Positions 1-39,539 of a DNA stretch of 39,539 bases are shown piece after piece. Origin of the DNA: Telmatospirillum siberiense (GTDB lineage: Bacteria > Pseudomonadota > Alphaproteobacteria > Rhodospirillales > Magnetospirillaceae); assembly GCF_002845745.1 (NCBI RefSeq), contig NZ_PIUM01000045.1, positions 1 through 39,539 on the forward strand, written 5' to 3'. The notes beneath the pieces were generated by a model. The model was not told where the DNA came from. It saw only the letters and a program-made list of their open reading frames with translations, and made no database searches. Every line of letters begins with the position of its first letter. The first letter of the stretch is position 1. A program made the position numbers and the translations under genes.

Positions 1-95
1 CGCCGTCAAATACCCGAGGTGGGAGCCGTATGCGGGAAAGCCGCACGTACGGATCTGTGCGGGGGGCGCTCAGCAATGAGCGTCCCTACCGCGAT
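1..95 (+). mobile_element. 3' end of a group II intron (domains V and VI)
   Basis: Positions 23-55 match bacterial group II intron domain V: a 5' arm GAGCCGTATGCGG, a GAAA-type loop, and a 3' arm containing the ACGTACGG block. The pairing opposite the catalytic AGC is G25 with A53, where a G-U wobble is usual, so it may be a variant or slightly degenerate. Positions 58-92 fold as a domain VI-like hairpin (GGGGCGCTC against GAGCGTCCC) followed by the typical CTACC with a candidate branch-point A. The 3' splice site is placed near position 95 (ending AT), which is an estimate. The reverse transcriptase/maturase gene and the 5' domains would lie left of the window. The intron sits just upstream of cbiD, in the same orientation. 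Confidence 0.75.
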
Positions 96-122
96 CCCCG
101 AAGCTTTAGCGAAGGAAGCCCA

Positions 123-198
123 GGCGGACGGATGTCCGCCGCCCGGCGCGTGAGGGGCTAAGAATTTAAAACGGGGCAAGCGGGGAACCCGCTTGCCC
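123..198 (+). promoter_or_regulatory. Two consecutive stem-loops in the cbiD leader
   Basis: Positions 123-140 form a 7-bp stem (GGCGGAC/GTCCGCC) with a GGAT loop. Positions 174-198 form a perfect 11-bp stem (GGGCAAGCGGG/CCCGCTTGCCC) with a GAA loop. Neither is followed by a T run, so a rho-independent terminator is not clear. The second hairpin ends 49 bases before the chosen cbiD start and could affect translation or transcript stability. No cobalamin riboswitch core was found here. Confidence 0.4.
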
Positions 199-247
199 TG
201 GCCGAAGGATGGCGCCACCTGCCGGCAAATGGGTTAAACTGAAACCC

Positions 248-1309
248 ATGGACAAGCCTTTACGCAAGGGATGGACGACCGGCGCCTGCGCCGCCGCCGC
301 CGCCAAGGCGGCGTGGACGGCGCTGGCGACGGGCGATTTTCCCGATCCGGTCGACATCGTCCTGCCGCGCGGCGAGACGCCATCTTTTCCGCTGGCCCGC
401 CATGACCGGGGCGAGGGCTGGGCCAGGGCGGCGGTGGTCAAGGATGCGGGGGACGACCCCGACGTCACCCATGGCGCCATTATCGAGGTCACGGTGGCGC
501 GGGGGAACCCCGGAAGTGGTCTGGTGTTCCGCGCCGGGGAAGGCGTCGGCACGGTGACGCTGCCCGGTTTGCCGCTGAGCGTCGGCGAGGCGGCGATCAA
601 TCCGGGTCCGCGCGCGCAGATCGAGGCGAACCTGCGCGCGGTCTCGGGCGGGGGACCTCTCGACCTGACGATAACCGTCGCCATTCCGGGCGGCGAGCTT
701 CTGGCCGCCGGGACGATGAACGGCCGGCTGGGAATCCTCGGTGGTCTTTCCATCCTGGGCACCACCGGCGTGGTCATCCCCTATAGCTGCGCCGCCTGGA
801 TCAACGCCATTCATCGCGGCGTCGACGTGGCCCGGGCCACCGGTCTTTCCCACGTCGCCGGCTGTACCGGCAAAACCTCGGAGGCGGAGGTCCGCCGGCT
901 GCATGGCCTGGACGAGCGGGCGATGATCGACATGGGCGGTTTCGTCGGCGCCCTGCTCAAATATCTGCGCGGCCATCCCTTGCCGCGCCTCACCCTGGGC
1001 GGCGGTTTCGCCAAGATGGCCAAACTGGCGGCGGGCGCATCGGATCTGCATTCCAAGGCGACACCGGTCGATCCGGCCTGGCTGATCGGTTTGGCGGCCG
1101 AACTGGGCGCCGAAGGGGATCTTCTGGCAAGGCTGGAGCGGGAGAGCTCGGCGGCCCGCATCCTGGAACTGGCCGGAAACGAGCTTCCCCTGGCGGCCAC
1201 CGTGGCGGCCAGGGCCCGGGAATCGGCGCTGGCCGTCCTGGCCGGGGACGTCGCCGTCGATGTCGCCGTGTTCGACCGGTCCGGCAGGTTGATCGGCCAT
1301 GCCGGGTAA
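248..1309 (+). CDS. cbiD: Cobalt-precorrin-5B (C1)-methyltransferase CbiD
   Basis: CbiD methylates C-1 of the corrin ring in the early-cobalt (anaerobic) branch of cobalamin synthesis, replacing CobF of the aerobic branch. The 353-residue product starts with the family signature LRKGWTTGACAAAAAKAAW and continues through the glycine-rich GTMNGRLGILGG block and TGKTSEAEVRRLHGL, so the protein is full length. I chose the ATG at 248 because the CbiD signature begins a few residues later. An in-frame ATG at 209 would add 13 residues without family support, though it has a weak GAAGG just before it. The next gene, cobK, begins 11 bases before this stop, indicating a two-gene translationally coupled unit. 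A group II intron end and two hairpins lie upstream. Confidence 0.93.
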   Translation: MDKPLRKGWTTGACAAAAAKAAWTALATGDFPDPVDIVLPRGETPSFPLARHDRGEGWARAAVVKDAGDDPDVTHGAIIEVTVARGNPGSGLVFRAGEGVGTVTLPGLPLSVGEAAINPGPRAQIEANLRAVSGGGPLDLTITVAIPGGELLAAGTMNGRLGILGGLSILGTTGVVIPYSCAAWINAIHRGVDVARATGLSHVAGCTGKTSEAEVRRLHGLDERAMIDMGGFVGALLKYLRGHPLPRLTLGGGFAKMAKLAAGASDLHSKATPVDPAWLIGLAAELGAEGDLLARLERESSAARILELAGNELPLAATVAARARESALAVLAGDVAVDVAVFDRSGRLIGHAG

Positions 1310-1973
1310 GGTGCTGATCCTCGGCGGCACGGGCGAGGCCGTCCTTGAGGCGCGCCGTCTCGCCGCCGCCGGCGTTCCGGTGGTCACCTCGCTGGCCGGC
1401 CGGCTGGCCACGCAGCCCGATCTGCCCGGCGTCGTGCGCATCGGCGGCTTCGGCGGCGCCCGGGGGCTGGCCGATTTCCTGGCGGCCGAGGGCATTGTCC
1501 GGGTGATCGACGCGACCCATCCCTTCGCCGCCGCCATCTCGCGTCATGCCCGCGCCGCCTGCGCCGCTCTCGGCCTGCCGCTGGAGCGGATCGAACGGCC
1601 TGTCTGGCCGAAACGTCCGGGCGATCACTGGCATTGGGCGGACGATCCGGCGATGGCGGCGCGCATGGCGCCGAGGCTGGGCCGACGAATTCTCCTGACG
1701 ACGGGCGCCGGTTCTCTGGCGGTCTTCGCCAGATGGGGCGGGCCGCTCTATGTGGTCCGCCTGATCGAGGATCCCGGACGACTGCCGTTTCACGACTATC
1801 GGATCGTCCTGGGGCGCGGGCCTTTTTCACTGGCCGCCGAAATGGCCCTGATGGCCGATTTCGCCATCGATCTGCTGGTCACCAAGGCCAGCGGCGGCGC
1901 GGCCACCGAAGCGAAGATCGCGGCCGCGCGCCGGCTCGGGGTGCCGGTGCTGCTGGTCCGCCGGCCGGCTTAG
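1299..1973 (+). CDS. cobK: Precorrin-6A reductase (CobK/CbiJ)
   Basis: This enzyme reduces the macrocycle of (cobalt-)precorrin-6A with NADPH. The 224-residue product opens with a Rossmann-like VLILGGTGEA motif near residues 5-14. It carries the family segment VIDATHPFAAAISRHA around residues 69-84 and ends with the conserved LLVTKASGGAATEAKIAAA stretch. Length is slightly below the common 240-260 residues, but both conserved ends are present. It overlaps the end of cbiD by 11 bases, so the two are probably co-translated. The gene is known in both aerobic and anaerobic pathways and does not by itself distinguish them. Confidence 0.92.
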   Translation: MPGKVLILGGTGEAVLEARRLAAAGVPVVTSLAGRLATQPDLPGVVRIGGFGGARGLADFLAAEGIVRVIDATHPFAAAISRHARAACAALGLPLERIERPVWPKRPGDHWHWADDPAMAARMAPRLGRRILLTTGAGSLAVFARWGGPLYVVRLIEDPGRLPFHDYRIVLGRGPFSLAAEMALMADFAIDLLVTKASGGAATEAKIAAARRLGVPVLLVRRPA

Positions 1974-2058
1974 AATCTCCGCGCGGGGCTTGCATCTCTC
2001 GACATGCATGAGGCAAGATGTAAGGAAGTAAGCGCATAAGAGTGTAAGGGGTGATGCG

Positions 2059-2313
2059 ATGTCGAACGCCATGCAAGAGGCCACAGTCACCAGTAAGGGC
2101 CAGGTGACCATTCCTGTCGAAATGCGACGCGCGTTGGGTATTGCGGACGGCGGACCAGTGGTGTTTACGCTTGGCGACGGTATGCTGACGCTTCGCTCGG
2201 CGCGTAAGCCGTCGCTTGGCGAACTGCTCGCCGGGTTTGATCCTGCGAAACACCGGCACACGCCGGAGGAACGGGTTTGGGATGACGCGCCGCGGGGCAA
2301 GGAAGCGCTGTGA
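2059..2313 (+). CDS. AbrB/MazE-type antitoxin
   Basis: The 84-residue protein has an N-terminal SpoVT/AbrB swapped-hairpin domain: ATVTSKGQVTIPVEMRRALGI is the typical signature. It is followed by a tail (LGELLAGFDPAKHRHTPEE) that in such antitoxins wraps around the toxin. The ATG at 2059 is preceded by AAGGGG at suitable spacing; an in-frame ATG six codons later is possible. The stop overlaps the GTG of the following toxin gene, the usual layout for a MazEF pair. The AbrB domain probably binds its own promoter, and the upstream 2020-2058 stretch contains repeated GTAAGG motifs that could be part of an operator. The pair sits between converging cobalamin genes and is unrelated to that pathway. 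Confidence 0.85.
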   Translation: MSNAMQEATVTSKGQVTIPVEMRRALGIADGGPVVFTLGDGMLTLRSARKPSLGELLAGFDPAKHRHTPEERVWDDAPRGKEAL

Positions 2314-2654
2314 GCTACGATCCCGAGGCCGGCGACGTGGTGTGGCTGGATTTCACCCCACATGCTGGGCATGAAACCGCTGGGCGCCATCCCGCAATCA
2401 TCTTGACTCCTCGCGCCTATCAGGTCGCGACGGGGCTTGCGCTGGTGGTTCCGGTGACTACCAAGGCCAAGGGCGGTTCTTTCGAGGTGCCGATCCGAGG
2501 GGCCAAACGGATCAAAGGTGTCGCGCTCGCCAATGAATTGAGGACGATCGATTACGCCGCCCGGCAAGCCGAAAAGTTCGATGTCTGTCCGGCTGAAGCG
2601 CTGGCAAGAATTCGCGATATCGGCGAAGCGTTGCTGCGGCCGGAATCGGCATAG
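2310..2654 (+). CDS. MazF/PemK-type endoribonuclease toxin
   Basis: The 114-residue product begins YDPEAGDVVWLDFTPHAGHETAGRHPAIIL, the N-terminal pattern of the PemK/MazF fold (GDVVW, then GRHPAIIL). It continues with VVPVTTKAKG and ALANELRTID, matching the core strands around the active site of mRNA-cleaving toxins. The start is GTG at 2310 and overlaps the antitoxin TGA by four bases, so translation is coupled to the antitoxin. Family members cut mRNA at short specific motifs; the motif cannot be read from the sequence. The gene converges on cobM with only about 45 bases between the stops. Confidence 0.87.
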   Translation: MSYDPEAGDVVWLDFTPHAGHETAGRHPAIILTPRAYQVATGLALVVPVTTKAKGGSFEVPIRGAKRIKGVALANELRTIDYAARQAEKFDVCPAEALARIRDIGEALLRPESA

Positions 2655-2699
2655 ATCGTGGCCGTTGTCGGCGAGCCCATGCCCGCTGGCGGATGAACC

Positions 2700-3461
2700 C
2701 TATTTCGTCCCCTCCCGCAGCACATGGCTGTGGTCGGCGGCGTAGAGGCGGCTGTCGGGGAAGTCGGTCTCGGCGAAGACGCGGCCGACCAGGATCAGCG
2801 CGGTGCGGGTGAAGCCCGCCTCTTTGACCTTGTCGCGGATGTCGGCCAGGGTGCCGCGCAGGATCGCCTGATCCGGCCAGCTCACCCGATAGGCGACCAC
2901 CACCGGACAGTCGGCGCCGTAACGGGGGGTGAGGGCGCGGATCACCTGGGCCAGGTTGGTGACCGACAGATGCACGCACAAGGTGGCGCCGCTGGCGGCC
3001 AGGGCTTCCAGTTCCTCGCCCGCCGGCATCGGCGAGGAGCGGGTGGCGGTGCGGGTCAGGACCACCGTCTGGCTGACTTCCGGCAGGGTCAATTCGCAGG
3101 AGAGCGCGGCGGCGGCGGCGGCGAAGGCCGGCACGCCCGGCGTGACGTCGTAGGGAATGCCCAGCGCGTCCAGCCTGCGCATCTGTTCGGCGGTGGCGCC
3201 GTAGATCGACGGGTCGCCGGAATGCACGCGGGCGACATCCTGGCCGGCGGCGTGGGCGCGGGAGATCTCCTCGATGATCTGATCGAGGTGCAGGGGGGCG
3301 GTGTCGACCACCCGGGCGCCGGGGGGCGCTTCGGCGACCACCGCTTCCGGCACCAGGGAGCCGGCGTAGAGGACGACGGGACAGCGGCGGATCAGAGCGA
3401 GTCCGCGCACGGTAATCAGATCGGGGGCGCCGGGCCCGGCGCCGATGAAATGAACGGTCAT
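2700..3461 (-). CDS. cobM: Precorrin-4 C11-methyltransferase (CobM/CbiF)
   Basis: This SAM-dependent tetrapyrrole methylase methylates C-11 of (cobalt-)precorrin-4. The 253-residue product has the N-terminal glycine-rich motif [18 protein letters not shown], the [16 protein letters not shown] motif near residues 85-100, and [17 protein letters not shown], all typical of CobM/CbiF. I start at the ATG at 3461. It overlaps the upstream cbiG-cobJ stop by four bases (ATGA), and extending further gives no family similarity. It is the last gene of the leftward operon cbiX-cobH-cobL-cobI-cobJ-cobM. Confidence 0.94.
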
Positions 3462-5260
3462 TGGTCTTCCCACTTCTTTGCATAGCCGCGGGGCGTATAG
3501 ACCCACAGGCGTTCACCGCGCCGGACGGCCCGGCTTTCGCTGTTTCCGACCAGCACCAGGCTCAGCATGTCCACCGCCTCGGCATCGAGGTCGGCCAGGC
3601 GGAGCACCGAGATCGTCTCGCCGGGACGGCCGAGGTTGCGGGCGATGATCACCGGCGTGTCGGCGGGCCGGTGTTTCAAAAGGATCTCCTTGGCGGCCGG
3701 AAGCTGGTCGCGGCGTCGGCGCGAGACGGGATTGTAGAAGGCGATGACGAAATCGCCTTCGGCCGCCGCCCTGACCCGGCGCTCGATGGCCTCCCACGGG
3801 GTCAGGAGATTGGACAGCGAGATGGTGCAGAAGTCGTGATTGATCGGCGCCCCGGCCCGTGCCGCCGCCGCCTGCAGGGCCGAGATGCCGGGAGCCACCG
3901 AGATGTCCAGGCGATTCCAGGCGGGCCTGTCCTCGCGATCCATCAGTTCGAAGGCCAAGGTGGCCAGGGCGTAGATGCCGGCGTCGCCCGAACAGACCAG
4001 GGCGACCGAGCGGCCCTCGGCGGCCAGATCGAGTGCCTGGCGGACGCGGGCCTCCTCGGCCCCCATGGCGCCGTCGTGGCGGATCTTGCCCGCCGTCGCC
4101 TCGCCCAGCAGGTCGAGATAGAGGCCGTAGCCGACCAGATCGGTCGCTTCGGCAATGGCCCGGCTGGCCTCGGGGGTCCGCCAAATGGCGTCGCCCGGTC
4201 CGATGCCGACGATGGCCAGGCGGCCCCGCGGGCGCCCGACCGTCGCCGGGTCGATGTTTCCGGCGGAGCGGGTCACCGCGCAGGTGGCGCGTGCCGATTT
4301 GGTCTTGACCGACACCAGTTTCCCCAGCGCTCCGGCGGCGGCCAGCGCCGCGCCCTCGGCGACGCCATGGCATCCCGTTTCGGCGAAAACCACCTCGGAC
4401 GGCTGGGTCAGGCGGGAGGCCTGGGCCTCGAGTTCGGCGGCGGTGAAGAAACGGGCCGGCACGTCCAGTTCCCGGGCCAGCGCCTGCACCGCCGGCTCGT
4501 CGGCCTTCAGATCCAGCGAGACGACGCAGGCGACGGAGTGCCGGGACAGGCCGGCCTCGGCCAGGCTGGCACGGACCAGATCCGACAGTTCGGCCGGATC
4601 GGTCCCGCGTTCGCACCCAACGCCCAGGGCCAGAACCGGCGGATGCAGAATCAGTTCCCCATCGCCTTCCACCGCGTGGTCGGTCACCCGGATGGCCTGC
4701 GTGCCCTCGGCGCCCAGGCCGGGTAGGGCGAGCCATCCGGCATCGCCGCATTCCACCTCCAGCCGGACGGGCTGGCCGGCCAGCAGGGCGGCGGCCACCG
4801 GCTTGGCGGCGGTGGGATTGGCCACTCGCCAACCCTCCGGCGGTTCGTCGAGCGCGATTCCCAGGCTGACGTCGCCGCCGGTGGTCAGGGCGGCCCGTCC
4901 GCCAAGAGCGGCGGCGACGGCGGTGGCCAGGCGGTTGGCGCCGTGATGTCCGCCCAGCAGGGGCACGGCCGAGGTTCCGTCCGGACTGACCGCGACGACC
5001 GGCGGCTCGGCCGCCTTGTCGGCCAGCAGCGGGGCCACGGCACGGATCAGGATGCCGGCGGCGCAGACGCCGATGACCGCAGTGCCTTGGCTGAACAGTG
5101 TTCGCACATGGCTCACGGTGTCGGTGAAGGAGAGGTCGCAATCGGCGACGCGTCCCGCCAGGCCGTGCAGACGGGCGCCCGGCAGGGCGGCGACGACGCG
5201 CCGTGCGGTTTCGGCGCCGCCGGTGGTGATGGCGACAACGGCGATATCCGTCAATTCCAC
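3458..5260 (-). CDS. cobJ: CbiG-CobJ fusion: cobalt-precorrin-5A hydrolase / precorrin-3B C17-methyltransferase
   Basis: Two consecutive enzymes are joined in one 600-residue protein. Residues 1-335 are CbiG, which opens the delta-lactone and releases acetaldehyde in the cobalt-early pathway. Seen here are the N-terminal [12 protein letters not shown] and [18 protein letters not shown] segments, [12 protein letters not shown], and the C-terminal CbiG domain from [13 protein letters not shown] (208 onward). Residues 347-600 are CobJ/CbiH, the ring-contracting C-17 methylase, with [23 protein letters not shown] (421-433) and [18 protein letters not shown]. The start is GTG at 5260, preceded by GAGAGG at good spacing. 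The open frame extends upstream to 5671, but that part is shadow coding inside cobI. The gene overlaps cobI by 10 bases and cobM by 4. Confidence 0.93.
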
Positions 5261-5955
5261 GCTTTTCCTCTCCGATGAACCAGGATCATGGCGAAATAGG
5301 GGGGGGCCGGGTCGCGGACGGCTTCCGCCAGGGGGCGGATCCGTTGAGCGGGCAACCCGGCCCGTTCGATGTAAAGGGCCTGTTGGTCCAGGCCGAGCCG
5401 TTGGAGGACGCGCCAGACCTTCGGCAGATGCCGGCCCAGCTTCATGATGGCGGCGGCCTCGGCCCCCGCCAGAAGCCGTTCGATCTCCTCCTCGGGGCGC
5501 GGCGCCGGAATGACCACCAGGGCGTCGTCGCGCGCCGTCAGCGGGTGACCGAGCAGCGCCGCGCAGGCCATCATGGAGGAGACGCCGGGCACCACCTCGA
5601 CGGAAAAGCGTTCGTGCAGGCGGGCGAACAGATAGAGGAACGAGCCGAAGAACAAAGGGTCGCCCTCGCACAGCACGGCGACGTCGCGGCCGGCCTCCAG
5701 ATGCCGGGCAATGGCCGAAGCGCCGGCGTCATAGACGTCGTCCGCCCGTTTCGCCGGATCGAAGGACATGCGAAGCACGATCTCCTCGACGCCGGCGGGC
5801 AGATGGGCGGCGGCGATGGTTCGGGCCATGCTGTCGCCTTCCAGGGGCGCCGGATAGGCGACGACCCGCACCCGGCTCAGCAGGCGGACGGCCTTCAAGG
5901 TCAGAAGCTCCGGGTCGCCGGGGCCGACGCCGATGCCGAACAATGTTCCGTTCAT
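5251..5955 (-). CDS. cobI: Precorrin-2 C20-methyltransferase (CobI/CbiL)
   Basis: This SAM-dependent methylase acts on C-20 of (cobalt-)precorrin-2, the first committed corrin step. The 234-residue product shows LFGIGVGPGDPELLTLKAVR at the N terminus, VLCEGDPLFFGSFLYLF (GDPLFFGS is typical of CobI), VEVVPGVSSMMACAA, and a C-terminal MILVHRRG. I use the ATG at 5955, which overlaps the cobL stop in an ATGA; an in-frame TTG three codons earlier lies inside cobL. The 3' end overlaps the cbiG-cobJ start by 10 bases. Specificity for the cobalt-bound or metal-free substrate cannot be told from sequence here, but neighbouring CbiX, CbiD and CbiG favour the cobalt form. Confidence 0.94.
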   Translation of the reverse strand: MNGTLFGIGVGPGDPELLTLKAVRLLSRVRVVAYPAPLEGDSMARTIAAAHLPAGVEEIVLRMSFDPAKRADDVYDAGASAIARHLEAGRDVAVLCEGDPLFFGSFLYLFARLHERFSVEVVPGVSSMMACAALLGHPLTARDDALVVIPAPRPEEEIERLLAGAEAAAIMKLGRHLPKVWRVLQRLGLDQQALYIERAGLPAQRIRPLAEAVRDPAPPYFAMILVHRRGKAWN

Positions 5956-7160
5956 GGTTTGCAACCCGAATATTGAGTGACCGGCATGGCGGGGTGCCAG
6001 CTATGAAACCGACCGGTGCTTTCCAGGCGGGCGATGGAAAGGCGGGTCAGGCTGCCGCCGTTTCGCGCCTGCCAGGCCAGCAGCAGGGCCTCGCTTTCGG
6101 CGGTGACGGCGTTGGCGACCATCCGGCCGCCGGACGGCAGTGCCGCCCAGCAGGCGTCGAGAACGCCGGGCGCCGACAGGCCGCCGCCAACGAACAGGGC
6201 GTCCGGTCTGGTCGCGATTCCGGCCAGGACGTCCGGAGCCGATCCCTGGCGCAGATCGAGATGGGGGACGCCCAGCGCCAGGGCGTTCCCGCCAATCATC
6301 GCGCAGCGGTCCGCGTCTTTTTCGATGGCCGTGGCGGTGCCGCCGGCGCGGCACCATTCGATGGCGATCGAGCCGCAGCCGGCGCCGACGTCCCAGAGAT
6401 GGGCCCCCGGCCAGGGGGCCAGGGCGGCCAGGGTGGCGGCGCGGATTTCGCGCTTGGTCAGTTGGCCGTCGTGGTGGAAGGCGTCGTCGGGCAGGCCGGG
6501 AACGCAGGCGAGCGGCGGCCGGCCGGACCACCGTTCGGGAAGGCGCAGGGCGATGGTCGCGAGATCGGCGGTGCGCGGCTCGATCCAACTGCCGGCGGGG
6601 GAGGCGAGACGCCGCTCCAATGGGCCCCCTAAATGTTCGAAAACCTGGATTTCCGTTTCGCCCAGGCCGAGGTCGGCCAGACGGACGGCCAGCCGCGCCG
6701 CCGAGGCGCCGTCCTCGGCCAGGAGAAGCAACCGGGCGCCGGGATGAAGATGGCGCAGGACCGTCTCGAAGGCTCGGCCATGGATCGACAGACAGCAGGT
6801 TTCGTGAAGCGCCCAGCCCAGACGGGCGGCGGCCAGACTGAAGGCGCCGGGATGGGGAACGATCTCCATCTCTTCGGCGCCGAAGCGTCGGGCCAGGGTG
6901 GCGCCGACGCCGAACCACATGGGATCGCCGCTGGCCAGAACGCAGACCTTGCGGCCCCTGAACGCGGCGAGCCGGTCGAGGTTGTCGGCGAAGGGTGCCG
7001 TCCAGGCCAGCCGGTCGGCCGGTCCTTCCGGCACCAATGCCAGATGACGTTCCCCGCCGGCCAGCACTTCGGCGGTTTCGACGATCCGCCGGGCGATGGG
7101 CGACAACCCTTCCAGTCCGTCCTCGCCGATGCCGACGACGGAAAGCCAGCGTTTGCTCAT
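5952..7160 (-). CDS. cobL: Precorrin-6B C5,15-methyltransferase / C12-decarboxylase (CobL, CbiE-CbiT type)
   Basis: CobL is a bifunctional enzyme that methylates C-5 and C-15 and decarboxylates the C-12 acetate. In this 402-residue protein, residues 1-205 are the CbiE-like tetrapyrrole methylase (LSVVGIGEDGLEGLSPIARR, VLASGDPMWFGVGATLA, EIVPHPGAFSLAAARLGW). Residues 220-402 are the CbiT-like Rossmann methyltransferase with the SAM motif LWDVGAGCGSIAIEW at 255-269 and the linker HHDGQLTKREIRA before it. Length matches CobL. Start and stop both form ATGA overlaps with neighbours (cobH upstream, cobI downstream), so the operon is tightly coupled. Confidence 0.94.
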   Translation of the reverse strand: MSKRWLSVVGIGEDGLEGLSPIARRIVETAEVLAGGERHLALVPEGPADRLAWTAPFADNLDRLAAFRGRKVCVLASGDPMWFGVGATLARRFGAEEMEIVPHPGAFSLAAARLGWALHETCCLSIHGRAFETVLRHLHPGARLLLLAEDGASAARLAVRLADLGLGETEIQVFEHLGGPLERRLASPAGSWIEPRTADLATIALRLPERWSGRPPLACVPGLPDDAFHHDGQLTKREIRAATLAALAPWPGAHLWDVGAGCGSIAIEWCRAGGTATAIEKDADRCAMIGGNALALGVPHLDLRQGSAPDVLAGIATRPDALFVGGGLSAPGVLDACWAALPSGGRMVANAVTAESEALLLAWQARNGGSLTRLSIARLESTGRFHSWHPAMPVTQYSGCKP

Positions 7161-8683
7161 TTCGCCTCTCCCGCCAAGGCGTTGACCGCCGCCGCCGCCA
7201 TGGCGCTGCCGCCGCGCCGGCCCGGCAGCGCGACGAAAGGAAGTCCGCTGGCGATCAGGGCGTCCTTCGATTCTGCGGCGCCGACGAATCCCACCGGGAA
7301 TCCCAGGATGAGGGCGGGGGGCGGGGCGCCTTCGGCGATCATGGCCAGCAATTCGAAAAGGGCGGTCGGCGCATTGCCGATGGCGACCACCGCGCCGTCC
7401 AGCCGGTCGGCCCACAGGCGCACCGCCGCCGCGCTGCGGGTGGTGCCGCATTTTTCGGCCAAGTCGAAGGCGCGGGGATCGTCGAGCAGGCAGATCACCG
7501 GATTGAGGGCGGGAAGCCGGCGGCGGATGATGCCGTGGGCCACCATCTGGGCATCGACCAGGATGGGTTTCCCTTCGGCCAGGGCGCGGCATCCGGCTTC
7601 GGCGGCGCCGGGGCGGAAGGACAGGGTGGCCGCCACGTCGGGCATGCCGCAGGCATGGACGACGCGGACCGCCAATTCCTCCATCGGTCCGGAAAAACGG
7701 CCGAGATCAGCTTCCCGGCGGATGATGGCGAAGGACTGGCGGTAGATTTCCGCGGGATCGCGGATGACGTCGCCGGGGCGACCGGCCTGCTCGCCGCCTA
7801 TGCCCAGAATCCAGCCCTCCTCCGTTTCGACGGTGGTCCGTTCCTCGGGCGTCAAGGCGGGATCGCCGGCGAACAGCGCGCCCAGTTTTCCCTCGTCATC
7901 GAGACGGGCGAAATGGCGGGTGAGCGCGCGGACCTGGCCGGCGTCCTTGACCGGCGCCGGGTCGGGTGCGATCAGCGAGGGATAGACTTCGGCTGCCAGG
8001 ATGGTGCCCGGCGCCGGTCGCTCCATCGGAACGAGGCCCGTTTCGAAGGGCCAGACACGGACATGGTCGCGCAGCCATGGGTGGTCGCGCAGTTCCCATA
8101 CCCTTGGGATACCGAGCAAAGTCTGCCCGCCGACGGCACCCGGCGCATAAAGTTTCCAGACCGGCTGGGCGCCCCGCGTCCGTCGTTCGGTCAGCCGGAA
8201 TTCCGGCAGGGATCCGGCTTCGTCGAAGCCGCCGGGTTTCTTTTGGCCGAGGGTCGGCCCGGCGGCGCCGGCCGGACAGCCCCAGAACGGGAAGGCCCGC
8301 CCTGAAACCTGCCCGTTCAGGCGGCCGGCCAGGGCGAATCGCTCGTTGCCGTTGTCGTCGCCATCCGCGACCAGGCGGGCCAGCCGGCGCCACAAGGTCC
8401 GCCAGTCGGCTTTCCCATCGTTCATCAGCGGGGCGAATCCCGCTGGAAAACCGAAATTGAAGTCGAAGCCGAGCAGGCAGGTCTTCCCGCGCGCCGCCAG
8501 ATCGGACAAGCGGTCGGCCAGCCAGCCGACGGCCATGCTGCGCGTCGGCGGGTTGACCGGGGCCTGATCGCCGGTGCCGCCGACCCCTCGTTCCCAAAGG
8601 CTGATCCAGATACTGTCAGCCCCCTGGCGCGGGGTGGCGGCGGCCGACCAGTCGACCATCACATAGGCGTCGAACAGCGCCAT
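7157..8683 (-). CDS. cobH: Precorrin-8X methylmutase (CobH/CbiC) with a large extra N-terminal domain
   Basis: Residues about 305-508 are CobH/CbiC, which moves the C-11 methyl to C-12 to give (cobalt-)hydrogenobyrinate. Seen are IRDPAEIYRQSFAIIRREAD, the VVHACGM motif with the expected catalytic histidine (His343), VDAQMVAHGI, AIGNAPTALFELL and GFPVGFVGAAESKDAL. Residues 1-300 are not part of any standard CobH. They begin AYVMVDWSAAATPRQGADSIW and include CLLGFDFNFGFPAGF (69-83) and ILAAEVYPSL (228-237). The early VDWS strand and the later D/F-rich strand suggest an RNase H-like fold related to DUF429-type proteins; this is a guess from pattern only. The start ATG is nine bases after the cbiX stop and has no strong ribosome site. 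The stop overlaps cobL (ATGA). Confidence 0.9.
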   Translation of the reverse strand: MALFDAYVMVDWSAAATPRQGADSIWISLWERGVGGTGDQAPVNPPTRSMAVGWLADRLSDLAARGKTCLLGFDFNFGFPAGFAPLMNDGKADWRTLWRRLARLVADGDDNGNERFALAGRLNGQVSGRAFPFWGCPAGAAGPTLGQKKPGGFDEAGSLPEFRLTERRTRGAQPVWKLYAPGAVGGQTLLGIPRVWELRDHPWLRDHVRVWPFETGLVPMERPAPGTILAAEVYPSLIAPDPAPVKDAGQVRALTRHFARLDDEGKLGALFAGDPALTPEERTTVETEEGWILGIGGEQAGRPGDVIRDPAEIYRQSFAIIRREADLGRFSGPMEELAVRVVHACGMPDVAATLSFRPGAAEAGCRALAEGKPILVDAQMVAHGIIRRRLPALNPVICLLDDPRAFDLAEKCGTTRSAAAVRLWADRLDGAVVAIGNAPTALFELLAMIAEGAPPPALILGFPVGFVGAAESKDALIASGLPFVALPGRRGGSAMAAAAVNALAGEAK

Positions 8684-8692
8684 GGCGGGCGA

Positions 8693-9697
8693 TCAGTGTT
8701 CGTGACCGTGGGTGTGGTGCGCATGCTCATGCGGATGGTCGTGTTCATGCTCGTGGCCGTGATCATGGCCGTGACCATGACCATGTTCGTGCGGTCCATG
8801 ATCGTGGGGGTGGTCTTCGGTGCCGATGCCGCGAACGTGATGGTGGTGGCCGGCCTGCACCGCGCCCACAGCATCCTCATAGCCGATCGCCTGTTCGCGA
8901 TATTTGCACAATTGGCAGTTCATCGCCGGCTGGCCGTCCAGCAACTCCTCCAGACGGTCGACGAAGGTGTCGATGACCAGCGGATGGTCGCGCAGGTAGG
9001 GGGCCTTCAGGAATTCGACGTCGGGAAAGCGCTTCGCCGCCTCGTCGGTCCACTGATAGATGCGCTTGACCAGGATGCCGGTGAACAGGAAATAGGGAAA
9101 GACCACGACGCGGGCGAAGCCCAGCTTCTGGACGCGGTCCAGGGCGGCGTCGACCAGGGGCGTCGCCACGCCGGAAAAAGCATATTCGGCCCAGCCGAAT
9201 CCCATGCCTTCCCACAGCATGCGGGTGACTTTGGCGATATTGGAATTGGCGTCGGGATCGTTGGTCCCGCGTCCGACCACCAGCAGCAGGGTATCGGCCC
9301 GGCTGACGGCCTGCCCCGAGGTGCGTTCGGCTTCCTCGATGCGTTCGGCGGCGGCTTTCAGCAGTTTCAGCTCGATCGCCAGTTCCCGGCCGTATTTGAC
9401 CTCGAGATCGGGATTTTCCGCGGCGAAATTATTGATCTCGGAAGGGAGGTCGTTCTTCACATGACCGGCGGCGAACAACATGCCGGGCAGGGCCAGGATG
9501 CGCCTGGCGCCCCGGCTCTTCAGGGCATCGAGACCGTCGCGGATTACCGGCCGGGCGAATTCCAGAAAGCCGCTTTCCAGGTCGAAGGCGGGCAGGCGTT
9601 TGCGCAGGTGCTGGGAGAGAAGGTTGAATTCCTCGATGGCTTGCCGGTCGCGGCTGCCGTGGCCGCAAATCATTACGGCTGTCTTTTCGTCTGTCAT
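8693..9697 (-). CDS. cbiX: Sirohydrochlorin cobaltochelatase, long form, with histidine-rich tail (CbiX)
   Basis: CbiX inserts cobalt into sirohydrochlorin, the entry to the early-cobalt pathway. The 334-residue protein has two CbiX-like halves. The first has AVMICGHGSRD (His13) and LPGMLFAAGHVKND (His79), candidate metal-binding active-site histidines. The second has LLLVVGRGTNDPDAN and VVVFPYFLFTGILVKRI. After the chelatase domain comes MNCQLC (259-264), the MXCXXC motif that in long CbiX proteins holds a 4Fe-4S cluster. Then comes a tail (284-334) with 24 histidines in 51 residues alternating with D, E, G and P. The tail probably binds or buffers cobalt or nickel. The ATG at 9697 has CGGAGG about 12 bases upstream. 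It is the first cobalamin gene of the leftward operon. Confidence 0.93.
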   Translation of the reverse strand: MTDEKTAVMICGHGSRDRQAIEEFNLLSQHLRKRLPAFDLESGFLEFARPVIRDGLDALKSRGARRILALPGMLFAAGHVKNDLPSEINNFAAENPDLEVKYGRELAIELKLLKAAAERIEEAERTSGQAVSRADTLLLVVGRGTNDPDANSNIAKVTRMLWEGMGFGWAEYAFSGVATPLVDAALDRVQKLGFARVVVFPYFLFTGILVKRIYQWTDEAAKRFPDVEFLKAPYLRDHPLVIDTFVDRLEELLDGQPAMNCQLCKYREQAIGYEDAVGAVQAGHHHHVRGIGTEDHPHDHGPHEHGHGHGHDHGHEHEHDHPHEHAHHTHGHEH

Positions 9698-9769
9698 GCC
9701 TGGTCCGTGCCTCCGGGCGGATTGTTATCCATGGGTCGCCTGGTCCTTGCCTTCGGGCGACCCCACGCA
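9698..9769 (-). repeat. 40-bp-spaced direct repeat and hairpin between lysR and cbiX
   Basis: A 23-base unit beginning GCCTGGTCC occurs at 9698-9720 and again at 9738-9760 with three substitutions, giving a 40-base period. The second copy also takes part in an inverted repeat, GGGTCGCC (9733-9740) against GGCGACCC (9756-9763). The inverted repeat could be a weak terminator or attenuator after lysR, but no T run follows on the minus strand. The ribosome binding site of cbiX lies inside the first copy. Confidence 0.5.
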
Positions 9770-9813
9770 CTATAGGGCTACCCGAAGATTTTGTCTGGCG
9801 ATATTTTCCCCGC

Positions 9814-10695
9814 TCAGGCGGTTCGCTGGGTCGCCCCGACGCCTTCGGCGACCAGGCTTTGCGCCAGCAATTCCGTGAGCCGCCGCTCCGCGAGCGAGGC
9901 GGGCTGGGCCCGGCAGACCAGGGACATCCACATCTCGGGAAGGGGAGGCAGGCCATCCTCCCGTCCGACGAGGCGCATCCCCGGCGTTACCATGTCGAGG
10001 GGGGCCACGGAAACTCCGATGCCGGCCAGAACGGCGCTTTTGGTCGAATCCCAATTCGTCGCCGTGCAGACGATTTCCCAGGTGGCGTCGTTCTTGGCCA
10101 AGGCGGACAAGGCCATGCGGCGGTAGAGATTGCCTTCCGATGGCAAGACCAGGCGGACGGCGCCGCGGGACGGGGGCATCTGTTCGCCGGCGACCCAGGC
10201 CACCGGAACCCGTCGGCCGGTCCTGCTTCCTTCCGGTTCGGCGAGAGAGGCGTTCACGATCAGGTCGAGCCGTCCATCCTGGAGGCATGTGTCGAGTTCG
10301 CGGCTCATCTTCACATCGATGGTCAGCGACGCCGAGGGGCAGTCGGCGGCGAAATCCCGCAGGATTTTTTCGAGCCCGAGGGCGGTGTATTCCTCGGGCA
10401 GTCCGACGCGGACAACTTCGGCGAATTCGACCGAGCGCACCCGTCGCATCAGTTCATCGTGGAGGGTCAGGATGCGTTTCGCATACCCGAGGACCAGATG
10501 TCCCTCGCGGGTCAGGGAAGCGCCATCCGTTCCGCGTCGGATCAACGGTAATCCGATGATGTCCTCAAGCCGTTTGAGGCGAAGACTGATGGCTGGCTGG
10601 GTGCGAAAAAGCTGATGGCTGGCCGCCGTAAAGCTTCCGGTCACTGCAATAGTGAAGAACGTTCTAAGCAATGAGAGATCAAGATCTCGGTGCAT
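9814..10695 (-). CDS. LysR-family transcriptional regulator
   Basis: The 293-residue product has an N-terminal winged helix-turn-helix (LSLLRTFFTIAVTGSFTAASHQLFRTQPAISLRLKRLEDIIG, residues 8-50 in two runs) followed by RRGTDGASLTREGHLVLGYA. The effector domain starts near residue 95 (VRVGLPEEYTALGLEKILRDF) and includes STKSAVLAGIGVSVAPLDMV. It has no clear signature that names the ligand. The gene lies upstream of cbiX on the same strand with a 118-base gap, so it could either be the first gene of the cobalamin operon or end before it. An AT-rich stretch at 10696-10860 probably carries its promoter and autoregulatory site. Confidence 0.9.
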   Translation of the reverse strand: MHRDLDLSLLRTFFTIAVTGSFTAASHQLFRTQPAISLRLKRLEDIIGLPLIRRGTDGASLTREGHLVLGYAKRILTLHDELMRRVRSVEFAEVVRVGLPEEYTALGLEKILRDFAADCPSASLTIDVKMSRELDTCLQDGRLDLIVNASLAEPEGSRTGRRVPVAWVAGEQMPPSRGAVRLVLPSEGNLYRRMALSALAKNDATWEIVCTATNWDSTKSAVLAGIGVSVAPLDMVTPGMRLVGREDGLPPLPEMWMSLVCRAQPASLAERRLTELLAQSLVAEGVGATQRTA

Positions 10696-11197
10696 GCCCT
10701 ATATCCCGTACAATGACGATTGTAATTTGTTCTATTTATTACTTAAATATATGCAATTTTGTCATTGAGTTCGATTGGACATGTCCATCTTATATCATTT
10801 TTATTATTGAAATATCTCCTATGCTTATCATAACATGATCGTTTCGATACGCCTGCTTTTCACGCGAGCGTTCTTTATCATGTCGAAGCGGGTTTCCTCC
10901 GCCGCCATCGGCGGCTGGCCGGTACGGAGTTTCCCCTTGAATGTGCGTATGAAAATCCGACTTGGAACGGGCAGCCCCTGACGCGGCTTGCCTGTATGAG
11001 GCCCTTCAAGACAGTAGAGCGCGATATCGATCGGCTTGGCCGCCGCCTCAAGGGCGGCTGAGGCCTGCGAAAAAATCGGATCAACGGTTCGCCGGTATCA
11101 CCGTCGTGCCCGGGGAATGTCGGCGGGCATCGTGGCGTCGCCGACAGCCATCATTTCGGAAGACTAAGGAGGGGGGAGAGGGCCGTTCAGGCTCGCT
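10696..11197. other. Intergenic region between lysR and the kinase gene
   Basis: This 502-base gap has two parts. Positions 10696-10860 are distinctly AT-rich for this window and probably hold the lysR promoter. Positions 10860-11197 return to high GC and include an open frame without a start codon (10834-11061, listed separately). No tRNA, IS end or clear terminator was recognised. Confidence 0.6.
10834..11061 (+). pseudogene. Possible gene remnant, 75 open codons without a start
   Basis: A stop-free plus-strand frame runs from just after a TAA at 10831 to a TGA at 11059. It reads like coding sequence in its second half (TEFPLECAYENPTWNGQP and MRPFKTVERDIDRLGRRLKG), with GC-rich third positions. 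There is no ATG, GTG or TTG at the head, and I recognise no family. It may be the tail of a decayed gene whose 5' part was lost where the AT-rich DNA begins, or chance. Confidence 0.25.
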
Positions 11198-13159
11198 TTA
11201 AACCGGCGGCACGGCCTGTTGTTGCGACATTCCGAGCAGAGCCCGCCGCAACTCGTCGGCGGCGACAGGTTTGTGCAGAATGCGCAGACCGCTGCCGTGA
11301 ACTTCCCGGACTCTTTCGGGTGCCGTATCGCCGGTGATGATGACGCTGGGAAGATGACGACCGGCCGCTTCGTTGATTTTCAAGACCGTGTCGATGCCGG
11401 TGAGGCCGGCGCTGAGCCGGTAGTCGGATATCACGATGTCGGGCAGGCTGTGCTTCTCGATGATGGAAAGCGCCTCCTCGCCGGTACGTGCCGTCATGGT
11501 CTGATATCCCCAACTGCGCAGCATGATGTCGAGGCTGTCGCGCAGCAGACCGTCGTCTTCGACCACCAGAACCATATGCCCGTTCCGCTTTTCGGTATCA
11601 CCGGCCGTCAAATGGCCGTTGCCCTGATGCTGATTGACCAGGGGCAGCGTGACCGAGAAGCAGGAGCCTTGGCCTAGCGCCGATCGCACGAAGACGGTTC
11701 CGCCGAGCAGACGCATGACCTTCTTGACGATGGATAGTCCCAGGCCCAAGCCTTGCGACCTGTCGCGGGCGGCATTGGCCACCTGGTGGAACTCTTCGAA
11801 GATTTCCTCCAGATGGTTGGGGGCGATGCCGATACCGGTGTCGATGACATCGATCCGCATCATCTTACTTTGTCGCCGGCATCCGATGAGGATGCGGCCC
11901 GTCGGACAGTAGCGCAGGGCGTTTTCCAGGAGATTACGCAGCACACGTTCGACGAGGACCGGATCGGTACGGACGTAAGCCGACGTCGGCACGACCCTGA
12001 AATCCAGCGAGCGATGTTCGGCGCGCAGCCGATATTCGTCGGCCAAGCGGCCGACGAGGGTATTCAGGCAGACCGTTTGCAGGGCGGGAACGATCACGCC
12101 GGCGTCCAACCGGGATATATCGAGCATGCTGTCGAACAGGAGGCGAAGCGCGTCCACCGCTTTCTCCATCTGGTCGACCACTTTTTGGGACGGGGCATCG
12201 GTCAGCCGGCTTTTCATGACCTCGATAAGCAGCAGTAGCGATTGCACCGGTTGGCGCAAGTCGTGGCTGGCCGCGGCGAGGAATTTCGATTTGGAAAGGC
12301 TCGCGCGTTCCGCTTCTGCTTTGGCGATGAAGGCCTCTTCCCGGGCGCGCGCCAGTTCTTCGCGTTGGCGCACCACGGAGGTGATCTCGATGGAGGCGCC
12401 GGTCAGTCCGATGATCTCTTGCTGGTCGTTGAAGATCGGTCGGGCCGAGGAGACGAAATGCCGTTCCTCCGTTTCCTGGCGGGGGCGCAGGGCGAGTTCC
12501 GTCCGCTGAGCCTGGCCGCTCGCCAGGACGGAACGGAAAAAGGTCATTAGGCGGCGCGCCGAGTCCGGCTCGAACAGATGTTCAGGCGTCTCGCCGACGA
12601 CATTGTAGTCCTTCATGCCGATTTGATTGTTGTAGACCCATGAATAGCGCAGTTCGCGATCAAGCTTGAAGACGACGATCTGGTTGACCGACAGGGCGGT
12701 TTCAAAACGTTCCTCGATGAGGTTGCGCCTTGCCGATTCCTCTCTGAGCGCATGTTCCATGCTTCGCAGCAGCGCGATATCGTCGAAAAACAGGACGAGA
12801 CCGTTGCCGTCGCAGCGGACGCGAAGGGAGACGGGGCCCGATTCGAGACCGAGATCCTGTTCGAACTGGCTGGCGTCTCGCGCCTTCAAAATCTGCCGAA
12901 GCTTCATTTCGAGGGGGGTGGCGGCGGCGACGCCGAAAAGATCCCTCGGTGTGCGGCCCAGAATGCGCGAAGCCGGGGCTCCGAGAATTTTTTCGGCTGC
13001 GCGGTTGACCAGGACGAAGTGCAGGTCCTCGTCCATTTCGGCATAGCCCTCCCGCATCTCGGACAGCACGATGTCCAGGCGGTCGCGTTCGATTTCCCGA
13101 AGCCGCGATGGCTTGATCAGCACCCTCACCAATGAAAACGGGAGGTTCTTGGTTATCAC
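11198..13159 (-). CDS. Soluble PAS-PAS hybrid histidine kinase with C-terminal receiver
   Basis: The 653-residue protein has no membrane segment. Residues about 25-135 form a first PAS-like domain (YAEMDEDLHFVLVNRAAEKILG). Residues 150-262 form a second PAS-PAC domain (VVFKLDRELRYSWVYNN to LTGASIEIT). A coiled-coil linker (264-292) leads to a HisKA domain with phospho-acceptor His299 in FLAAASHDLRQPVQSLLLL. The ATPase domain shows an N box (RNLLENALRY, 408-417), DTGIGIAP (440-447) and GLGLGLSI (470-477). A receiver follows (529-645), with acidic VVEDD at 532-536 and phospho-acceptor Asp579 in VISDYRL. There is no DNA-binding output domain, so phosphate must go to a separate partner. It is divergent from the AfsA-like gene, sharing a 301-base intergenic region. 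Confidence 0.9.
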   Translation of the reverse strand: MITKNLPFSLVRVLIKPSRLREIERDRLDIVLSEMREGYAEMDEDLHFVLVNRAAEKILGAPASRILGRTPRDLFGVAAATPLEMKLRQILKARDASQFEQDLGLESGPVSLRVRCDGNGLVLFFDDIALLRSMEHALREESARRNLIEERFETALSVNQIVVFKLDRELRYSWVYNNQIGMKDYNVVGETPEHLFEPDSARRLMTFFRSVLASGQAQRTELALRPRQETEERHFVSSARPIFNDQQEIIGLTGASIEITSVVRQREELARAREEAFIAKAEAERASLSKSKFLAAASHDLRQPVQSLLLLIEVMKSRLTDAPSQKVVDQMEKAVDALRLLFDSMLDISRLDAGVIVPALQTVCLNTLVGRLADEYRLRAEHRSLDFRVVPTSAYVRTDPVLVERVLRNLLENALRYCPTGRILIGCRRQSKMMRIDVIDTGIGIAPNHLEEIFEEFHQVANAARDRSQGLGLGLSIVKKVMRLLGGTVFVRSALGQGSCFSVTLPLVNQHQGNGHLTAGDTEKRNGHMVLVVEDDGLLRDSLDIMLRSWGYQTMTARTGEEALSIIEKHSLPDIVISDYRLSAGLTGIDTVLKINEAAGRHLPSVIITGDTAPERVREVHGSGLRILHKPVAADELRRALLGMSQQQAVPPV

Positions 13160-13460
13160 GATCGCTTAAGTCCTTAGGGGGGCGGTGCCGACAAATGTAG
13201 CGGGTTTGTGATGGGAGTGAGACTCAATTATAGGTGGCTGTGCGCAGGTCATAAGCCCTTTGATGATCGGCCTGGAACCTAAGGTTGGTGCGGGCTTCAC
13301 CAGTTTGGCCACAACGGTTAGTTATTCCGGTCCGAACCATGGAGGGGTGGAAACGGCGTTCTCGTGGTTCTTATAGGGTGCATAAAAACTATTAATTTCC
13401 GAACTAGCGATCATTGCACGAGGATCGCTTGCAAATAGCAACTTATAGGAGCTGTTTGCC
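13160..13460. promoter_or_regulatory. Divergent promoter region between kinase and AfsA-like gene
   Basis: The 301 bases hold no gene. They must carry the promoters of both divergent units. The right half (13370-13460) is AT-richer and contains an inverted repeat (13406-13429) and a good ribosome site AGGAG eight bases before the ATG at 13461. No -35/-10 pair is convincing enough to call. Confidence 0.55.
13406..13429. promoter_or_regulatory. Inverted repeat, candidate operator
   Basis: Perfect 7-bp arms AGCGATC (13406-13412) and GATCGCT (13423-13429) are separated by 10 bases. The dyad is centred 43 bases upstream of the AfsA-like start codon, where a regulator would block or contact polymerase. 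The protein that binds is unknown. Confidence 0.4.
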
Positions 13461-14345
13461 ATGGGTAATCACGCAGTTGCTGAAAGTGAATTCGTCACAC
13501 CTCTATCGGAGATTTCAGGTGCTCCTTTACGGGAGTCCGCTGCTCCTGTGGCGAAACGTCGCCCAATTCTGGTGGTTGGGGATAAATTCCGCGAATTTTC
13601 TTCAGAAAAGGCCGTTCTGACGCTTTCGCAACTGCAGGGATTACTGGATATCCCGGCGGGCTTGGCTTTGTGCGAACCCTTGTTTCTGATACCGGGGCAG
13701 GGGTTGGGCGAAAAGGATATCGAGTCGGTTCTGGCCCGCGCCCAGACTTCGGCCCATCGGGATCAGTTCGATTTCAGCCTGTGGCACAGCCTGCCGAAAC
13801 GGGCGGAGCGGGCTCTTTCGCATAAGCACCGGGCCAAGAACACGCTGATCTCCGCGCCACGACGGATTGATGCGTCGCTTTTCGAGCTCGATTTCCTGGT
13901 CGATGAGGATTGCGAGCTTATGGACGATCACCAGACGGGCCAGCATCTTCAGGGCATGCTGGTGGTCGAGGCGGCGCGCCAATCGTTTCTGGCCGTGACC
14001 GAGGCTTTCCTCCTGCCCCGGGACGGATCGAAATCTTACTTCGTCTTCAATTCCCTGGCCGCCGAATACAAGCGCTTCATGTTTCCGGTTCCCGCCCTCA
14101 TGCGTTATCGCGTCCGCGAGCGCGACGACAGTGGCCATAATCCCCGTTTCGTCGTCGATATCCATTTCGAGCAGGCCGGCCAGGAAGCGGCCAAGGTCAC
14201 TTGCGGGTTCACCGTCATGCCGGACTGGCGTATCCGCAAAATCGAACAAACCTTGGCGCAACAGGCGGTCGAGCGGCATTTTGCCGATCTCGGGACCTCC
14301 ATCGCGGCGATCCGGCCTCCGGCCGCCGCGTTGATCCTCGGGTGA
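13461..14345 (+). CDS. AfsA-like hotdog-fold protein (A-factor biosynthesis domain)
   Basis: I assign this 294-residue protein to the AfsA family (A-factor biosynthesis hotdog domain) from its central pattern. It has SHKHRAKNTLIS (120-131) corresponding to the family HK...V/L motif, then FELDFLVDED. This is followed by DDHQTGQHLQGMLVVEAARQ (155-174), which matches the characteristic H...Q/P-G-M...EA-RQ helix with candidate catalytic Glu170 and Arg173. One hotdog domain is clear (about 115-260); a divergent first repeat may occupy 35-110. AfsA of Streptomyces, about 300 residues, joins a beta-ketoacyl chain to dihydroxyacetone phosphate to start gamma-butyrolactone synthesis. The ATG at 13461 has AGGAG eight bases upstream. 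A HAD phosphatase gene follows after 6 bases. Substrate and product are inferred only from the family. Confidence 0.65.
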   Translation: MGNHAVAESEFVTPLSEISGAPLRESAAPVAKRRPILVVGDKFREFSSEKAVLTLSQLQGLLDIPAGLALCEPLFLIPGQGLGEKDIESVLARAQTSAHRDQFDFSLWHSLPKRAERALSHKHRAKNTLISAPRRIDASLFELDFLVDEDCELMDDHQTGQHLQGMLVVEAARQSFLAVTEAFLLPRDGSKSYFVFNSLAAEYKRFMFPVPALMRYRVRERDDSGHNPRFVVDIHFEQAGQEAAKVTCGFTVMPDWRIRKIEQTLAQQAVERHFADLGTSIAAIRPPAAALILG

Positions 14346-14351
14346 GCGGCG

Positions 14352-15044
14352 GTGTTTTCCTGTGATGTGGCGGCGATCGTCGCGGAGCGGGCCTATGCCT
14401 TCTTCGACGTCGACAACACGCTGATCGACGCGGTCAGCATGTTCAGTTTCCAGGCCTATTGGTATCGGAAGACCGGAGAGCGGGACGCCCAGGCAGCCTT
14501 CGATGGGGAAATTGCCGCTCTTCGTCGGCAAGGGGCGCCCAGGGAATTCATCAATCGCCGGTATTACGCCCATTTCGCCGGCCGCGAGGTCGTCCGTGTC
14601 GAACGCTGCGCCGAAGAGTGGTTCGGCCATCTCGAACGCAGCCGGCCCGATCTCTATCATGACGCCGTGATCGCCGAACTGCGGGGCCATCAGGCGGCAG
14701 GACGGGAGGCGGTATTGGTTTCCGGCTCCTTTCCGGCCCTGCTTGCCCGACTGGCATCCCGTTTGGGTGTGCGACATCTCCTGGCGACCTCCATGGAGGT
14801 CGAGGACGGGCGCTACACGGGCCGCATTTTCGATCCGCAGACCATCGGCGCCGGCAAGGCGACGGCCATCGGGCGATTCCTGGAGCGCATGCAGGCGCCG
14901 GCCGGGGCGTGCTATGCCTATGGCGATCATTCGTCCGACCTGCCGATGCTCCAGGCCGTTGGCCATCCCAACGTCGTTCGCGGGGATCCGGCTTTGGAGG
15001 CTTATGCTCAAACGGCGGGGTGGCGCATCCTCGCGGCGCGGTGA
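14352..15044 (+). CDS. HAD superfamily subfamily IB phosphatase
   Basis: The 230-residue protein carries all HAD-IB (SerB-like) motifs: FFDVDNTLIDAVSMF with nucleophile Asp19 and Asp21, LVSGSF (Ser124), Lys169 in GAGKATAI, and YGDHSSDLPML (190-200). A helical cap lies between motifs I and II. The start is GTG at 14352, six bases after the AfsA-like stop, so translation is likely coupled. HAD-IB enzymes dephosphorylate small phosphate esters. Next to an AfsA-like synthase, removal of phosphate from a butenolide-phosphate type intermediate is a reasonable hypothesis. The sequence alone would also fit a phosphoserine or phospholipid-type phosphatase. Confidence 0.88.
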   Translation: MFSCDVAAIVAERAYAFFDVDNTLIDAVSMFSFQAYWYRKTGERDAQAAFDGEIAALRRQGAPREFINRRYYAHFAGREVVRVERCAEEWFGHLERSRPDLYHDAVIAELRGHQAAGREAVLVSGSFPALLARLASRLGVRHLLATSMEVEDGRYTGRIFDPQTIGAGKATAIGRFLERMQAPAGACYAYGDHSSDLPMLQAVGHPNVVRGDPALEAYAQTAGWRILAAR

Positions 15045-15159
15045 GGGAGGCTACCCCGTTTCGGCATGATGTGGCGGCGCGTCCCGTTACCCATTTTCCC
15101 AGTGTGGGCTTATCATGGGCGCCGCGCGTTTTGCGTGGGCAGAAATGAGAGGTCTGATC

Positions 15160-15816
15160 ATGTTGACGAGACGTCAGGTGAACGTCGGACTGATGGCCGG
15201 GGCGCTTGCGGCGATGCCGGGTTTCGCCTCGGCCGAGGCGGTGCGGCCGATTTCGTTGCCGCCGCCGCGGACGGAAGGCGGGGTTTCGTTGCGGGCCGCC
15301 TTGCAAAAACGCCGTTCGATCCGCGAGTTTTCCGACCGGCCGCTGCCGTTGGCCCTGCTGTCGGATCTGTTGTGGGCGGCCTATGGGATCAATCGTCCGG
15401 AAAGCGGCGACCGCACGGCACCCTGCTGGCGCCATCAGGTGGTCATCGACATCTATGTGGCGCTGCCCGACGGGGCCTGGCTCTACGCGCCGAAGGAACA
15501 TGAATTGCAGCCGCATGTCGCGGGCGACCTGCGGGCGGCGACCGGAATGCAGGATTTCGTGGGCCAGGCGCCGCTCAATCTCGTCTATGTGGCGCAGGGC
15601 GACCAGATGGGCAAGATCGCCGAGGAGGAACGGCGGTTGTGGGCCAATGTCGACACCGGTTTCATTGCCCAGAACGTCTATCTTCTGGCCGCCGCCGAAG
15701 GCCTTGCCACCGTTTTCCGGGCATCGGTGCCCCGCCAGCAATTGGCGGCCAGCTTGAAATTGTCCGGGGAGCAGTTCATCACTGCGGCGCAGACCGTGGG
15801 CTATCCACGGAGTTGA
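15160..15816 (+). CDS. Exported nitroreductase-family (SagB-like) flavoprotein
   Basis: This is a 218-residue product. Residues 1-25 are a signal peptide with a twin-arginine-like start (MLTRRQVNVGLMAG) and an ASA cleavage motif, so it probably acts in the periplasm after folding with FMN. The mature part has LRAALQKRRSIREFSDRPL, the nitroreductase N-terminal FMN-binding RRS-R motif, then LLSDLLWAAYGINRP. Later come NVDTGFIAQNVYLLAAAEGLATVFRAS and a terminal QTVGYPRS. SagB-type and related small nitroreductases share this layout. I start at 15160 because GAGAGG precedes it and the signal peptide begins there. The 115-base gap from the HAD gene leaves operon membership open. The substrate is unknown. 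Confidence 0.85.
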   Translation: MLTRRQVNVGLMAGALAAMPGFASAEAVRPISLPPPRTEGGVSLRAALQKRRSIREFSDRPLPLALLSDLLWAAYGINRPESGDRTAPCWRHQVVIDIYVALPDGAWLYAPKEHELQPHVAGDLRAATGMQDFVGQAPLNLVYVAQGDQMGKIAEEERRLWANVDTGFIAQNVYLLAAAEGLATVFRASVPRQQLAASLKLSGEQFITAAQTVGYPRS

Positions 15817-15820
15817 TTGA

Positions 15821-15871
15821 AAAGCGCTCGCCCCCGTTCTCTTGCGAAAAGAGAAGGAGGGCGTGCGCTTT
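15821..15871. terminator. Long imperfect hairpin, probable bidirectional terminator
   Basis: AAAGCGC...CGCCC...TTCTCTT (15821-15843) pairs with AAGAGAA...GGGCG...GCGCTTT (15849-15871) around a short loop. It begins five bases after the nitroreductase stop and could also end leftward transcription from the small gene at 15929-16075. Confidence 0.55.
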
Positions 15872-15928
15872 GAGGGAAAGCTTGGGAATGTCCGGCGGCC
15901 TTGCATCGTCACATGCAAGACGGCGAGG

Positions 15929-16075
15929 TTAGTGTTTGGCGGCGCCGGCCTGCGGAATGGCGATTTTCGGGGCGGTCGCTTGTTCTGCCAGCAGATAGCC
16001 CGGCATCTCGTGTTTTTTCTTCGCGGTTTTCGGTTTCTTCGCCTCGCGGCTGGAACGTTTCTGACTCTTTGCCAT
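15929..16075 (-). CDS. Small basic protein, SREAKKPK type
   Basis: A 48-residue protein is encoded on the minus strand. It starts MAKSQKRSSREAKKPKTAKK, continues with a short hydrophobic middle (MPGYLLAEQ) and ends AGAAKH. Short proteins opening MAKxQxRSxREAKKPK are common in proteobacterial genomes as conserved hypotheticals; their function is unknown to me. AGGAG lies seven bases before the ATG at 16075, with a second in-frame ATG directly upstream (16078). A 7-bp hairpin at 15900-15919 (CTTGCAT/ATGCAAG) lies just past the stop and may end the transcript. The high lysine content (about one residue in four) suggests nucleic acid contact; this is inference. Confidence 0.75.
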   Translation of the reverse strand: MAKSQKRSSREAKKPKTAKKKHEMPGYLLAEQATAPKIAIPQAGAAKH

Positions 16076-16333
16076 CATTCATCTCCTCGCGGGAGTGCTG
16101 ACGGTGCCCGCGTCGGCCCGGATAGGGGGCGGGCATCTTGGGAAAACTCCCGCCGCCTCGGGGATCCGCCCTTGCCGGCATCTCCCTGAAGCGATTAGGA
16201 AAACAGATAAAAGCTCAGCCTCGCGAAAACAACGGGGGTCATGGCATATGACCCATTTGATTGTGCCGTGCTGCCTATTTTGCTATCCTGAGCTACATCT
16301 TGGAAATGCCAGCGGTCCTCGGAAGAGGCGCGG

Positions 16334-17788
16334 TCAATTTCCCTTCTCCGCCTTCCCCTCCGCCGTCTGATCGAGACTCTGCCAGCCTCCGCCCAAGGCC
16401 TTGTAGAAGGCGATCGATTGTTGCACGCGGGTCAGGGCGCTCTGGGCCAATCCGTCCTCGGCGGTGTTGAGGTTGCGTTCGCTGTTGACCACGTTGATAA
16501 AACCGCCGAGACCGCTGCGATAGAGTTCCGTCGCCCGCTGCAAAGCCAGGCGGTTGGCTTCGACGGCCTGCCTCAGCGCGGTCTGGCGCCGCTCCTCGTT
16601 GGTCAGGGCGACCAGGGAATCCTCGACGTCCTGGAACGCGGCGAGGACGGTATGCTGGTAGCTCAGGCGGTCTTCCTCGGCGAGCGCTCTCGCCTTATCC
16701 ACGTTGGCCTCCAGCGCGCCGCCCTGAAAAAGCGGCAGGTTGGCCCCGCCGGCCAAGCCCCAGATCAGGCCCTGGCTGGTCAGGAGCTTGTTCATGGTGC
16801 CGGCCTCCCAGCCGATCGACGGCGTCAGGGTGAAGCTGGGGAATTCCTGCGCGATGGCGACGCCGATTTCGGCATTGGCGGCGGCCAATGTGCGTTCCGC
16901 CGAACGAATGTCCGGGCGGTTGCGGACCACCTCGGAGGGCAGGCTCGACGGCAGGTTGGGGGGAACCGGCGGAAGAATGCCGGGAAGATCGGCCAATTCG
17001 ACTTTGAGCGCACCCGGTTCCCGGCCGAGCAGGACGGCGATGGCATGGGCGTTCTGCGCCACCATCGTTTCGAACTGGGGCAGGCTGGCGCGTACCGTTT
17101 CCAGTTCCGCCCGTGCCTGGGCGACATCCAGTTCGGTGCCCATCCCGTTGGCGAACTTCTGCTGGGCGAGGTCGAGCGCGTCCTGGTCGGCGGCGATCGT
17201 CTGGCGGGCGATACGGATTCGTTCCTGGGCCGAGCGCAGCTGGCTGTAATCGGTGCCCAGTTCCCCCAGCAGGCTGACCAGGACGGCGCGCCGGTCCCAG
17301 GTCGTCGCGTCCAGGGTGGCGTCGGCCGCCTCCACCGTGCGGCGGGTCTTGCCGAACAGATCGATTTCCCAGGAAGCGTCGAAGCCGGCCTGGAAGGTGT
17401 TGGAAAGACTGCGGACCTGCGGAAGCGTGAGATTCTTGCTCTGCTGTGCGCGCTGAGCCGTGGTTTGCGCCGACAGGCTCGGATAGTACCCGGCTGCGGC
17501 GATGGTGCGATCCGCCCTTGCGGCCAAAATTCGCTGGGCGGCGATGCGGAGGTCATGGTTGCCGGCTATGGCCTCCTCGACCAGATGGTCGAGTTCCGGA
17601 TCCCGGAAACCCGTCCACCAGCGGGCCAGCCGCGGAGCGGCGTCCGGCCCCTGGTTGAGGCCGTCCGTCGCCTCGCTCCATGTGTCCGGCGCGGCGATCC
17701 GGGGCGGTTGATAGTCGGGGCCGACGGTGCAGGCCGACAGGGCCGCGACGACGGCCACGATCGGGAGGGCGGCGTAGGATCTCAGCAT
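16334..17788 (-). CDS. Outer-membrane efflux factor, NodT/OprM family lipoprotein
   Basis: This is a 484-residue TolC-like outer-membrane channel of the RND/MFS efflux type. The signal peptide ends in a lipobox (VVAALSACTVGPDYQPP, Cys21), followed by the family signature GPDYQPP and WWTGFRDPELDHLVEEA. Two repeats of helical hairpins follow (NHDLRIAAQRILAARADR; NAEIGVAIAQEFPSFTLTPS), as expected for two OEP domains. The start at 17788 is two bases past the stop of the upstream MFS gene. The frame stays open to 19387, but the upstream part is a shadow of the MFS gene. It is the last gene of the emrA-emrB-OMF operon. Confidence 0.92.
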   Translation of the reverse strand: MLRSYAALPIVAVVAALSACTVGPDYQPPRIAAPDTWSEATDGLNQGPDAAPRLARWWTGFRDPELDHLVEEAIAGNHDLRIAAQRILAARADRTIAAAGYYPSLSAQTTAQRAQQSKNLTLPQVRSLSNTFQAGFDASWEIDLFGKTRRTVEAADATLDATTWDRRAVLVSLLGELGTDYSQLRSAQERIRIARQTIAADQDALDLAQQKFANGMGTELDVAQARAELETVRASLPQFETMVAQNAHAIAVLLGREPGALKVELADLPGILPPVPPNLPSSLPSEVVRNRPDIRSAERTLAAANAEIGVAIAQEFPSFTLTPSIGWEAGTMNKLLTSQGLIWGLAGGANLPLFQGGALEANVDKARALAEEDRLSYQHTVLAAFQDVEDSLVALTNEERRQTALRQAVEANRLALQRATELYRSGLGGFINVVNSERNLNTAEDGLAQSALTRVQQSIAFYKALGGGWQSLDQTAEGKAEKGN

Positions 17789-17790
17789 CT

Positions 17791-19380
17791 TCAATGTCCT
17801 TGGGGAGAACGCCCGCCGGCCTTGATCGGGGCGAACAGCAGGGTCAGGGGAACGAGCAGCAGGGCAAGGCCGGCGGCCACCTGGAAGGCGTCGACATAAG
17901 CCAGGATCGCCGCCTGGCTTTGCAGCATCTGGTAAACATGGCCGGTCGCCCGCGACAAAAGGTCGACCGGCGCAGTCCCCATGGCGCTCAGGGCGTCCGT
18001 CTGCCGCCGCAAGGTTGCGGCATAGGCCGGGTCGTAAGGGCTCAGGTGCTGGGACAGATAGGCCATGTGGACCTGGCTGTGTTCCGTGACGTAAGCCGTC
18101 GCCAGGGAAATGCCGATCGATCCTCCGATGTTGCGGAACATGGTGTAGAGGCTGGCGGCGTCGCCATTGAGATGGGGCGACAGCGACGAATAGGCGATGG
18201 TGCTGATCGGTACGAACAGGAAGGCCAGCGCCGCCGTCTGGGCGGCCCGCATGAGCGCCAGGGTGGTGAAGTCGACCTGCGGATTCAGGGTCGCGGCGTA
18301 GAGGAGCGAGGCACCGAGCGCCAGGAAACCGAAGGCGATGATGAAGCGGGTCTGCACCTTGCGCATCAGCCTGAGGACGACCGGGATGAACAGGATGGTC
18401 AGCACGGTGCCCGGCGACAGGATCAGCCCCGCCCAGGTCGCGTTGTATCCGAGCTGGGTCTGGGCCAATTGGGGAATCAGCACGGCGCTCGAATAAAGCA
18501 CGACGGCCATGCCGAAGATCATCAGGCTGCCGAGGGCGAAATTGCGGTCTGCCAGGGCGCGGAGATTGACCACCGGCCGGCTTGTCGTCAAAAGCCAGAC
18601 CACCGCGCCGACCAGCCCGATGACGGCGGCCACGGCGAAGACCTGGATGAAGGGCGAGGACAGCCAATCCTCGTCCTCGCCGCGATCGAGCACGACCTGT
18701 AAGCATCCGAGGCCGAGGGCGATGAGGGCCAGCCCGATCTGATCGATATGGGTCTTGCCCGTCTCGGCCTTCGCCCAGGGTGGGTCCTCGACCAGCCGGA
18801 CGACGGCGAGGAAGGAAAGGATGCCCACCGGCACATTGATCAGGAACACCCATTGCCAGGAAAAATTGTCGGTGATCCAGCCGCCCATGGTCGGGCCCAG
18901 GATGGGGGCGACGATGGTGGCGATGGCGGTGATGGAAAAGGCGGTCCCCCGTTTTGCCGGTTCGAAGGTGTCGAGAAGGATGGATTGCTGGTTGGGTTGC
19001 AAGCCGCCGCCGAAAAAACCCTGCATGATGCGGAACAGCACCAGTTCGGGCAGGCTGCTGGCCAAGCCGCACAGCAGCGAGCACAAGGTGAACATGCCGA
19101 TGCAGACCAGGAAATAGCGCCGCCGCCCGAAAACCCGGCCCAGCCAGCCGGAGATCGGCAGGACGATGCCGTTGGCGACCAGATAGGAGGTCAGCGTCCA
19201 GGTGGCGTCGTCGGAACTGGCCGACAACGATCCCGCGATATGGGGCAGGGCGACGTTGACGATGGTGGTGTCCAGCACCTCCATGAAGGTGGGCAAGGTG
19301 ACGGCGAGCGCAATGATCCAGGGATTGGCCGCGGGCCTCCAATCGGTCCGCGTCCGGTCGGTGGCCGCGGGTCCGCTCAT
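17791..19380 (-). CDS. DHA2-family MFS drug efflux permease, EmrB/QacA type
   Basis: The 529-residue inner-membrane transporter has the 14-helix DHA2 layout. The first helix region contains LPTFMEVLDTTIVNVALPHI, the motif D1 of this group. It is followed by ISGWLGRVFGRRRYFLVCI (motif A) and GPTMGGWITDNFSWQWVFLI (motif C of antiporters). It exchanges protons for lipophilic compounds and works with an EmrA-like adaptor and a TolC-like channel, both encoded beside it. The ATG at 19380 overlaps the adaptor stop (ATGA), and its stop is followed two bases later by the channel gene. Confidence 0.93.
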   Translation of the reverse strand: MSGPAATDRTRTDWRPAANPWIIALAVTLPTFMEVLDTTIVNVALPHIAGSLSASSDDATWTLTSYLVANGIVLPISGWLGRVFGRRRYFLVCIGMFTLCSLLCGLASSLPELVLFRIMQGFFGGGLQPNQQSILLDTFEPAKRGTAFSITAIATIVAPILGPTMGGWITDNFSWQWVFLINVPVGILSFLAVVRLVEDPPWAKAETGKTHIDQIGLALIALGLGCLQVVLDRGEDEDWLSSPFIQVFAVAAVIGLVGAVVWLLTTSRPVVNLRALADRNFALGSLMIFGMAVVLYSSAVLIPQLAQTQLGYNATWAGLILSPGTVLTILFIPVVLRLMRKVQTRFIIAFGFLALGASLLYAATLNPQVDFTTLALMRAAQTAALAFLFVPISTIAYSSLSPHLNGDAASLYTMFRNIGGSIGISLATAYVTEHSQVHMAYLSQHLSPYDPAYAATLRRQTDALSAMGTAPVDLLSRATGHVYQMLQSQAAILAYVDAFQVAAGLALLLVPLTLLFAPIKAGGRSPQGH

Positions 19381-20489
19381 CGCTCATTCACCGTGGCGAC
19401 GACGGAAAGGCCCAGGGGCAGGGGAGTCTTGTTGTCCAATCCGCCGGTGATGGTGACCTTGACGGGCACCCGCTGAACGATCTTGATGAAATTACCCGTG
19501 GCGTTTTCCGCCGGAAAACTGCTGAAGCGCGAGCCGCTGCCCATCTGCACGCTGTCGACGCGCCCTTCCAGATGCAATTGTGGGAAGGCGTCGGCGGCGA
19601 TGTGCACGGTCTGCCCCGGCCGCATGCCCGCGAGTTGCGATTCCTTGAAATTGGCGGTGACCCAGACGTCCGGCGAAACCAGGGACATCAGGGATTGACC
19701 GACCTGCACATAGGCGCCCGCCTCGACATTGCGTTTGGTCACCCAGCCGTCCTCTGGCGCCGTGACGTGGGTGTAGGCGAGGTTGAGGTCTGCCTGGGCG
19801 AGGTCGGCCCTGGCCTGCTCGACCTGGCTTTCGATCTGTTTGACCTGCGCATCCGCGGTGGCGATGTTCAGTCCGACCATCCGGGCCTTGCGGAGTTTCG
19901 CCTCGGCGTCGGCCAGCGATGCCTGGGCCGATCGCTCGGAGGCCGTCGCCGCGTCGATATCCTGCTGGGTGGTCGCCCGGATATCCACGCGCTTCTGGCG
20001 GGCGAGGTCGGCCTGGGCCTTGGTGAGCGTCGCCATGGCAGAGGCCCGCTGGGCTTCCGCCGAAGCGAGATCGGATGGATAGGTGATACGGGCCATTTCG
20101 GCGGCGAGCCGGGCGCTTTCCAGTTGCGCCTCGGCCAGGTTCAGGGTCGAGGCCGCCTTGTCGTGCGCCACCTGGAAATCGCGGGGGTCGATTTCCAGCA
20201 ACACCTGCCCGGCCCTGACCCTTTGATTGTCGGTGACCGCCAGAGAACCGACATAACCGGCGACCTTCGGCGCGATGGGAATCGCCCGGCCGTCGGTAAA
20301 GGCGTCATCGGTGCTTTCCTGGCCTTGCCGTGAAACGTAGAAGGTAAGCCCGCCGGCGGCGATCACGATGCCGGCGAGGATAAGCAGGATACGAGGGGAG
20401 CGGCGGCGGGCGGAAACGGCGGGCGATGGTCTGTCGTCGTTCTTGCCGTCGCGTTTGTCCCGGTCTGGGGCGAGGGCGGTCTGGGACAT
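19377..20489 (-). CDS. HlyD/EmrA-type membrane fusion protein
   Basis: This 370-residue adaptor links the MFS pump to the outer-membrane channel. A proline-flanked transmembrane anchor lies at about 32-50 (ILLILAGIVIAAGGLTFYVS). The biotinyl-lipoyl-like half follows (IPIAPKVAGYVGSLAVTDNQ, with VRAGQVLLEIDPRDF). Next comes a long coiled-coil hairpin rich in A, Q, E and R (about 95-215), then the second lipoyl half (LAYTHVTAPEDGWVTKRNV) and beta-barrel. AAAGGA lies about eight bases before the ATG at 20489. It is the first gene of the efflux operon, transcribed divergently from tetR under two palindromic operators. Confidence 0.92.
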   Translation of the reverse strand: MSQTALAPDRDKRDGKNDDRPSPAVSARRRSPRILLILAGIVIAAGGLTFYVSRQGQESTDDAFTDGRAIPIAPKVAGYVGSLAVTDNQRVRAGQVLLEIDPRDFQVAHDKAASTLNLAEAQLESARLAAEMARITYPSDLASAEAQRASAMATLTKAQADLARQKRVDIRATTQQDIDAATASERSAQASLADAEAKLRKARMVGLNIATADAQVKQIESQVEQARADLAQADLNLAYTHVTAPEDGWVTKRNVEAGAYVQVGQSLMSLVSPDVWVTANFKESQLAGMRPGQTVHIAADAFPQLHLEGRVDSVQMGSGSRFSSFPAENATGNFIKIVQRVPVKVTITGGLDNKTPLPLGLSVVATVNER

Positions 20490-20533
20490 CCGAGATCCTT
20501 TCTGCGAAGCGGGCGGCGGCCGTCCGGATATAA

Positions 20534-20550
20534 AACTGTACCGTTCAGTG
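20534..20550. promoter_or_regulatory. TetR operator, imperfect copy
   Basis: AACTGTACCGTTCAGTG resembles the perfect palindrome at 20596-20616 with two changes in its right half. It lies 45 bases upstream of the emrA-like start codon. The centre-to-centre distance to the other copy is 64 bases, about six helical turns. Confidence 0.6.
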
Positions 20551-20595
20551 CAGTTGGCGGAGTTTTATAGACCGGGCGAAGGAACCTGTCTACAA

Positions 20596-20616
20596 TGAAC
20601 TGTACCGTACAGTTCA
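20596..20616. promoter_or_regulatory. TetR operator, perfect 21-bp palindrome
   Basis: 10-bp arms TGAACTGTAC and GTACAGTTCA flank a single C. It lies 21 bases before the tetR start codon, so binding would repress tetR itself and, with the copy at 20534-20550, the divergent efflux operon. Confidence 0.75.
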
Positions 20617-20637
20617 GTTTGAAAGGCGAGCATCATC

Positions 20638-21261
20638 ATGTCCGACGAGATCCCGGCCGGGCCATGCAGTGCAAAGGTGACGCAAATCCGGGTGGCCGCC
20701 TGCGAGCTCTTTCTGGCGAATGGATTCCAGCGGACGTCGATGGACCAGGTGGCCGCCCGCGCCAATGTTTCGAAAACCACGCTTTATGCCCATTTCGTCA
20801 GCAAGGCGGCGCTTTTCCTTTCGGTCCTCGAGGAGGAGAAGCGACGCTTGGGGTTGGGCATTCCCAAGGAGTTGCCGGTGGCGCCGGCCAACGTTCGCGA
20901 CTGGTTGCGTGATATCGCCAATGCGCTCCTGAGCGCCATGACCAATCGCACGGTGATGAGTCTGTTCCGGCAGGTGATCGCCGAAGCCGGTCATACCCCG
21001 GATCTGGGCCGGACCCTGTGGGACGAGGGGCCCTGCGCCGGCCGTGCGCGGATGGCGGCGATCCTGTCCTGGTTCGCCGAGGCGGGGCAGTTGGCGTTCG
21101 ATGACGCCGATTTGGCGGCGGGCCAGTTCCTGGCGTTGGTGCGGGGCGATTTCACCATGCGCTGCCTGATGGATTCGGAGTGGAAACCCTCCCGCGAGAT
21201 CATCGAGCGGCATGTCGAACAGAGCCTCGATTTCTTCCTGGGACACTATGGCGCCGTCTGA
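20638..21261 (+). CDS. TetR/AcrR-family repressor of the divergent efflux operon
   Basis: The 207-residue regulator has an N-terminal helix-turn-helix (IRVAACELFLANGFQRTSMD, then VAARANVSKTTLYAHFVSKA, residues about 18-57) typical of TetR proteins. It is followed by an all-helical ligand domain of the AcrR C-terminal type (FRQVIAEAGHTPDLGRTLWDEG). It almost certainly binds the palindromes at 20534-20550 and 20596-20616 and is released by an efflux substrate. The ligand cannot be read from the sequence. The ATG at 20638 has GAAAGG about 12 bases upstream. Confidence 0.93.
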   Translation: MSDEIPAGPCSAKVTQIRVAACELFLANGFQRTSMDQVAARANVSKTTLYAHFVSKAALFLSVLEEEKRRLGLGIPKELPVAPANVRDWLRDIANALLSAMTNRTVMSLFRQVIAEAGHTPDLGRTLWDEGPCAGRARMAAILSWFAEAGQLAFDDADLAAGQFLALVRGDFTMRCLMDSEWKPSREIIERHVEQSLDFFLGHYGAV

Positions 21262-21323
21262 TACCGGCGATGCCAGATCAAGCCCGGGTTGACGGCGGCC
21301 ATCGCCTCGCCCATCCTTGACCC

Positions 21324-22316
21324 ATGTTTCCGCTGTATGCTGCGGGCGGGCCGATCGATCCTCTGATGATCCTGGTGGCCGCCCTGATCATCGACGCCAT
21401 TATCGGCGATCCTCCCTGGTTGTGGCGGCTGATCCCCCATCCGGTGGCGATGATCGGCAGCCTGATCCATTTCCTTGAGCAAAAACTCAATCGCGATAAG
21501 CGCAGCCCGCTCGATCGGCGCTTGCGCGGCGCCCTGGTCGCCGCCGGCATGACCCTTGCCGCGGCGGGGCTCGGCTATTGCGTCAGCGATCTGCGCCGCG
21601 ACTGGCATTGGGGTTGGGCGGTCGAGGCCGTTCTGATCTGGACGCTGGTCGCCCAGCGCAGCCTGTTCGGCCATGTCGCCGCCGTGGCTCGCGCCGTCGA
21701 CCGCGGAGGCCTGGAGGAGGGGCGCCGGGCGGTGGCGAAAATCGTCGGGCGTGATCCGGAGACGCTGGACGAGTTCGGCGTGGCGCGGGCGGCTATCGAA
21801 TCCTGCGCCGAGAATTTCGCCGATGCGGTGGTCGCGCCGGTCTTCTGGTATGTCCTGTTCGGGTTTCCCGGTCTGCTGGCCTATAAGACGGTCAACACCA
21901 TGGACAGCATGATCGGCCACCGTTCCGAGCAATATCGCGATTTCGGCATGGTGGCGGCCCGCCTGGACGATGCGATGAATCTGCTGCCCGCCCGCCTGGC
22001 CGGGATCATGCTGGCCCTGGCCGCCGCCTTCGTTCCCAAGGGCCATCCCGTCGCGGCCCTGAAGGTGATGCTGAGCGACCACGGTCACCACCGTTCGCCC
22101 AATTCCGGCTGGCCGGAGGCGGCGATGGCCGGCGGCCTGGATCTGTCTCTGGCCGGCCCGCGGCGCTATCCGGGTTACGTCGCCCAGGAACAATGGATCG
22201 GTGACGGCCGCGCCCGGGCGACCACCAGCGACATCCGCCGCGCCTTGCTGGTCATGGCTGTGGCCTGCCTGCTGAACGTCGGCGCGGTCATCCTGCTGGT
22301 CGTCGCCCAGGGGTGA
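21324..22316 (+). CDS. cobD: Adenosylcobinamide-phosphate synthase (CobD/CbiB)
   Basis: This integral membrane enzyme attaches the aminopropanol (phosphate) arm to adenosylcobyric acid. The 330-residue product shows IIDAIIGDPPWLWRLIPHPV near the start, SCAENFADAVVAPVFWYVLFG, KTVNTMDSMIGHRSEQY, and SPNSGWPEAAMAGGL, all hallmarks of CbiB. Several hydrophobic helices are seen, including one at the C terminus (LLVMAVACLLNVGAVILLVV). The start at 21324 lacks a strong ribosome site. It lies 62 bases after tetR on the same strand and converges on cobQ, separated by a strong hairpin (22349-22377). Confidence 0.94.
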   Translation: MFPLYAAGGPIDPLMILVAALIIDAIIGDPPWLWRLIPHPVAMIGSLIHFLEQKLNRDKRSPLDRRLRGALVAAGMTLAAAGLGYCVSDLRRDWHWGWAVEAVLIWTLVAQRSLFGHVAAVARAVDRGGLEEGRRAVAKIVGRDPETLDEFGVARAAIESCAENFADAVVAPVFWYVLFGFPGLLAYKTVNTMDSMIGHRSEQYRDFGMVAARLDDAMNLLPARLAGIMLALAAAFVPKGHPVAALKVMLSDHGHHRSPNSGWPEAAMAGGLDLSLAGPRRYPGYVAQEQWIGDGRARATTSDIRRALLVMAVACLLNVGAVILLVVAQG

Positions 22317-22348
22317 CGCGGGGGCCCGGTTTTAGAGCGCGTTGCGGT

Positions 22349-22377
22349 CTCCTCTCCCGCCTCTGGCGGGAGAGGAG
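22349..22377. terminator. Strong hairpin between convergent cobD and cobQ
   Basis: A perfect 13-bp stem (CTCCTCTCCCGCC / GGCGGGAGAGGAG) with a TCT loop lies between the two converging stops. There is no long T tract on either side, so termination may be only partial, but position and strength suggest a bidirectional terminator. Confidence 0.65.
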
Positions 22378-22411
22378 CTTATCTGAATGTCCACAGACCC
22401 TGGGAGCCGGC

Positions 22412-23884
22412 TCAGCCCTGGGCGATTTCCAGCAGCCGGTTCATGTCGAGATGAGCCTCCAGATGCTCGGCGAGGCGGTCGAGAACCTGGTCGACCATGG
22501 TTTCGTAGACTAGATCGCCGGTGCGTCCGGGTTTCAGCGCCGCCAGGAAAGACCGGCGGAAGTCGTCGGCCGCGAACAGGCCATGCAGATAACAGCCCAT
22601 CACCCGCCCGTCCGCTGAAATGGCGCCATCCGGCGCGCCGTCCAGGGTGAGCAGCGGGCGCTCGCGGTCGATGCCTTCGGTCTGCCCCATGTGCATCTCA
22701 TAGCCCCGCACCGGATGGCCGAGACCGCTTCCCTCGACCTGACGCAGGGTTTTCGCGCTGGTCATCACCGTGGCGACGTCGAGCAGGCCGAGGCCCGCCA
22801 CCGAACCGGGTGGGCCTTCCACGCCGAGCGGATCGGATACGGCGGTTCCCAACATCTGATAGCCGGCGCAGATCCCGAGAATGCGCCCGCCGTGGCGCAA
22901 ATGGGCGGCGAGGTCGAGGTCCCAGCCCTGGGCCCGCAGGAACTGCAGATCGGCGATGGTCGCCTTGGAGCCGGGCAGGATGATCAGATCGGCATGGCGA
23001 GGCAGCGGCTGTCCGGGGGAGACGAAGCTGAGATCGACGTCCGGTTCGGCGGCCAGCGGGTCGAAATCGTCGAAATTGGCGATGCGCGACAGCCGGGGAA
23101 CGGCGATATGCAAGGTGCCGTCGGCCCGTCCGCCGGTCGTCAGTCCGGCTCCGTCCTCGGCCGGCAATTTCGAGGCCTCGGCGAACCAGGGCACAACTCC
23201 CAGTCCCGGCCAGCCGGTCCGCTCTTCGATGAGGGCGACGGCGGGGTCGAACAGGGTTTTTTCGCCACGGAATTTATTGATGATCCAGCCTTTGACGCGG
23301 TTGCGCTCGGAAGCCGGCAGCAAGGCGTGGGTACCGACCAGCGAGGCGATGACGCCGCCCCGGTCGATGTCGCCAATCAGCACGACGGGGATATCGGCCG
23401 CTTCGGCGAACCCCATGTTGGCGATATCGCATGACCGCAGATTGATCTCGGCGGCGCTGCCCGCCCCTTCGACGACGATCAGGTCGCGGCCTTCGCCGAG
23501 CAGGCGGAAGCTTTCCAGGACCCGGGGCAGCAGGCTCAGTTTAAGGGCGTGATAATCCCGTGCTCCGGCATTGCCGATCACCTCGCCCTGGACCACCACC
23601 TGGGAGCCCACCTCGCTTTGCGGCTTCAGCAGGACCGGATTCATGTGACGGCTGGGCGGCAGGCCGCAAGCACGGGCCTGCAGAGCCTGGGCCCTCCCGA
23701 TCTCCCCGCCGTCCTCGGTCACGGCGGCGTTGTTGGACATGTTCTGCGGCTTGAAAGGGGCGACGGCCAGACCCCGATGGCTGAAGGCGCGGCACAGTCC
23801 CGCGACCACCAGCGATTTACCCACGTCCGAGCCGGTGCCCTGCAGCATCAGGGCGGCCGGCCGGGCGGGGCGCTCAGCGGGCAA
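22412..23884 (-). CDS. cobQ: Cobyric acid synthase (CobQ/CbiP)
   Basis: CobQ amidates four side chains of adenosylcobyrinate a,c-diamide using glutamine and ATP. In this 490-residue protein, the N-terminal DTBS-like ATPase domain has [37 protein letters not shown] and [13 protein letters not shown]. The C-terminal class I-like amidotransferase half has [30 protein letters not shown] with the conserved Cys, and GYEMHMGQT. The listed start is TTG at 23884, inside the SYLF gene. The nearest ATG (23848) would begin directly at [12 protein letters not shown] and clip the first strand, so TTG is preferred but not certain. It is the last gene of the riboswitch-led operon. Confidence 0.93.
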
Positions 23885-24551
23885 GGATTTCTTTCAGGCG
23901 GTTGGCTTGGGGATTGCTGACCGCGTTGTCGAGGACGATGGCGCGCGAGGAGACGTTCTGGCCGTAATAGGCCGCGTTCCAGGATTCGCGCGGTGAAAGC
24001 GAGGTCCCTTCCAGCGACAATCCGCCATAGAGACCAACCGCCGACAGTGAAATGGCGAGGACGTCCGCTCCCATATTGCTGGTGGTCGAGGCCCCGATAC
24101 CGGCGCCGACGACCAGGAAGGTGATGCCGGCGTCGCCACCGAACTTGAACTGGTTGGCCAGGATGGCGTGAAGGGCTTTTTCCGTGTTGATGATGAACAG
24201 GATGGAGGAGCTTTCCAGGCCGATCTGCAGGCCGAGGCTGCCCCCTTCCATGGTATAGAAGGCCGGCGATCCCCAGGTGCCGTCGGGAAGATGGGGCAAT
24301 AGCACCCCGTTGCCGTATTGGCCCCCCAGGATGAAACCGCCCTTGTAGAGATCGGGAACGATCAGGACCGCCCGCGACTTCTGCAGATCGTCGCGAAAGG
24401 AGGTCTGGAAGTTCTGATCGGTCTTCAACCGTTCGACGGTCGCAGCGGCGTTGTTGACCGTTTTCTCCTGATCGACCCGCGCCACGGCCGGCGTGGCGGC
24501 AAGACCCAGGACCGTCACAAGGCAAAGGGCTAGTCCCCGCAGTCTTCTCAT
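23874..24551 (-). CDS. SYLF-domain (Ysc84/DUF500) exported protein
   Basis: The 225-residue protein starts with a signal peptide ([20 protein letters not shown]). The mature part has [27 protein letters not shown], the SYLF pattern, followed by [28 protein letters not shown] and a C-terminal [24 protein letters not shown] domains bind phospholipids, and bacterial members are secreted or envelope proteins of unclear role. The ATG at 24551 directly follows the cobO stop (one base between), with GGAG inside the last cobO codons. The stop overlaps the cobQ start. Its place inside a tight cobalamin operon is unusual. No cobalamin-binding motif is seen. Confidence 0.9.
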
Positions 24552-24552
24552 C

Positions 24553-25194
24553 TCAATACTCCACGCCCGGCTGCGCCTTCACGCCTTCGCGGAAGGGGTG
24601 TTTGACCAATGTCATCTCGGTGACCAGATCGGCGGCGGCCACCACCTGATCCAGCGCGTTGCGGCCGGTGATCACCACATGCTGTCCGGCCGGCCGGGCG
24701 GCGATCGCCGCCAGCACCGGCTCGACCGGCAGATAGCCGTAACGCAAGACGACGTTCAATTCATCGAGGATGACCATGGCGCATTCGGGATCGTCCAGCA
24801 AGGTCCGCGCCTCGTCCCAGGCCCGTTCGGCGGCCGCGACGTCGCGTTCCCGGTCCTGGGTTTCCCAGGTGAAGCCTTCGCCCATCGCCTTGAAGGTGAC
24901 GAGATCGCCGAACGAGCTCAGGATGCGGCGTTCGGCGGTGTCCCAGGCGCCCTTGATGAATTGGATGACGCCCAGTTTCATGCCGTGGCCGACGCAGCGC
25001 AGCCCCATGCCGAAAGCCGCCGAGGTTTTACCTTTACCGGCCCCGGTGTTGACGATGAACAATCCCCGGCTTTCGGTTTTCTTGGCCATCAGGCGGTCGC
25101 GGGCGGCCTTTTTCTTCGCCATCTTCTCATGATGGCGGATGTTGGGATCCACCGGCCGGTCATCCGGTCCTTCCTCGTTCCTCTCGGCGCTCAT
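24553..25194 (-). CDS. cobO: Corrinoid adenosyltransferase (CobO/BtuR)
   Basis: This enzyme transfers adenosyl from ATP to cob(I)yrinate or cobinamide, forming the Co-C bond. The 213-residue protein has a basic N terminus (HHEKMAKKKAARDRLMAKK). A P-loop, GLFIVNTGAGKGKTSAAFG, lies near residues 45-63. GVIQFIKGAWDTAERR, VILDELNVVLRYGYL and a C-terminal HPFREGVKAQPGVEY follow, all diagnostic of the CobA/CobO/BtuR group. It overlaps cobN upstream (ATGA) and abuts the SYLF gene downstream. Confidence 0.95.
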   Translation of the reverse strand: MSAERNEEGPDDRPVDPNIRHHEKMAKKKAARDRLMAKKTESRGLFIVNTGAGKGKTSAAFGMGLRCVGHGMKLGVIQFIKGAWDTAERRILSSFGDLVTFKAMGEGFTWETQDRERDVAAAERAWDEARTLLDDPECAMVILDELNVVLRYGYLPVEPVLAAIAARPAGQHVVITGRNALDQVVAAADLVTEMTLVKHPFREGVKAQPGVEY

Positions 25195-28100
25195 GCCAGC
25201 CCTTTCAACAGATCGTGGGTATCGTTGCGGCGGGGCCGCCAGAGATTGCGGGAGATGGCTTCCTCAAAGCGCGCGGCCATTTCCCGCAAGGCGGCGGGGT
25301 TGTTTTCCTTCAGGAAGTCTCTTACGGCGTCATCTCCCAGATAAGCGTCGAATATGGCTTCGAAATGGTGATCCTTGACGGCGCCGGTGGTGGCGGCGAA
25401 GGCGAACAGGTAATCGAGCGTCGCCGCCATCTCGAAGGCGCCCTTGTAGCCGTGACGCATGACTCCGGCCAGCCATTTGGGATTGGCGGCGCGGCCCCTC
25501 ACGACGCGGGCGATTTCCTCTTCCAGCGTGCGGATTTTGGGCGTCTCGGGGCGCGAATGGTCGGGATGATAGACGGCCGGGGCTTCTCCCGACAGGCTGC
25601 GGACGGCCGCCGCCATGCCGCCTTCGAACTGGTAATAATCGTCGGAATCGAGCAGGTCATGCTCGCGGTTGTCCTGGTTCTGGATGACCGCCTCGACGTC
25701 TTGCAGGCGGCGCTCGAACAACCCGTGCTCGGCGGCGCCCGCCGAGCCGTCGCCATAGGCGTATCCGCCCCAGGCGACATAGGCGCGGGCGAGATCGGAG
25801 GCGTTCGTCCAGCCCCGCTCGTCGATCAGGGCCTGCAGGCCGGCGCCATAAGCGCCGGGTTTCGAGCCGAACACGCGAAAACCGGCACGCCGCCGGGCCT
25901 CGGCCAGATCTTCGCCAGATGCCGTCAGGCGGCTGGTTTCCGCCCGGACGTGGGCGGCCAGGGGATTGTCGGTCGGGCTCTCGTCGAGCGCGGCGATGGC
26001 GCGGGCCGCCGAATCGACCAGATCGATCAGGCCGGGGAAGGCATCGCGGAAAAATCCCGAAACACGCAGCGTCACATCGACGCGCGGTCGATCGAGAACG
26101 GACAGCGGCATGATCTCGAAGCCGGTGACCCGGCGCGACGCGGAGTCCCAGCAGGGGCGCACGCCCATCAAGGCCAGGGCTTGGGCGATGTCGTCGCCGC
26201 CGGTGCGCATGTTGCTGGTGCCCCAGGCGCTGATGGCGACGGTGCGCGGCCAGGCGCCATGATCCTGCAAATGCCGCTCGATCAGAAGGCCGGCCGACTT
26301 CCAGCCGAGGGTCCAGGCCGCCGGGGTGGGCACCGTCCGGCTGTCCACCGAATAGAAATTGCGCCCCGTCGGCAACACGTCGGGCCGGCCGCGCGAGGGC
26401 GCGCCGGAGGGGCCGGGCGGCACGAAACGCCCTGCCAGTCCCTTGAGAAGCCCCTCCATTTCCGCCCGACCGCAGGCCGCGATGGTGGGGCGCAGATGCC
26501 GCTCGATCCAGTCCAGCACGGTCTTGGTCCCGGTCCATGCCGCGTCGGCTTCCCGGGAGCCGTCGACCATGGCCTTGGCCAGAATCTCCAGGCGTTCGAC
26601 GGTATCGCCGCAGGTCCGCCAGGGCGCCGGGGCGTCCAGCGGCGCGGGTTTCGGACCGCTCCAGGGATCGCCCAGGTCATTGTCGAGGGGGTCGAAACCG
26701 AGGCGGAGATCGTTCGCCAGGGCCCGGAGCAGGGATGCCTGCGCCGGTTCGCCACCGCGCGGCACGCGGGCCAGGGCGATCAGCAAATCGGTGAGCTGCT
26801 CGCCTTCGGGCGAGCGGCCGAAGATATGCAGCCCGTCGCGGATTTGCAGTTCCTTCAATTCGCAGAGGTGGTTGTCGAGCTTCTTCAGGGCGCTGTCCGT
26901 GGCTTCGCCGGGGGCGATGCCGCAGTCCTCGTCGAGTCCGATGGTGCGGGACAGGGCCAGGATTTCCGCCGTAAGCACCTTGATCCGGCGCGGGTCGAGG
27001 GCGGCGGCCTCGTAATATTCGTCGACCAGCTGCTCAAGCTGGCGCAGGGGACCATAGCTTTCGGCCCGGGTGAGCGGCGGGGTCAGGTGATCGATGATGA
27101 CCGCCTGGGCACGCCGCTTGGCCTGGGTGCCTTCCCCCGGATCGTTGACGATGAAGGGGTAGAGGTGCGGCATGGGTCCCAAGGCGGCTTCGGGGAAGCA
27201 TTCCGCCGACAAGGCCAGTGATTTTCCGGGCAGCCATTCCAGATTGCCGTGCTTGCCGACATGGACGAGGGCGTCGGCCCGGAAGCCGTCGCGCAGCCAG
27301 GCGTAGAAGGCCAGATAACCGTGCGGCGGCACGAGATCGGGATCGTGATAGCTGCGCGCCGGGTCGATGTTGTAGCCCCGTGCCGGCTGGATGCCGACGG
27401 CGGCGTTGCCGAAGCGGATGGCGCTAAGGACGAAATGGCCGCAGGAAAGTTCGCCGGGGACGAAATGCGGGTCGTCCTCCGGTTCCCCCCAGCGCTCGGT
27501 GATCGCTTGGCGCAGCCCGTCGGGAAGCGTGCGGAAAAAGGCCAGATAGTCCGGCAGGGACAGGGTTTCGCGAACCGTCCGATGGGCACGCGCCGTCAGG
27601 TCGTTGGTGGCCCCGCTTTGCAGGAGCGTCATCAGGGCCGCGCCGTCGGCGGGCGCCTCGACGATCCGGTAGCCGGCGGCGGCCAGGGCGGCCAGGATGC
27701 CGGCGGTGGCGGCCGGCGTGTCGAGGCCGACGCCGTTGCCCAACCGCCCGTCGCGGTTGGGATAGTTGGCGAGAATCAGCCCGATGCGTCTTTCGTCCAC
27801 CGTCTTGCGGCGCAGCCGGGCCCAGTTGGCGGCAAGATCGGCGACGAAGGCGATGCGGTCGGCGACGGGACGGGCGCTTACGATGTCGCATTCGGTCTCG
27901 ACGTCCCGCCGCGCCGCCACCTTGAAGGAAACGGCGCGGCTGATGATCCGTCCGTCGACCTCGGGCAGGGCGATGTTCATGGCGATGTCGCGGGCCGACA
28001 GCCCGGTGCTGCCGGACCGCCAGGCGCTCTCGCCGCCGCCGGAGAAGATCACCTGCAGGACGGGGCAGTCGGCCCCGGCGAAGGGGCTGTCGCCGGGGCG

Positions 28101-28910
28101 GCCGGGGGCGGCGACGGCGAAGCCCGTGGCATTGAGCACGATATCGGGCGGAGCGGCGGCCTGAAGATCGAGAAGAGTGGCGACGCTCAGGCCGTCCTTG
28201 AGGCTGGTCACGAAGACCGGCATGACATTGAAGCCCCTGTGGCCGAGCGCGTCCGCCAGCGCGTCGAGGGCGGCGGTGTGGCCTGCCTGGACCAGGGCGC
28301 GGTAGATCACCAGGAGCGCCGTCGGCGCCCGATCGGACCAGCCTGCCCGCAGATCGGCCAGCGCCGTGCCTGGAGGATAGAGCCCGGCCGGAGGCAGGGG
28401 GACCGGTTCGCGCCAGGATTGTTGGGGCAGGCCGATCAGATCGGCCGCATAGCGCAGGAGTTCGATCGCGTTGGTCCGCCCGCCATGGGCCAGATATTGC
28501 CAGAGACGATGACCGGCCTCGGCCGGCAGGCTGCTCCAGCTCGCCAGATCGGCATCCGGCTGATCGTCGCCGGGCAGGAAGGCCAGGGGAATATCGGCTT
28601 GCCGGCAGGCGGCGGCGATCTGTTCCACGCCGTAAGGCCAATAGCCGCGCCCGCCCAGCAGGCGAACGACCACCAGCCTGGCGTGGCGCACCACCGTTTC
28701 GACATAAAGGTCGACCGAGGCCGGATGACCCAGATGCAGCAGGTTGGCCAGTCGCAGACGAAATCCCGGAACCAGGGTCTTGGCGTCCGCCAGGCAGGAC
28801 AGTTCGGTGTCGGCGGCGGAAAGGAACACGACGTCGCCCGGCGTCTGGCCGAGGTCGACGGCTTCCGATCCATCGGTGATGCTGCCCGGCTTGGCGGCAA
28901 GCAGATGCAT
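25191..28910 (-). CDS. cobN: Cobaltochelatase large subunit CobN
   Basis: CobN is the porphyrin-binding subunit of the ATP-dependent cobaltochelatase that inserts cobalt into hydrogenobyrinic a,c-diamide in the late-cobalt (aerobic) pathway. The 1239-residue length is typical. The CobN/BchH core is seen in LLGGRGYWPYGVEQI near the start, VHVGKHGNLEWLPGKSLAL at about residues 548-566, VYPF-like HLYPFIVNDPGEGTQAKRR, and LPTGRNFYSVDSRTVPT. The C-terminal GGYAYGDGS and HGYKGAFEMAATLDYLFAFA are also present. The AAA+ partners CobS and CobT are not in the window. The ATG at 28910 has only a weak ribosome site; cobW ends 31 bases upstream. Coexistence with CbiX is discussed under findings. Confidence 0.95.
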   Translation of the reverse strand: MHLLAAKPGSITDGSEAVDLGQTPGDVVFLSAADTELSCLADAKTLVPGFRLRLANLLHLGHPASVDLYVETVVRHARLVVVRLLGGRGYWPYGVEQIAAACRQADIPLAFLPGDDQPDADLASWSSLPAEAGHRLWQYLAHGGRTNAIELLRYAADLIGLPQQSWREPVPLPPAGLYPPGTALADLRAGWSDRAPTALLVIYRALVQAGHTAALDALADALGHRGFNVMPVFVTSLKDGLSVATLLDLQAAAPPDIVLNATGFAVAAPGRPGDSPFAGADCPVLQVIFSGGGESAWRSGSTGLSARDIAMNIALPEVDGRIISRAVSFKVAARRDVETECDIVSARPVADRIAFVADLAANWARLRRKTVDERRIGLILANYPNRDGRLGNGVGLDTPAATAGILAALAAAGYRIVEAPADGAALMTLLQSGATNDLTARAHRTVRETLSLPDYLAFFRTLPDGLRQAITERWGEPEDDPHFVPGELSCGHFVLSAIRFGNAAVGIQPARGYNIDPARSYHDPDLVPPHGYLAFYAWLRDGFRADALVHVGKHGNLEWLPGKSLALSAECFPEAALGPMPHLYPFIVNDPGEGTQAKRRAQAVIIDHLTPPLTRAESYGPLRQLEQLVDEYYEAAALDPRRIKVLTAEILALSRTIGLDEDCGIAPGEATDSALKKLDNHLCELKELQIRDGLHIFGRSPEGEQLTDLLIALARVPRGGEPAQASLLRALANDLRLGFDPLDNDLGDPWSGPKPAPLDAPAPWRTCGDTVERLEILAKAMVDGSREADAAWTGTKTVLDWIERHLRPTIAACGRAEMEGLLKGLAGRFVPPGPSGAPSRGRPDVLPTGRNFYSVDSRTVPTPAAWTLGWKSAGLLIERHLQDHGAWPRTVAISAWGTSNMRTGGDDIAQALALMGVRPCWDSASRRVTGFEIMPLSVLDRPRVDVTLRVSGFFRDAFPGLIDLVDSAARAIAALDESPTDNPLAAHVRAETSRLTASGEDLAEARRRAGFRVFGSKPGAYGAGLQALIDERGWTNASDLARAYVAWGGYAYGDGSAGAAEHGLFERRLQDVEAVIQNQDNREHDLLDSDDYYQFEGGMAAAVRSLSGEAPAVYHPDHSRPETPKIRTLEEEIARVVRGRAANPKWLAGVMRHGYKGAFEMAATLDYLFAFAATTGAVKDHHFEAIFDAYLGDDAVRDFLKENNPAALREMAARFEEAISRNLWRPRRNDTHDLLKGLA

Positions 28911-28941
28911 GGCGTCAGCGTCCGTCCATGGATATCACGTC

Positions 28942-29961
28942 CTAACTATCGCCGGTGATGCTCGACCGAATGGCCTCGCGGTCGAGACCCTTCAGTCCGA
29001 TGACCACCAATTGTCCGGCTCTTTCTTCGCCCGGCTTCCAGGGGCGGTCGTAATAGCCGCTGATCCGTCCGCCGACGGCCTGCACGACGTGACGCATGTC
29101 CTTGCCGGCGACCGAGAGGAAGCCTTTGAGGCGCAGGATATCGTGGCGGGCGATGATCTGTCCGAGACGGCCGGCCACCGCCTGGGGATCGCCCACCGTC
29201 CCGACGGGGACGGCAAAACTCTCGAAATCGTCGTGATTATGGTCCTGGGCGGTGTCGTGCAGTGTCGGCCGGGCGTCCAGGTCGTCTTCGGCGCGGGCTT
29301 CCAGTCCCAACAGGATGCGGGCATCGACGTCGCCCTGGCGGGTCGCCACCAGTTTGACCCCCGGCCGCAACTTGCCCTTCAGGGTCGCGGCGAGGGCTTC
29401 GATTTGGCCGGCTTCCATCAGGTCGGCCTTGTTGAGCAGGACCATGTCGGCACAGGCCAATTGGTCGTCGAACACTTCTTCGAGGGGGTTGTCATGGTCG
29501 GGTCGGGCCCGTTCCTCGACGGTCGATTCGAAGCGACCGGCGGCCATGGCCGGGCCGTCGACGACGACGACGACGCCGTCGACCGTCACCTTCGAGCGCA
29601 CGTCGGGCCAGTCGAAGGCCTTGACCAGCGGCTTGGGCAGAGCCAGCCCCGAGGTTTCGATGATGATGTGTTCCGGCGGCAGGGGGCGGGACAGCAGACG
29701 TTCCATGGCCGGCAGGAACTCGTCGGCGACCGTGCAGCAAAGACAGCCGTTGGCCAGTTCGATGATGTCGTCCTCGCGGCATCCTTCGATACCGCAGGCG
29801 CTCAACAGATCGCCGTCGACCCCGACATCGCCGAATTCGTTGACGATGAGGGCGATGCGCCGGCCGTCGGCCTGGCTCAGCAGGTGGCGGACCAGGGTGG
29901 TTTTGCCGGCGCCCAGAAATCCGGTGATGACGGTGGCGGGTATCTTACGAAAACGGTTCAT
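28942..29961 (-). CDS. cobW: CobW-type GTPase, putative cobalt chaperone
   Basis: This G3E-family GTPase has 339 residues. It has Walker A ITGFLGAGKTTLVRHLL (12-28), the metal-binding NGCLCCTVADEF (CxCC), and IIETSGLALPKPLVKAF. LLNKADLM is the guanine-specificity motif. A histidine/aspartate-rich segment (LHDTAQDHNHDDFE) precedes the C-terminal CobW_C domain. CobW proteins of cobalamin operons are believed to deliver Co(II) to the chelatase, using GTP. The gene is between cobU and cobN, with an ATGA overlap to cobU. That position beside the chelatase gene supports a cobalt rather than zinc role. Confidence 0.94.
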   Translation of the reverse strand: MNRFRKIPATVITGFLGAGKTTLVRHLLSQADGRRIALIVNEFGDVGVDGDLLSACGIEGCREDDIIELANGCLCCTVADEFLPAMERLLSRPLPPEHIIIETSGLALPKPLVKAFDWPDVRSKVTVDGVVVVVDGPAMAAGRFESTVEERARPDHDNPLEEVFDDQLACADMVLLNKADLMEAGQIEALAATLKGKLRPGVKLVATRQGDVDARILLGLEARAEDDLDARPTLHDTAQDHNHDDFESFAVPVGTVGDPQAVAGRLGQIIARHDILRLKGFLSVAGKDMRHVVQAVGGRISGYYDRPWKPGEERAGQLVVIGLKGLDREAIRSSITGDS

Positions 29962-30518
29962 CGGGAGTCCTTCAGCAGCAAGGGCAGGCCGGCGGCGACG
30001 AAGACCACTCTCTGGCAGCGGGCCGCGAGCGATTGGTTGAGGCGGCCGGCGTGATCGCGGAAGGCGCGGGCCATGGCGTTGTCGGGAACGATGCCCAGGC
30101 CCACCTCGTTGGCGACGAAGAGCACGGGACCTTTGAGACCGGGCAGGGCCTGCGCGAGACGGTCGATTTCCTGCCCGATGTCCGCGTTCTCCAGCATCAG
30201 GTTGGAAAGCCATAAGGTCAGACAGTCGACCAGGATCGCCTTGTCCGGATGGGCGTGCCGGGAAAGCGTGCCGACCAGGTCGAGGGGTTCCTCGATCGTC
30301 GTCCAGGCGGCGCCCCGCCGTTCCCGGTGGAGACGGATCCGATCGACCATTTCGCCGTCCCCGGCCCGCGCGGTGGCCAGATAGACGGGTTGGGCGACGT
30401 CGGTCAGCAGGGATTCGGCATAGGTGCTTTTGCCCGAACGGGCGCCCCCCAGCACCAGGGTCAGGGGCGGCAGCGGGTGATGGTGGTCCGCCATAGGTAT
30501 CGGCACGGCATTCGCCAA
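29958..30518 (-). CDS. cobU: Adenosylcobinamide kinase / guanylyltransferase (CobU/CobP)
   Basis: CobU phosphorylates adenosylcobinamide and then transfers GMP to it. Motifs are the P-loop LVLGGARSGKSTYAESLL, then RIRLHRERRGAAWTTIEEPLDL containing the histidine expected to carry GMP, VDCLTLWLSNLML, and VANEVGLGIVPDNAMAR. I place the start at TTG 30518 (186 residues) because GGAGG and GAGG lie nine and five bases upstream. An ATG at 30494 (178 residues) has no ribosome site and is the alternative. It is the first gene after the cobalamin riboswitch, whose switching hairpins enclose this ribosome site. The stop overlaps cobW (ATGA). Confidence 0.93.
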   Translation of the reverse strand: MANAVPIPMADHHHPLPPLTLVLGGARSGKSTYAESLLTDVAQPVYLATARAGDGEMVDRIRLHRERRGAAWTTIEEPLDLVGTLSRHAHPDKAILVDCLTLWLSNLMLENADIGQEIDRLAQALPGLKGPVLFVANEVGLGIVPDNAMARAFRDHAGRLNQSLAARCQRVVFVAAGLPLLLKDSR

Positions 30519-30521
30519 GGC

Positions 30522-30546
30522 ATCCTCCCTCCGAGGATCGATCCTC
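30522..30546 (-). promoter_or_regulatory. Riboswitch expression platform: alternative hairpins around the cobU ribosome site
   Basis: In the transcript, ATCCTC (30538-30533) can pair with GAGGAT downstream (30527-30522), trapping GGAGG in the loop. Alternatively, it can pair with GAGGAT just upstream (30546-30541) as part of a perfect 14-base palindrome. The two structures exclude each other and would switch ribosome access at cobU. This is a reading of complementarity, not a folded-energy result. Confidence 0.55.
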
Positions 30547-30554
30547 AAAACACC

Positions 30555-30720
30555 GTCTCCGGGGAGGTCTCCTGGCTTCGGAGTCATCAACCGCGGCGCC
30601 TTCCCAACCCCGTCCGGGGTCAGTGGCGATTGCCGCGATCTCGTCCTTCACAGTTGCGGGGGCAGCGCCGGAACGACCGGTCTTCCCTGTCTCGGAACGG
30701 ATGGCCGACCCTAGCACCGT
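30555..30720 (-). ncRNA. Cobalamin riboswitch (adenosylcobalamin aptamer)
   Basis: On the minus strand the leader carries the conserved aptamer parts in order. These are GGTGCTAGGG near 30718, GACAGGGAAGACCGGT, then GCTGCCCCCGCAACTGTGAAGG. The GCCACTG core comes next, then GGGAAGGCGCC, GATGACTCCGAAGCC, and the B12 box AGCCAGGAGACCTCCC (30577-30562). The usual B12 box ends CTGCC, so one position differs. It lies directly upstream of cobU and would turn down the operon cobU-cobW-cobN-cobO-SYLF-cobQ when adenosylcobalamin is abundant. The expression platform (30522-30546) suggests translational control. Confidence 0.95.
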
Positions 30721-30866
30721 TTCATGGCGCCCTCAAGGTTGAGCACGGCAACCTGTTAAGGTTAACGGGCGGACTGTCCGGCCAGGCGTCGTAAGAGGCG
30801 CCAGCCACCGCGGCTCAAGTTCAACCCTGTCTGTAGTTTCTTGTCTCAGGGATGGGGTGCACTCCA

Positions 30867-31024
30867 CATCTGCGCCCATCTGTGTTCATCTGTGCTCCTT
30901 TTGACAAGGCCCCGGTCCCGGACCGGGCCTTCGGGAGCAGCCCGATTGGTCCCGGGATGACCCGTCGGAATCGATCACAAGGAAACACAGATCAGCACAG
31001 ATGAACGCAGATGAGCACAGATAC
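30867..31024. repeat. Inverted arrays of a 10-bp repeat around a GC-rich hairpin
   Basis: The left arm has three 10-base units CATCTGNGNN (30867-30896). The right arm has four units of the reverse complement type, NCACAGATNA (30985-31024). Between them is a strong hairpin, AAGGCCC-GGTCC / GGACC-GGGCCTT (30906-30931). The whole 158-base stretch is therefore roughly palindromic. Repeats of the CACAGATGAACACAGATG kind occur in many bacterial genomes as non-coding dispersed elements; I recall this from general knowledge and cannot check copy number here. The rest of the 491-base gap 30719-31209 holds no gene that I can support. Confidence 0.7.
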
Positions 31025-31209
31025 GGATCGAAGTGCTCCAGGCGGCCGGGGCTCCGAACTCAGGTTTCGATTTTTTTTAACATCGGCGTTGTGGCCGTGC
31101 CGGACAGCCGTGTGTCAAGCATGGGTATGACGTCTCTTGGGAGTGGAAATTGGCGGCGCCAACCGTTTGTTGACCTGAATTCGTTGTCCTGGATCCTTGA
31201 GGGCGCGGG

Positions 31210-32361
31210 CTATTTGATTTTCTTCAGATGCACAGCCAGACCGGCGACGCCGACCACGGCGCCCAATCCGCAGACTCCCGGCCAGCCGAGATCGATCCAG
31301 GCGATGCCGGCGGCGGCCGATCCCGCCGCGCCGGCCAGGAACATGCCGGTCATGTAGATGGTATTGATGCGGTTGCGGGCGCTCGGCACCAGACCGAAGA
31401 TGATCGACTGGTTGGCGATCATCGACATCTGCACCCCGGTATCGAGCAGGACCACGCCCAGGGTGAGGCCGGTCAAGGTCGGAAAAAGAGCGAAGATCAG
31501 GAACGAGGCCAGAACCAGGGCGATGCCGATGCCGATGATGCCGTGGGGGCCGCGTTTGTCGGAAAGGCGGCCGGCTACCGGGGCCATGATCACTCCGACC
31601 AGGCCGATGATGCCGAACAGACCGGCGACATCCGAACCCATGCGAAACGGAGGCTCCTGCAGCAGCAGGGCCAGGGTCGTCCAGAAGATGCTGAAGCAGG
31701 CGAACATCGCCCCTTGGATCATCATCGCGCGGCGCAGGGCCGGCAGGCTGCGGGCCAGATTGCCCAGCGACAGCAGCAGCGAGAGATAGCCGTGGCGTTG
31801 CTCGGGCGGCCGGCGCGGCAGGGCGACGAACAACATGATCCCCATCAGGCCGGCGATCACCGCGCCGATGGCGAACATGGCGCGCCATTCGAAATAGGCT
31901 CCGATGGCGCCGCTCACCGTTCGGGCCAGGAGAATGCCCGCCAACAGGCCGCTCATCACCGTGCCGACGACCCTGCCCCTGCTCTCGGCCGGCGCCATTT
32001 CGGCCGCCAGGGGGATGATCTGCTGGGCGATGGTCGCCATGGCGCCGATGGCCAGCGAGGCCAGCAGAAGAATGGTCACCGACGGCGCGACGGCGGCAGC
32101 GGCGGCGGCGGCAATGAGGACGACGGTCTGGCCGATGATCAGCCGGCGCCGATCCAGGCTGTCGCCCAGCGGCACGAGCAGCAGCAGCCCCAGCGCATAA
32201 CCCAGTTGCGTCGCCGCCGGCACCAGGCGGACATGTCCGTCGCCGCCGAAATCGCCAACCATCAGGCCCAGCATCGGCTGATTGTAGTAAATGTTGGCCA
32301 CCGACAGGCCGGCGGCCAGGGCCAATACCGCGGTCAGGGCCCGGGTCAGTTGTTGCGCCAT
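31210..32361 (-). CDS. MFS transporter, 12-helix, YnfM/AraJ-like
   Basis: The 383-residue membrane protein has about 12 hydrophobic helices and opens LTAVLALAAGLSVANIYYNQPML. Motif A follows helix 2 (LVPLGDSLDRRRLI), and a second half-motif A is seen as APVAGRLSDKRGPHG. The sequence YYNQPML and the pattern QQIIPLAAEMAPAESRGRVVG occur in a group of DHA1-like exporters of unknown substrate. I start at ATG 32361, with AAGG eight bases upstream; earlier open sequence has no similarity. The TonB receptor gene lies 107 bases upstream on the same strand, so the two may be co-transcribed. Confidence 0.88.
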   Translation of the reverse strand: MAQQLTRALTAVLALAAGLSVANIYYNQPMLGLMVGDFGGDGHVRLVPAATQLGYALGLLLLVPLGDSLDRRRLIIGQTVVLIAAAAAAAVAPSVTILLLASLAIGAMATIAQQIIPLAAEMAPAESRGRVVGTVMSGLLAGILLARTVSGAIGAYFEWRAMFAIGAVIAGLMGIMLFVALPRRPPEQRHGYLSLLLSLGNLARSLPALRRAMMIQGAMFACFSIFWTTLALLLQEPPFRMGSDVAGLFGIIGLVGVIMAPVAGRLSDKRGPHGIIGIGIALVLASFLIFALFPTLTGLTLGVVLLDTGVQMSMIANQSIIFGLVPSARNRINTIYMTGMFLAGAAGSAAAGIAWIDLGWPGVCGLGAVVGVAGLAVHLKKIK

Positions 32362-32468
32362 CAAGGAAACCTTGTTTCTTGGACACCGCGAAGGGGCGGC
32401 GGGAAAGCCGGCGGCGTCGGGGAAGCGAAGCGGAATCGACCCCAAAGTGGGGGGCGGTCCGTCGTCCG

Positions 32469-34496
32469 TCAATAGGCGAACTTGACCGAAAGGTAATAAC
32501 TGGCTTCCATCCGCTGCGCGGTGGAATCGCGATAGGGCCAGAGATTCTCGGCGGCCAGTTCGACTGTCACCTGATCGTTTCCGTGCCATGCCACGCGGGG
32601 TGAGAAGGTCGTGTGTCCCTTGATCGTTTCGGTGGCGAGGACGGTCGACGGCGCCAGTCCGCTGATCACCGTTCCCCGGGTCGCCGCGGCGTAACCGGCG
32701 GCGACGCCGGCTTCCCAGTCCTGCCAGGCATAGCCGAGATTGACATTGGCCTTGTGTGCCGGCAGATCATCGGCAAACCCCTGGTCCGCATGTTCGTGCA
32801 GGCGTTCGTAGGTGTAGTTGCCCCCCCACGTCCAACCTTCCCTGGTCTTGTGCTGCAGGCTCCACTCGACGCCGTCGGCGACCGAACCCGCGGTCATGAC
32901 CATTCCCTGCACCAGGGCGCCGTTGATCAAGGAGAAGGCGCCGCCCATGTGCCGCATGGTCATGCGATGAAAGACCGCGAGGCGGTTCGTCGCATCCAGC
33001 GTGGTCAGATGTCGATCCCAACCGACCTGATAATCGTAGATCGCGGACGACTGAAGGCTGGGATTGCCGAAATGGTAGGCCCCGTAATATTGCGGCTGGA
33101 AATGTTCAACCTGGCCGAAGTCGGCGAGGGATGGAAGTTTGAGGCCGCGGGCGAACGAAAAGCGGAGCGTATCGAGGTCGGTGACCTTGGCGATGAGCGC
33201 CGAGTTGAAGCTGAGCCCTTGTACGCTTCGGTCGAAGTCCTCGTTGGAATAAAGATTGAGCGGCAGGGGCTGACCGTCTCTTCCCAGCTTGAAATAATCG
33301 TAACGCACCGCGTTGACCGCAGAGAGAGATGGCGAAAAGGCGTGTTCCCACATTGCCGAGCCCGCCCCCAGGTCGCCGGTGAGCGTGCCGTAAGTCAGTT
33401 CGCCGGCTCCCATCTCGTCGTGGCGCACTTCGCCTCCCAGGCGGATACTGTCGGACGGGCCGATCTTGAACAGGTCGGAGAGCTGGCCGACCGAAGAACG
33501 GTCGTTGACGTTGAATGGCCGAAAGGCCAGGGATTGCACCCACGGGGCCCGCATGCCGGTATAATAGGCGGTGGCGTTGATTCGGCCGATGCCGGTATTG
33601 GCCGTGTAACTGGCTTTGGCGCTGTCGATGATTACCCGGGCGTTATAGAAGACGTCGTAGACGACGGAGCGTTCAGTGACATCGGTGTGCGACGCCTCGA
33701 GACCCAGGCGGGCGCCGTTCGGCGCGGTGAAGCCCGCATCGAAGGAGGCCGATCGACGGTTCGAGTCCTTCTGCAAGGTCGCGTCGGAAGACGCCGTGCG
33801 AATCATGCCGTAATCGTCGGCATGGTTGCCGGCGGCGGAGAACCGGACACCCGATCCCTCGCCCAGGGACTGGGTAACGCTGGCGCTGAGATCCCGTCTG
33901 GCATGGTTGCCGACGCGTGCGCTGGCAGAGTTCACCGGATCGTCGACGGGATCGAAGGTGACGATATTGATTACCCCATCCACGGCATTGAACCCGTAAA
34001 GCGCGCTCTGCGGGCCGTGGATGACTTCGATCTGGCGGATTTCCTGAAGTTCGACCGGCACGGCCGACCAAAAAACGTCGCCAAAACCGTCGAAATAGAT
34101 CTGGCGGCCGTTGATCATCACCATGACGCGGCTGCCGATGGCTTGCTGATATCCGCTGATGCCCAGTTCCTGTGAACTGCTCGAAGTATGGGTGAGATCG
34201 ATACCGGACAGGCGGTTCAGCAAGGTGGGGATGTCGCGCGCAGCCGATCGCTCTATATCCTGGGCGGTGATGACGTCCATGAGGACGGGCGTGTCGGAAA
34301 CACGTTCGGGCTTGCCGGTGGCGCTCATGGTGACCGCCTCGCCGAACAATTCCTCGTACTTTCCGTAATCGAGTTCCTGGGCCCACGCATTCCCACCGGC
34401 GGCCGTCATCAAAGCGGCGCCGCACATCATGAAGGCCAGGCGTTTCCCGGTGCCATTTTCCCGGCGCGGTAAACGACCGAACTGAAGCATAAACAT
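32469..34496 (-). CDS. TonB-dependent outer-membrane receptor
   Basis: The 675-residue receptor has a signal peptide ending near GGNAWA. A plug domain follows (VTMSATGKPERVSDTPVLMD, then ITAQDIERSAARDIPTLLNR and the conserved IEVIHGPQSALYGFNAVDGV), and then a 22-strand barrel ending in the aromatic SYYLSVKFAY typical for outer-membrane insertion. The plug motif with LFGEAVTMSATGKPERVSDTP marks a clade of proteobacterial receptors of uncertain substrate. No feature shows cobalamin specificity, and no cobalamin riboswitch precedes it. The start is uncertain: ATG 34496 or 34490, or a TTG at 34544; none has a strong ribosome site. Confidence 0.9.
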   Translation of the reverse strand: MFMLQFGRLPRRENGTGKRLAFMMCGAALMTAAGGNAWAQELDYGKYEELFGEAVTMSATGKPERVSDTPVLMDVITAQDIERSAARDIPTLLNRLSGIDLTHTSSSSQELGISGYQQAIGSRVMVMINGRQIYFDGFGDVFWSAVPVELQEIRQIEVIHGPQSALYGFNAVDGVINIVTFDPVDDPVNSASARVGNHARRDLSASVTQSLGEGSGVRFSAAGNHADDYGMIRTASSDATLQKDSNRRSASFDAGFTAPNGARLGLEASHTDVTERSVVYDVFYNARVIIDSAKASYTANTGIGRINATAYYTGMRAPWVQSLAFRPFNVNDRSSVGQLSDLFKIGPSDSIRLGGEVRHDEMGAGELTYGTLTGDLGAGSAMWEHAFSPSLSAVNAVRYDYFKLGRDGQPLPLNLYSNEDFDRSVQGLSFNSALIAKVTDLDTLRFSFARGLKLPSLADFGQVEHFQPQYYGAYHFGNPSLQSSAIYDYQVGWDRHLTTLDATNRLAVFHRMTMRHMGGAFSLINGALVQGMVMTAGSVADGVEWSLQHKTREGWTWGGNYTYERLHEHADQGFADDLPAHKANVNLGYAWQDWEAGVAAGYAAATRGTVISGLAPSTVLATETIKGHTTFSPRVAWHGNDQVTVELAAENLWPYRDSTAQRMEASYYLSVKFAY

Positions 34497-34810
34497 ACCA
34501 ACGGAGCGAAAATTGACGATTTTCCCGGTGGCCCGGTTGTCCAAGCCGGCCGGAGTTTATCATCGATCGCACCGCTATGGCTACGCATAGTCGGGTTTTG
34601 CTAAATGATAAAAAACTATTAGTAAAGGTCTGTGCGGCCTTCAACCAAAAAGAGAGGTGAGTCCAGCCACATTTAGTATGAAGAAATTAACATTTGACCA
34701 ATTTTTCGGGAAAAGTGTCTTCATGATGTTTCACTTTTTACGACTGGTCGCGTCGTCTGCCCGGCCCCTACTTGGGTATGCTTCTCATTCCATAAAAAAA
34801 GAAATGTTTT
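34497..34810. other. Intergenic, AT-rich region between TonB receptor and DUF2336 gene
   Basis: This 314-base stretch is AT-rich relative to the window. It should hold the TonB receptor promoter (leftward). A near-palindromic A6/T7 stretch at 34793-34813 overlaps the stop of the DUF2336 gene and could act as its terminator, since it gives a T-run on the minus strand. A plus-strand open frame from 34678 is not supported. Confidence 0.5.
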
Positions 34811-35923
34811 TTACGGAAGTTGATCAAGCTTGGCCAGAAGATATTCCAGATCGGTCGAATCGAAGCTCACCCCATGCTTCTCATACTGCGTGAGGATGCG
34901 TTCGATCATTCTGCGGCAGTAACGTTCGCGGTCCTGTTCACCGCCATCGAAGGCGTTTTCGTGGGCGACGTCGAGCGCGCAACGGAAAGCGGGAAAAAGG
35001 GTGGCCGGCAGCTTGGCCTTTTCGTAGATGGCCTTGAAGCCCAGCTCTCCCGAATCGTGGATCAGGATTTGCGCGTTGACCAGGGGGACGCCGCCCAATT
35101 CGGCCATGCCCGCCTCGAAGAAGGTCGTATCGCCCATGCAGACGGCACGCAACATGATCGACGGAGTCAGCCGGCGATGATTGTTCAGATGACGGACCAG
35201 TCCTTCCACGTCCTCGCGGTCGGCGCCGGCGGAAAGACTGATGGTCGCGCGTTCCCGGCTTTGCCGGGTGAGATCGGCGGCAATGTTGCCCGAAAGCTGG
35301 TAGCGGGAGATCAGATGGTCGCGCCATTGGTCGGAAACCATGGTGACCAGGCGCTCGGCGACGGTGACCGGCAGATTGCTGCGGTTCGCCAATGAGCCTT
35401 GAACCGTGGTCTCCTTGCCGAAAGCGTCGACAATGGCCTGCAGCGACTCTTCGGAAATGTCCGCCCCTTCGTTGGACACCAGGCTGACGACCACTTCCGG
35501 CGTTCCAGTTTCCACGATCGCTTCGGACACGGTGGAGGACACGGAAGCGCGCCGGGTGATGGCCAGTTGTTTGACGATTTCCCGGCCACGGACGATCTTG
35601 ATCAGATCGTCATCGGTGAGCGCATGTGAAAATTGCAGGATCGGTAGCGCCACAGTGTCGACGTCCTGGGCCAGATGCAGGGCCAGGTCATGAGGAAGTG
35701 TCGGGCTTTCCTTCAGTTGAATGGACAGGGACTGACGGACTCTGACGTCCGCGTCATGGGCCATCAGTCGCAGGATGTCTGCGGCCAGCCGTCTCTCGCT
35801 GGGCGACAATTCTCCGCTGTCGAATTGCGCGGCCAGCTTGGCCGCCGTCTCGACGCGCGCTTCAATCGATCGTTCGGTCAGCAGTTTATCGACGTCTTGG
35901 CGCGAGAGCTTGTTCTTGACCAT
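34811..35923 (-). CDS. DUF2336 domain protein
   Basis: The 370-residue soluble protein matches the alphaproteobacterial DUF2336 family in pattern. It has an N-terminal helical part with HEAT-like repeats (RLAADILRLMAHDADVRVRQSLSIQLKESPTLPHDLALHLAQD in successive runs) and LPILQFSHALTDDDLIKIV. A C-terminal helical region follows (AIYEKAKLPATLFPAFRCAL). No catalytic motif or membrane segment is seen. The function of the family is unknown to me. The ATG at 35923 has AAGG about ten bases upstream; two in-frame ATGs further upstream (35932, 35986) are possible. It is a single gene flanked by AT-rich DNA. Confidence 0.82.
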   Translation of the reverse strand: MVKNKLSRQDVDKLLTERSIEARVETAAKLAAQFDSGELSPSERRLAADILRLMAHDADVRVRQSLSIQLKESPTLPHDLALHLAQDVDTVALPILQFSHALTDDDLIKIVRGREIVKQLAITRRASVSSTVSEAIVETGTPEVVVSLVSNEGADISEESLQAIVDAFGKETTVQGSLANRSNLPVTVAERLVTMVSDQWRDHLISRYQLSGNIAADLTRQSRERATISLSAGADREDVEGLVRHLNNHRRLTPSIMLRAVCMGDTTFFEAGMAELGGVPLVNAQILIHDSGELGFKAIYEKAKLPATLFPAFRCALDVAHENAFDGGEQDRERYCRRMIERILTQYEKHGVSFDSTDLEYLLAKLDQLP

Positions 35924-36114
35924 GGCGTGCATGCCTTGCTGTGTCGGGGCTCCGGGGCGGCGGAATCCGCATTTCACAGCGTGCATATGGGCTCTGCGAA
36001 ATACGGACCAACCCGCTACATCATAATCTTTAGCATATTCAGATTTAAAGATTCCGTTGAAGCTTCCGATTTTTTGCCGCCGAAGGGATTTATTATGGGG
36101 CGGGCCCGAAAAAA

Positions 36115-36711
36115 TTATGGTCGGGATGAGCCGACGTCGCGGGAACTTTTTTGGAGAAGATCTTGCAACGTGGACAGGGCCGCCGCCAATTCACGGCGGT
36201 CACGCTCCTGGATATCGGAGGGTTCGCCCGAATCGGGGATATGGCGAAGCGCCTCCAGCGCATAGCGGGCGGACAACCTTAAGGTGGGATGCCCCCGCTT
36301 GGCCAAGGAGTCGATGGCGGCGATTTCCTCGACGGGATGGGTTTTGAATCGCGTTTTCAGATATCCCTCGACGCTGGCGTTGTCTTTGTTGAAATAATCA
36401 TAAAGTTCGACGTCTTGAGACGACAGCTCGGTCAACACGTCATAGATGAACCAGCCCAGCGTCATTTCGGAGATGTTGGTGCCGCCCTGCGTCTTCTTCA
36501 GATAATCCCCGGCCTTGACGGCATCGTGCGCCATCTCCGCCCGGAAATTTTCCATCTCTTCGGGGCCGGCATCGTTCGTCGGCCGTGGCGGCGTGCCGCA
36601 AGCGCAGAGGAGGAATAAAAGACAAAACGATAGAATGGGAAGCTGGAGCCACCGGCGGAATGCGGGGCTGCTCAGACGATCGGGAAGATCGGTCAAAGGA
36701 AGGCGAATCAT
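36115..36711 (-). CDS. Small lipoprotein of unknown function
   Basis: The 198-residue product has a signal peptide with lipobox ILSFCLLFLLCACGTPP (Cys about 38), so it should be acylated and anchored in the envelope. After a short linker (PPRPTNDAGPEEMENF), the mature domain is helical: MTLGWFIYDVLTELSSQDVELYDYF, then HPVEEIAAIDSLAKRGHPTL and RYALEALRHIPD. I recognise no family. The start is taken at ATG 36711, where the signal peptide begins; the frame is open to 36858 but that part has no signal features. It lies between the DUF2336 gene and mcl on the same strand, with its own gaps on both sides. Confidence 0.7.
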   Translation of the reverse strand: MIRLPLTDLPDRLSSPAFRRWLQLPILSFCLLFLLCACGTPPRPTNDAGPEEMENFRAEMAHDAVKAGDYLKKTQGGTNISEMTLGWFIYDVLTELSSQDVELYDYFNKDNASVEGYLKTRFKTHPVEEIAAIDSLAKRGHPTLRLSARYALEALRHIPDSGEPSDIQERDRRELAAALSTLQDLLQKSSRDVGSSRP

Positions 36712-36765
36712 TTCGCACCAGACATCAAGTCGGGCCGGCTGTCCCCGTTTCTCCGGAAGCGAAAT

Positions 36766-36795
36766 GGCGACCCCCGCCGTCTTCGGCGGGTCGCC
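36766..36795. terminator. GC-rich hairpin downstream of mcl
   Basis: GGCGAC...CCGCCG (36766-36779) pairs with CGGCGG-GTCGCC (36784-36795) around a TCTT loop, with a CC bulge. It lies about 150 bases past the mcl stop and just upstream of the lipoprotein gene, so it may end the mcl transcript. There is no clear T tract. Confidence 0.4.
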
Positions 36796-36948
36796 CCGGA
36801 TTGCGCGAGCACGGCTCCAATGCGGCAGGAACACCGCAACGAGGTTGGATGCTATCAAAAGTTATAAGCGCGGTCTTGTTCAAAAACGTCGCCCGGGTCA
36901 GGGCAGGCGGGTTCACCGATTGCCCTTGAAGCTTTCTTTCCACAAATC

Positions 36949-37998
36949 CTAAAATCCGTAGACCTCGGCCATCGCCGCGTCGCGGGCCGCGACCTGACGG
37001 GCGAGATCGACGATGACCTTTGCCTGTTTCCAGGTTGCGTCGTCCTGCATCTTCCCGTCGATCATCACGGCTCCGCTGCCATCCGGCATCGCCGCCAGGA
37101 TCTTCCTGGCAAAGGCGACCTCTTCGGCGTCCGGACTGAAAACCCGCTTGGCGATGTCGATCTGCCGGGGATGCAGGGACCATGCGCCGACGCATCCCAA
37201 CAGGAAGGCATTGCGGAACTGGGCCTCGCAGGCCGGATCGTCGGAGAAGTCGCCGAAGGGGCCGTAGAAGGCCTTGATGCCGTGGGCACGACAGGCGTCG
37301 ACCATCTTGGCGACGGTGTAATGCCACAAATCCTGCTGAAAGGCGTGCCGCGTTCCCTGATCGGGCGGCATATCCTCCAGCACGACGTAAGAGGGATGTC
37401 CGCCTCCGACCCGCGTCGTCTTCATTCCGCGCGAAGCCGCGAGATCGGCGGGGCCCAGGCTCATTCCATGCATGCGGGGGCTGGCGCCGGCGATCGCCTC
37501 CACGTTGGTGACCCCCAAGGCCGTCTCCAGGATGGCATGGATCAGGATGGGTTTGGTTATTCCATGCCGGGCTTCCAATTGGGCGAGCAACTGATCGAGA
37601 TAGTGAATGTCCCACGGCCCTTCGACCTTCGGCAGCATGATCACGTCCAGTTTATTGCCGACGGCGCCGACGATTTCGGTGACATCGTCCAGAAACCAGG
37701 GGGCGTTCAGGCAATTGACCCGGGTCCATAAACCCGTTCCGCCAAATTCGTGCGCCCGGGCCGCCGCGATGAAACCTCGGCGCGCCTCTTCCTTGGCGTC
37801 GGCGGGAATCGCGTCTTCCAGATTGCCCAACAGCACATCGACCCGGCCGATCATCTCGCCGATGCGGTTTCGCACCTTCTCGTTGTGCGGCGGGAAAAAA
37901 TGGATCATCCGTTCAAGCGCCACCGGCAACTCGCGAAACGGCGCGGGTGCCCCGATGGACAGGGATTCGAAGAATTTCCTCGGTGGTTTGGCGCTCAT
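36949..37998 (-). CDS. mcl1: L-malyl-CoA/beta-methylmalyl-CoA lyase (Mcl1, HpcH/HpaI-CitE superfamily)
   Basis: The 349-residue enzyme cleaves or forms malyl-CoA and beta-methylmalyl-CoA, joining glyoxylate to acetyl- or propionyl-CoA in the ethylmalonyl-CoA pathway. Seen are [21 protein letters not shown] with the metal-linked Glu61 and Asp62, [24 protein letters not shown], and [39 protein letters not shown] is close to Mcl1 of phototrophic alphaproteobacteria. [20 protein letters not shown] completes the CitE-type barrel. GGGAGG lies a few bases before the ATG at 37998. The Nudix gene ends 105 bases upstream on the same strand. A methylmalonyl-CoA mutase gene of the same pathway starts at the right edge. 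Confidence 0.93.
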
Positions 37999-38103
37999 GG
38001 TCAGACCTCCCAGACGATCATAATCGTGCGAGTGACGATTTATTTATGAAAGAATGTGTCTGCCGCAGTGCAATAGAAAAGTCAATCGCACGAAGGGCGA
38101 GGT

Positions 38104-38958
38104 TCAGAGCCCCGCCCGCACTCCACGGACCAGATCGAGGTACTGGGGTTCGGTGTCGGGCGACAACAGTCCGTGGCGGATGAAAAAATCGATCAGGACC
38201 AGGGGCACGTTGAATTTGAAGCTTTGTCCGTTGCGCAGGAGGTCGAGGATATCGGACGCTTCCATCAGACGGAAGGCGCTGACCTCGCCATCGGTATTGC
38301 GCGGCGTGAAATCGGCCGGGACTTCGAGATCATAGACGAACAGGGTGTCGGGCTTCAGCCCCCATTCGCTGTCCATGCAATAGCCGAGAACGCCGACCGG
38401 GACGGCTTTTTGCGCCATGTCCGAGGCGATGCCGGCTTCCTCGGCGGATTCCTTGATAAGGTTTTCCCGCAGGTCCAGCCCGGCGGGCTGACCGCCGGCC
38501 ACCATATTGTCCAGCTTGCCGGGTTCGATCACCCTGTCGGCGGCGCGCTGGGCGATCCACAGCCTGATCGCGCCGTTTCGCCGGACGAAGCCGTTCAAGT
38601 GGACACCAAAGGCGCGGATGCCGAAGACGGGAACCGCGGCCCGGTCGATCAGCATGAGCGGCCCGTCGCCCCAGTGTTCGACCACCCGATAAAGCTCGCC
38701 TTTCTTCTTGGGGGCGGAGCCTGCCTCGCGCATGTGCTCAAGGACGTCTTCCACCGCCGCCGTTCTCGCTTCGGGCGTGGCGAGTTCGTCCCGCAAGCGC
38801 ACGGCGGCGCCTTCCGTGACGAAAACCTCGGGGAAGGCGGCGAGTTTTGCGGCGAAATCACGGGTTACCGCCCCGATGGGGTGCCCCGCGATGGTGAAGG
38901 GAAGATAACGGGAGGGGTCGAACGCGTTGCAGCGTTTGATATGATCGATGAGAGCCAT
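38104..38958 (-). CDS. Nudix hydrolase of the DUF4743 (Tnr3-like) group
   Basis: The 284-residue protein begins MALIDHIKRCNAFDPSRYLPF, the start of the DUF4743 N-terminal domain. It then has a Nudix domain with FGIRAFGVHLNGFVR and the box GGQPAGLDLRENLIKESAEEAGI (split as GGQPAGLDLREN and LIKESAEEAGI). Compared with the standard Nudix box, the first Glu is replaced and the Arg is Lys, but the metal-binding KE..EE core is kept. This variant occurs in the group related to the N-terminal part of fungal thiamine pyrophosphokinase Tnr3 and plant NUDT20/24, some of which act on oxidised thiamine diphosphates. A TTG at 39033 could add 25 residues. No strong ribosome site is seen for either start. 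Confidence 0.87.
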   Translation of the reverse strand: MALIDHIKRCNAFDPSRYLPFTIAGHPIGAVTRDFAAKLAAFPEVFVTEGAAVRLRDELATPEARTAAVEDVLEHMREAGSAPKKKGELYRVVEHWGDGPLMLIDRAAVPVFGIRAFGVHLNGFVRRNGAIRLWIAQRAADRVIEPGKLDNMVAGGQPAGLDLRENLIKESAEEAGIASDMAQKAVPVGVLGYCMDSEWGLKPDTLFVYDLEVPADFTPRNTDGEVSAFRLMEASDILDLLRNGQSFKFNVPLVLIDFFIRHGLLSPDTEPQYLDLVRGVRAGL

Positions 38959-39451
38959 GAGCGGCAAGGTGCGCCCGGCCAATGCGTCCGTCAAGGTGTG
39001 GGGCGGTGCCGAAATCGCTGTGAACGGCGACAAATCGATCCGGCAGTTAGGCTTTCGATTGTCACCTTAAAAAAAATATGGTTATTTTGCCGCATAAGAG
39101 CGTCCACGTGGACAGGGGTCTATCGCATCGGTAGACTGCCAGTGGATATAGTTCGCTTGGGGATGTGGAGTGGTTATCCTTCCTTACCCTGTTGAGAGTG
39201 GACATCGTGCGGGCGATCAACGGCCGCGCGGCTTCAACGAGTCTCCTATTCGCCGGTTCGCCGCTTTGCCGGAAGCCGGCTTTCGTTTTCCTCCTCCCGA
39301 AAAGCCGTTCAGGAGGACGCCTGCAATAACGATCTGACCGTTGAACGATTTCGAGGACCCAACCCACGCCCCAAGGCCGCTAGAGACGGACAAGCCCGTG
39401 ATCCGTAGTGGCATGGTGCCTGGAAAGCCCCTCTTAAGGAATGAGAGTCAA
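38959..39451. other. Divergent intergenic region before the mutase gene
   Basis: If the Nudix gene starts at 38958, this 493-base gap holds the divergent promoters of the Nudix gene and the mutase gene. It contains the perfect palindrome GTCCACGTGGAC at 39102-39113, an A8 run at 39069-39076, and a small inverted repeat GCCGGAAGCCGGC near 39268-39280. No gene, riboswitch core or IS end was recognised. Confidence 0.5.
39102..39113. promoter_or_regulatory. 12-bp perfect palindrome, candidate operator
   Basis: GTCCACGTGGAC is fully self-complementary and lies near the middle of the gap between the Nudix and mutase genes. A dimeric regulator could bind it; which one is unknown. Confidence 0.3.
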
Positions 39452-39539
39452 ATGGACCAGGAAGAGCTGAGATTAGCCGCGGATTTTCCGGCCACGCCCT
39501 ATGAGACGTGGAAGAAGACCGTGGAGGAGAAGGAACTCA
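39452..39539 (+). CDS. mutA: Methylmalonyl-CoA mutase small subunit, N-terminal fragment
   Basis: Only the first 29 codons are in the window. They read MDQEELRLAADFPATPYETW and then KKTVEEKEL. The LAADFPATPYETWKKTVEE stretch matches the N terminus of the methylmalonyl-CoA mutase beta (small) subunit, where an A-D/E-F-P-P/A-T-x-E/Y-x-W motif opens the protein. The two-subunit mutase converts (R)-methylmalonyl-CoA to succinyl-CoA with adenosylcobalamin bound to the large subunit. The ATG at 39452 has AAGGA 11 bases upstream. An ATG at 39441 is in another frame and stops quickly. The identification rests on a short stretch, so the rest of the gene to the right must confirm it. Confidence 0.7.
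   Translation, partial: MDQEELRLAADFPATPYETWKKTVEEKEL

Follow-up and report, generated by a model that had tools for sequence, protein, structure and literature searches.

An AfsA-like gene and a HAD-IB phosphatase gene linked to sensor kinase and LysR genes in Telmatospirillum siberiense: a candidate chemical signalling unit

Introduction

Hormones of the AfsA type are signals of Streptomyces and are read by ArpA-like TetR proteins. The canonical gamma-butyrolactone synthases AfsA, ScbA and BarX carry two PF03756 domains and the signature H-x2-GM-x3-EAxRQ, and a TetR/ArpA-type receptor gene is linked to theirs.

What follows on individual systems is drawn from the accessible parts of the cited reports. 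SabA/SabP and MmfL/MmfP of Streptomyces are precedents for pairing the synthase with a phosphatase (PMC6930871, PMC7756379, PMC7037778). In Streptomyces ansochromogenes the AfsA-like synthase and dedicated phosphatase of the SabA/SabP/SabD system yield a butenolide signal, and the system includes ArpA-like receptors (SabR1/SabR2) and the dehydrogenase SabD (PMC6930871, PMC7756379). The MmfL/MmfP/MmfH system for furans and its counterpart AhfaL/P/H are compact sets in which a butenolide synthase and a phosphatase stand with regulators, two of them TetR-family repressors, and with an oxidoreductase, MmfH or AhfaH (PMC7037778). AfsA-like genes in Gram-negative bacteria have already been published (PMC7756379, PMC7756420, PMC8719888). 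In Burkholderia gladioli the chemistry belongs to PBS domains, which stand at the end of the antibiotic-producing gladiostatin/gladiofungin polyketide synthases, and the cluster also encodes putative phosphatases (PMC7756379, PMC7756420); in vitro, the Burkholderia AfsA-like domain condensed dihydroxyacetone phosphate (DHAP) with a beta-ketothioester, and added alkaline phosphatase then gave the butenolide (PMC7756379). An A-factor-like cluster of Pseudomonas strain Ps664 combines an AfsA-like gene with a hydrolase, P450 and MFS genes, and the accessible text on it mentions no kinase (PMC8719888).

We examined a locus in the alphaproteobacterium Telmatospirillum siberiense where an AfsA-like gene and a phosphatase gene lie beside two regulatory genes. 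The window, a stretch of 39,539 bases, is contig C39 of a 6.2 Mb genome, and its relevant features are:

9814..10695, minus strand: LrhA-type LysR regulator, the fourth gene of the unit (HTH_1 and LysR_substrate domains)
11198..13159, minus strand: soluble hybrid histidine kinase, PAS-PAS-HisKA-HATPase-REC (Pfam)
13370..13397, plus strand: conserved palindromic element CTTAT-N6-CATAA-NN-ACTAT-N-AATT, proposed as a regulator operator or part of the afsA promoter (comparison of upstream regions)
13461..14345, plus strand: AfsA-like (phosphorylated butenolide synthase-like) hotdog-family protein with a distinct N-terminal region (PF03756 and signature)
14352..15044, plus strand: HAD-IB phosphatase (TIGR01490 over cut-off; D19, D21, S124, K169, D192 and D196)

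The four genes form a cassette of about 5.4 kb. It resembles the Sab, Mmf and Ahfa sets in its synthase and phosphatase genes, but has a sensor kinase and a LysR regulator where those have TetR-family proteins, and contains no MmfH/AhfaH-type oxidoreductase. No TetR match was obtained among the nine proteins scanned between 7.2 and 19.4 kb, nor near the window with one TetR representative as query. Unlike the Burkholderia PBS domains, the AfsA-like protein is encoded by a stand-alone gene with a sensor. In the literature searched, from which subscription journals were largely absent, we found no description of a unit of AfsA, HAD and kinase genes.

Results and Discussion

The AfsA-like protein

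The open reading frame at 13461-14345 (plus strand) encodes 294 amino acids and contains HKHRAKNTLIS and E170-A-A-R173-Q, confirming the AfsA hotdog pattern that the initial annotation had read there. In the profile search suggested at that time, PF03756 matched residues 121-251 with 49.6 bits (curated cut-off 24, E 5e-13) and was the sole Pfam match down to E 0.1. In the genome search the protein scored 51.8 bits as the single PF03756 match of its own genome, and none of 14 control genomes matched. Judged from its sequence, the protein is a member of the AfsA family on a branch apart from the canonical proteins, and sequence profiles tentatively suggest a hotdog fold for it; the profile of the AfsA-like proteins (alignment A3) matched a FabZ-type dehydratase (8ayi, E 7e-4).

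The name AfsA-like held at the level of the family, PF03756, but not in the sense of a canonical two-hotdog ScbA/BarX enzyme. The protein has one PF03756 domain where the canonical proteins have two, and scored 18.5 bits with the ScbA/BarX model NF041195 (cut-off 200), whereas all five tested two-domain Streptomyces proteins scored 322-378 and three single-domain relatives 20-26; its substrate may therefore differ. Residues 1-110, which have no Pfam match, stand in place of the first canonical hotdog domain, and this N-terminal region is conserved over 57 proteins, with the motifs VVGDKF, TxSQL and GQG (G81 invariant; V39, F43, T54, G79 and Q80 in at least 90% of the A3 rows).

As in canonical AfsA proteins, the signature H162-x2-G-M-x3-E170-A-x-R173-Q is present. 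H162, G165, E170, A171, R173 and Q174 were invariant and M166 at least 90% conserved in the 57 rows of A3; the spacing H-x2-GM-x3-EAxRQ was invariant in five of five canonical rows (alignment A4), and the signature equals that of the canonical second PF03756 domain in residue and spacing. In a profile comparison, residues 107-266 aligned with the first half of the canonical set (83% probability).

A different chemistry might be considered, in which the hotdog protein uses another phosphorylated C3 compound or another acceptor, and the HAD enzyme completes a lipid or intermediate for the cell's own use. The replacement of the first hotdog domain by a region without Pfam match, the separate branch (SH-aLRT 98) and a score far under the ScbA/BarX cut-off would fit this; but the signature is kept, the loci surveyed below repeatedly contain partner genes for supplying the beta-ketoacyl substrate and for removing phosphate, and we consider such a departure quite unlikely. 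By analogy with the described synthases, AfsA-type chemistry is probable for the enzyme pair.

NCBI names the relatives of the protein "AfsA-related hotdog domain-containing protein", and the closest named ones come from Rhodospirillales MAG bin_346 (locus L017) and Telmatospirillum (L018). In a plasmid search 18 records were returned, all with less than 60% identity.

The HAD-IB phosphatase

The initial annotation had placed a HAD-IB phosphatase gene six bases after the AfsA-like gene, and this proved correct: the frame is intact, begins with GTG 6 bases past the AfsA stop, and its product scored 138.7 bits with TIGR01490 (cut-off 98.3). Residues D19, D21, S124, K169, D192 and D196, which we take to be catalytic, are present and were invariant across the six rows of alignment A2. 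In a PHROGs search the HAD protein matched one phage family without assigned function, and the AfsA-like protein and the nitroreductase-like protein encoded beyond the HAD gene gave no match.

The hybrid kinase

The divergent gene across a gap of 301 bases (13160-13460) encodes two PAS domains, HisKA, HATPase and a receiver by Pfam, in agreement with the soluble PAS-PAS kinase described at first. No membrane-like segment was found in the kinase, its top 19-residue Kyte-Doolittle mean being 1.51 as compared with 2.61 and 2.58 for two CHASE5 kinases. H299 and D579 sit in motifs whose roles we assume. The core resembles NahK/ErcS (NF041832), yet at 345.2 bits lies below the NCBIfam cut-off of 400. 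In the orthologue from Telmatospirillum locus L018 (5400-7139), one open frame, about 95 residues of the ATPase domain are missing; this kinase may therefore be inactive there, or the assembly may be faulty.

The LysR gene and the upstream palindrome

The LysR gene at 9814-10695, absent from the gene set first proposed, belongs to the unit; its profile (A7) matched the LrhA chain 7yhj with E 4e-50. The afsA upstream regions of four genomes (G000, G002, G034 and G006, see below) share CTTAT-N5/6-CATAA-NN-ACTAT. The exact 23-base palindrome form occurred once per genome in all four and in none of the 57 others, the pattern having been derived from those four genomes, so that what is informative is its absence elsewhere and its occurrence as a single copy; its reversed control occurred once, in G002. 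In G034 and G006 the palindrome lies between the LysR gene and afsA, where a LysR operator would be, and we infer that it may bind LysR.

As a regulon marker the palindrome at 13370-13397 was not supported, the mismatch search being no better than its reversed control: when as many as 3 mismatches were tolerated, a single extra site (in G002) turned up for the 28-base form, against two in G000 and one in G002 for the control. Nor was a hairpin supported, as no stable fold was obtained as single-stranded DNA. Within 500 bases upstream of 13 CHASE5-type loci, the search for a similar palindrome returned only three AT-rich matches, in two Kiloniella loci. A scan of the DNA for consensus promoters and terminators gave 2 promoter-like sites (1.5 in shuffles) and 1 terminator-like site (5.1 in shuffles), and thus no signal.

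Linkage and boundaries of the four genes

Within 61 relative genomes, close relatives of all four genes were confined to the same 4 and were linked there, the window's own being counted in this and the two following totals. The AfsA match was confined to the same 4 among 317 genomes of the order, and the PF03756 model matched 4 of 385 genomes of the class, 3 of them over the cut-off; the match in G143 (L009/L016), at 21.5 bits below the cut-off of 24, was discarded as a FabZ-like dehydratase by sequence reading. Best scores among the 61 genomes were, in bits, 650, 462, 301 and 219 for AfsA (113 for a second copy in G006); 510, 335, 260 and 208 for HAD (166 for the second G006 copy, then 60); 634, 388, 232 and 224 for LysR (next 142); and 557, 323, 200 and 172 for the sensor region of the kinase (next 72). 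The top four matches of each gene lie on the afsA-bearing contigs of G000, G002, G034 and G006. The whole kinase (1416, 1017, 620 and 457, next 417) separates less sharply than its sensor region because the kinase core is common.

Gene order is LysR-kinase-AfsA-HAD in the window and in G002, kinase-LysR-AfsA-HAD in G034 and LysR-AfsA-HAD-kinase in G006, and the linkage has thus been kept through rearrangement. A first look gave 123 kinase candidates in the window's own genome, so that a nearby kinase by itself is weak evidence and the gene could be a chance neighbour in a kinase-rich genome; but in each of the four afsA genomes its sensor region is part of the linked set, elsewhere in the 61 no match exceeds 72 bits, and this, together with the survey counts below, leaves chance proximity very improbable.

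Comparison with two genomes of the same genus places the boundaries of the unit near 9.7 and 15.1 kb. In G001 a distance of 191 bases separates the cbiX match from the nitroreductase match, and a search of the 19 kb stretch returned none of the four genes; the 12 kb stretch from G004 gave a match for cbiX and none for the four genes or the nitroreductase. The nitroreductase-like gene at 15115-15816, considered as a possible MmfH-like oxidoreductase, was rejected as a member, since in G001 it stands beside cbiX without the cassette and in the stretches from G034 and G006 it was not found near afsA. The unit thus delimited includes neither a transporter nor a tailoring enzyme of its own.

Cobalamin genes lie on both sides (window 7157-9697 and 16334-28910), with CbiC and CbiX named by Pfam and CbiB, CobQ and CobN by sequence reading. 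An efflux set at 16.3-20.5 kb (NodT and EmrB by NCBIfam, EmrA by sequence reading) also occurs in G002; in the G001 stretch it was not found.

Survey of AfsA-HAD loci

Genome contigs were scanned with alignment A1 and one peptide pattern, DH[QI][TS]GQHxQ, upon which all counts are conditional; of 174 stretches obtained, 81 encode relatives and 80 were kept. Neighbours within 7.5 kb were counted by tblastn (E 1e-5), and domains were named on representatives. A HAD gene was near the AfsA relative in 77 of the 80 loci, the exceptions being L041, where the contig ends, L074 (Photorhabdus khanii), with a partial AfsA match, and L043 (Ferrovibrio), which has afsA and a kinase and gave no HAD match. 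The association of the two genes, for which a survey of neighbourhoods had been suggested, is therefore conserved in other genomes.

Sensor genes were linked to 16 loci. The window-type sensor region occurred in three (L017, L018 and L022), and the other 13 have a CHASE5 membrane kinase unrelated to it; the window kinase and the CHASE5 kinase of L019 share only the core, at 26% identity, and the AfsA-HAD pair is thus linked to two different kinds of sensor. An SBP_bac_3 protein was found in 12 of the 80 loci and a REC-PAS-GGDEF-EAL protein in 10, nine of which are CHASE5 loci and one (L051) weak at 47 bits. The histidine-kinase core was present in 16 of 16 sensor-linked loci, a partly circular count given how these loci were defined; none was detected in the remaining 64 loci, some of which are shortened by contig ends. 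This contrast further argues against a chance neighbour.

For a tree of the AfsA proteins (78 rows) 65 of the 80 loci were used, the other 15 being near-copies or without a clean called frame. It was made by a quick method with SH-aLRT as the only support (the program's mark being 95); of the canonical rows, one was represented by its last 420 residues and another, G443, by a partial frame, and long-branch rows, including L082, L084, L095 and three canonical ones, were placed unsurely. The AfsA-like branch was separate from canonical AfsA (98). The 17 kinase-linked proteins, the window's included, formed one set at 92, below the mark, and the four PAS-type proteins one set at 98; the CHASE5-type proteins did not form one set. 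A link of the enzyme pair to the kinase, first put forward tentatively, is strongly supported by the joint occurrence of sensor region and afsA in the same four genomes, the survey counts and this set in the tree.

A HAD gene without a detected kinase was found in 62 of the 80 loci, mostly in longer operons of biosynthetic look. Two families, represented in L032 by proteins lacking any Pfam match, occurred in 50 and 53 of the 80 loci, tautomerase in 39, CMD in 42, thiolase in 21 and FabH in 21, one of these weak; thiolase and FabH make beta-ketoacyl thioesters, which fits the substrate of AfsA. The longer operon, seen in 39 of the 80 loci (for example L028, L032, L040 and L069) and in L167, contains the two Pfam-less proteins, the AfsA-like protein, often a tautomerase, HAD, CMD, aldo-keto reductase, thiolase and LysR; its hosts are Serratia, Photorhabdus, Erwinia, Enterobacter, Vibrio, Ruegeria, Halomonas, Bartonella and others, and it looks like an uncharacterised biosynthetic pathway. 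In Ruegeria pomeroyi, SPO_RS21570 is of the same protein family as the AfsA-like protein and, as in the unit, has HAD-IB hydrolase and LysR genes nearby; this locus, however, is a longer operon that also encodes hypothetical proteins, a tautomerase, CMD and an aldo-keto reductase, and no kinase was present in the stretch examined. G006 (L012 and L013) carries both the kinase-type unit and the longer-operon type, which makes it unlikely that the two are redundant.

These operons, with their tautomerase, CMD, aldo-keto reductase, thiolase and transporter genes and LysR regulators, could mean that the product is a regulated metabolite: the kinase and LysR would sense an outside cue and switch on a butenolide- or furan-type compound acting elsewhere, as in antibiosis, defence or redox processes. 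The Burkholderia AfsA-like domain, which in the accessible parts of the reports builds part of an antibiotic (PMC7756379, PMC7756420), is in keeping with this. The window's unit, however, is without its own tailoring enzyme or transporter, and two different kinds of sensor kinase beside the pair fit a sensed product better; we regard a metabolite of this sort as unlikely.

Proposed function of the unit

From the chemistry of the family, the AfsA-like protein would join a beta-ketoacyl thioester from fatty-acid metabolism to dihydroxyacetone phosphate, giving a phosphorylated 2-acyl-3-hydroxymethyl butenolide, from which the neighbouring HAD-IB enzyme would strip the phosphate to leave a membrane-permeable lactone. 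This product or a derivative would be sensed by the LysR protein, the soluble PAS-PAS hybrid kinase or both, and the palindrome at 13370-13397 would mediate feedback on the afsA promoter. Where a CHASE5 membrane kinase instead accompanies the enzyme pair, as in related loci, genes for a periplasmic binding protein and a REC-PAS-GGDEF-EAL protein are usually present too. That the product is a signal is suggested by the butenolide-derived signals of the Streptomyces counterparts and by the linkage of the pair to two different kinds of sensor kinase; that the kinase or LysR senses it is what we infer. The kinase is a candidate receptor since a sensor kinase of some kind recurs, and LysR is an equally good one in view of its gene and possible operator.

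We set the chance a little above even that the four genes are a self-contained cassette for synthesis of and response to a signal, the dephosphorylated butenolide made by the pair. Only tentatively do we extend this to a patchily distributed cell-cell signalling of Gram-negative bacteria, in which a single-hotdog AfsA-type synthase and a dedicated HAD phosphatase would make a butenolide read by sensor histidine kinases: a CHASE5 membrane kinase in some lineages, mostly with a periplasmic binding protein and GGDEF-EAL output, and a soluble PAS-PAS hybrid kinase with LysR in the window's branch. The linkage of the enzyme pair to sensor kinases hints at an undescribed chemical signalling system in Gram-negative bacteria. 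If this is true, AfsA chemistry would feed into two-component and c-di-GMP signalling in Rhodospirillales, Azospirillum, Kiloniella, Gilvimarinus and others, and Gram-negative bacteria would gain a class of signal besides the acyl-homoserine lactones. The cassette of about 5.4 kb is directly testable, and the combination of AfsA-HAD with a kinase provides a neighbourhood rule for finding more.

Other occurrences of the family

Loci of Actinomycetota (L063-L064, L068, L070-L071, L073, L075-L077, L080, L083, L085-L094 and L096, from Glycomyces, Nocardiopsis, Streptomyces and others) contain the single-hotdog family with HAD, mostly FabH-like genes and often TetR genes. Seven of ten such genomes searched also have a two-domain AfsA region, with two PF03756 matches together in one gene region; that of G443 has an internal stop. 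In Intestinirhabdus alba a gene for an MmyB-like regulator (PF17765; L082:9645-10511) comes next after the AfsA-HAD pair; according to the accessible part of the report, a member of the MmyB-like family was found in complex with myristic acid (PMC3406030).
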